Shown here piece by piece: positions 1-64,000 of a stretch of 64,000 nucleotides of DNA (positions within the stretch are counted from its first letter, which is position 1; every line of letters starts with the position of its first letter). The position numbers were made by a program, and so were the translations under genes. The stretch comes from Crambe crambe (Eukaryota > Porifera > Demospongiae > Poecilosclerida > Crambeidae): positions 8,961,927 through 9,025,926 of the forward strand of contig OZ004582.1 of the NCBI GenBank assembly GCA_963924555.1, written 5' to 3'. The notes under the pieces were generated by a model, which saw only the letters and a program-made list of their open reading frames with translations, was not told the DNA's origin and did not search any database.

Positions 1-1
1 G

Positions 2-739
2 CTATAGTCAAGGAACAGGGAGAATTTGGTTGGATAATGTCAACTGTGATACATATAGTTATAGCACTCGATTATCACAGTGCAGTCATCTTGGATGGGG
101 AGACCATGACTGTAGCCACTATGAAGATGTGGCTCTACAATGTTCCAATACTGGTGCAGGTAGCTAAGTTGGAACAGGACACCATATACCAGTATTATTA
201 GGATGACCCAACTGGTTCATTTGATGTTTGAGTAGTATGCATTTATTATCAAGCTGAGCTGGATATAAGTTAAATGTGAATTCATGTTGTGTTGATTGGC
301 CTCTGAATTATTATGTGGGTAGATCAGCAACAGCTTCCGGAATCACTAACAAAGTACTTTTAGATCGTCCTTTGTTGAGAGGTTTGTCCTTCTTCATTGT
401 ATGTAGGTTCCACTAGCTCCAAACCCCCAAAACTCCACGCACTTTTTGGTGCATCACTGAGCGAACTCTTATAATAAGGACAATTAAAGTCCCAAAGCTC
501 ACAATAGAGAGGCTCCACTGCAGTATACTTTTAGTGTATTATACTGGGGACAATTACAATCCTCCATTCTCAAGTTTCATAACTTTTTCTCTGTGTTGTC
601 ATGTACAGTAGTTGGAATTTCTGTTGGAGGAGCTCTTGGAGGCATCTTCCTTGCATGCATTTTGCATTATTGGATGTGTAGTATGCTGTATATAAGGACA
701 GCAGGCAAAATTCTCCTCCTCCTAGATCACTCAATGTGA
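2..739 (+). CDS. 3' end of an SRCR-domain membrane protein gene (partial)
   Basis: Two exons of an SRCR (scavenger receptor cysteine-rich) gene whose start lies before the window. Exon 2-159 encodes the C-terminal half of an SRCR domain (motifs [22 protein letters not shown]) and ends at a GTAGCT donor. Exon 609-739 follows a TGTACAG acceptor in the right phase and encodes a glycine-rich, hydrophobic membrane segment beginning VGISVGG. Compared with the intact paralogue ending at 13219, indels after the membrane segment shift the frame, so the protein stops at TGA 737-739 after a short tail instead of the long proline-rich one. The sequence downstream still resembles the old tail. It may be a working gene with a shortened tail or a decaying copy. 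SRCR proteins usually bind ligands at the cell surface; the ligand here is unknown. Confidence 0.7.
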
Positions 740-1490
740 CGGCCCCTTCTGCTAATTCGGATTCTCCTAGATACCACAGTGCTGTAACCACACCTCATGC
801 ACTGGAGCATAACTGCCACAACTGTTTCCCCGAACAGCACCAAACGACAAGAGCCTCCAGCTCCTTTTCCAGAAAAATCTGAGCTTCAAACAGCCCCATA
901 TAATGATGCTCAAAAGTATTCCCCATTCACTCCAGGGGATCCAATATAGACATACAAACATAACAGGGCCTTATTCAGCTGCTGCCAACCTCCCTCCCCA
1001 GCCCCTCTGCTCCAATTATATAAACACAGCAACTCACTGTGACCCTGCTCATGAAGAAAGTGCTCTTTTTATTCCAGTGACTCAGGATATGTATTCGTTT
1101 GTATGCCACTGTCATCCACCATTTTATTTATAATTTATATATATAAAATAATAGTGCTGTATGATTCCAATGATGGTATTGATATATTCAGATCATCAGG
1201 CTGGAGGTCCACAAGAGCCTCCAGCTCCTTTTCCGGAAAAATCTGAGCTTCAAACAGCCCCACCTCCTTCATGCTCAAAAGTATTCCTCATTCACTCCAG
1301 GGGATCCAATGATACAATGCAGGGCTGCTGCCAACTTCCCTCTGCTCCGATTATCTGAACCTAGCAACCTGCCGTGACACTGCTCATGAATTTTATTCTA
1401 GTGACTCAGGATGTAGCTACATGTGTTTGTATGCCACTATCATCCACCATTATATTATAAATTATGTTGAATATAATACTGGTAGTGTTG
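740..1490 (+). repeat. Decayed SRCR cytoplasmic tail and 3' UTR, tandemly duplicated
   Basis: Sequence matching the proline-rich tail and 3' UTR of the SRCR gene ending at 13219, but out of frame with the upstream exon. A block from about 847 to 1155 is repeated in direct orientation from about 1211 to 1490. Both copies share the GAGCCTCCAGCTCCTTTTCC start, the AAATCTGAGCTTCAAACAGC segment, the GTGACTCAGGAT segment and the ATCCACCATT end. The second copy is closer to the intact tail, with codons for APPPS and a terminal PSAPII followed by a stop. No open frame connects it to the upstream membrane exon. Confidence 0.6.
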
Positions 1491-2029
1491 AATCTGGCTT
1501 GTATTCAGTGTGAAGGGTAAAATTACTAATCAGCCCATTTTTTTTTTTTTTTGCTATCTGATCATACCTAAAAGTACAAGTTTGTAATGCAGTGGTAAGG
1601 GTCGGCTACACGAGACTATTTGAAGCTTGACTTCTGTAAATGGAGACACATTATAGGGGAAGAATAGAATATCCTGTCTTCCAACTTTGGCAATCATAGC
1701 TATATCTAGAAAACTCTGCTATAAACTGGTAGCCATCTGAAATATGATACTTTTGTCTGATTATTGGTTTTTTCAGACACCTGTTTGTTTTAATGATGCA
1801 TAAAGGGGGGTAAACCAACTTCTTAGAAGTGAATGCATAGGATAATGAATGACAAAAATGACCCTAGGGCAACAAGGTTCCATTTGTGTAAGGAATGGTC
1901 TCGGCAAGGGCTAAATGAAATGAAAAATACCAAAATTAATGAATAGTGTTTAACAAGTAAGATTAAGGAGGGGTTGATAGGCATTCCAGGCTACTCTCTC
2001 CTGTAATGTTATCTTCAATAGTCAGAAAG
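1491..2029. other. Intergenic spacer, no gene recognised
   Basis: AT-rich sequence with a short T-run near 1538. A stretch at about 1590-1613 (GGTAAGGGTCGGCTACACGA then GACTA) resembles one end of the TAGTCT-ended short elements described at 18071-18140. No exon, RNA gene or complete element is apparent. Confidence 0.4.
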
Positions 2030-2251
2030 CAGTGGTGGATCCAGGATTTTCAAAAAGGGGGGGCACACAGGCTTATGGAAAAAATATCTGCGCGCTTGCG
2101 CGTGAAAAATTTTTTTTTACCCAGCTTTGGCTAACCAGCTAACTTGCAAACTGTCATGCACCACTGTAAATTATTATAAGTGGCCACACCAAAAAGGGGG
2201 GGGGGGGGGGGGGGCATGTGCCTGAAATGCCCACTCCTAGATCCACCACTG
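2030..2251. mobile_element. Short non-autonomous inverted-repeat element (CAGTGGTGGATC ends)
   Basis: A 222-bp element begins CAGTGGTGGATCCAGGA and ends with the near-complement TCCTAGATCCACCACTG. The pentamer GAAAG lies directly outside both ends (2025-2029 and 2252-2256), which fits a 5-bp target duplication. The interior holds G-runs, including about 18 G at 2197-2214, and no coding capacity. CAG..CTG ends with a 5-bp duplication are seen again at 34394-34775. Such ends occur in hAT-related miniature elements; the superfamily is an inference. Confidence 0.65.
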
Positions 2252-2650
2252 GAAAGGATATCTAGTCCTTGCAATCCACACAATACCAGTCAATATCCGC
2301 CATCTATAACATCAACCTTACCTATGTCAAACACATTTCAAGTGATACTATTGATCACAGACATCACAATCCATCTGCCACCTATATGATCATCACTTTC
2401 AACTGATGTACCATCTACATCACTGCTCTTGTCAGCTGATAAAAGATGATACCTCTCATCTGTTTTGTTACTCTCGGCATCACTGGAGTCACTTGAAGAC
2501 ATGGATTCCTTGTCCTTTTTTACAGTGTGAAATCTTATCCATGGCCTTAAAATAACACTCTCTTAGCTATGTAAACAAAAGCTTACTTGTTTTTACGAGT
2601 AATTCTCAGGTTTCAATCTCACTCTTGAACTGATCTGATACAGTTGATTT
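2252..2650. other. Intergenic spacer, no gene recognised
   Basis: No exon with splice signals, no repeat array and no RNA gene could be identified here. Confidence 0.3.
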
Positions 2651-2917
2651 AGTAAGACTGGTGGAGAGAATAGAGGAGTAGCAAGTTATATGATTCAACA
2701 CCCAGATAGAGGACCTGACAGAGGAAGTGCAATAACTGGAAGAAGTACACATAATCAAAGAATTGAACGGTTATGGAAAGATCTCTTTGTTGGTTGTGCT
2801 TCTTTCTTCTATAACTTCTTCTATTCACTAGAAGATACAAACTTATACTTTGTTTTTCTCCCTTGTGATCCCAAGACACACACACACACACACACCATAT
2901 ATGGAAGACCTCAATAA
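2651..2917 (+). pseudogene. Fragment of an integrase-core (rve-type) transposase
   Basis: One frame from 2651 reads through [11 protein letters not shown], then [19 protein letters not shown] and [11 protein letters not shown]. The pattern ITGRS.HNxRIERLWRDxF followed by an aromatic FY stretch and LED is characteristic of an integrase-like protein family that is multicopy in invertebrate genomes; the E in RIERLW lies in the C-terminal part of the catalytic core. The N-terminal part and the earlier catalytic acidic residues are missing, and the frame shifts just upstream. The end runs into a CA microsatellite (2877-2895). A dead transposon fragment is most likely. Confidence 0.6.
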
Positions 2918-3321
2918 AAAATGTGAAGACAAAATGACATTTTTCAACAGCTACCTTCATATTTTTGAAGCCATACTCTCCCCTAATGAAGATATGGACA
3001 TATATATTCTTATTACACGAGCTTTTTAAAAATTCTAATATACAGCTAAAAGAATGAAAAGTACTACTAGCAATAAGACTGATAGGATTAGAACTTGGGC
3101 TGGCTCAGTGCTTTTATGACCTGTGCTGTAGCTGTACACGTACACAGGTCTGTATAAACGGTACGGGTCAGTAAAATCTACAAGTCTGTAACAGGTCCGC
3201 AGACCTGCTGCCCCACGGACTGCATGCTGCAGATCAAAAATTAGTACTTCCTGTGCCTAGGGTTTACTGATTTTGTTACATAGCTACCTGTTACAGAATG
3301 CGAGGATTTACCCGATGGGTC
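2918..3321. other. Intergenic spacer before the Ginger-like element
   Basis: A spacer with no recognisable exon. It includes a GTACACGTACAC palindromic stretch near 3134-3145. The GGTC at 3318-3321 is the left copy of the target duplication of the following element. Confidence 0.3.
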
Positions 3322-3500
3322 TGTCATGCCAAAAGTGGACCGGGAAAAAAGTGGACCCCCGGTCCACTTTTGGCAGAAAAAAATGGACCGGGGGGTCCAC
3401 TTTTTTCTGCCAAAAGTGGACCTGCCTTGCCAAAAGTGGACCTGGTCCATTTTATCAAGAAAAAAGTGGACCTGGTCTAGTTTTGCTGTCTAAATCTAAG

Positions 3501-4065
3501 CAGGTCCACTTTTGGCAGGGGAAAAAAGTGGACCCGATCCAGTTTCCTGCCGAAATCCAGGCAGGTCCACTTTTGGCAGGGGAAAAAAGTGGACCCGGTC
3601 CAGTTTCGCTGCCGAAATCCAGGCAGGTCCACTTTTGGCAGGGGAAAAAAGTGGACCCGGTCCAGTTTCGCTGCCGAAATCCAGGCAGGTCCACTTTTGG
3701 CAGGGGAAAAAAGTGGACCCGGTCCAGTTTCGCTGCCGAAATCCAGGCAGGTCCACTTTTGGCAGGGGAAAAAAGTGGACCCGGTCCAGTTTCGCTGCCG
3801 AAATCCAGGCAGGTCCACTTTTGGCAGGGGAAAAAAGTGGACCCGGTCCAGTTTCGCTGCCGAAATCCAGGCAGGTCCACTTTTGGCAGGGGAAAAAAGT
3901 GGACCCGGTCCAGTTTCCTGCCGAAATCCAGGCAGGTCCACTTTTGGCAGGGGATAAAAGTGGACCCGGTCCAGTTTCCTGCCGAAATCCAGGCAGGTCC
4001 ATTTTTGGCAAGGGAAAAAAGTGGACCTGGTCCAGTTTTGTTGCTGAAATTTAGGCAGGTCCACT
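3501..4065. repeat. 61-62 bp minisatellite, about nine units
   Basis: Tandem units start with CAGGTCCACTTTTGGCAGG at 3501, 3562, 3624, 3686, 3748, 3810, 3872, 3933 and 3994, with a partial unit at 4056. Periods are 61 or 62 bp, depending on CCTGCC versus CGCTGCC. Each unit contains an inverted pair, GTCCACTTTT and AAAAGTGGAC, so single strands can fold. Because 62 is not a multiple of three, translations cycle through frames; the long open frames on both strands are a by-product. More degenerate copies lie at 3330-3480, and related GGTCCA motifs occur at 5634-5688, so the array derives from the terminal repeat of the surrounding element. Confidence 0.9.
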
Positions 4066-4511
4066 GAAGATTAACCCACCCTCCTCCCAATAATCATAAG
4101 TTAATCAATTGCATAGGTTAAGTCTATTGAAGTTTGTCAAGTTATTTTTTTCCTTAAAAGGATACCTACATAGGAATATAACTGCATGCTATATAAAATT
4201 CACTTGTTGACTATCTGGTTATTATTTACATGTAGGACAAGACCACTTTATATCAGATATGTTATTCATGTAATGTCACCATGCAGCATCTCAAGTGATA
4301 TTAGACTTTACTCAAGGGTCACAAATCAAGGAGTGAACATGTGATACAAGATTACGTCATAAGTGAAATCACAATGATGATTACATAACAGTTAGTAATG
4401 ATAAAAGTAATAATTAATGTTACCCCCTCCTCCAGTTAGAGCTTGCCCCGAGCTTACTTTCTTCCATAGTAGAGGGATGGTCAGATTACTAGGGTAACTC
4501 AGATTTAAGTG

Positions 4512-5165
4512 TACATGAATAATATCATCTTTTGAAGTGTAGACACGTTTTCGCCGGTTGGAGTCACCTCAACAACTCAATAGGGTCCATGCCACAGACG
4601 AGATAACTTCTGAAACTTCCCGGACTCTTCCTGAGGGAATCGAAATAGCACTAGACCTCCAATCTTGAACTGCATAGGAGAACATTTGTTCACCTTATTA
4701 TAGTACTTTTTGCAATGTTTCTGGGCTTTCTGGATTGACTGGGTATCTCAGTGAGTTCCTGTCGCGTCGGTAGCCTGTCAGGTCAGCCCCTTCTACCTCA
4801 TTAGCAGGAAGAAATGCAGCTTCAATACGATAGCTACCATAAAGAAGGTAAGATGGCTTCTCACCTGTTGCCTCATGTGGGGTGTTTCGATAGGCAAGCA
4901 GGCATCCCATGTAAATACTTGTCCCACTGCTTCCCATAGACATCAACATGCTTGCATATCAGCGTACGAGAGTACGATTAAACCTCTCGGTGAGGCCATC
5001 ACTCTGAAGATGGTATGCTGTAGTATTCAATTTCGTAATTCCAAGAAGACTGCATACATCGGTCATCAGGTAGGATAGCTGATTGGGTCCCTTCTCCGAT
5101 AGTAGACTTTCTGGAACACCACAGCATCAGTATGTCCACTATTAAACCATACAGCCTTTTGGTCA
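4512..5165 (-). pseudogene. Gypsy/Ginger-type integrase core and GPY/F domain, degraded
   Basis: Reading the minus strand, one frame gives GVPESLLSEKGPNQ, then TTAYHLQSDGLTERFNRTL, one stop near 4969, LLAYRNTPHEATGEKPSYLL and YGSYRIEAAF. After a frameshift come PMQFKIGGLVLFRFP and KLSRLWHGPY, a GPY/F-like module. These are hallmarks of the gypsy integrase catalytic core: HGVPE..LSDxG, AYHPQSDGxxERxNRTL and the RxTxHxxTGxxPxxLxxG tail. The second catalytic acid, normally D in LSDxG, is E here, and the first acidic motif is not recognisable. It cannot be functional as it stands. It lies on the same strand as the fragment at 5451-5648. Confidence 0.75.
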
Positions 5166-5450
5166 GGGATAGGGAAAACCCATGGTCATCAGAATGATAT
5201 TTGATTTGATTATTTATTTGAAGAGAATAGCTGGGTAACTTGGTACATAGCTAGCTACAGCTACAGGCAAATTTCATGAACTTCTTTTACAGAGGCCAAA
5301 AAATCTGGTACAGATACCATAATTATACTGTGCAGTAGATATATAGTATCTATGCTGGTAGCTAGTAAGGCCATAATTAAGTAGAATCACCATGATTGCA
5401 TCTAGACTCAACTTCATACGTAGCTAGCTATCTACAAGCATAATAAGCAC

Positions 5451-5648
5451 CTATGAAAAATCAGGTCTTACCACGCTCTTCTTTTTCTTCTGGATGAAAA
5501 GAACTCCCTTTCTTACATTGAACATAGCTGCTTTCTCTCCAATAGCTCTCTTTTTGTCTTGACTACAGTCTGGTGGGTAGCGCTCCTCAGTTATGTATAA
5601 GCTGATATGCCCGGATAACTTTTGGTAAAGGCGGTCCACTTTTTTCAT
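5451..5648 (-). pseudogene. Integrase N-terminal (pre-zinc-finger) fragment
   Basis: A 65-residue frame beginning MKKVDRLYQKLSGH and containing EERYPPDCSQDKKRAIGEKA and an FNVRKGVLF segment. The YP...DKKRxIRxKAxxFxVxxGxLYY pattern normally sits just before the H2C2 zinc-binding domain of gypsy-type integrases. Orientation and order agree with the core at 4512-5165. The intervening sequence, which should hold the zinc knuckle and the first catalytic motif, is not recognisable. Its first codons (AAAAAAGTGGACCGC) overlap the GTGGACC motif of the element end. Confidence 0.55.
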
Positions 5649-5797
5649 GGAAAAAACTGGCGCCGGTCCATTTTTTTCCCCGGTCCAAATTTTTCGTGAC
5701 AGGTCTTAAGAATGACAACCGATGCAATTTGGCGCCAAGTTGCATTTATAGGGACTAGTTATCAAATGCAATTTTTCCTGTTACTAGATCGGTGGAA

Positions 5798-8700
5798 ATG
5801 GTCAAAATAAAAGTTGGAGTTCTTCTGATACTACTTTCCGCCTACTCTTCTCTGGCTGCAGGTACAAATAACAACAGTTGGCCTTTCATAAAGTCAGATT
5901 TGTGAACTGTGGTAGAATGAACTTGTGTTGAAGGGGGTATTGATCCTGGTGCTGCTGAATGGTATTAACTAACTTGCCTATTCAAGTAGTCACTACGTAC
6001 CTACCTCACCTTTTCCCGGCCTGTAGCCAGGATTTTAGAAAAGGGATGGCTCAGGAGGATAACTTAATAATTAGCTAGCTAATTATTGTGTTACTCAGCT
6101 AAGATATTTTCAATGTGTTATAATAAAATGGTTATCGATTCAGGAAACTAATGATAAATTGTGACTAAGTTATGGGGGGGGGGGGGTTCAAGCCCATTGA
6201 GCTGCCTGCTGGCTACAGGCCTGTTTTCTTAGGCCACTATTTGTTGATCATAAGTTTCTCATCAGATGGTTTTGTGGTGGGCAGCATAGTGTAATCGGAA
6301 AACCACAGGAGTTGATACAGTCAGAAGTGAAAGAAATATAATTGGCTAGGTAGAGTAAACAAATGTGGACAGGGGATGAGAAACTTATAATCAACCAATA
6401 GTGGGCACCCACACATCAGTGCCTCTCCTCAGCAAAATCTATTTTTACTCGAACTCCCACTCTTCTCAGCTCTGTTGATGCCTCTTTATGTCATGTTGAT
6501 GTGGATGGCATCAATCATGATAAAATCATAGGTAATATGTAGCTTATTATTCATAGGAGTACTGCTTTAATTCTTGTCACTGAAACTTTCAAATGAAATG
6601 CAGGATGCATTAGATAACCAGTTGTTTATTTCTTTCAGATGGTGATTTGAGGCTGGTTGGCTCATCTTACTCTAACAGTGGTCGTCTGGAGATTTTCTAC
6701 AATGGAGTGTGGGGCACAGTGTGTGATTATGGTTTCACCTCCATTGAGGCCACTGTTGCTTGTAGACAGCTTGGTTATTCAGGATACAGTAGATATGGAA
6801 ATGTTGGAACCTTAGGGTAGGGATCTTTTCTTGAATATAGTGTACAAACAAGTATACAGTGGAACCTCTAAATGCGGACACCTTTGGGACCAGTGAGAAG
6901 TGTCCGGATTAGAGAGCTGTCCCTATTTCAGGGGTTAAATTATACACATTTATATTGTGTTAATTGGGACAAGAAAAAGTGTCCTGATTAGAAAGGTTTT
7001 TGCATTTCAAGGAGCCCACTATACAAGTTTCTCGTACAAGTTTCTCATCCTCCCCACCCACATCAGTCTGAGCAAAACCATCTAATGAGAAACTTATGAT
7101 CAATGGCCTTAGGGGTTCCACTGTAATGATTATTATCACACATGCAGCTATAATCAAGGAACAGGGATAATTTGGTTGGATAATGTCAACTGCTATAGTT
7201 CTAACACTCGACTATCACAGTGCAGTCATCTTGGATGGGGTGTGACTCGCTCTTGTTACCACAGTGAAGATGTTGCTCTGCAATGTACTACTTCTAGTGA
7301 GTTTATTCTAGAAATAGAGAAGTTCCATCATAGAGACCGAGTCAAGTTGAAGCAATAATAAAAGTATACATGTATACTATAGTATTGTGGTCTGTATTAA
7401 CAGATGGTGCTCTGAGGCTGGTTGGCTCATTGTACTCTAACCATGGTCGATTAGAGGTCTACTACAATGGAGTGTGGGGCACAGTGTGTGATGATGGTTT
7501 CAGCTCCACTGATGCTAGAGTTGCTTGCACACAGCTTGGTTTTTCAGGATACAGTAGATATGGAAGTGTTACAAGTCTTGGGTATGGGATCCTCTTAATT
7601 TTCTGTATACAGTGAATTGCAAGCTGGCTATACACAGCTGTGTAAACTTGTTAGCTATGCATAGTTCCCAACTGTCCCGAAATGTCCGGGACACCGGATT
7701 TATCAGCTCTGTCCCGTTCCGCCACGGAAGTGTAAACTGCCTATTGTTTGTCCCCCCCCCCCCCCCCCCCCCCAAGCTTCTTTTTAGCACTACAGACTAC
7801 AGTAGTTTGTTTACTTAACAGCATAACCAGAGTCACTAATGAATGCACCACACTGATTGCAGACAATGCAGTAAGCTAAGACAGCTGCATGTATCAATCA
7901 ACAGTGCACAAGGTCAAATAATTTAGTGTCCAGTTCATTCTCCACAGTTCTTGAGTCCTTCTGTCTTCAGTCAGTTGCCAGAATATGGGCGTGGTACAGG
8001 GGGGGACTTCAAAAGTAGGTGTGACTTGTGGTAGAATTTAGCGTAGGCATGCCTATTATCGCCACCTTGCGTGTTCGTCCTATTATCGCCATTCTGCTGT
8101 AACTGCTCAGTAATTGCTGCTAATCAATTTTGCACATGCTCAGTAGTTAGAGAAGAGCACGTGCTTCATTTTGACGCCTGTTTGATGTTTTAAGCTGCAA
8201 CTGGTGAGAAGCTATGGCGATCAAAGCTAACCGATGTTTGTTTTTGAACTGACTTCGAGGTTGGCGATAAGATATATCTTCTGAAAAAGCCTGTTAGTGA
8301 AGGTAGGTGTTTCAATAGGCAAAACTGATAGGCTCAAACTATCACAGATGTACAGGAGGCTATTTTGGTTGTAAAACTAGCCAGTTAACTGGCATATTTT
8401 TTCACAGAATGCCTGGAAAACGAAAGCGTTGTGTATGGAACGATGAAGACATGGTTTTGGCAATGGAGGATGTTAAAAGAGGGAAGATGAGTGTCAATGC
8501 TGCTTCCAAGCTCCATAATGTACCACGAAAGACTTTGGATGACAGGATAAGGGGGCGGGTGAGGCATGGTACGAAGCCAGGACCCAGCACTATCCTCTCG
8601 CTAGATGAAGAAAAAGCTCTTACCTCCTACCTTGTATACATGGCACAACGTGGTTTTCCACTCACTCGAACAATGGTAAAGGCTTTTGCTTGGGCGATTG

Positions 8701-11700
8701 CCAAGCGTTCAGGCAATGGGGATCGTTTTAGTACTGAAAATGGACCTGGAGAACACTGGTGGCAAAATTTCAAAAAGCGACATCCCAAGCTGTCGCTAAG
8801 ACAGACTGACTCACTTGATCGTAGTCGTGCTGAGGCCTTAAGTATCGTCTTTTGGGTCGATTGTGACAAGTGTGGCTGCTGGGTACATAATTATTGTGCT
8901 TTTAATAAGAAGAATGACGTTACCTGTGGTTATGTGCTCAAGCTGCACATAGCTTAACAGCCAGTGTAGCTATTTCTTGTTCAATATTGATTGATTGAGT
9001 TTTTTAATTGTATATTAGCTAAAAATAACAAATTGGCTATAATAAGAACTGTTGTCCAATTATCGCCAAGGACTGGGCGATGATACCCTGTAGAACCTAT
9101 TTATCGCCAGTTTTGGAGTCAATAGTGCACTTTAGTTTATAATTCGAGAAAGGGTGTGGCTGGCTCTAAATAATTTCCGGATATGATAGAAGGGACTCTT
9201 CCCTTTGAACAGCAGTACAGAGTTCGAGCGTTCACCGTTCCACGGCTGTGCTGCAGAGTAAATGGACCGGATAGTGGCGATAATAGGCGTGTTTACGCTA
9301 GTGTCCCTGAAGTTAGTTTCTCAAAGTTGGGAACTATGGCTATGTGTGGCTTTTCCTCAATAGATGCAAGTTTTTATTGCAATCAAATTTGCATTTTACA
9401 TTTGGAAAACCAACTTTCAATTCACTGTATGAACACTACCTTAAGTTTCGAATTCATGTTTACAATTTTCATGTTAATTTAGTTACAGTTTACTTGTCTA
9501 ATTTTCATGAAATTAATTTTCGTTGTTGAACATGACCACGAAAATTAATCAACTTTGAAAATTCCCAATCTGTGGGTATATTATATAGCAGAACTATATT
9601 GTCAATTTATCATCCATCAGGCAGGGATAGGTGGTGGCCTTGAAGCATTCATGGCTTTGGGAACAATGAAATGTTTTCATAGCCCAATCTGATTGGTCAC
9701 TTACAGGTTTCTTATTCTCATAGTCTACCTGGTACAGGTAGTCTACATATAGACTACCTGCTCTCAGGGCATTAATAGACACTTTCTCTAAGGACTTAGC
9801 AACACACTAACTGTTTCCAAGGAGGTAGCTGTAGCATTTCAAAATGCTGAGATATTTTATGACAAGAACAACGTAGACATCACAGATGAACTCAACAACC
9901 CCAGCGTATTCTGTGGAACAGATAGAGCTGGACTGGAACAGTAGAGCTGGATAGAGAGCAGGCTTGACTGGAGCTGGAATGCTCTTCAAGGAGGGCGGAG
10001 TTTGAATCTAGTTGCTGACTCAGTTGATAGGATAGCTCGTCCTCATAGTCTGGACTTGCCATGCTAGCTTCTTTACAATAGAGCTGCACCAGGGTTCGCC
10101 TAGGCAGCCTGGCTTACCACATAATACGCTGGGGTTGTTGAGTTCATCTGTGACTACGTTGTTCTTGTCATAAAATCTCAGCATTTTGAAGCGCTACAGC
10201 TACCTCCTTGGAAATGGTTAGTGTTCTAAATCAGTTAGACACCTTGACCAACGGGGTCTACTGTATTTAGACACCCTTAGGCCCTTAGCAGCGCCCTCGC
10301 TGTGCTCGGGACGCTACAGCCCAGGGCCTTCAGGTTGTCTAAATACAATAGACCCCTTGGTCTCGGTGTCTAACTATTATTTAGCCACTAGCTATTCCAG
10401 AGCCTCTGCCTTATGCATGACGATTCTTCTGCCAACTACTGTATGCATACATGTATGTCTTTATCACACATGCAGCTTTAGTCAAGGAACAGGGAGAATT
10501 TGGTTGGATAATGTCAACTGCTATAGTTATAGTACTCGATTATCACAGTGCAGTCATCTTGGATGGGGCGTGACTCGCTCTTGTTTCCACAGTGAAGATG
10601 TTGCTCTGCAATGTACTCCTACAACTACCAGTAAGTGGTCACCTTCTTCTAGTTCCACTGAACTTGAGTGTGTTTAAGTTCCAGGACTATGAGGACCTTG
10701 CAATAAAAATTACATATAATAATTATACATGATGCTTATATTAAAGATATTAATTTTGTTTCAGATGGTGCTTTGAGGCTGGTTGGTTCATCTTACTCTA
10801 ACAGTGGTCGACTGGAGATTTACTATAATGGAGCATGGGGGACAGTGTGTGATGATGGTTTCAGCTCCACTGATGCTAGAGTTGCTTGCAGAGAGCTTGG
10901 TTATTCTACATACACCAGATATGGAAATATTCGAACTTTTGGGTAAGGAGCTAGCAAACTATAACTCAATTCTACCAGTTTTTAATAGGTTTGACAATGT
11001 GTGTATTGCAAATAATTTATCACACATGCAGCTATAGTCAAGGAACAGGGAGAATTTGGTTGGATAATGTCAACTGCTATAGTTATAGCACTCGACTATC
11101 ACAGTGCAGTCATCTTGGATGGGGTGTGACTCGCTCTTGTTACCACAGTGAAGATGTTGCTCTGCAATGTACTCCTTATACAACTACCAGTGAGTAGTCA
11201 CTTTCTTCTAGTTCCACTGAACTTGAGTGTGTTTAAGTTCCAGGAATATGAGGACCATGCAATAAAAATTACAAAAGATATTTGTTTCAGATGGTGATTT
11301 GAGGCTGGTTGGCTCATCTTACTCTAACAGTGGTCGACTGGAGATTTACTATAATGGAGCATGGGGAACAGTGTGTGATGATGACTTCAGTTCCACTGAT
11401 GCTAGAGTTGCTTGCAGACAGCTTGGTTATTCCACTTACAGTAGATATGGAAATGTTCGTACTTTTGGGTAAGGCAAACTATAGCTAACTCAATTCTACC
11501 AGTCTTTGACAGGTTTGACAATGTGTGTATTGCAAAAAATTTGTCATACATGCAGCTATAGTCAAGGAACAGGGACAATTTGGTTGGATAATGTCAACTG
11601 CTATAGTTATAGCACTCGACTATCACAGTGCAGTCATCTTGGATGGGGCGTGACTCGCTCTTGTTACCACAGTGAAGATGTTGCTCTGCAATGCTCCACT

Positions 11701-13219
11701 ACTACAGCAACTCTTGCTCCTACTTCTTCCAGTAAGTAGCTAATTAATAAGCAAGTATTGCAATGGAGAGATGAGTGCTTGCAGTGTTACTGCTCTGTGT
11801 CTTAGTAAACCCCATAGGTGTTGCAATTAGGTAGCTATAGTTGCTTTATCAAAAAAAAATTCCTGGTGCTATACATTCAGGAAAGGAGAAATAGGATAAG
11901 ATTCTCATGCACTCACGCTTTCTGTGTGAATTCATTGAAGCTAACTGGAGATTAAAATACTGGATTTGGATGAAAATTTATAGGTCTACTTGCATGTAAA
12001 TTATTGATCTTCTGTCTCATAATTAAAAAGAGTCTTTCTGTTTCTATCAGATGGTAATTTGAGGTTGGTTGGTTCATCTTATTCTAACCGTGGTCGTCTG
12101 GAGATTTACTACAATGGAGTTTGGGGAACAGTGTGTGATGATGGTTTCAGCTCCACTGATGCTAGAGTTGCTTGCAGACAGCTTGGTTATTCTACTTACA
12201 GTAGATATGGAAATGTTGGAAGATTTGGGTAAGGATTAGTTAACTTATATATAGCTTTACCTGATGATTTGATTGAGGTCTGTCTTTATCACACATGCAG
12301 CTATAGTCGAGGAACAGGGAGAATTTGGTTGGATAATGTCAACTGCTATAGTTATAACACTCGACTATCAGATTGTAGTCATCTTGGATGGGGAGTCCTT
12401 CGTTCTTGTAGCCACAGTGAAGATGTTGCTCTGCAATGTTCTTCATCCACTACTGGTTTGACTAGTGGCCCTGCTGGTGCAAGTGAGTTAGACCAGGACA
12501 CCATAGGTGACCCAGCTGGTGTTTGAGTAATATACATTATCAAGTTGCTGCATGCTGGATATGAATTACATGTTCATGTGTTGATTGGTCTGAATATGTA
12601 TAGCTATGTGGGCAGGTCTAGCTTCTAGCTTACAAAGACTGCCCTTTTGTTGAGAGGTTTGTCCTCCTTTGGGACATCCCTTATTGGAGGTTCCATTACC
12701 TATAAGACCAGTTCCAACCCCCCAAAGCTTCGTGCACTCTTTGGTGCATCACTGAGAGAATTCTTATAATTAGGAAAAAAATTTCAAAGCCCCAAAGTTA
12801 ACAGTAGAGAGGCTCCACTCCAGTAGCTATATACTTTTTTAGTGTGTCAAAATATTTTTATACTATTATACTGGACAATTACAATCCTCCATTCTCAAGG
12901 GTGGTGTCAAGTCATAGCATTTTCTCTGTGTTATCTTATAGCAATTGGAGGTTCTGTTGGAGGAGCTATTGGAGGCATCATCTTTCTTGCATTTTGTATT
13001 GCTGGATGTATAGTACTTGTTAATTGCTGTAAGAGCAGTAGGCGAGCCCCTCCTCCTCCTATATCACTCAATGTAGTGGCCCCTTCTACTAATTCGGTTC
13101 AAACCACCCCACCTCCTTCATACAATGATGTTATGAATCAGCCAAGTGATAAAAATGTAGCAGGGCCTTATCCACCTGCCACCAACCCCCTACCCAGCCC
13201 CCCTGCTCCAATTATCTGA
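5798..13219 (+). CDS. Five-domain SRCR receptor-like type I membrane protein, 12 exons
   Basis: Exons: 5798-5861, 6639-6816, 7148-7296, 7404-7581, 10476-10630, 10765-10942, 11032-11189, 11291-11468, 11556-11731, 12051-12228, 12301-12482 and 12942-13219; 2052 nt, 683 residues, no internal stop. Exon 1 is a signal peptide ([20 protein letters not shown]). Each SRCR domain is split over two exons; the first half is exactly 178 nt in all five. Each domain has six cysteines ([34 protein letters not shown]), the group A pattern. The last exon holds a glycine-rich membrane segment, a CCKSSRR stop-transfer, PPPP and a PPSY (PPxY) motif likely to bind WW domains. A cell-surface binding protein is likely; the ligand cannot be told. 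Intron 4 (7582-10475) is swollen by transposons. Confidence 0.9.
6233..6406. mobile_element. Inverted-repeat miniature element in SRCR intron 1
   Basis: The left end CCACTATTTGTTGATCATAA then GTTTCTCATC is matched in inverse by GATGAGAAACTTATAATCAA then CCAATAGTGG at the right end. The loop is about 110 bp without coding capacity. A related end (AATGAGAAACTTATGATCAA then TGGCC) lies at 7084-7108 inside another element, so this family occurs at least twice in the gene. Confidence 0.55.
6855..7125. mobile_element. Mariner-like miniature element in SRCR intron 2
   Basis: The left end TACAGTGGAACCTCTA and right end TAGGGGTTCCACTGTA are inverted repeats with one mismatch in 16, with TA at both outer edges, as expected for a Tc1/mariner-type TA insertion. 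The interior has no coding capacity. Related GGTTCCACTG / CAGTGGAAC ends occur near 27310, 27687, 60064 and 62136, so this is a common family here. Its right part contains a fragment of the element type seen at 6233-6406. Confidence 0.6.
8041..9298 (+). mobile_element. Pogo-like DNA transposon, internally deleted
   Basis: A 1258-bp element starts GCGTAGGCATGCCTATTATC then GCCAC and ends with the near-complement (22 of 25 bp), flanked by TA on both sides (8039-8040 and 9299-9300). Extra TATCGCC copies occur near both ends (8084-8090, 9061-9067, 9102-9108) and look like subterminal transposase binding sites. It encodes the 182-residue DNA-binding protein at 8409-8957, in which the catalytic domain is missing. 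TA duplication plus a CENP-B/pogo-type DNA-binding region places it in the pogo branch of Tc1/mariner. Confidence 0.8.
8409..8957 (+). CDS. Truncated pogo-like transposase: DNA-binding domains plus zinc-finger end
   Basis: A 182-residue frame starting [15 protein letters not shown]. Residues about 5-55 form a psq-type helix-turn-helix ([19 protein letters not shown]); residues about 70-140 form a CENP-B-type second DNA-binding domain ([17 protein letters not shown], then [19 protein letters not shown]). The last 40 residues carry a PHD-like cysteine/histidine cluster ([14 protein letters not shown]). Full-length relatives have a DDE catalytic domain between these parts; it is absent, apparently removed by an in-frame deletion after the RSRAEALS segment. 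The product could bind element ends without catalysis and act as a repressor, but expression is unknown. Confidence 0.7.
   Translation: MPGKRKRCVWNDEDMVLAMEDVKRGKMSVNAASKLHNVPRKTLDDRIRGRVRHGTKPGPSTILSLDEEKALTSYLVYMAQRGFPLTRTMVKAFAWAIAKRSGNGDRFSTENGPGEHWWQNFKKRHPKLSLRQTDSLDRSRAEALSIVFWVDCDKCGCWVHNYCAFNKKNDVTCGYVLKLHIA
9804..10224. repeat. Large inverted repeat (about 110-bp arms) in SRCR intron 4
   Basis: The left arm 9804-9916 and right arm 10117-10224 are inverted copies. Matching landmarks are CAAGGAGGTAGCTGTAGC / GCTACAGCTACCTCCTTG and TGAACTCAACAACCCCAGCG / CGCTGGGGTTGTTGAGTTCA. The 200-bp loop is rich in AGAGCTGGA-like motifs. It may be a foldback element or part of a larger one; no target duplication was found. 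Confidence 0.7.
10236..10372. mobile_element. Hairpin miniature element, TAGACACC ends
   Basis: A 137-bp palindromic element: the left arm TAGACACCTTGACCAACGGG and the following TCTACTGTATTTAGACA pair with the right arm ending CCCCTTGGTCTCGGTGTCTA. The loop contains GCCCTCGCTGTGCTCGGGAC. TA at both ends suggests TA-type insertion. No coding capacity. Confidence 0.65.
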
Positions 13220-14216
13220 ACCCAACAGCTTGCTGCAACCCTGCTCATGAATTTTAATCTAGTGACTCAGAATGTGTGTATTTGTACACTAGTATCATAA
13301 TTTATTACTATGCTACATGTTACTATCTTATCTTATGTCCTTGATCTGATTTGCACTGCTTTATTTCAATATCCTTGCAAGCTTGAGATCTTAATTTCAC
13401 GCATGCGCAAAGCAGAATTGAAGCGCGCCCGATCCGATCCCTAACGGTGCGTGGGCGGGGATTGAAAGTGCAGTGAAAATGGTAGTTGCATTTTCCCGAT
13501 ACTCTCACCCTACCTGTATAGTCAGCCTGTAGTTGCGTCTTAGTCTCGCGAGCCAGCCCACTTATTTTTTCAACCGCCCGTGAAAAAAATAAGTGGGCTG
13601 GCTCGCGAGACTAGGGTTGGTGAATAGTAGCCTATTGTGGCAGATGGACTTAGCTAGCTATCAATTTATGATCATGAGTGAGTCGCGACAGAATGGACTA
13701 GAGTTGTGCTGGACCAGCATTGCTATCATAAATTAACATCCATATTATTAATTTTAGCAAAAAAAGTAATTATACGATGTAGCTTTCTTCTTTCTTTAAT
13801 GTCAAATGTCAAAATCTCATGTATCGCCCAAATAGACAACAAAATACACGTAAATGCAATTAAACTTGCTCAAAAAGTTCAGGTTTCCTGCCTTCAAATT
13901 GTTCACAATTATGTTCGCCTGTCTGCTATCTCCCAACTTCAGCTCGTCCCTGTGACTTTCTAGCAGGTGATCCATCAGTGAGCCCCCCGGGTCCCCCACA
14001 TCGCACCGTGGATATGGCTTACTCCCCAGATCCATCACTCTATCCCACGCCCATATCTTCCCTTTACCACCTCTGCAATAATTATTAGTGTCCGCCACAC
14101 CTCTCCAGTGCTAGAGTTTGTGAAATGCGCATGCGCAGTCAGAAATTTGGAATTTAGTAGTAGCCCGGTCGGGGCATAGTGTTATTGTGCTAATCATACG
14201 TACTAGGTCGGTGAAA
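13220..14216. other. Spacer between SRCR genes
   Basis: It holds the 3' UTR of the upstream gene, a TAGTCT hairpin (13541-13613), and the probable promoter of the next SRCR copy. A minus-strand open frame (about 13817-14098, with DVGDPGGSLMDHLLESHRDE) looks partly protein-like but has no recognised domain, no ATG at its start and no convincing splice partner, so I do not call it a gene. Confidence 0.4.
13541..13613. mobile_element. TAGTCT-ended hairpin element, 73 bp
   Basis: The left arm TAGTCTCGCGAGCCAGCCCA then CTTATTTTTTCA pairs almost perfectly with the right arm, which ends GGCTGGCTCGCGAGACTA. The loop is about 9 bp. The ends resemble those of the element at 15394-17279 and of the tiny element at 40316-40371. 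No 9-bp flanking duplication remains here. Confidence 0.65.
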
Positions 14217-14640
14217 ATGGTTGATGTTGCAGTTCTACTGATACTACTTTCTGTCTACTCTTCTCTGGCTGCAGGTATATAGACTACTTTTATAATTTCA
14301 CCCGTAGTTTTGTCTAAGAATAGGCCTACTAACAAAACAACAGTTGGCCTTTCATAAAGTGTAAGAGTGAACTGTACACTGAGGCTCTTGATATGTGTAG
14401 CTCTGGTGACATAGACATACATACACAGAGCTGCAGCCTCATGTATTGCTACATGTATATGCTAATTTAGCTACATGCATGTCCTCTTTTGGAGGATATT
14501 TTGCTATAGAGTGTATATACAGAACTAGAGAGGTTTGTCCTTTATCTTCTTGCACCCCTTTCCCTCTCCCCAAGTGAATATTCCATCACTTACTGCCTTC
14601 TCAAAGCGCCATTGTCCATTGTGATGTAAGATCTTGTGCC

Positions 14641-14699
14641 GCAGTGGAGTAGGAATAGGGGGGGGGGGGGGGGGGGGGCTAATACTATACATGGAGGGG

Positions 14700-14730
<31 letters not shown>

Positions 14731-14939
14731 TTGAGTATTATTGAAAGTAAAATAATATAGTACCAAGGATCAAGCAAGCATGAATGCTGTCATTGCAGCG
14801 TGATGTCAGTAAACTGCTGCTAGCTGAGTGCATATGCTCAATGTAATGACAGAAGGAGTGACATTTTTAGCTATTATAATTATTACTATGATTGTTCCTG
14901 CCCCCCCCCCCAATAAATTTCCTATTCCTACTCCACTGC
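14641..14939. mobile_element. Miniature element with 19-bp perfect terminal inverted repeats
   Basis: The left end GCAGTGGAGTAGGAATAGG is exactly complementary to the right end CCTATTCCTACTCCACTGC. Inside are a long G-run (about 14659-14677) and a longer C-run (about 14705-14730) that can pair with each other, and a second C-run near 14900. No coding capacity. I could not define a target duplication; the CAGTGG..CCACTG ends suggest an hAT-like origin. Confidence 0.7.
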
Positions 14940-15566
14940 AGAGTACACAGGGCAGCTGCTGCAACATGTAGTTTATTTAGACTCTTTAACCATTTACCCT
15001 TTGTTGCTTTTAAGAGATAAGGGAACCTAACATTGTTATCATCTACCACCAGTTCTTGACCAATGTACATAATCTACATATTGGGCCAGTCTGTGGGATA
15101 TGTGAGGGTCTACTGTATCTACAAGGCCAACCCATAGTGTATAGGTGTAGATCAGAGTCAGTGATAATGATATCTGTATAGGTCAGTTTAGTGGCCCAAT
15201 AAATTATGTTGGTCTCTTTTGAATAGCTACTATAGTGAAGGCTCAGCTATAGAACTAGCTGAATTTCCCTGCCACTCCTTCAACATTTCTTCTAAATGAA
15301 AGAATGATGTAGGCTGGAGTACATGACTATAAAAAGTACAGAAACAAGATGCTGGCTATGTGCTCTGCTAACTGTCACAAACCCTACATCACTTAGTCTG
15401 GCGGCGCAGCCCCGAGCGCGCGCGAGCGCGAGGGTCTGGAATCACATAATACTTCGAGTTGTTCCTTTATCAGAAAACCTGATAAATGAATGAATATCAT
15501 TAATTTACGTGTTATGAGTCATAATGAGTCACGACATAGAATGACCTATTGACCTTTCTGAACGTT

Positions 15567-16081
15567 ATGGCAACTAACCCAACTAACCTGAAAGAAGCAG
15601 CTACCCATGCTGCAGCGAAGCTGGGATATCAAGGGTTGAAGGAAGAGCAACTAGAGGTTCTGATAGCATTCCTATCTGGGAGAGATGTTTTTGCCGTCCT
15701 TCCCACAGGATTCGGGAAAAGCTTGTGCTATGCATGTCTTCCTCTTGCTTTTGAAGAGATAGAATCTTCACCAGCTGATCAGAAACTTATAGTGATTGTT
15801 GTGAGCCCATTAATTGTTATCATGAAAGATCAGGTAAATACTAGCTGTAAATGAGCAGATTAGTGCAGCCGGTTATGCAGTTTTTAATATTCATACTAAG
15901 CAAGTCAAAGATGTGTTTATCTCTCATGGCACTGCAGGTGGATAGCTTCAGCAAAAGAGGGCTTTCTGTTGCTTGTGTTACTGGAGGTCGTGAGGATACT
16001 TCAATGAAGAAAGGGGTGCATGCTGAAGAGTATCAGTTGGTATTCATCACTCCAGAGTTATTGCTAGATAGCAATGAATGA
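15567..16081 (+). pseudogene. RecQ-like DNA helicase, N-terminal fragment
   Basis: Two exons, 15567-15833 and 15938-16081, give 136 residues. The sequence follows the start of a RecQ helicase: KEEQLEVLIAFLSGRDVFAV as the Q-motif region, PTGFGKSLCYACLPL as Walker A (motif I), VVSPLIVIMKDQV as motif Ia, then YQLVFITPELLL. It stops at TGA 16079-16081 before the DEAH box, so ATPase and helicase functions are lost. RecQ helicases unwind DNA with ATP. Here the gene lies wholly inside the 15394-17279 element, facing the Cys-rich gene, so it is transposon-borne cargo or machinery and not a host repair gene. Confidence 0.75.
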
Positions 16082-16117
16082 TCTTTGAGATTTTCCTTCC
16101 ATTTCTTTACCTTGATG

Positions 16118-17084
16118 TCATGGTTGGAGCCCAGCTGACTTAAAGTACGAATTACTGTTGAATGTGACATGCAGATATTCAGTCTTTGAAGCCTTATATA
16201 CACCTTTCAGAGTAATATTACATAGAGTATCATATCTTAATAAATGTAAGGTACACACCTGTTTTGAAGTATGCCCAGCATAAAGAATGATAGATATTAT
16301 TTTTTGAATAAGGCTCATTCTGGAGTAGCGATGCTTGAGGAGAATAGAGGCACACATGCCAATGACAGCTTTTTCATTAGAACGTTTGGTTTTGGTTTTG
16401 GTGAGGCATTGAAGTAAATTAATAAAGATAGGAGCATATTAATTTTGTTTAATTCATTCAGAAGCATATCCCATTTAAAATCTTCCAATTTAGAACTCTG
16501 AAGAATTGAGTTTGATTCCAGTGAGACCATTGTTTTTATTTCTTTGCATATGATATTACCAAGGTAATTAAGAACAAACTGCCTGGTTTTGGGATCAGTA
16601 AAGCACTCTCTAACTATAGCATATTTGCTCCCCCTGGCAACAGCTTTACCAATCTTTTTCCTAGTTGGAGTCAACATATATACCTACACAAAAATATAAT
16701 GTTATAGCTAATTATGCTTTTCTTTTATTGCAAGATTCATACCCCAACAGCTGGAGAAGAGCTTGCAGAGGAATCAGTTGACAACATAACAGGACTGGGG
16801 TCAAGTTTGATTCGCTTGGGTGTAGTGCTTTGTTCATCAAAATATTTCACTAAATTATTTTCTATTTTTTTCTGTAGGTCTGCATATCGTTCAAATGCCA
16901 AGAAGCAAGATCTACACATGTACTCAAAGCCTTCACCAAGGTTGCAAGAATAGTCTAAATGGGTTACAAAAGCCTTCCAGAGAGAAAAGACATGTTGTGA
17001 TTTGGAAGAACGTAGCAGTCTCCTGTTTGTCTTCTTATCTGTGACATCATTGCCACAACCACAGCAACGGTCACACTGACTCAT
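16118..17084 (-). pseudogene. Transposon-borne Cys-rich protein of unknown function
   Basis: Minus-strand exon 16743-17084 starts MSQCDRCCGCGNDV and carries a likely zinc cluster (CDRCCGCG and later YMCRSCF). The intron uses a GTATGA donor and a GTGTAG acceptor. The next exon begins at 16683 with MLTPTRKKIGKAVARGSKYA and runs to a stop at 16315-16317. A frame change near 16340 would instead continue as SRMSLIQKIISIILYAGH and KQV, which matches my memory of a multicopy sponge and cnidarian protein family (LTPRRxxxGKAxARGS, then ILYAGHxxKQV). The family has no function known to me. The frameshift makes this copy defective. It converges on the helicase fragment. Confidence 0.6.
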
Positions 17085-17579
17085 AATTAACTCACACCAC
17101 GATCGACTATCACATTGACCACGTGGTCATGACGTGACGTATATATTGTATCGATATATATCATTTCCGTCATGCTACGTATTCAATTAACTTTTGACGC
17201 GTGCGCGTAGGGAACAACTCGAAGTATTATGTGATACCAGACCCTCGCGCTTCGCGCTCGGGGCTGCGCCGCCAGACTATACATCACTGCATGGACTGCA
17301 TTTATCACTGCTCTGCTAACTGTCATAAAATTGACATAAACCCTACTCTTTCATTTAGAAGAAATGTTACTTGTTTGCACACTTTTTTCAGGGGCTGGGG
17401 CGCAGCTAAGGATGTCAAGAATGACCCTTTACCATGCCCACCGCAACTCAGCAAGACAGTTTTTTTCTCATATGCCCTAGTCTGGCATAGCCGCCCCTCG
17501 CACGCACAATAAGACCGATGACTCCAGCATAGCTACTGGATCAGTTCTTGTGGAATTCAATTATCACGTTGCGCATGCG

Positions 17580-17880
17580 TATTCCAAGTTACTTGAAGCT
17601 TGCATGCAGGCTTTCAGTCTTGCATTCCTAACGCTTGGCTGCCTCCTTTGCAGCGGTTGAAACAGCCATCAATCACATTTCTATCCAGATATGGTCAGAT
17701 CTAAGTCACTATACTGATTTTGAAGCTTGCAAGGCTTTTAGTCTGTCGTATCCTAACGCTTAGGCTTTTAGTCTGTCGTATCATTGTCATATCCTAACAC
17801 TTAGGTTAGCTGCATCCTCTGTGCAGCATCTCGAATCGCTTGAACAGTCATCATATCTTCTATCCAGACACAGTCAGGTG
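17580..17880. repeat. Imperfect tandem duplication, about 145 bp
   Basis: Two diverged direct copies share TTGAAGCTTGCA, TTTCAGTCTTGC / TTTTAGTCTGTCG, CTAACGCTT, CAGCGGTTGAAACAG / AATCGCTTGAACAG, and TCTATCCAGA. The second copy has an internal duplication of GGCTTTTAGTCTGTCGTATC. No coding capacity. Confidence 0.5.
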
Positions 17881-18070
17881 TTCATGGTTAAATAATGTTT
17901 AGTTAATTGGCCAGCGCCAGATTCTGGCGCTAGAACTGATCTGGTATGCTGGAGTCACCAGACCATTTCCCCTTCCCTTGGGTTGGTAAAGGGTTGGCTA
18001 CGCCAGACTACATACACCCTTGGTATAAACTCATATCTATGGTGTAAACTATGTCTACGAAGCGTTCTAG

Positions 18071-18140
18071 TAGTCTGACAGTCAACCCTTTACCTTCCTT
18101 TTCTTGGGGGTGGAAGGTAAAGGGTCGGTACACCAGACTA
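18071..18140. mobile_element. 70-bp TAGTCT hairpin element with 9-bp target duplication
   Basis: It starts TAGTCTGACAGTCAACCCTT and ends GGGTCGGTACACCAGACTA; the arms pair through AACCCTTTACCTTCC / GGAAGGTAAAGGGT. The nonamer GCGTTCTAG flanks it exactly on both sides (18062-18070 and 18141-18149). End sequence and duplication length match the gene-bearing element at 15394-17279, so it is a minimal derivative of that family. A second, less complete end (GTAAAGGGTTGGCTACGCCA then GACTA) stops at about 18010. Confidence 0.8.
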
Positions 18141-18224
18141 GCGTTCTAGTGTTGTCTACAAAATGTATAAACTAACTGTGCTGTCTACGAAGCGTTCGAG
18201 AATTTGAGTCATCCACGAAGGCAC

Positions 18225-18500
18225 TCGAAAGGCAATTGAACTTGAGCTGTACTTCAATTTGAACAATACTATTCCTTACCTGAGGTGTAGGGCTTCAAAA
18301 TGGTACCAAGATCTTAGATATAGGATGAAGCAGTCGGGATTTATGGCTGTCAAGTGTCCACGAAAGCACTTGAGTTAGGACTTGACCTTTACTTCAATTT
18401 GAACAATACCATTCCTTAGATCAGGTGTTGAGCTTCAATATGGTACCAAGATCGTAGATATAGGATGAAGCAGTTGGGAGTTATGGCTGTCAAGAGGAAG
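18225..18500. repeat. Tandem duplication, 140-bp period, two copies
   Basis: ACTTCAATTTGAACAATAC starts at 18251 and again at 18391. Both copies continue through ATTCCTTA, AGCTTCAA.ATGGTACCAA, GATCGTAGATATAGGATGAA (or near match) and TTATGGCTGTCAAG. It lies in the long first intron of the SRCR pseudogene. Confidence 0.7.
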
Positions 18501-19067
18501 ATTATTATTATTATTAATGAGCGTGGGTGTTTTGCATGTCAAGCGAGTGTTACCGCACTCTCTGATAAGAGGATTGCTTTCAGCTTGTCACTGAAACATT
18601 CCTTTTCCCCATAGGGTTGCTGTAATGAGTTAGGGGATTTCAAATGAAATGCAGGGTGATGGGTGATGCATTATGATAACTATAGTGGTTTGTTTCTTTC
18701 AGATGGTGATTTAAGGCTGGTTGGCTCATCTTACTCTAACTGTGGTCGTCTGGAGATTTACTACAATGGAGTGTGGGGCACAGTGTGTGATGATGGTTTC
18801 AGCTCCACTGATGCTAGAGTTGCTGTAGATATGGAAATGTTGGGAGCTTAGGGTAGGGTTTTTCTTGACTATAGTGTACAAATTACTATGTATATATAAT
18901 CACACATGCAGCTATAGCTAGTCAAGGAACAGGGAGAATTTGGTTGGATAATGTCAACTGCTATAGTTATAGCACTCGACTATCACAGTGCAGTCATCTT
19001 GGATGGGGTGTGACTCGCTCTTGTTACCACAGTGAAGATGTTGCTCTGCAATGTACTCCTCCCTGTT

Positions 19068-19283
19068 CCTTGCAACTGAACCATCACCACACACCGTGCC
19101 CCACACTCCATTATAGCAAATCTCCAGATGACCACGGTTTAAGAGGAGCCCACCAGCCTCAAAGCACCATCTGTCAATACCAACCACAATACTATTGCAG
19201 GGATTTCAACTTGAAATTTAATTACAGACTCAGTCTCTATACAGTGGAACTTCTCTATTTCTAGAATAAACTCACTAGAAGTA
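19068..19283 (-). repeat. Inverted SRCR segment (intron plus first half-exon)
   Basis: The minus strand of this segment reads, in order, ACTTCTAGTGAGTTTATTCT (matching 7291-7310), intron sequence, an acceptor, codons for [14 protein letters not shown] sequence, then [11 protein letters not shown], and finally CAAGGAACAGGGA, the start of a second-half exon. It therefore corresponds to the stretch from the end of one SRCR domain into the next, turned around in place. On the plus side, the second-half exon resumes at 19284 with TTTGGTTGGATAATG. Confidence 0.75.
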
Positions 19284-19834
19284 GTTTGGTTGGATAATGT
19301 CAACTGCTATAGTTATAACACTCGTCTATCACAGTGCAGTCATCTTGGATGGGGTGTTACATGTTCTTGTAGCCACAGTGAAGATGTTGCTCTGCAATGT
19401 TCTTTAGTGGAGCTCCTGGTGGATGCAAGTTGGCTGCAGCCTCTGTTTGAGGAAAGACTCACACTGTATATGCTAATCAATATAGACACTCCAATGCACA
19501 AGCTGTGCTTTGGTGCATCACTGAGCTAACTCTTGTGGTTACTATGGAGAGTTTCAAGCAGAGAGGCTCCACTGTATTATGCTTTAGTGTGCCTGTACAT
19601 AAAGTCCCAATAAGGTGTTCTTTCTGGCTTCATAACTTTAATTATATTTTGTATTGTCATGCAGCTGAAACAGTTGGAGTTTCTGTTGGAGGAAGTTTTG
19701 GAGGCGTCGCCTTCGTTGTCATTATTGGTTGTGTAGTGCTTATTTGTTGTTGTCAGGGGCTGGGCAGCAGGCGAAGTTACAGAGCCCATTCTCCTCCTAG
19801 ATCTTACACTGTTGTGGCTGTGTTGAAAAATTAG

Positions 19835-20581
19835 TGGCTAAGGATGAGACCAAGTTTGTACATTATTATTAATTTTATTTGGCTCATAATTCAGTCTTTT
19901 AACTGTTGCTGTTAGTGGCATCACATTGGAGGCCAGATTTCTTGTTTTTTGTTGTTGTTGTTTGTTTATTTGCACTAGTCAGTTAGCTATTAATTTTTAT
20001 CGTGCAGCATCTGCTAGCTATAGCTAAGTCATCAATAGGCAAAGTGAATTACAAAGACATAGCTAGCTAGCTAGTATGGAGGCACTTTTTCCGCGAAAAA
20101 CAGCTGTAGTGGGTCCAGAAAGGAAACTCGTTATCCCAAAATGAAAATTTCAAATTCCAAACTGAAATGTAGTGTGTCCTGAAGCTAGTGCTTTGACAGA
20201 CTTCAGGACATGTGTAATGGAATTTATCAGGACAAATCAAATTTTATCAGGACACCCCTTATTACATCACCAAATCACAGGAATCACCTACTCATTATCC
20301 TGATTTCAAGCGTCCCCGCCTACCAAGAGGGTAGTCTGGCATCGAGTGATTACAACCAATGACAGAATGGACTCATCGATCTGTGGTTTGTTGGTTTTGT
20401 TTTGTTTTGTTTTGTTGCTGTCGTTGATGTTTTGGCACCATGTTACCTCTTTTTACATTCGGAGGTGTAAGTGATGTCATGTGCGTGTGTGTGTGAGAAT
20501 AACTATCGACCAAAATATTAGAAATTCATGACCATGCCCTCAGAATAAAGTGCTCCACCACTGAAGCATAATTATTGTTTA
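19835..20581. other. Spacer between SRCR pseudogene and MFS gene A (convergent 3' ends)
   Basis: AT-rich. It holds short GTT and GTTTT runs (near 19950 and 20400) and a TAGTCTGGCATCGAGTGATT stretch at 20333 resembling one end of the TAGTCT family. No gene is seen. Confidence 0.4.
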
Positions 20582-20583
20582 TT
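20578..20583 (-). promoter_or_regulatory. Possible polyadenylation signal overlapping the stop of gene A
   Basis: On the minus strand AATAAA follows the last codons (TGC ATA TAA TAAA), sharing two bases with the TAA stop. No other AATAAA is obvious immediately downstream. If used, the 3' UTR would be extremely short. Confidence 0.35.
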
Positions 20584-21863
20584 ATATGCAGTAGTTAATG
20601 AGACTCATGGCCAGAAGCATGATTATCTGTGTGAATAGGGAGAAAAGAAAATAGATCACAAACAGAATTCTGGAAATGTAGTTTAGTATGCTTTACCTGA
20701 GCCGACATCAACTCTGCAAATATCAATGCCATGAGAGGGAAAGACAAAAACTGTGTGATTACACCTCCAAGCACAGAACCAAGGAATACGCTGTGGATTG
20801 TGGAAAGAGAACAACACAGAGAAATTATAGCTACTTTGCCACTGATCAAGGAAGTTGAGCTACTACCTATTTAGCTATATTTATGTAGCTAACCCGAAAT
20901 TCATTCCAGCAGATGTCATTCCTGATACAAGTGGAGCGAAGAAGTCTTGATGTACTTCATTTCTAGTACTTTTTCTGAATAGAATTTTTTTGGATAAAAT
21001 TTTGCGGATTTGGAAAAAAAATTAGCTAGATAATAATTAAGGGGAGTTATATTATTACAGAACCCTCAAATATTAAGGGACCTAGCTTTCATAATTATAG
21101 TTACCTTGCTACATTGATCATATCAGGGTAGACAGTGATCATTCCAAGAGCACCTCCAAATCCAATCAAGATAAATCCCACCACAAAGTACCAATAACGC
21201 CTGTCACATGATAAGTAAAATTATTAAGACCCTGCAGAATTACATTTTCAGCTTAAATAACCAGTTACATACGGAATTTTGGTGAAGTATGGAACAGATA
21301 TTAAGACATAGGCCAGGATGATCAGAGAAACTCCAGTGACAGCAAAGACTCTGTAGTGTCCCTGCATGTATGCATATTATAGTGGTCACTACTGAGAATG
21401 CCTATAGGGTATTGCATGAGCATGCATGCTCAGATTCTACAAATTATTATAATTATGTAATGGTAACCAATCAAGGGAAATTCTCACCACTTTGTCAGAG
21501 ATGAGTCCCACGGGAATTGCTGACAACAGAAATGTCACTGCTGCGATGAAAATTGTCAAGCCAACAAATGCAGGGTTCAGATTAAACTGGACCAAAAAAT
21601 AAATAATTAATTTAAAAATCATTAAATAGCTAAGGAATAATAGCTAGGTACAAAATGACAGCTAATAATACCCTTAATGTTAACAAGGGATATGCATGCA
21701 ATCTCTCCAAAGAGGATAAAGTGCACAAGTACTCACTTTGGCTGCTAGGTATGGCTGCAGTGTGGGTTGCAGTAAAGAGATGCCCGAGATGCAGAGGATC
21801 ATGTTTAGAACTGTTGAGTACAATGTAGTATCACAAAGAAAAAATAGACCCAATGAGCACACA

Positions 21864-21957
<94 letters not shown>

Positions 21958-24900
21958 TATTTTAGGGAAAATTCTCATATTATCATGAAAAAAAAACAAA
22001 CCACTAGCTATAGTTATCATTCCTCCATTTTTTTCAATAGCTAATATTTTAAAACTAACAGAGAACAATGAAGATGGGATCACTGATAATTCTGCATGTG
22101 TTCTTGACTGAGAGTGCTTGCCTCTTGATATCTGCAGGAGTGGAGGAGGAGCCTGAGTTTAGACAACAACTAGCCTACACAATTACTGTGACCACCTACG
22201 TACGTAGCTCTGAGTCAATATAGGGTCGGAGGTGGTCTCTTTAGGGAGGTTGAAATTGAGTTTAGACAGCTATGGGTCAATAGGGAGGTAGGACATGGAG
22301 TGTGTATGTCTTAATCATTAACTACAAATCAAATTAGACAGGTCTTGCCTTAGCTATAACTATTGATACTTACTAGTTTTTCTCAGTAGTAGAACACATG
22401 GTATTATCATCACTAGCATCGGTAGTCCAACGAAAATAAATGGTAGTTGGAAACCTCCAAGCTGGGAACATAATAAAGCATGTAATTCATAATGTGTATG
22501 ATGGCTTTTAATAATTATACAGCTAGGCTATAGTTACACTGACGAAACAAGAGTCAAGTGTATTTATTATCTCACTATTAGCTAATACAGAGAGAATCTT
22601 TATTAGAGTGTATAATTTATGATGTAATGCTTGATGTACAGTATGATGAAATTTAGCAATAGTTTGTGAGTAGGTATTAAAGACTGAAGCTATTATGTAC
22701 AATCATAGTCCAAGCTGGGGCTATTTAAGCTTGTGAGTGTACACTACAACTGTATTGTGTACTATAATCATCATAGTAGCTACATCATATAGTAGCTACT
22801 AGCTATCATAGTGGGATTGTGCATTATACATAGGGCCAGTTATAACAAATTGCAGTTGACAGCACTGATTTAAATGCTGGACCAATAGGATTGCTGATTC
22901 AAGAAGTTCCTTAATCAATAGAACTTCAGTACACCATCCATCATGGGCCATTATATTAATTAGGGTACAAGTCAGTTATCTATTAACCTCGTGCAGCGTC
23001 TACAATCTGAATTAGCATGATAGACACTGAAGTAGCTACCATAATATTAATTAAGTAATGGAGCTCCTTTTGCTATAGCTATTATAACAAGTATACAATA
23101 CCTGGAATAAGCCTCCTCCTATGGGATAACCGAGGGAGAATCCAATCCCTGCAGCCATGTTGAGCACTCCCTAAAAACATTGTAGTTATACATGTGGATG
23201 ATTTGAATAATCAGTTAAACACATACTATTACGTATTATGGTTTAGGGATTCAATCATGTAGTGATAGTCTTTGAAAAAGGAGAGAGCCTGGGCATGAAC
23301 TCTAAAGGTGTAGCTAGATATTTATGTTTTAAAAAAAACCTATGACCCAGGTAGCTAGATTACAGCATTACCAACTTAAATGCTTAAATGCTTTCTGCTA
23401 GTTCCTGGAAGGGACCATACATCAGCTATAAACTTACTGTAGCTAACTAACAGAACAGAAAATGTCTCTGTTCACCTAACTAAAGAATCCATGGAGTACT
23501 AGTGATAGCTATACCTTTGACCCCAGTTTCCAAGCAAGAAATGCATATCATTGAACTTTGACCTAGACATAATACAAATTCTCACATACCACAACAGTCC
23601 CCACAGACTTTGGGAAGAGGGCAGGCATCTGTGAAAAGATGGCGGTTATAAACATAGCTGTGCCAACTCCTTCTACTGTTCTCAGCAGGAAGGCGGCTGT
23701 CAGGAAGAGCCAGGTGGCAGGAATAAAGATCACAAAACTGCATAGAATAAGCACAAAGATTTATAATCAGCATGCAAATTATTAGCTAGCTATACAGCTA
23801 GCTAACTTCTTTAGGGTTTGTCAAAGTAACCAAAATGTCACTGGAAGATGATCATTAACTGACTCATGTGGATATGAAAGGAGATTTATCTTTGAAGTAT
23901 AGCTACTGAGTCAAGCCAATTAATGTCCAGCTTAGCCTGGTAGACTTGATAGTTGATGCTGCTGCCTATAGGGATGACCCCTCACTTACGCTAGCAATGT
24001 ATAAGCAGTCCCTATCAGAAGTAATCCCAAGAACACGACAAATCTTGCTCCAATCACATGAAGCTAAAATTGAATTGATATTGAGATTAGTATTGAATGA
24101 ATCAGATTTGGAAGTTGCAATTTAATATGGTGTGGACATAGTAAAAATTAAGGATCCTGATCGTAATAGAAGCGTCCTCATTTCCAAGGGGAATTAATCA
24201 ACACATTGAATAAAGTTTCTGATTTAATATAGCTAGCTATCTACATAATTATTATTTTTAGCTAGCTGCAGTAACTGCATAGCTAGATAGCTAGTTTGTT
24301 GTTGTTTTTGTTGTTGTTTTTGTTTTTGTTTTTGTTGTTGTTGTTGTTGTCGTTGTCATTTTTTGTTTGTTGGTTTGATTTTTTTGTCTGTATTCCATGG
24401 TAGCGATAGAGGTAGGGTACTTACAACGGCGCCCACCACAGGGGACAAGACTGCCACCCAGAATGGAGCTGCAGCAATGATGACACCGATGGTAATGGGA
24501 GTGGCTCCTTTACTCTTGGCCTGCAAGAAATATATAGCACATTTGAAGTTCGATGGCACACATGCAGTAGCTAGCTAGCTAGCTAACCATACTATTCAGA
24601 AATTATGTCCTGCCAAATAAGACTGCCAAAACATTATAGTGAACCGTAGTACTTGAGAAAAGGGATCTTATCACTCAAAACATTAAAAGCTGCTAAATGC
24701 TTGTAAAGTTTACAAGCTACATATAAAATGTACATGAGATGTAAAATTAAGTATAACTCAGGAACAAAATGGGGTATTAATTAGATTTAAAAGCCATGTA
24801 AATCTCCAGATTAAGAGCTTTAGAATGATACTAATAACTTCGTTTTGAATTTTTGCTCCATAAGACCCCCTTTCTCAAGTACCAGACTTCTCAGAATTAT

Positions 24901-25419
24901 CCACATCTTAATTTAAGGGAAATTAATCCAGCTAACTATAGTTAGCAACCTATCTATACGTATACACGTAAGTTAAAGTTCAGAATTTTAAAATTTGCCA
25001 TGGTGTCAAAATTTTGATAATGCTTAGCTGATATGCATGCACATGTGAAGCTAGCTAGCTAACTAGTCAATGCTTGCGTGCTTATTTCTATATACCTCTT
25101 CTGGGAAGAATGGACCAATCAGAGAGTAGGCTGCATTGGTGATCACCATGGCAATTGAGAAACTAATGAGTGTGAGTACATCCCTGCACCTGCGCTTCCA
25201 GTTGGTTTTAGATTCAGCAGGTGAAGATTCTCTATCTTCTTCTTCAGATGCCTCTTCTTCTGATGTTGCTTTGATGGGGGTTGATGGTGGTGGTTCTTGT
25301 GGTGCAGCTGATGGTGAAAGAGAACGTGATTTTGAAATCGGGAGGGGGGGAGAGGTGGAGGATTCTTTTAACGGAATCAGTTCTCCATTGACGATGTCAT
25401 TTCTGTCGTTTTCAGTCAT
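20582..25419 (-). CDS. MFS transporter A, SLC18B1-like, 14 exons
   Basis: Minus-strand exons: 25096-25419, 24425-24520, 23990-24063, 23590-23737, 23102-23170, 22374-22461, 22060-22131, 21737-21810, 21488-21586, 21273-21361, 21105-21200, 20894-20974, 20697-20790 and 20582-20626; 1449 nt, 482 residues, in frame throughout. The N-terminus is a Ser/Pro/Glu-rich cytosolic tail of about 75 residues with INGELIPLKE-type motif, then twelve likely membrane helices, roughly one per exon. MFS motif B is in exon 4 (LLRTVEGVGTAM), motif C-like GFSLGYPIGG in exon 5, and LISDKVGHYRVF is the loop between helices 8 and 9. Fold and motifs match SLC18B1/vesicular amine transporter relatives, which are proton antiporters; the substrate is unknown. 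It is head to head with gene B. Confidence 0.9.
21869..21955. repeat. (GA)n microsatellite in gene A intron 7
   Basis: About 43 uninterrupted GA units. On the gene's own strand it reads as CT repeats about 60 bases upstream of the exon 8 acceptor, like the CT tracts upstream of exon 2 in genes B and B'. Confidence 0.95.
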
Positions 25420-26399
25420 TCCATTAATTAGCTATTCAGCTAGCATAGCATAGATTACTGATGAGATTCTTGAAAAATTCTAGATAGCCATAGATATTTC
25501 TTAAATTGTATAGAAAACATGAGAAGGATTCTAGCTAGCTAGCTGCAAGAGCACAAGGAAGCTTTATACACACTGCTACTTCCATTGAATGAAGACTTCC
25601 TTCGAAGCTTCCTTCACTGTGCCTAGCTTGCTGTGTCTGAATTTAATATTAGTGGCAGATGACGTAATTCATTCTTATGGTGGAAGTCAGGCCATCTCAG
25701 CTATGTACATATATATAGGACTTATGCCACCACCCACCATTTTCCTAACTAGCTGTTCATATTAGCTGTAACGAGGCTGTCTGCCTCGCCAAATGCTCAA
25801 GTCTTAGAATTTTGAATAGACTGTTTATCATTACTAAAACTCACAACTACATAGCATAAAACAGGACATGAAAACAAACCACAGGATGACAATATTATTA
25901 CCACAGAATGAATGAGCATCAACTATCAAACAAACAGTATTACACAGCTATTATGTAGAGCTGTCCGAGGTAGCTAGCTAAACCTTCATTGTTCACTCTC
26001 CACACATAATTTCCAAAGTTTTATTTCCATTTTTCTCCCATATCACTCATGCCTTGAGAGCCCGCACCCCCTTAAACTTTTGAACGTGAACTAAGATAGT
26101 GTCGGGAGGAGGTGACAACCTCTTCACTGATGTTTGTGGATTTTGCAATGAAAAGAAAGTTCCTAACAGAAGTCACCTCCATTAACTCACCTAAGTTTTT
26201 ATTATTGGCTAGCTGTGTATACTCTTAGTGAGATAAGACTGTACTCATTGGATTTGATGCAGAAGTTACAGCTATTCTAAGTTGTAATTTTTATTATAAA
26301 TTGTGCTTAAATATGATATAGTTTGCATGCTGTGCATTAGTTTTAGAGTAATCAGCTAGGTAATTGCAAGGATTATAATTGAGTGCAGAAACTATCATA
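25420..26399. promoter_or_regulatory. Head-to-head intergenic region of MFS genes A and B
   Basis: This 980-bp spacer separates the divergent starts of A and B and should hold both promoters. It is repeated, shortened, between A' and B' (32589-33354). Shared landmarks are ATTCTAGCTAGCTAGCT, GAAGCTTCCTTCACTGTGCC, TCATTCTTATGGTGGAAGTC, ACTTATGCCACCACCCACCA and GGAGGTGACAACCTCTTCAC. The paired GAAGACTTCCTTCGAAGCTT / CTTCC stretch is partly palindromic. No TATA box stands out. Confidence 0.5.
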
Positions 26400-31279
<4,880 letters not shown>

Positions 31280-32276
31280 GACTGATAGATAGCCATCATG
31301 TAGAATGTTTAGTGTCTCTATACTACAAGTTTGATAGTCATCTGATCTATTTACATAACATACCTCTATCTTTGAACCTGTTTCAATATACTGTTTAGCT
31401 ATAAATAGAGACACAAGGAGAGTCCCTATACAAAAGTTTCAGCTATATACCAAGCTAGTTACACAGCTAGCTATTTATAACAACCTTGATCTCCACAATG
31501 AATCCAACTCTAGTCCCAACTCAGCAACTCTAGCTACATCATGTGAGTCTTGTTACATATGCTAGTACTGTAATACTATAGCAACTCAAATTACAGTGAA
31601 GAATTCCAATAATTAATTATGTTTTGATAGTCTAAGTAGTTCTTGTAATCGTGTAGTTTACAGAAGCCATGTTGTATAGCTAATGTAACTTGACCAAGAC
31701 TCCGGTTACAGTGCCACCGACAGAATTAACTAATGTAAGTGACATGTTATTTGACCAAGACAATAAACTCTGCCACTGATGGTTGCATGCTATGTGTTTT
31801 ATGCAGAAGCCATGTTGTAAGTGACATGTTACTTGACTAAGACTTTTACAGCTATTGCTGTCATATGGTTTACAAAAGGCCATGTTGTAAGTGACATGTT
31901 ATTTGACCAAGACAATAAATTCCTGTTACAGTGTCACTGATGGTTGCCATGTGGTGTACAGAAGCCGTGTTGTAGCTAGCCAATGTAAATGACATGTTGT
32001 CTGACAAAGACAAGAACAAACTCATGTTACAGTGCTACATGTTCCTGAGTGGCCAGTTATTCAAGATGTATGTAATTATAGCTAACCTTATCTTCCAAGT
32101 TAGAGTTCAGACTTCTCAGATCTTAATTTAAGCTAGCTAGATATAGCAAGCTATATATACATGCACCCTCCAAGTTAAAGTTCAGGCTATATAGCTACAA
32201 CATTTTAAATTTTGCCATGGTGTCAAAATTTGATAATGCTTAGCTGATATGCATGCACATGTGAAACTAGTTCTGG
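31280..32276. repeat. Spacer with 70-100 bp tandem repeats downstream of gene B
   Basis: From about 31656 to 32053 there are roughly five diverged units containing CAGAAGCCATGTTGTA, AAGTGACATGTTA, TTGACCAAGACAATAAA, CCTGTTACAGTGCCACTGAT and GGTTGCCATGT. The same family occurs downstream of B' (39225-39560), upstream of C' (45960-46285), and as a remnant at 52921-52955 upstream of C''. I see no gene; sequence resembling the upstream side of gene A exon 1 begins near 32100. Confidence 0.7.
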
Positions 32277-32588
32277 GAAGAATGGACCAATCAGACCGCA
32301 TTGGTGATCACTATGGCAATTGAGAAGCTAGCTAATGAGTGTGAGTACATCCCTGCATCTGCACTTCCAGTTGGTTTTAGATTCAGCAGGTGAAGATTCT
32401 CTATCTTCTTCTTCAGATGCCTCTTCTTCTGATGTTGCTTTGATGGGGGTTGATGGTGGTGGTTCTTGTGGTGCAGCTGATGGTGAAAGAGAACGTGATT
32501 TTGAAATCGGGAGGGGGGGAGAGGTGGAGGATTCTTTTAACAGAATCAGTTCTCCATTGATGTTGTCATTTCTGTCGTTTTCGGACAT
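32277..32588 (-). pseudogene. MFS gene A' : isolated, broken exon 1
   Basis: A minus-strand copy of gene A exon 1, starting MSENDRNDNINGELILLKES and almost identical for about 80 residues. A 4-bp CTAG insertion after ACACTCATTAG creates a stop, and about 7 bp are missing just before CTGATTGGTCC. None of the other 13 exons is present beyond it. It was carried along when the A-exon-1/B block was duplicated. Confidence 0.85.
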
Positions 32589-33354
32589 TCCATTAATTAG
32601 CTATTCAACTAGCATAGCATAGATTACTGATGAGATTCTTGAAAAATTCTAGATAGCCATAGATATAAAATGTTTCTTAATCGTATAGAAAACATGAGAA
32701 GGATTCTAGCTAGCTAGCTACAAGAGCAAAAGGAAGCTTTACACACACTGCTACTTGAAGACTTCCTTCGAAGCTTCCTTCACTGTGCCTAGCTTGCTGT
32801 GTCTGAATTGAATAATATGTAATTCATTCTTATGGTGGAAGTCAGGCCATCTCAGCTATGTACATATATATAGGGCTTATGCCACCACCCACCATTTTTC
32901 TAATTAGCTGTTCTTATTATGTAGCTAGCTATTATGCAGAGCTGTCTGAGGTAGCTCATTGTTCACTATCCACACATAATTTCCAAGCTTTTATTTCCAG
33001 TTCCCAGTTCTTTCATTTTTCTCCTGAGAGCCCACACCCCCTTAAATTTTTAACGTAGTGTCGGAAGGAGGTGACAACCTCTTCACTGATGTCTGTGGAT
33101 TTTGCAATGAAAAGAAAGTTCCTAACTGAAGTCACCTCCATTAACTCACCTAAGTTTTTATTATTGGCTAGCTGTACTGTTAGTGAGATAAGACTGTACT
33201 CATTGGATTTGATGCAGAAGTTACAGCTATTCTAAGTTGTAATTTTTATTATAAATTGTGCTTAAATATAATAGTTTGTATGCTGTGCATTAGTTTTAGA
33301 GTATAATCAGCTAGGTAATTGCAAGGATTATAATTGGGTGCAGAAACTATTATA
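32589..33354. promoter_or_regulatory. Duplicate of the A-B intergenic region, upstream of B'
   Basis: A shorter copy of 25420-26399 with the same landmarks (GAAGACTTCCTTCGAAGCTT, TATGCCACCACCCACCATTT, GGAGGTGACAACCTCTTCAC). About 200 bp present in the first copy are absent. It should contain the B' promoter. Confidence 0.5.
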
Positions 33355-38832
<5,478 letters not shown>

Positions 38833-39803
38833 GACTGATAGATAGCCATCATGTAGAATGTATAGTGTCTCTATACTACAAGTTTGATAGTCATCTGATC
38901 TATTTACATATTATAACATACCTTTATCTTTGAGCCTGTTTCAATATACTGTTTAGCTATAAATAGAGACATAAAGAGAGTCCCTATACAAAAGTTTCAG
39001 CTATATACCAGCTAGTTACATAGCTAGCTATTGATAACAACCTTGATCTCCACAACGAATCCAACTCTAGTCCCAACTCAGCAACTCTAGCTAAGATTAG
39101 CTACATCATGTGAGTCTTGTGTTACATATGTGTAGTACTGTAATACTATAGCAACTCAAATTACAGTAAAGAATTCCAATAATTACATATTTTGATAGTC
39201 TAAGTAGTTCTTGTAATAATATTACAGAAGTGCTGTAACAGGAGTTATGTCAAATTATATTAGCTACAACATGGCCACCATGTTTCTAATGTAAGTGACA
39301 TGTTATTTGACCAAGACAATAACTCCTCTTACAGTGCCACTGATTGTTGCTATGTTGGTTTTATACAGAAGCCATGTTGTAATGTAAGTGGCATGTTACT
39401 TGACCAAGACAATAAACTCCTGTTATAGTGCCACTGATGGTTGCCATGTGGTTTACAGAAGCCACGTTGTAGCTAGCCAATATAAGTGACATGTTGTCTG
39501 ACCAAGACAAGAAAAACTCATGTTACAGTCCCACTGATGGTTGCCATGTTCCTAAAGTGGCCAGTTATTCGATCAGGACAACCCAGTGATTAACTACCAG
39601 CAGTGATACCTAGCTACACATTAGATGCCAGTCCAAATTAAAACAGAAGCCACTGTTAAGTGGTTGGTTATTTGATCATGTATAATGAATATGGCTAGTA
39701 TGTCATAGCTGGCTATAGTTTAGTTATGTAGCTAGGGCTAGGGCTAGGGCTAGTGAGGTAGCTAGCTAGCTATTTGTTAGCTGCACCACTGCCAAGATTA
39801 GCT
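38833..39803. repeat. B' 3' flank and C upstream region, with tandem repeats
   Basis: Holds about four units of the AGAAGCCATGTTGTA / TGACATGTTATTTGACCAAG repeat (39225-39560), then three to four GGGCTA units (39735-39752). The block from about 38940 on recurs upstream of C' (45690-46532) and, shortened, upstream of C'' (52916-53170). It marks the left part of the duplicated C-D unit and probably includes the C promoter. Confidence 0.6.
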
Positions 39804-42305
39804 ATGAAAGGGAATCAAATGAGTGGAAATCAGAGATTAAAAACTGGAAGATCAGATGAGAATAGGAACATATTAAGTGAAAGCGATAATGGAGACCCAA
39901 TTCCACTGCAAGACTTACCAGTATCTCTTCCACAAAAGTCAAAGGCTTCACCACCACCATCTGCTCTGCCATTGGAAAAGCAGTTGTCTTCTCTGGCTGA
40001 AGAGGAGACAAATTCTTCATCTACTGCTGAGTCAAAGATGAGACACAGGTGTAGAGATGTCAGCACACTCTTAAGCTTCTTGGTAGCTTCAGTGTTCACC
40101 AATGCATCATTATCTTTGATAGATCCATTCTTCCCAAATGAGGTATCGTAGGGGCAACATGGTTAGAGAAATATTGTGGAAACACATTATCTCAGTATAA
40201 TTATGTGTCAGTATACTGCAAAACACCATGAGTGGACTGAATTTGAACTTCTCAATGCCAGATGCTTTAGAGATCAGAAAAAGTGTCTATTAGGGGTGAG
40301 ATAGAGGGGAACTTGTAGTCTTGCGAGCCAGACCCTATAAAGGAAAGAACTGGGTCTAGCTCGCAAGACTAGGGAACTTGCCTCATCAATCCAATAGGCT
40401 TGTTAAATGGGTGTGGTTATCTAAAGTAGGTGTGGTCAGTATATTGCCCCACCAATCAAAACATCAGAACTCAATGCTACTCCCATGTAGCTATGTTAAT
40501 GAAATGATTTTTTGGCTCATTTTTGTAAATTATAAGGCTGAGAAAAAAGGAGCCACTCCAGTTGCTGTTGGTGGCATTATTGGTGCAGCTCCACTCTGGA
40601 TGGCAGTTTTATCCCCTGTAATGGGCATTTTAGTAAGTATGAAGCTATAAAGCTATAATAGCTGTAGCTGTACATACAATATCTATAGACACATATAAAT
40701 TTGTCCACTGTGATTCTGGTTATGATATACTTCAACTTACAGTATATATCAATATTTCAATAGTTTCATTTAATTGGAGCCAGACTGGCTGTGTTCCTAG
40801 GATTATTACTAGTCGGCACTTCTTACATACTCCTAGCGTAAGTTAACCGACTTATCCCTTTATCCCTTCAATTAAAGATAGGAATATGATGGGATAATCA
40901 CTAAAACTACAGTTTTGTAACCTTCATTCCTATCACCTGGCTCTTCATTTTGGTAACTTTCCTGTTACGAACAGTTGAAGGAATCGGTTTGGCCATGTTT
41001 GCAACTGCCAAACTCACACTGGTGCCTGCACTCTTCCCAAAGTCTGTAGGGACAGTCATAGTACGTTGCTATGTTGTCAGCAGCTACATAGCAACGTAAC
41101 AGTTTTTGTTTGTTTAATAGGGGCTGGTTAACATGGCTGTAGGAGTCGGATATTCCCTTGGATATCCTTTAGGAGGAGTCTTATATGAAGTATGTGCTAT
41201 TAAGGGGAGCCTTAATATGAAGTATGAGCATCATTAAGAGGTAAATATGTAGCTATGTATGTATGCTACGATTACTATAGCTTGGAGGTTTTCAACTGCC
41301 ATTCATTGCTGTTGGAGTACCAACACTGGCAATGATAATACCATGTGTTCTACTGCTGAAGAAAAATGGTGAGTAAATTAAGGCACCAACCATTATAAGC
41401 TAGCTATTTCTTCGCTGCATGGCCAGCAGATATCAAGAAGAAGAAGAAGCCACTCCCAGTTAAGACCATGTGGAAGATTCTATTTGATGGGATCTTCATT
41501 GCCATATGTGAGTGAGTGATAACCATAGCTAGCTGTACGTATACGTACTGGCCCACTCCACACACATGAGATCATCTTTGAAATAAAATTAATCTCAGCA
41601 GTTATGAAGATAATATTTGGAATCATGAATTATCCTACAGCTAATATGCTAATTCTCAATCTTATTTTGCAGTTATTGACTTGATCCTGAGTGCTGCGGG
41701 CCTTGCTTTCTTCCAACCAACACTGGAACCATTTCTGTTGACCAACGTAAGATCTTTGTGCATGCATGCCATGCTTCCAAGCTACAGTGGAATGCTTTAA
41801 TGTGGAAAATAGTGCAGACACGATGCCTTTTCTCTGTCTTATGCATGTAGCAACAAATGTGTATCATATCAGTGGAATTAACCTTTGAGTAAAGAATACT
41901 GACTCTATATCTTTGCATCCATACAGTTCAATATGACCCCTGTACTTGTGGCTCTGACCAGCTTCATAAAGGCCCTGACACTCTTTCTGGTATCACTTCC
42001 TCTAGGACTCATCTCTGACAAAGTGGTAAGATTAAAGAAAAAAATTAGATAGATTGATTGATTGGTAGATAGATGGTATCACACATAGAGCTATAAGAGA
42101 TGACTTATCACCTCTGTATGTATCGATCATTCAGGGACACCACAGGTACTTCAGCATCACTGGCATGTTCTTGATAGTGCTGGGATGTATCATAGTGTCA
42201 ATTCCAAATTTCACAGGAATTCCGTACGTTAGAAACAAGCAAGACAGTTTAAAATTAACTTTACATTCATAATGATTATTGTTGTACTTATCCTCCATAC
42301 TTATT

Positions 42306-42338
<33 letters not shown>

Positions 42339-43363
42339 ATGATTTCTTATATACCGTAGGCAATATTGGTACATTGCTGTGGCATTTGTTTTGATTGGAG
42401 CTGGAAGTGCACTGGGATTGGTCACCACCTACCCTGAAATGATAAAGCTAGCTGGGTACGTCAAGCTCAACTTATCAAAAATTACTGACAAAACTTGTAT
42501 GCAGCTACTGTATGATTCATGAGTATTATATTAGAATGTTTTGGGTACAAATTTTGCAGCTTCATTGGTAATATGCATATGGGGTTAGGTGTTATTTATA
42601 CCTCTTCATGGATATGGTCCTTTTTATCTGTGCAAAAACCGAACTTCATAATTATGCTGATCCTTAGTCAATTTTTCATTTAACAGCAGAACTCTGGCCT
42701 TCCCTGAATGAAAAACCTCTATTATCAGAACTGATAAAGTGTTTGACACTTTTTATCAGGACTGCATGAGAGTGTTTCTCATCCCTGACATTTTCCCCCC
42801 AAAACGTTTCTGCATTGAAGAGGCTAGACTGATTGCATGTACTATTTTACGTGGATGTACGTATACCCAGAAAAAGTGCCAGAAATGAAGTTGATCAAGA
42901 AATTTTCATCCCGTTTATATCCGGAATGGTATCCAGTGGACTGAGTCTTGGGTAAGTTCTCACTTGTTGATCGTAACTCCTGATTAATGATTAGTTATCT
43001 TTCTCCTCTGCATAATTATAACTATGTAGGGAATTCCTAGGGCCAGTACTTAGTGGTGGACTCAGACAATTTCTTACTTTCTCCCTAGCAGCATTGGTAT
43101 TTGCAGAGATTGCATTGGCACAGGTATATGAGAATTCTACATTATGAATTACAATTAATATTATATTGCATAAGTCTACCCTACCATGTCCCAACAGAAC
43201 CAATTCGTTTTTCCCTCTAAAGAACCGCTTCCCTATAAGACCACTTTCTCACCCATACGAAGGAGGTGTAAATGTACACAGACACATGATATTTCCTCTA
43301 TCTTCATTATACCTGCAGGCTATTACACTTCTGGCTATGAGTCTTGTCAATTACTACACATAA
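39804..43363 (+). CDS. MFS transporter C, SLC18B1-like, 14 exons
   Basis: Exons: 39804-40142, 40537-40632, 40764-40837, 40913-41060, 41121-41189, 41281-41368, 41430-41507, 41673-41746, 41927-42025, 42135-42223, 42360-42455, 42871-42951, 43030-43123 and 43319-43363; 1470 nt, 489 residues from the first ATG. A second ATG at 39819 (MSGNQRLK) is the only one kept in C'' and may be the true start. The N-terminal tail has GDPIPLQDLP and a Ser/Pro/Glu-rich stretch. Exon 4 has LLRTVEGIGLAM (motif B), exon 5 GYSLGYPLGG (motif C-like), exon 9 ends LISDKV and exon 10 begins GHHRYFSI. The final exon ends SLVNYYT. It is nearly identical to C' and C''. Confidence 0.92.
40316..40371. mobile_element. 56-bp TAGTCT hairpin element with 9-bp target duplication in C intron 1
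   Basis: The left arm TAGTCTTGCGAGCCAGACCC pairs with the right arm GGGTCTAGCTCGCAAGACTA. GGGAACTTG flanks both sides exactly (40307-40315 and 40372-40380). The same insertion, with small indels, is in C' (47058-47104) and C'' (about 53683-53742), so it predates the C duplications. Confidence 0.8.
42311..42338. repeat. (GTT)n in C intron 10
   Basis: About 9 units. The same intron has about 17 units in C' (49053-49102) and about 24 in C'' (55763-55835). Confidence 0.9.
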
Positions 43364-43918
43364 TCACCATTGGTAACTAACTATATTGCGTAGAAGAACA
43401 TATCACATGAATAAAACCACTCCATAATGACTCTTTTTTTTTTCTATTGTGTTCGTCAATTATGAGCATCATAGGTTCAGATACACAACTTGCTTCTATA
43501 GTGTAGACTTGGTCATTATGATTCCAAACTTGCCATTATTTTTAACTCCTTGTTCCCACAGTCACTTTCATTTTTAAATCATTAACTCTTTGTTTAATAA
43601 TAAATAAAATAAGTAGATAAATGAATAAATAAACAAATAAATAAACAAATAAATAAACAAACAAACAAATAAAAATAAATCATAGTAAATAAATAAAAAT
43701 TAGCTAGCTTGTCAGCAATACAGTGAAGGAAGTTTCTTTTCAATGGCTCTGAATGACTATAGTCAGCTAGCTGTATCAGTCCAAAGTTAGTGCCAGTATG
43801 TCAAATGGGAATGTCTATAAATCATAGCTAGACCTGTGCTGATGATAGCTAGCATATATGTACATATATAAGATTGCACTCTATGAATTATAGCTAGCTA
43901 GATAAAGAGAAGAGGATT
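43364..43918. other. Spacer between C and D
   Basis: 3' UTR of C, then a region of AAATAAATAAAC-type repeats (about 43600-43690), TAGCTAGC words, and the probable D promoter. It is conserved in position after C' (50111-50675) and C'' (56816-57363). No gene is seen. Confidence 0.5.
43410..43415 (+). promoter_or_regulatory. Probable polyadenylation signal of gene C
   Basis: AATAAA 47 bases after the TAA stop, in CACATGAATAAAACCACTCC. It is conserved after C' (50157-50162) and C'' (56862-56867). Confidence 0.55.
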
Positions 43919-44414
43919 ATGAGTAATGGAGAGCTAATCCCGCTAGAAACTGCATCACCATCTCTCCTTCATGAGTCACACTCACCTCCACAGCCACAAG
44001 AAGGAGAGCAACAGTCACCCAACCAAAACTCTTGAGGGAGAGCCAACAGAGTATACAAAGCACAGGAGAAAAGACAAAATCACAGTTGCTATCTTCTTTG
44101 TCAATACTGTATCGGCCAATGCTATTCTTTGATGAGTCCGTTTTTTCCAGAAAAGGCAAGAGAAATCAACTATAAATCAGTGTAGCTAGTATAAGAAGAC
44201 AATCTTCTTTTTGGAGATAGCTAGCTAATAGTTGGTATCTTGTACGTAGCTACATACTGTAAGTGAGATAGCGCTTCATAGCAATAATTCTTAGCCATTA
44301 TTATTTCATTATTTGCAGGCTAAGGATAAAGGAGTCATTCCTTTTGCTACTGGTCTGATTATTGGTGCAGCTCCTTTAACAGTAGCAGTCATGTCCCCTG
44401 TGATCGACATGATA
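43919..44414 (+). pseudogene. MFS gene D, truncated copy 1 (exons 1-2)
   Basis: Exon 1 starts MSNGELIPLETASPSLLHES at 43919 but lacks 11 bp after CAACAGTCACC and 4 bp after GCCAATGCT relative to D'', so the frame is lost (TGA soon after the first deletion). Exon 2, 44319-44414, is intact (AKDKGVIPFATGLIIG). Homology to D stops in intron 2 near 44458, where unrelated sequence begins. The other 12 exons are absent. It is explained by a tandem-duplication breakpoint inside D. Confidence 0.85.
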
Positions 44415-45447
44415 GTAAGTAGCTAATGATCTCAGACAGCCATTAGCCATAGTTATTTCCCCTCTGGTGACTTTGTTATTTGTCTGTGATGACAAGTACT
44501 CTTCTCTCCATGTTCGTAATAGTGCACACCTCAAAAATGGTGTCAGACTGCCTTATTTCTTGTGTAAATCTAGCTGGTTCCTTTGTTCTTGTATGAATGT
44601 TTGTGCTGTCCATCTGTGTCTTGATAATTTTGTTGTGAGAGTCCTGTGTGTTCCTTTGCAGTGGACAGTGATTGATGTTCAAAGTCATGTACAGGATCTG
44701 AGAGCTTTGCTGTTATTAAGGAATTCAGACTGCAGCATTAATCAACTATGACTCCACAGCCAGAACTGATTTGTGTTGTTCAGAGATTGATTCAGAATTT
44801 CACAACTTTTATTTTACATTAAAATGTGTACTATGGGGGTGAGGGGGGTTAGGCTATTCACCTGAGGCAGCACAGATTCAAATTTAGCGGGAAAGGGTTG
44901 AGGTCGTGAACTTTGACCTATCAGTTATATAAGTTGAATGCCTTATCCTTCTTGCGTGCCTTCTTTTCCGCTTGATGCAAGAAGTTATCCAAGGTACCAG
45001 AATCAGTTTTTGATGAAGTTTCCAAAAAATATGGTTTCATGACCTATTCAAGCGTTATATCATAAGAAAATCGAAATTTAAATATGTTTTTGAACATCAA
45101 ATCTAATTTTAGCACTATATCTAAAAGAAACTGTCACAGTTAGATTCTCTAGAATATTAGGATTCTGTTGATATGCTTTTTTTCTGAATTTCTTTGGATC
45201 TGGACCTTCGCAGCCAGGTTATATCTTGGTCACTTTTGGTGCCGTCCTGCAGTATTATCTTTACGTATAAAAAATTGACCCCGCCCACCATAGCATCCGG
45301 TATCACTACTGTAGCTACTGTAGACTCATGTCAAATTAATAATCACTGCATGCATACTCTCAGTTGAAGTCACTACTGTCATTCAATTCTTTACATACAC
45401 AAATTTACATTCAACTTCAAGCGCTAAGAAAAAAGGATGGAAACAAG
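44415..45447. other. Sequence unique to the first C-D junction
   Basis: The first 44 bases are D intron 2. From about 44459 the sequence has no counterpart elsewhere in the window. A plus-strand open frame of about 94 codons (to 44751) has no recognisable domain or splice context. It may be a remnant of an unidentified mobile element or filler at the duplication joint. Confidence 0.35.
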
Positions 45448-45688
45448 TAAGCACAAAAAATTTCTTCTAAATAAAAAGGGATAGCCGAAATTCTAGCTGG
45501 GCTATATAATGTACTGCAGCCTCGTATGAATACAATCCCTACTTTTACAACTGCCATAGCTAGCTATAGGTAGTGGATGTAAATGTAGGGATTGTATTCA
45601 TACGAGGCTGCAGTACATTATATAGCCCAGCTAGAATTTCAGCTATCCCTACTTAACCTTTTTATTTAGAAGAAATTTTTTGTGCTTA
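45448..45688. mobile_element. 241-bp foldback element with about 95-bp arms
   Basis: The left arm TAAGCACAAAAAATTTCTTC then TAAATAAAAA and the right arm ending TTTTTATTTAGAAGAAATTT then TTTGTGCTTA are inverted. The arms continue through TTCTAGCTGGGCTATATAAT and GTACTGCAGCCTCGTATGAA / TTCATACGAGGCTGCAGTAC. TA at both ends suggests TA-type insertion. It sits directly next to the duplication breakpoint where 38.9-kb-type sequence restarts (about 45690). Confidence 0.75.
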
Positions 45689-46532
45689 TAATATAGCTAT
45701 AGCTATAAATAGAGACATAAAGAGAGTCCCTATACAAAAATTTCAGCTATATACCAAGCTAGTTACATAGCTAGCTATTGATAACAACCTTGATCTCCAC
45801 AACGAATCTAACTCTAGTCCCAACTCCGCAACTCTAGCTAAGATTAGCTACATCATGTGAGTCCTGTGTTACATATGTGTAGTACTGTAATACTATAGCA
45901 ACTCAAATTACAGTAAAGAATTCCAATAATTGATAGTCTAAGTAGTTCTTGTAATAATATTACAGAAGCCATGTTGTAGCTAATGTAATTTGACCTAACT
46001 CCTGTTACAGCACCACCATGTTTCTAATGTAAGTGACATGTTATTTGACCCAGACAATAACTCCTCTTACAGTGCCACTGATGGTTGCTATGTTGATTTT
46101 ATACAGATGCCATGTTGGCATGTTACTTGACCAAGACCTGTTATAGTGCCACTGATGGTTGCCATGTCCATGGTTTACAGAAGCCACGTTGTAGGTAGCC
46201 AATGTAAGTGACATGTTGTCTGACCAAGACAAGAAAAACTCATGTTACAGTCCCACTGATGGTTGCCATGTTCCTGAAGTGGCCAGTTATTCGATCAGGA
46301 CAACCCAGTGATTAAATACCAGCAGTGATACCTAGCTACACATTAGATGCCAGTCCAAAACAGAAGCCATTGTTAAGTGGTTGGTTATTTGATCAGGACA
46401 ACCCACGTATAATGAATATGGCTAGTATGTCATAGCTGGCTATGGTTTAGTTATGTAGCTAGGGCTAGGGTTAGGGCTAGTGAGGTAGCTAGCTAGCTAT
46501 TTAGGTTAGCTGCACCACTGCCAAGATTAGCT
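45689..46532. repeat. Duplicated B-3'-flank / C-upstream block
   Basis: A copy of about 38950-39803, starting GCTATAAATAGAGACATAAA and containing the AGAAGCCATGTTGTA repeats (45960-46285) and GGGCTA units (46459-46478). It supplies the probable C' promoter. Confidence 0.75.
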
Positions 46533-49048
46533 ATGAAAGGGAATCAAATGAGTGGAAATCAGAGATTAAAAACTGGAAGATCAGATGAGAATAGGAACAT
46601 ATTAAGTGAAAGTGATAATGGAGACCCAATTCCACTGCAAGACTTACCAGTATCTCTTCCACAAAAGTCAAAGGCTTCACCACCACCATCTGCTCTGCCA
46701 TTGGAAAAGCAGTTGTCTTCTCTGGCTGAAGAGGAGACAAATTCTTCATCTACTGCTGAGTCAAAGATGAGACACAGGTGTAGAGATGTCAGCACACTCT
46801 TAAGCTTCTTGGTAGCTTCAGTGTTCACCAATGCAGCATTATCTTTGATAGATCCATTCTTCCCAAATGAGGTATCGTAATGAGGTATCGTAGGGCCAAC
46901 ATGGTTAGAGAAATATTGTGGAAACACATTATCTCAGTATGATTATGTGCCAGTATACTGCAAAACACCATGAGTGGACTGAATTTGAACTTCTCAATGC
47001 CAGATGCTTTAGAGATCAGAAAAAGTGTCTATTAGGGGTGAGATGGAGGGGAACTTGTAGTCTTGCGATATAAAGGAAAGAACTGGGTCTAGCTCGCAAG
47101 ACTAGGGAACTTGCCTCATCAATCCAATAGGCTTGTTAAATGGGGTGTGGTTATCTAAAGTAGGTGTGGTCAGTATATTGCCCCACCAATCAAAACATCA
47201 GAACTCAATGCTACTCCCATGTAGCTATGTTAATGAAATGATTTTTTGGCTTATTTTTGTAAATTATAAGGCTGAGAAAAAAGGAGCCACTCCAGTTGCT
47301 GTTGGTGGCATTATTGGTGCGGCTTCACTCTGGATGGCAGTTTTATCCCCTGTAATGGGCATTATAGTAAGTATGAAGCTATAAAGCTATAATAGCTGTA
47401 GCTGTACATACAATATCTATAGACACATATAAATTTGTCCACTGTGATTCTGGTTATGATATACTTCAACTTACAGTATATTTCAATATTTCAATAGTTT
47501 CACTTAATTGGAGCCAGACTGGCTGTGTTCCTAGGATTATTACTAGTCGGCACTTCTTACATACTCCTAGCGTAAGTTAACTGACTTATCCCTTTTATCC
47601 CTTCAATTGAAGATAGGAATATGAAGGGATAATCATTTTATTATGCTAAAACTACAGTTTTGTAACCTTCATTCCTATCACCTGGCTCTTCATTTTGGTA
47701 ACTTTCCTGTTACGAACAGTTGAAGGAATCGGTTTGGCCATGTTTGCAACTGCCAAACTCACACTGGTGCCTGCACTCTTCCCAAAGTCTGTAGGGACAG
47801 TCATAGTACGTTGCTATGCTGTCAGCAGCTACATAGCAACGTAACAGTTTTTGTTTGTTTAATAGGGGCTGCTTAACATGGCTGTAGGAGTCGGATTTTC
47901 CCTAGGATATCCTTTAGGAGGAGTCTTATATGAAGTATGTGCTATTAAGGGGAGCCTTAATATGAAGTATGAGCATCATTAAGAGGTAAATATGTAGCTA
48001 TGTATGTATGCTACGATTGCTATAGCTTGGAGGTTTTCAACTGCCATTCATTGCTGTTGGAGTACCAACACTGGCAATGATAATACCATGTGTTCTACTG
48101 CTGAAGAAAAATGGTGAGTAAATTAAGGCACCAACCATTATAAGCTAGCTATTTCTTCGCTGCATGGCCAGCAGATATCAAGAAGAAGAAGAAGCCACTC
48201 CCAGTTAAGACCATGTGGAAGATTCTATTTGATGGGATCTTCATTGCCATATGTGAGTGAGAGATAACCATAGCTAGCTGTACGACGTAGTGGCCCCCTC
48301 CACACACATGATATCATCTTTGAAATAAAATTAATCTCAGCAGTTATGAAGATAATATTTGGAATCATGAATTATCCTACAGCTAATATGCTAATTCTCA
48401 ATCTTATTTTGCAGTTATTGACTTGATCCTGAGTGTTGCAGGCCTGGCTTTCTTCCAACCAACACTGGAACCATTTCTGTTGACCAACGTAAGATCTTTG
48501 TGCATGCATGCCATACTTCCAAGCTACAGTGGAATGCTTTAATGTGGAAAATAGTGCAGACACGATGCCTTTTCTCTGTCTTATGCATGTAGCAACAAAT
48601 GTGTATCATATCAGTGGAATTAACCTTTGAGTAAAGAATACTGACTCTATATCTTTGCATCCATACAGTTCAATATGACCCCTGTACTTGTGGCTCTGAC
48701 CAGCTTCATAAAGGCCCTGACACTCTTTCTGGTATCACTTCCTCTAGGACTCATCTCTGACAAAGTGGTAAGATTAAAGAAAAAAATTAGATAGATTGAT
48801 TGATTGGTAGATAGATGGTATCACACATAGAGCTATAAGAGATGACTTAATCACCTCTGTATGTATCGATCATTCAGGGACACCACAGGTACTTCAGCAT
48901 CACTGGCATGTTCTTGATAGTGCTGGGATGTATCATAGTGTCAATTCCAAATTTCACAGGAATTCCGTACGTTAGAAACAAGCAAGACAGTTTAAAACTA
49001 ACTTTACATTCATAATGATTATTGTTGTACTTATCCTCCATACTTATT

Positions 49049-49101
<53 letters not shown>

Positions 49102-50110
49102 GATTTCTTATATACCATAGGCAATATTGGTACATTGCTGTGGCATTTGTTTTGATTGGAGCTGGAAGTGCACTGGGATTGGTCACCACCTACCCTGAAA
49201 TGATAAAGCTAGCTGGGTACGTCAAGCTCAACTTATCAAAAATTACTGACAAGACTTGTATGCAGCTACTGTATGATTCATGAGTATAATATTGGGTACA
49301 AATTTTGCAGCTTCATTGGTAATATGCATACGGGGTTAGGTGTTATTTATACCTCTTCATGATATGGTCCTTTTTATCTGTGCAAAAACCGAACTTCACA
49401 TGCTGATCCTTAGTCAATTGTTCATAGCTACATATTTAACAGCAGAACTCTGGCCTTCCCTGAATGAAAACACCTCTATTATCAGAACTTATAAAGTGTT
49501 TGACACTTTTTATCAGGACTGCATGAGGGTGTTTCTCATCCCTGACATTTTCCCCCCAAATATTTCTGCATTAAAGAGGCTAGACTGGTTGCTATTTTAC
49601 ATGGATATACGTATACCCAGAAAGAGTACCAGAAATGAAGTTGATCAAGAAATCTTCATCCCGTTTATATCTGGAATGGTAGCCAGTGGATCGAGTCTTG
49701 GGTAAGTTCTCACTTGTTGATCATAACTCCTGATTAATGCTTAGTTATCTTTCTCCTCTGCATAATTATAACTATGTAGGGCATTCCTAGGGCCAGTACT
49801 TAGTGGTGGACTCAGACAATTTCTTACCTTCTCCCTGGCAGCATTGGTATTTGCAGAGATTGCATTGGCACAGGTATATGAGAATTCTACATCATGAATT
49901 ACAATTAATATATTGCATAAGTCTACCCTACCATGTCCCAACAGAACCAATTCGTTTTTCCCTCTAAAGAACTGCTTCCCTATAAGATCACTTTCTCACC
50001 CATACGAAGGAGGTGTAAATGTACACAGTCACATGATACTTCCTCTATCTTCATTATACCTGCAGGCTATTACACTTCTGGCTATGAGTCTTGTCAATTA
50101 CTACACATAA
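46533..50110 (+). CDS. MFS transporter C', SLC18B1-like, 14 exons
   Basis: Exons: 46533-46871, 47271-47366, 47498-47571, 47658-47805, 47866-47934, 48026-48113, 48175-48252, 48415-48488, 48669-48767, 48878-48966, 49121-49216, 49621-49701, 49780-49873 and 50066-50110; 1470 nt, 489 residues. It differs from C by few codons, for example NAALSL for NASLSL in exon 1, GAASLWMAV in exon 2 and VAGLAFFQPTLEP in exon 8. The exon 1 donor region carries a 12-bp duplication, so AATGAGGTATCGTA appears twice in tandem; either GT could be used, the first keeping the ancestral length. All motifs are kept. The duplication must be recent. Confidence 0.92.
49053..49102. repeat. (GTT)n in C' intron 10
   Basis: About 17 units, longer than in C and shorter than in C''. 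Confidence 0.9.
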
Positions 50111-50675
50111 TCACAATTGGTAACTAACTATATTGCGTAGAAGAACATATCACATGAATAAAACCACTCCATAATGACTCTCCTTTTTTCTATTGTGTTC
50201 GTCAATTATGTGCATCAGGTTCAGATACACAACTTGCTTCTATAGTGTAGACTTGGTCATTCATGATTCCAAACTTGCCGTTATTTTTAACTCCTTGTTC
50301 CCACAGTCACTTTCATTTTTAAATCATTAACTCTTTGTTTAATAAGAAATAAAATAAGTAGATAAATGAATAAATAAACAAATAAATAAACAAATAAACA
50401 AACAAACAAACAAACAAACAAACAAACAAATAATCATAGTAAATAAATAAAAATTAGCTAGCTTGTCAGCAATACAGTGAAGGAAGTTTCTTTTCAATGG
50501 CTCTGAACGACTATAGTCAGCTAGCTGTATCAGTCCAAAGTTAGTGCCAGTATGTCAAATGGGAGTGTCTATAAATCATAGCTGGACCTGTGCTGATGAT
50601 AGCTAGCATATTATATGTACATATGTAAGATTGCACTCTATGAATTATAGCTAGCTAGATAAAGAGAAGAGGATT
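50111..50675. other. Spacer between C' and D'
   Basis: Equivalent to 43364-43918. It contains AATAAA at 50157-50162, a longer AAACAAACAAAC array (about 50370-50430) than the other copies, and the D' upstream region. Confidence 0.5.
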
Positions 50676-52099
50676 ATGAGTAATGGAGAGCTAATCCCAC
50701 TGGAAACTGCATCACCATCTCTCCTTCATGAGTCACACTCACCTCCACAGCCACAGGAAGGAGAGCAACAGTCACCTTCGAATTCCCCCACCAAAACTCC
50801 TGAGGGAGAGCCGACAGAGTATACAAAGCACAGGAGAAAAGACAAAATCACAGTTGCTATCTTCTTTGTCAATACTGTATTGGCCAATGCTGCCTATTCT
50901 TTGATGAGTCCGTTTTTTCCAGAAAAGGCAAGAGAAATCAGCTATAAATCAGTGTGGGATAAGAAGACAATTTTCTTTTTGGAGATAGCTAATAGTTGGT
51001 ATCTTGTAGCTACATACTGTAGGTGAGGCAGCTTCATAGCAGTAATTCTTAGCCATTATTATTTCCTTATTTGCAGGCTAAGGATAAAGGAGACTCCTTT
51101 TGCTACTGGTCTGATTATTGGTGCAGCTCCTTTAACAGTAGCAGTCACGTCCCCTGTGATCGACATGATAGTAAGTAGCTAATGATCTCAGACAGCCATT
51201 AGCCATAGCTATGTCAACCACTACAACCTAGCTAGCTGACATAACTCTTTGATTCAAAATTGAAATTAAAAAAGTGATAAAATAATAAAACAATGACCTA
51301 TGTACATAGGCTCCAACTGTCCTTAAATCTGAAGGACAGTCCTTAATTTTTAGACTTTGTCCTTCGTCCTTCAATGGCTTGCTACTGCCCTATTGTTTGT
51401 CCTTAAAGTTGTCTAGCCAGCAAACTATGCAAGCTTGCAGTTGTAGTTACAGATTATTATGGGCCTGGCAAATATGCAACGCATGCTCTGCTGGGCATGT
51501 GCAAGGTCATCTGCTCTATTTATAGCTATGAGGGGTCAGCTGTGCATGCACTGAAGTACTTAATAAAATTCATTTATTCCATTATTGTGGGTGTGGTTGG
51601 GGCGTGGCTATGCTAATTAGGGGCGTGGTAATTAATGTATAGATGGGTGTGGTTTGTGTCCTTAAAGCATTTTTAGAAAAGTTGGAGCCTATGTATGTAG
51701 GTTACAGACTCCTAGGGAGGCATTTTAAAATTATTAAGCTCAAAAGATCAAAAACATAGTACAGTGTAGCTAATTCTGAAAGTGTTAGTTAGAGCTTTAC
51801 AGTGCTGTTGCAGTGACACAAATTATGTTTATCAGTTATTTTTACTCCGATTTCATTGCTTTTCTGTTCTTGGGATTATTTCTAATTGGAGCTTCATACA
51901 CACTCATGGCGTAAGTTAATTCTTATACACAAATGAAAGCCAGATGCATGTTGACCATACAGTACCACAGTTTTGTAACCTTTATTCCTGTAACCTGGCT
52001 CTTCATCCTGGTACCTCTCCTGCTACAAATAATTGAAGGATGCGATTCAGCCATGTTCCTCATGGCCAAATATACACTGATTCCCACTCTCTTCCCAAA
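50676..52099 (+). pseudogene. MFS gene D', truncated copy 2 (exons 1-4, broken)
   Basis: Exon 1 (50676-50927) is intact and ends PFFPEK before a GCAAGA donor. Exon 2 (51077-51170) has a 2-bp deletion (GGAGACTCC for GGAGTCACTCC) that shifts frame. Exon 3 has lost its acceptor and first half; only the part from TTCTTGGGATTATT (about 51871) to GGC 51911 remains. Exon 4 (from about 51971) reads FVTFIPVTWLFILVPLLL but ends in a C-run at about 52099, without its last codons or donor. Exons 5-12 are absent. An inverted-repeat element has inserted in intron 2 (51305-51693). Confidence 0.85.
51305..51693. mobile_element. 389-bp element, 14-bp perfect TIRs, 6-bp target duplication
   Basis: Ends CATAGGCTCCAACT and AGTTGGAGCCTATG are exact complements. 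TATGTA flanks both sides (51299-51304 and 51694-51699). The paralogous D'' intron reads GACCTATGTAGGTTACAGAC near 58010, a natural empty site with one TATGTA, which fixes the boundaries and the 6-bp duplication. The interior carries CTGTCCTTAAA / GGACAGTCCTTAA motifs and GGTGTGG / GGGCGTGG boxes, no coding capacity. It is a relative of 7660-9338. Confidence 0.92.
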
Positions 52100-52136
52100 C
52101 CCCCCCCCCCCCCCCCCCCAATAATGGATAATTCTA

Positions 52137-52260
52137 GGATATGCATATCACTATATAGTGTTAGGATTAGTGTTAGGTTAGTGCTAGTGCTAGTGTTAGG
52201 TTAGTGTTAGTGTTAGTGCATAGTGTTAGTGTTAGTGTTAGTGCATAGTGTTAGTGCATA
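52137..52260. repeat. GTTAGT minisatellite
   Basis: Tandem GTGTTA / GTTAGT hexamers with interspersed GTGCATA variants, at the join between the D' remnant and the following D and B fragments. Confidence 0.8.
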
Positions 52261-52261
52261 T

Positions 52262-52804
52262 TATTTTATCTCTACTTCTCTCAGCATTAGTATTCACAGG
52301 AATATCATTATAGGGAATATTGGTACATTGCAGTTGGATTCGTGATGATTGGACTTGGAGGTGGTAGTGGCATGGTTCCAGTTTTACTAAATATGCTCAT
52401 TAGGGCAAAGTATGTACAAAATACTAGCCTGTTGCATTGGAACTCTCTTATTCTTTAACATCATTCCATTTCTACTTCACTTTTCTTGAGACTATTGTTA
52501 GGGGATCTAGGCTAGGCTAGGGCCTAGGCTAGGGCCTAGGCTAGGAGGCTAGAGCTAGGGTCTAGGCTAGGGGGCTGGGGTAGGGGGCTAGGGGGCTAGA
52601 GGGTAGGGGGCTAGGGGTAGGGCTAGGTGTTAGAGGGCTAGAGGCTAGGGGGCTGGGAGATATAGGGTTAGGGGGCTGGGGCTATAGTGTTAGGGGGCTG
52701 GGGCTGGAGGCTAGGGTTGGGTGGCTATAGGAACTTTACTCTGAAGGTTGGTATGTACATCTTTCTAGAACACACAATCATAATTATGCAATGCAGGAAG
52801 TATG
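52262..52804 (+). pseudogene. Chimeric MFS fragment: D exon 13 piece joined to B exon 11, intron 11 and part of exon 12
   Basis: About 52272-52302 matches the middle of D exon 13 (TCTCAGCATTAGTATTCACA). It is joined directly to the end of B intron 10 (GAATATCATTATAG) and a complete B exon 11 (52317-52412, EYWYIAVGFVMIGLGGGSGM, ending at a GTATGT donor). B intron 11 follows with its hexamer array (about 52500-52735), then only the first bases of B exon 12 (GGAAGTATGTA, to 52804). No coding unit can result. Confidence 0.8.
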
Positions 52805-53170
52805 TATTTATACCTCCAATTATAGTATAATACACCCATGCATGCCATAATTATTTGTCCGGCCAATGCCTGACCTGCCTGACTGCTTCCTCCGGCCCTG
52901 TATACTGTTTAGCTATAAACTTGATGGTTGCCATGTGGTTTACAGAAGCCATGATCATGTGATGCCAGTCCGAAACAGAAGCCATGTTGTTAAGTGGTTG
53001 GTTATTTGATCAGGACAACCATGTATAATGAATATGGCTAGTATGTCATAGCTGGCTATAGTTTAGTTATGTAGCTAGGGCTAGGGCTAGGGCTAGGGCG
53101 AGGTAGCTAGCTATTTAGGGTTAACTAGTTAGTTGCACCACTGCCAAGATTAGCTATAGAAGGAAATCAA
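52805..53170. other. Junction sequence and C'' upstream region
   Basis: About 110 bp of unassigned sequence, then a shortened copy of the C upstream block (from about 52916, with one AGAAGCCATG repeat remnant and four GGGCTA units at 53079-53102). Confidence 0.5.
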
Positions 53171-55763
53171 ATGAGTGGAAATCAGAGATTAAAAACTGGA
53201 AGATCAGACGAGAATAGGAACATATTAAGCGAAAGTGATAATGGAGACCCAATTCCACTGCAAGACTTACCAGTATCTCTTCCACAAAAGTCAAAGGCTT
53301 CACCACCACCATCTGCTCTGCCATTGGAAAAGCAGTTGTCTTCTCTGGCTGAAGAGGAGACAAATTCTTCATCTACTGCTGAGTCAAAGATGAGACACAG
53401 GTGTAGAGATGTCAGCACACTCTTAAGCTTCTTGGTAGCTTCAGTGTTCACCAATGCATCATTATCTTTGATAGATCCATTCTTCCCAAATGAGGTATCG
53501 TAGGGCCAACATGGTTAGAGAAATATTGTGGAAACACACTATCTCAGTATAATTATGTGCCAGTATACTGCAAAACACCATGAGTGGACTGAATTTGAAC
53601 TTCTCAATGCCAGATGCTTTAGAGATCAGAAAAAGTGTCCTATAGCTAGCTAATTATTAGGGGTGAGACGGAGGGGAACTTGTAGTCTTGCGAGCCAGGC
53701 CCTATAAAGGAAAGAACTGGGTCTGGCTCGCAAGACCATATAGGGAACTTGCCTCATCAATCCAATAGGCTTGTTAAATGGGTGTGGTTATCTAAAGTAG
53801 GTGTGGTCAGTATATTGCCCCACCAATCAAAATAATGCTATTCCCATGTAGCTAGCTATGTTAATAAAATGATTTTCGGCCTATTTTTGTAAATTATAAG
53901 GCTGAGAAAAAAGGAGCCACTCCAGTTGCTGTTGGTGGCATTATTGGTGTAGCTCCACTCTGGATGGCAGTTTTATCCCCTGTAGTGGGCATTGTAGTAA
54001 GTATGAAGCTAATAGCTGTAGTGGTACATACAATATCTATAGACAAATTTGTCCTCTGTGATTCTGGTTATGATATACTCCAACTTACAGTATTTAATTT
54101 CAATATTTCAATAGTTTCATTTAATTGGAGCCAGACTGGCTGTGTTCCTAGGATTATTACTAATCGGCACTTCTTACTTACTCCTAGCGTAAGTTAACTG
54201 ACTTATCCCTTTATCCGTTCAATTAAAATGAAGGGATTATCATTATTATGCTAAAACTACAGTTTTGTAACCTTCATTCCTATCACCTGGCTCTTCATTT
54301 TGGTAACTCTCCTGTTACGAACAGTTGAAGGAATTGGTTCGGCCATATTTGCAACTGCCAAAATCACACTGATGTCTGCACTCTTCCCAAAGTCTGTAGG
54401 GACAGTCATAGTATGTTGCTATGTTGTCAGCAGCTACATAGCAACATAACAGTTTTTTGTTTGTTTAATAGGGGGTGATTAACATGATTGTAGGAGTCGG
54501 ATTTTCCCTTGGATATCCTTTAGGTGGAGTCTTATATGAAGTATGTGCTATTAAGGGGAGCCTTAATATGAAGTAATAAATTTAAAAAGGTAAATAATGT
54601 ATGTATGCATGCTATGATTACTATAGCTTGGAGGTTTTCATTTGCCATTCATTGTTGTTGGAGTACCAACACTGGTAATGATAATACCATGTGTTCTACT
54701 GCTGAAGAAAAATGGTGAGTAAATTAAGGCACTATACCATTATAAGCTAGCTATTTCTTCGCTGCATGGCCAGCAGATATCAAGAAGAAGAAGAAGAAGC
54801 CACTCCCAGTTAAGACCATGTGGAAGATTCTATTTGATGGGATCTTCATTGCCATATGTATAACCATAGCTAGCTGTACGACGTAGTGGCCCCCTCCACA
54901 CACATGAGATCATCTTTGAAATAAAATTAATCTCAGCAGTTATGAAGATAATATTTGGAATCATGAATTATCCTACAGCTAATATGCTAATTCTCAATCT
55001 TATCTTGCAGTTATTGACTTGATCCTGAGTGTTGCAGGCCTGGCTTTCTTCCAACCAACACTGGAACCATTTCTGTTGACCAACGTAAGATCTTTGTGCA
55101 TGCATGCCATGCATACAGTAATGTCTTCCATGCTACAGTGGAATGCTTTAATGTGAATTCCCAGAAAGTACATAATGCAGACACGATACCTTTTCTCTAT
55201 CTTATTGCATGTAGCAACAAGTGTGTATTACATACCTTTAAGTAAAGAATACTATACCTTTGAGTAAAGAATACTACCTTTGAGTAAAGAATACTACCTT
55301 TGAGTAAAGAATACTACCTTTGAGTAAAAAATACTGACTTTAAGCTGATCTATCTTTGCATCCATACAGTTCAATATGACCCCTGCACTTGTGGCTCTGA
55401 CCAGCTTCATAATGGCCCTGGTAGTCTTTCTGGTATCACTTCCTCTAGGACTCATCTCTGACAAAGTGGTAAGATTAAAGGAAAAAAACTAGATAGATTG
55501 ATAGATAGATGGATAGATAGATGGTATCACACTTCTATAAATTTCCACGATATTATACATGTAGAGCTATAAGAGATGACTTAATCACCTCTGTATGTAT
55601 CGATCATTCAGGGACACCACAGGTACTTCTGCATCACTGGCATGTTCTTGATAGTGCTGGGATGTATCATAGTGTCAATTCCAAATTTCACAGGAATTCC
55701 GTATGTTAGAAACAAGCAAGACAGTTTAAAACTAACTTTACATTCATAATGATACTTATTGCG

Positions 55764-55834
<71 letters not shown>

Positions 55835-56815
55835 GATGTTGATTTTTTTATATACCATAGGCAATATTGGTACATTGCTGTGGCATTTGTTTTGATTGGA
55901 ACTGGAGGTGCACTGGGATTGGGCACCACCTACCCTGAAATGATAAAGCTAGCTGGGTATGTCAAGCTCGACTTATCAAAAATTACTGACAAGACTTGTA
56001 TGCAGCTACTGTATGATTCATTAGAATGTTTTGGGTACAAATTTTGCAGCTTCTTTGGTAATATGCATAGTTATTTAGATCTCTTCATGGATACATGGTC
56101 CTTTTCATCTGTACAAAAATTGAACCTCATAATTATGCTGATCCTTAGTCGATTTTTCATTTAACAGCAGAACTCTGGCCTTTCCTGAATGAGAAACTTC
56201 TATTATCAGAACTGATTAAGTGTTTGACACTTTTTATCAGGACTGCATGTTTCTCATCCCTGACATTTCCCCCCCAAATATTTCTGCATTAAAGAGGCTA
56301 GACTGGTTGCTATTTTACATGGATGTACGTATACCCAGAAAGAGTACCAGAAATGAAGTTGATCAAGAAATCTTCATCCCGTTTATATCTGGAATGGTAG
56401 CCAGTGGAATGAGTCTTGGGTAAGTTCTCACTTGTCGATCATAACTCCTGATTAATGCTTAGTTATCTTTCTCCTCTGCATAATTATAACTATGTAGGGC
56501 ATTCCTAGGGCCAGTACTTAGTGGTGGACTCAAACAATTTCTTACTTTCTCCCTAGCAGCATTGGTATTTGCAGAGATTGCATTGGCACAGGTATATGAG
56601 AATTCTACATTATGAATTACAATTAATATATTGCATAAGTTTACCCTACCATGTCCCAACAGAACCAATTCGTTTTTCCCTCTAAAGAACCGCTACTTTC
56701 TCACCCATACGAAGGAGGTGTAAATGTACACAGTCACATGATATTTCCTCTATCTTCATTATACCTGCAGGCTATTACACTTCTGGCCATGAGTCTTGTC
56801 AATTACTACACATAA
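53171..56815 (+). CDS. MFS transporter C'', SLC18B1-like, 14 exons
   Basis: Exons: 53171-53494, 53901-53996, 54115-54188, 54263-54410, 54472-54540, 54627-54714, 54777-54857, 55011-55084, 55370-55468, 55612-55700, 55861-55956, 56339-56419, 56498-56591 and 56771-56815; 1458 nt, 485 residues. The upstream ATG of C and C' is lost (ATAGAAGG in place of ATGAAAGG), so translation must begin at MSGNQRLK. Exon 7 has one extra lysine codon in the DIKKKKK run. Substitutions include GSAIFATAKITLMSALFPK in exon 4 and LIGTGGALGLGTTYPEM in exon 11. It is the most diverged of the three C genes but fully open. Confidence 0.92.
55232..55335. repeat. 21-bp tandem repeat in C'' intron 8
   Basis: About five copies of ACCTTTGAGTAAAGAATACT. 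The same intron of C and C' has a single copy (near 41881 and 48625), so the array arose after the copies separated. Confidence 0.85.
55763..55835. repeat. (GTT)n in C'' intron 10
   Basis: About 24 units, the longest of the three C copies. Confidence 0.9.
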
Positions 56816-57363
56816 TCACAATTGGTAACTAACTATATTGCGTAGAAGAACATATCACATGAATAAAACCACTCCATAATGACTATCCTTTTTTCTATTG
56901 TGTTCGTCAATTATGTGCATCAGGTTCAGATACACAACTTGCTTCTATAGTGTAGACTTGGTCATTCATGATTCCAAACTTGCCGTTATTTTTAACTCCT
57001 TGTTCCCACAGTCACTTTCATTTTAAATCATTAACTCTTTATTTAATAATAAATAAAATAAGTAGATAAATGAATTAATAAACAAATAAATAAACAAATA
57101 AACAAACAAACGAATAAAAATAAATCATAGTAAATAAATAAAAATTAGCTAGCTTGTTAGCAATACAGTGAAGGAAGTTTCTTTTCAATGGCTCTGAATG
57201 ACTATAGTCAGCTAGCTGTATCAGTCCAAAGTTAATGCCAGTATGTCAAATGGGAGTGTCTATAAATCATAGCTAGACCTGTGCTGATGATAGCTAGCAT
57301 ATATGTACATATGTAAGATTGCACTCTATGAATTATAGCTAGCTAGATAAAGAGAAGAGGATT
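56816..57363. other. Spacer between C'' and D''
   Basis: Equivalent to the C-D and C'-D' spacers. It has AATAAA at 56862-56867, AAATAAACAAAT repeats (about 57045-57130), and the D'' upstream region with ATTATAGCTAGCTAGATAAA. Confidence 0.5.
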
Positions 57364-60300
57364 ATGAGTAATGGAGAGCTAATCCCACTGGAAACTACAT
57401 CACCATCTCTCCTTCATGAGTCACACTCACCTCCACAGCCACAGGAAGGAGAGCAACAGTCACCTTCGAATTCCCCCACCAAAACTCCTGAGGGAGAGCC
57501 GACAGAGTCCACAAAGCACAGGAGAAGAGACATAATCACAATTGTTATCTTCTTTGTCAATACTGTATTGGCCAATGCTGCCTATTCTTTGATGAGTCCG
57601 TTTTTTCCAGAAAAGGCAAGAGAAATCAACTATAAATCGGTGTAGTATAAGAAGATAATCTTCTTTTTGGAGATAGCTAATAGTTGGTATCTTGTAGCTA
57701 CATACTGTAGGTGAGATAGCTTCATAGCAGTAATTCTGCCATTATTATTTCATTATTTGCAGGCTAAGGATAAGGGAGTCACTCCTTTTGCTACTGGTCT
57801 GATTATTGGTGCAGCTCCTTTAACAGTAGCAGTCACATCCCCTGTGATTGGTGTGATAGTAAGTAGCTAATGATCCCTCAGACAGCCATTAGCCATTAGC
57901 TATGTTAATCACTACAACCCTCATGGTATTAGCTAGCTGACATATGCACATGGCTAACTGTTTGATTCAAAATTAAAATTAGAAAAGTGATAGAATGATA
58001 GAACAATGACCTATGTAGGTTACAGACTCCTAGGGAGGCAATTTTAAAATTATTAAGCTCAAAAGATCAAAAGCATGGTACAGTGTAGCTAATTCTGAAA
58101 ATGTTGGTTAGAGCTTTGCAGTGCTGTTGTAGCTAGTGACATAAATTATGTTTATCAGTTATTTTTACTTCGATTTCGTTGCTTCTCTGTGATTCAGTAT
58201 TAATGTATTAGTATAATTTGATTGGAGCAAGATTACTCGTGTTCTTGGGATTATTTCTAATTGGAGCTTCATACATACTCATGGCGTAAGTTAATTCATA
58301 TACACAAATGAAAGCCAGATGATGCATGTTGACCATACGGTACCACAGTCTTGTAACCTTTATTCCTGTCACCTGGCTCTTCATTCTGGTACCTCTCCTG
58401 CTACGAATAATTGAAGGATGCGGTTCAGCCATGTTCCTCACAGCCAAATATACACTGATTCCCGCTCTCTTCCCAAAATACACAGGAGCTCTTATAGTAA
58501 GATGAATCCAGTCTCTCAATAATTTTAGGTTTAGTCTGCCCCCCCCCCCCCCCCCCCCCCCCTCCCTCCCAATAATGGATAATTCTAGGGTATGACATAT
58601 CACTGTATTTTTATGTGAATATGACACAAAGAAATTGATCATATGTGTTTGTAGCTATCAAGAAATGTTTCCCCCTGCCGAAATTTGCATTATGTGCATG
58701 CATGTATACACCTTTTTTCAGGGTCTAATGACCATGGCTGCAGGAGTTGGATATGCTTTGGGGTATCCACTAGGAGGAGCCTTATATCAAGTGAGTAGCT
58801 ACATTGAAAGGAGGGGGCTTTTTATTTTAATATGAGTAGTTATAAGTATCGTGTGGAAATGAGCGAGCTCTGTATGATATTTATGCTGATGGTTCAACTT
58901 GTAGCTTGGAGGTTTTCAACTGCCATTCATTGCTATTGGAGTGCCGATATTGATATCGATAATACCATGTGTTCTGTTGTTGAGAAAAGCTGGTATGTAA
59001 TTACAGCTGGTTGATAGCTAGATAGCCTAAATTATGTAAGGTGGGGACTAAAAACAGTTCCTGCTTCCTGGTGAGTGTCCACAAATGATAAGTATTATGA
59101 AGCTATTTTTTCTTACAGATATCAAGAAGAAGAAAGAATTGCTCCCAGTTAAAAGAATGTGTGGGATTTTAACTGATGCAATTATCATTGTTCTATGTAT
59201 AGAGCTAAGATAAGTTCTTACACTTCAGTCACCATAAATGATAATCTTTTTCACAGTTACTAATATGCTTATAAGCAGTGCAAGTCTCACTTTCTTGACA
59301 CCAACACTGGAAGTATATCTGGTGGACCATGTGAGCAAATAATACTTAAAGCTATAATGTTTGTAATACTTATCCATGTTGTAGAGCTGACAGTCATTAA
59401 TTGAACTATTATCCTTTTGTCTAGTTTGGCCTGAGTCCTCCAATTATAGCCATTATGGCTTTCATTGGAACTGTGTTTTACTTCTTGGCAGCTCTTCCTG
59501 TGGGACTAGCTTCTGATAAAGTGGTAAGGGAACCCTTAAGGATAATAGTGATGAAACCTGGTTTTATACTGTCTATACACAAGTGAAAAGTGGACCAGGA
59601 ACAGTTAGTCAAGTGACCTTAATGGAGTTCGTGCGTGATAGGGTGGGAAACAATAAGTTGTTGATTGAGAGGTGATCCCATTACAGGGTGGTCTGTATGA
59701 TCAGATAAGTTGCACCATAGCTGCTGTTAAAAATACTACAGTTTACGTACTGGCCAGTTGAATGTATTATTACTGTAACACACAGAGCTATAGCATGACA
59801 GTTTAAGGTGATATTCATGTTCTACTTCAGCCTCATCTCATCATAGGGACACCACAGATACTTTTCTGTCAGTGGAGTGGCTCTACTTACTGTTAGCTTT
59901 GTCGTAGTATCACTTCCATATTTTACAGGAATCCCGTAAGTTAAATGGTGATTGTGGGTGGTCACTCCTCCCACCTCAAGCATTGGTATTATTCATGGTT
60001 CACCCAGTAGGAGGGGAGGGTGGGAGGGGAGGGGGAGCTGTCATTTTATTCTGTTAGGGAATACAGTGGGACCTCCAATAAGGGCACTCCGAAAGAGGAC
60101 AAACCTCTCAACATAAAAGAACCTTTGTATAAACCACAACCTAAAAGGGATAAAAAGCTGGATCTAATATGTCAGTATAACCATTAGCTAATGCTTACTG
60201 GATCTATAATCACTGATAAGGCAAAGCAGGGCTATCCCGAATGGTCAAATATTTAAAAAAAAACTCCTCAAGCTTACGAGCTCTATTTAAGATATAGCTA

Positions 60301-60929
60301 TTCTACTATTATAGTAGATTATATCCTCCAACATTGAGCTCAGAAGTCTCTATCAGTAGTTTCAGAAATAATTTGAACAATACGGAATTACCCACTGTTC
60401 GAAATAGCCCCACTTTGCCTTAATTAATTATAATTGTGTACTACTCAATTATCACAGGCAGTATTGGTACTTTATTGTCTCATTTATGCTCATGGGAGTT
60501 GGAGGAGCTCTTGGGAGGATTACGGTTTATGCTGACATGATCAAACAAGTCAGGTGTGTTAGGTGGCAGGATTAAGTAGCAAGCTGTGATGGGTAGGAAA
60601 AATCTTGCATGGCTCAATACGTACAGAGAAGAAAAATTAATAGCACACACATCCCTGGGACCAGGGAAAGTGGCTGCATTAGATACTAACTTATAGTAGG
60701 GGGGATGTGCAATAATGACCACTAGGACAGTAAATTTGGTGGTCTACCATTTATACACGCCCTTCTAATGATATTTATAGGATGATCACAAAATATGAGA
60801 TGGAACAAGAAGTATTTGTTCCATTCATCTCTGGACTAATGTCGTCTTCATTGTACTTAGGGTGAGTTAACTAATCACAGAACACAACCTACCCATTTAT
60901 AACTTGATCAAATTCCACCCCCCCCCCCC

Positions 60930-60960
<31 letters not shown>

Positions 60961-61458
60961 ACACACACAGTGAATTCAGTGGAAGTTTCATCGGGGGCAT
61001 CCTTAAGCAGTTTTTGTCTCTACCTCTCTCAGCATTAGTATTCACAGAGATAATTTTGGCTCAGGTAGCTATAGCTTGCATGTCCTAGTTAATAGAAATC
61101 ACACTCTGTGCAGTAATGAAGTGGACACTTAAAAGAGAGGGTAAGTATACTTAAAGAGAGGGTGCTGATATTAAATGGACACTTAAAGAGAGGGTGCTGA
61201 TATTAAATGGACACTTAAAAGAGAGGGTGCTGATATTCAAGAGGTGTCCCCATAATGTTACATTATGCAGAGTGTATGGGAGCATGGGGAGAGATAGCAG
61301 TTGTTGTTGTTGTTGTTGTTGTTGTCCCCCAAATTGTTGTTGTTGTTAGTTTTTGTTGTTGTTATTGTTGTTGAATACAGACCATTTTGATTCTGGCCAT
61401 CAGTCTTATTGAACACCACACAAGGATAAGGATATCTGAACCTGGATGTGACAACTAG
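57364..61458 (+). CDS. MFS transporter D'', SLC18B1-like, 14 exons, GC donor at exon 1
   Basis: Exons: 57364-57615, 57763-57858, 58212-58285, 58349-58496, 58722-58790, 58905-58992, 59119-59196, 59257-59330, 59425-59523, 59847-59935, 60458-60553, 60781-60861, 60971-61064 and 61381-61458; 1416 nt, 471 residues. Exon 1 (MSNGELIPLE..) ends PFFPEK at AAG|GCAAGA, a GC donor; the alternative reading through would stop. Exon 4 has LLRIIEGCGSAM, exon 5 GYALGYPLGG, exon 9 ends LASDKV and exon 10 begins GHHRYFSV. The last exon is longer than in A-C and ends RISEPGCDN. It is the only complete member of the D group; D and D' are truncated duplicates. Intron 12 ends with a C-run and CA repeat abutting the acceptor. 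Confidence 0.92.
58540..58562. repeat. Poly-C run in D'' intron 4
   Basis: About 23 C residues shortly after the exon 4 donor. In D' the deletion that removed the exon 4 end joins at the corresponding C-run (about 52100-52119). Confidence 0.9.
60917..60970. repeat. Poly-C and (CA)n tract next to the D'' exon 13 acceptor
   Basis: About 30 C residues, then about 12 CA units ending in the CAG acceptor of exon 13. The CA repeat and C-run replace a normal polypyrimidine tract. Confidence 0.9.
61115..61245. repeat. 31-bp tandem repeat in D'' intron 13
   Basis: Three to four units of GGACACTTAAAGAGAGGGTG followed by CTGATATTAAAT. Not coding. Confidence 0.8.
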
Positions 61459-61655
61459 CTAGCTAGCTAAGTATAGCTAAACTAAAACTACAATACTGAA
61501 TACTCATTTTTATTCAAACTTAATATTTTGTTTGGTAGCTATGAGGCTATACAGTGAGGGAAGTTTCTTTTGATGGTGGATATGCAAGCTATAGGAAACA
61601 GCTATATTCAATCAGACAGTGATATTAGTCAGCCAAAATTAATAGCTAGCTATGC

Positions 61656-63902
61656 ATGTCGAATGAAGTGTCTAGAGCTAAAATGAGTAATGGAGAGCTG
61701 ATCCCACTGGAAACTGCATCACCATCTCTCCTTCATGAGTCACACTCACCTTCACAGCCACAAGAAGAAGGAGAGCAACAGTCACCTTCCCTCACCAACA
61801 CTCCTGAGGGTGAGACAGAGTCCACAAGGCACAAGGGAAGGAACATAATCACAGTTGCTGTCTTCTTTGTCGCTTCTGTATTGGCCAATGCTGCCTACTC
61901 CTTGATGAGTCCATTTTTTCCTCAAAGGGTATTACTATTAGCTAGTGTCATAAGTATCGATATGTACAGTAAAGGATCAACCCTCCATGAAAAGGACAAC
62001 CTCCCAACAAAGGACACTCTTTTGGCCCCTTTCATATTACCTAGTAAATTTTAACCTCCAAGAAAAGGACAATCTCTAGCTACGTAGCTATGCAAATCAC
62101 AGAGTGGCTGATCCCAAAGTGTCCTTTACTCAGAGGTTCCACTGTAGACAATATCCAGCATCCTTCTATTCTTGTATGTTTTGAGCAAGTCTGTATGCTC
62201 ACATAGATACATTTATACTGTAGCTAGGCGTGACTCCCACCTTTGGGGCCAGCAGAAGTGTCTGATGTGGCAATCGCACACAGTGGATTAACCATAAAGA
62301 GAGTGTTTTATATTCCACCTATATACATGTAGGAGTGTAATCTTAATCTCCTCATATCAACAATTGCAGCTGCTAGCTAAAAGTCATATTTTTGCAAAAC
62401 ATCAAGTGGGCATGGTTTGATATCCAAAAGGGGTGTGGTTAGGGGAAAGTGGGCGTGGCAAAAATAAAAAAGTTATGTGCATGTAACGCTCAGGGTCTTC
62501 TGGCGTAGTGGGTTAAGCCAATTGTAACGCTCAGGGTCTTCTGGTGTAGTGGGTTAAGTTATGAACTAAGTTTTTATAGTAAATAGAGCACGGAACACAG
62601 CATAAAGCGAGAGCACAAAGATATAACTCAAACAGCTATTTTAAAAACAGACTCTGTTCTTCAAACTGTCACTATGGTGATGCATAAAACATATTTAGTT
62701 TTACCATGGAAATGCATTATAAATACAAGTGTTACATGCACAGATATGGGTGGATTTATATTATAGCTACATTGGGACTTTTTTAAGGTGTCCTGGATAG
62801 CAAGGGTGCATGACCTCATTTCGGGGTCCTGACTAGAGGGAGTTCACTCTAATAATATTATTTGCAGGCTAAGGATAAGGGAGCCACTCCTATTGCTATT
62901 GGTCTGGTTATTGGTGCAGCTCCATTATCAGTGGGAATCCTGTCCCCTGTGGTTGGCATTATAGTAAGTATGGATATAGGCCATAGCTATAGCTAGATAT
63001 GCTACTGTATCTCAGTCTAATTGCCTTATAGCTACTGCATGCAGAAAGAAAAAAAAAAAGGTCTAGAAGTGCCAATAGACCTGTTTGGTTTCAGGGAACT
63101 AGTAGTAGAACATAGTATGGCTGCCTTGAAAATATGACTATGAACAGCCTTGTCCTCAGGCTGTACCCTCAGACTTGGACCATTTATATCCATATTTACT
63201 ATAATTATGCATGCAAAGAGTTGAGATCGTATAGCCGGTTGATGCCTATATGCAAATTACATATTATACGTATGATTAGTTTAATTTGATTGGAGCAAGA
63301 TTACTCGTATTCTTGGGATTGCTTCTAATCGGAGCTTCATACACACTCATGGCGTAAGTTAATTGATTATTAATGCTGGATGCATGTTTGTTGCTCAATA
63401 TCACAGTTTTGTAAGCTTCATTCCTGTCACCTGGCTCTTCATCCTGGTGACCTTTCTGCTGCGAATAATTGAAGGATGTGGTTCAGCCATGTTCCTCACA
63501 GCTACCCTTGTATTGATACCTGCTCTCTTTCCGAAATATATGGGGACCTTAGTAGTAAGTTCACCAATAGCGGTACACAATTACTAGAAACCGCCCAACA
63601 GCTTGCAACATTTTTCAGGGTCTAATAAACATGGCTGCTGGAGTTGGATATGCCTTGGGATTTCCCTTAGGAGGAGCCTTATATCAAGTGAGTATACTTT
63701 ATTAAAAAGGGGCTGATTATTCGAAAGGAGAATATGAAGTAGCACTTCACATTAGTTAAATAATTAGCTAAAGATTATAGCTAATGGTATGCTGATGATT
63801 TAACTCATACATAGCTTGGAGGTTTCCAACTACCATTCGCTTCAATTGGAATCCCACTATTGTTAATGATAATACCATGTGTTCTGCTGCTGAGGAAAAC
63901 TG
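61656..63902 (+). CDS. MFS transporter E, SLC18B1-like, 5' part (exons 1-6)
   Basis: Exons: 61656-61928, 62868-62963, 63280-63353, 63407-63554, 63619-63687 and 63815-63902; the remaining eight expected exons lie beyond the window. Exon 1 starts MSNEVSRAKMSNGELIPLE; the internal ATG at 61683 aligns with D''. The exon 1 donor is AGG|GTATTA, a GT donor where the D group uses GC. Exon 4 has LLRIIEGCGSAM, exon 5 GYALGFPLGG and exon 6 LGGFQLPFASIG. All lengths except exon 1 equal those of D'', its closest relative. Intron 1 (61929-62867) is long and contains repeat sequence. Confidence 0.88.
61965..62145. mobile_element. Probable miniature element with CAGTGGAACC-type end in E intron 1
   Basis: The right end reads GAGGTTCCACTGTA, the same end as the mariner-like element at 6855-7125. 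The left side, TACAGTAAAGGATCAACCCT, is a degenerate counterpart. The interior has AAAGGACAACCTCC / GAAAAGGACAATCTC motifs shared with repeats near 60080. No coding capacity. Confidence 0.45.
62483..62557. repeat. Short tandem duplication in E intron 1
   Basis: Two copies of GTAACGCTCAGGGTCTTCTG then G(C/T)GTAGTGGGTTAAG, with a 41-bp period. Confidence 0.75.
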
Positions 63903-64000
63903 GTGAGCTACTGCGTTTAAGTAGCTATAGGTGTGCATAATTATTAGATGGCCAGGTCAGGGGGTTCTCCCTAAAGCTTACATAGCTATAGCTATAGCTA

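What the first reader, a model, noticed from the sequence alone, without database searches (positions are those of the whole stretch)
15394..17279. A TAGTCT-ended transposon family with 9-bp target duplications that carries a RecQ-like helicase
Seen: about 70-bp terminal inverted repeats, exact TACATCACT flanks, and two convergent genes inside, a RecQ-like helicase start (Walker A PTGFGKS, motif Ia) and a Cys-rich protein with LTPTRKKIGKAVARGSK. I know of no described TIR transposon superfamily that carries RecQ as a standard gene. Both genes are cut where they meet, implying a longer autonomous parent. Inference: the helicase and the Cys-rich protein are the mobility machinery, and the latter, a multicopy family without known function, may be a new transposase or its partner.
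Basis: partly seen in the sequence, partly recalled or inferred. Interest (0 to 1): 0.88.

Follow-up and report, generated by a model that had tools for sequence, protein, structure and literature searches.

The report
Deleted copy of a helicase-carrying transposon
This is a shortened, broken copy of a jumping gene whose full-length relatives in the same genome carry a likely transposase and a RecQ helicase side by side; it fits an already described group (AcademH), and it suggests a job for a protein domain still listed as of unknown function.

Summary
Window 15394-17279 is a 1886-bp element with TAGTCT ends, about 70-bp inverted repeats and an exact 9-bp duplication; related empty sites exist. 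It is one of 7 near-identical copies sharing one internal deletion. A 5085-bp relative (L009) shows what was lost: a transposase-type gene (Cys-rich N-terminus plus Pfam DUF6589) convergent with RecQ. Genome-wide, 41 of 81 DUF6589 clusters lie within 3 kb of a RecQ cluster, all 41 convergent; chance predicts about 0.3. The DUF6589 model's top 21 solved-structure matches are DDE recombinases, though distant.

Membership is likely but not tested by sequence: that paper and Repbase are not held. What may be new is the assignment of DUF6589 to this transposase. Verdict: new member of a known kind.

The parts
15385..15393 (.). target site duplication, left copy (TACATCACT)
   Evidence: related empty sites
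15394..15465 (+). left terminal inverted repeat, TAGTCTGGCGGCGCAGCCCC...
15567..15833 (+). RecQ-type helicase, exon 1 (Walker A PTGFGKS, motif Ia); splice donor at 15834
   Evidence: sequence, by eye; (helA, 98% to L009); Pfam DEAD on the L009 equivalent
15938..16078 (+). RecQ-type helicase, start of exon 2, cut by the internal deletion (stop at 16079-16081)
16075..16092 (.). internal deletion junction: 3205 bp present in L009 (1700-4904) are absent; about 9 bp of filler or ambiguous sequence
16121..16683 (-). transposase-type gene, exon 2 onward (LTPTRKKIGKAVARGSK...), truncated at the deletion, with a frame change inside
   Evidence: cys2 matches 100% and 89% in two frames
16740..17084 (-). 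transposase-type gene, exon 1, Cys-rich N-terminus (CxxCCxC...C...CxxC)
   Evidence: weak zf-AD match E 0.035, below cut-off
17211..17279 (-). right terminal inverted repeat
17280..17288 (.). target site duplication, right copy
17478..18010 (+). separate 533-bp TAGTCTGGC-ended short element, flanks CATATGCCC/CATACACCC (7 of 9 match), possibly a MITE of a related family
   Evidence: flanks compared by eye

Best explanation
The feature is a non-autonomous internal-deletion derivative of a DNA transposon that belongs to, or is very close to, the AcademH lineage of the Academ superfamily. The full-length elements are about 5.0-5.4 kb. From one end they encode a multi-exon transposase (Cys-rich N-terminal region, then the DUF6589 domain, which is the DDE catalytic core). 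From the other end, on the opposite strand, they encode a RecQ-family helicase. Proposed mechanism: the DDE protein binds the ends and joins them to target DNA with a 9-bp stagger; the helicase assists by unwinding ends or target or by processing repair intermediates. Deletion derivatives such as the window copy lack both activities and are moved in trans by relatives. Shown: ends, TSDs, empty sites, two-gene plan, linkage, shared deletion. Supported by model and conservation: DDE fold and catalytic residues. Inferred: cut-and-paste action, the helicase's role, trans-mobilisation, the AcademH name.
Confidence: 0.86

Rival explanations
1. The DUF6589/RecQ elements are a separate superfamily that resembles AcademH in having a helicase and 9-bp TSDs but has an unrelated transposase.
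For: No Academ reference sequence was available for comparison. The long-frame DUF6589 class that might tie DUF6589 to AcademX shows XPG-like motifs but no significant profile match.
Against: Helicase plus 9-10 bp TSD, in animals and fungi, is how AcademH is cited (passage and title in the reference list). The same genome holds a second DUF6589 class as long single frames without RecQ within 3 kb; in the four fetched (L049-L052) the C-terminal parts share NAEE(A/T)DTR, PDTDVY and TGCD(Y/F) in 4 of 4, which by recall resemble XPG-type nucleases as in AcademX.
Confidence: 0.1
2. It is a KolobokH-type element: Kolobok transposase plus RecQ.
For: KolobokH encodes RecQ, and a rhodophyte Kolobok carries RecQ on the complementary strand (PMC9587614 passage).
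Against: Kolobok makes TTAA 4-bp duplications and KolobokH was reported only from fungi. Here the duplications are 9 bp and not TTAA in 7 of 8 copies.
Confidence: 0.01
3. RecQ is a captured host gene carried along by one family and not part of the machinery.
For: DUF6589 clusters without RecQ within 3 kb exist (40 of 81).
Against: RecQ sits in six diverged families (41-65% protein identity between them), convergent in all 41 linked clusters, under purifying selection.
Confidence: 0.03

Closest known systems
AcademH lineage of the Academ superfamily (Kojima 2020, Mob DNA 11:15; paper not held, seen only as cited in passages of PMC10045372 and PMC10799480)
   Same: Helicase gene; 9-10 bp TSD; DDE-type transposase; animals and fungi (title)
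AcademX (nuclease, 3-4 bp TSD; PMC10045372 passage)
   Same: The genome also holds long-frame DUF6589 proteins with nuclease-like C-terminal motifs (L049-L052), unproven
   Different: The window family has RecQ on the opposite strand and 9-bp TSDs
KolobokH (PMC9587614 passage)
   Same: DDE transposase with RecQ
   Different: TTAA 4-bp TSD; RecQ downstream of the transposase domain; fungi only as reported
P element and hAT (Hermes) transposases (solved structures)
   Different: 8-bp TSD and different ends (recalled); 9-10% sequence identity in the alignment

Membership tests
AcademH | encodes a helicase | tested here: met
   RecQ in L009, L043-L048; first part kept in the window copy
AcademH | 9 or 10 bp target site duplication | tested here: met
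   9 bp exact in 7 of 8 copies of this family and in L044, L045, L048; L043 8 or 10; none found for L046, L047
AcademH | DDD/E transposase | tested here: met
   AF2 model's top 21 VIA-align rows are DDE recombinases, distant and without Foldseek support; conserved D, D, E; no biochemical test
AcademH | transposase homologous to a published AcademH | not testable with these tools
   paper and Repbase not held
AcademH | Cys8 zinc finger (recalled) | tested here: inconclusive
   N-terminus has CxxC...CxxC plus extra Cys; no Pfam match above cut-off
Academ superfamily (shared with AcademX) | same transposase core occurs with an XPG nuclease | tested here: inconclusive
   L049-L052 have DUF6589 plus XPG-like motifs; no significant hit in Pfam, PDB sequences, PF00867 genome search or hhalign
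KolobokH | TTAA target site duplication | tested here: not met
MuDR/MULE (9-bp TSD, recalled) | MULE transposase domain | tested here: not met
   Pfam scan of 9 pieces of L009 and 1 of the window at E <= 1 lists no MULE domain
Helitron | no TIR/TSD; Rep/HUH plus PIF1 helicase (recalled) | tested here: not met
   TIRs and TSDs present; no HUH or PIF1 match in the same scan

The most novel reading that the evidence does not exclude
Pfam DUF6589, a domain of unknown function, is the DDE catalytic core of an Academ-type transposase, and in this genome that core occurs in two architectures: paired with a convergent RecQ gene (9-bp stagger), and in long single proteins with an XPG-like nuclease end. 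The accessory enzyme would then swap while the recombinase is kept, making the role of accessory helicase versus nuclease in stagger length directly comparable within one genome.
Probability: 0.6. Interest if true: 0.5.

Novelty: new member of a known kind. Interest (0 to 1): 0.36.

Why it matters
It replaces a claimed new superfamily by a supported placement. It gives a testable function to DUF6589: in the held library a search for the name found no paper, and one for name, Pfam and a recalled InterPro number found only an unrelated optics paper. It supplies several full-length families from one genome for asking what a RecQ helicase does in transposition by a DDE enzyme; I know of no experiment on that.

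Tried and rejected
KolobokH, MULE and Helitron were considered and rejected (see Membership tests). A captured host RecQ was rejected on linkage and selection. The first structure model (P0001, 13 rows) was too poor to use, pLDDT 52. Foldseek alone was uninformative. An XPG domain in the long-frame class could not be shown: hhalign put two motifs in the expected register but with probability under 5%. No TIRs were found for L049-L052, but the fetched flanks were short. Host identity: two Amphimedon queenslandica DUF6589 proteins match this genome at 50% identity or less, apart from short stretches at 51 and 57%, so the host is probably a sponge (inferred) but not shown to be that species. End pairs 33-36 kb apart on C16 were not pursued. 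Further paper passages (PMC12730594, PMC8290104, PMC10294476, PMC12210899) added nothing decisive; other papers were seen only in search listings.

How counts were made. The 19 'long-frame' clusters were picked by eye from the open-frame column; one (C9:8412612) has a frame of only 160 aa. All 97 RecQ and 110 DUF6589 rows were typed in, none dropped; both searches score only the best candidates, so the counts are lower bounds (DUF6589: 102 of 150 candidates scored). The homologue search lists the best 120 of 435; alignment A4 has 98 rows chosen from hits and loci, and A3 was made but not used. Ends: 40 scored of 51 candidates, 20 stretches fetched; eight with both ends were tabulated, L016 left out as rearranged.

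Full report
What is there. Window 15394-17279 is a 1886-bp element bounded by TAGTCTGGCGGCGCAGCCCC ends in inverted orientation and by an exact 9-bp duplication, TACATCACT. It sits inside another repeat family. Searching the genome with the two flanks joined listed 68 places (40 of 328 candidates scored), of which 61 cross the junction. Two were read: in L054 the site is ACCCTACATCGCTGCATGGACTG, a single copy of the target with one base different; small indels lie nearby in both. This supports insertion into a pre-existing repeat.

The family. A search with 67 bases of the left end gave 40 scored hits among 51 candidates in the 143-Mb genome. Eight copies with both ends were tabulated: the window and L009-L015. 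Seven of eight have exact 9-bp duplications; L011 has an altered terminus and none. The window and L010-L015 share one internal deletion junction (L012 and L015 carry extra insertions). Pairwise identity among these seven is 98.5-99.8%, so one deletion derivative seems to have been amplified recently. L009 is 5085 bp and holds the 3205 bp that are missing.

The parent's genes. In L009 the plus strand encodes the Cys-rich exon, the LTPTRKK exon and then pieces matching Pfam DUF6589 (E 1.4e-10, 9.4e-5, 1.7e-24, the second below the curated cut-off); the minus strand encodes DEAD and Helicase_C domains. L009's first exon has a frame change. A cleaner relative is L043 (5233 bp): six exons, each a multiple of three long with GT/AG borders, give a 976-codon frame with stop, Cys-rich N-terminus then DUF6589, convergent with RecQ. 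The L043 helicase exon matches WRN (4e-24), RecQ and BLM in the PDB.

Is RecQ standard? I fetched six further loci chosen from the 97 RecQ matches by score and diversity. All six also hold the DUF6589 gene; with L009, 7 of 7 contain both. Boundaries were found by script in L009, L043, L044, L045 and L048: TAGTCT ends in all five, 9-bp duplications in four, 8 or 10 bp in L043; none were found for L046 and L047. Genome-wide, 110 DUF6589 matches form 81 clusters and 97 RecQ matches form 77. Forty-one DUF6589 clusters have a RecQ cluster within 3 kb, all 41 convergent, against about 0.3 expected. Forty DUF6589 clusters have none; about 19 of these, picked by eye, look like a class with long single frames. 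Thirty-six of 77 RecQ clusters have no DUF6589 within 3 kb. For both genes nonsynonymous differences are below synonymous ones in 15 of 15 family pairs (synonymous sites are near saturation).

Comparison with what is known. A passage of PMC10045372 states that AcademH makes 9 or 10 bp duplications and AcademX 3 or 4, and links this to the helicase and nuclease they encode. Passages of PMC10799480 name AcademH as a source of DEAD/Helicase_C domains in fungi. Passages of PMC9587614 describe KolobokH with RecQ, and TTAA duplications for Kolobok. The AcademH paper itself was not held; I saw only its citation. A search for Amphimedon, transposon and RecQ together found no paper. Helicase, duplication length and DDE core all fit AcademH; the sequence-level test could not be run.

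A second class. L049 (1846-aa frame) and L050-L052 carry DUF6589-type long frames without RecQ within 3 kb. L049 matches DUF6589 at E 1e-16. The C-terminal parts share FD(N/D)P, NAEE(A/T)DTR, PDTDVY and TGCD(Y/F) in 4 of 4; these resemble, by recall, XPG/FEN nucleases, and the genome's own EXO1-like exons (the name is recalled). Pfam, PDB sequences, an XPG_I search of the genome and hhalign gave no significant support. If real, this is AcademX, and DUF6589 is the domain both Academ lineages share.

Verdict. The window element is an ordinary non-autonomous member of what is very probably an already described helicase-bearing transposon group. The new point is the assignment of DUF6589.

Noticed in passing
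window 17478-18010: A 533-bp element with TAGTCTGGC ends and imperfect 9-bp flanks (CATATGCCC/CATACACCC), possibly a MITE of a related TAGTCT family, about 200 bp downstream of the element studied.
   Followed up: partly
L049-L052: Long single-frame DUF6589 proteins (up to 1846 aa) without RecQ within 3 kb, with conserved nuclease-like C-terminal motifs; possible AcademX.
   Followed up: partly
window about 39776-57600: Three tandem copies of a roughly 6.7-kb unit, with stretches up to 98-100% identical and others near 75-80%; two ORFs tried had no Pfam match.
   Followed up: no
window 3459-4065: 62-bp tandem array, 9.8 copies, 95% matches.
   Followed up: no
window 8409-8957: ORF with HTH_psq and HTH_Tnp_Tc5 domains, perhaps the N-terminus of a pogo/Tc5-like transposase (recalled).
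   Followed up: no
window 29884-30383, 37459-37925, 52507-52716: Arrays of GGGCTA-like repeats in several rows.
   Followed up: no
L046 5548-6597: 349-aa frame with an FCHDESTF...QWG motif next to a DUF6589/RecQ element; looks, from recall, like another transposase type; not searched.
   Followed up: no
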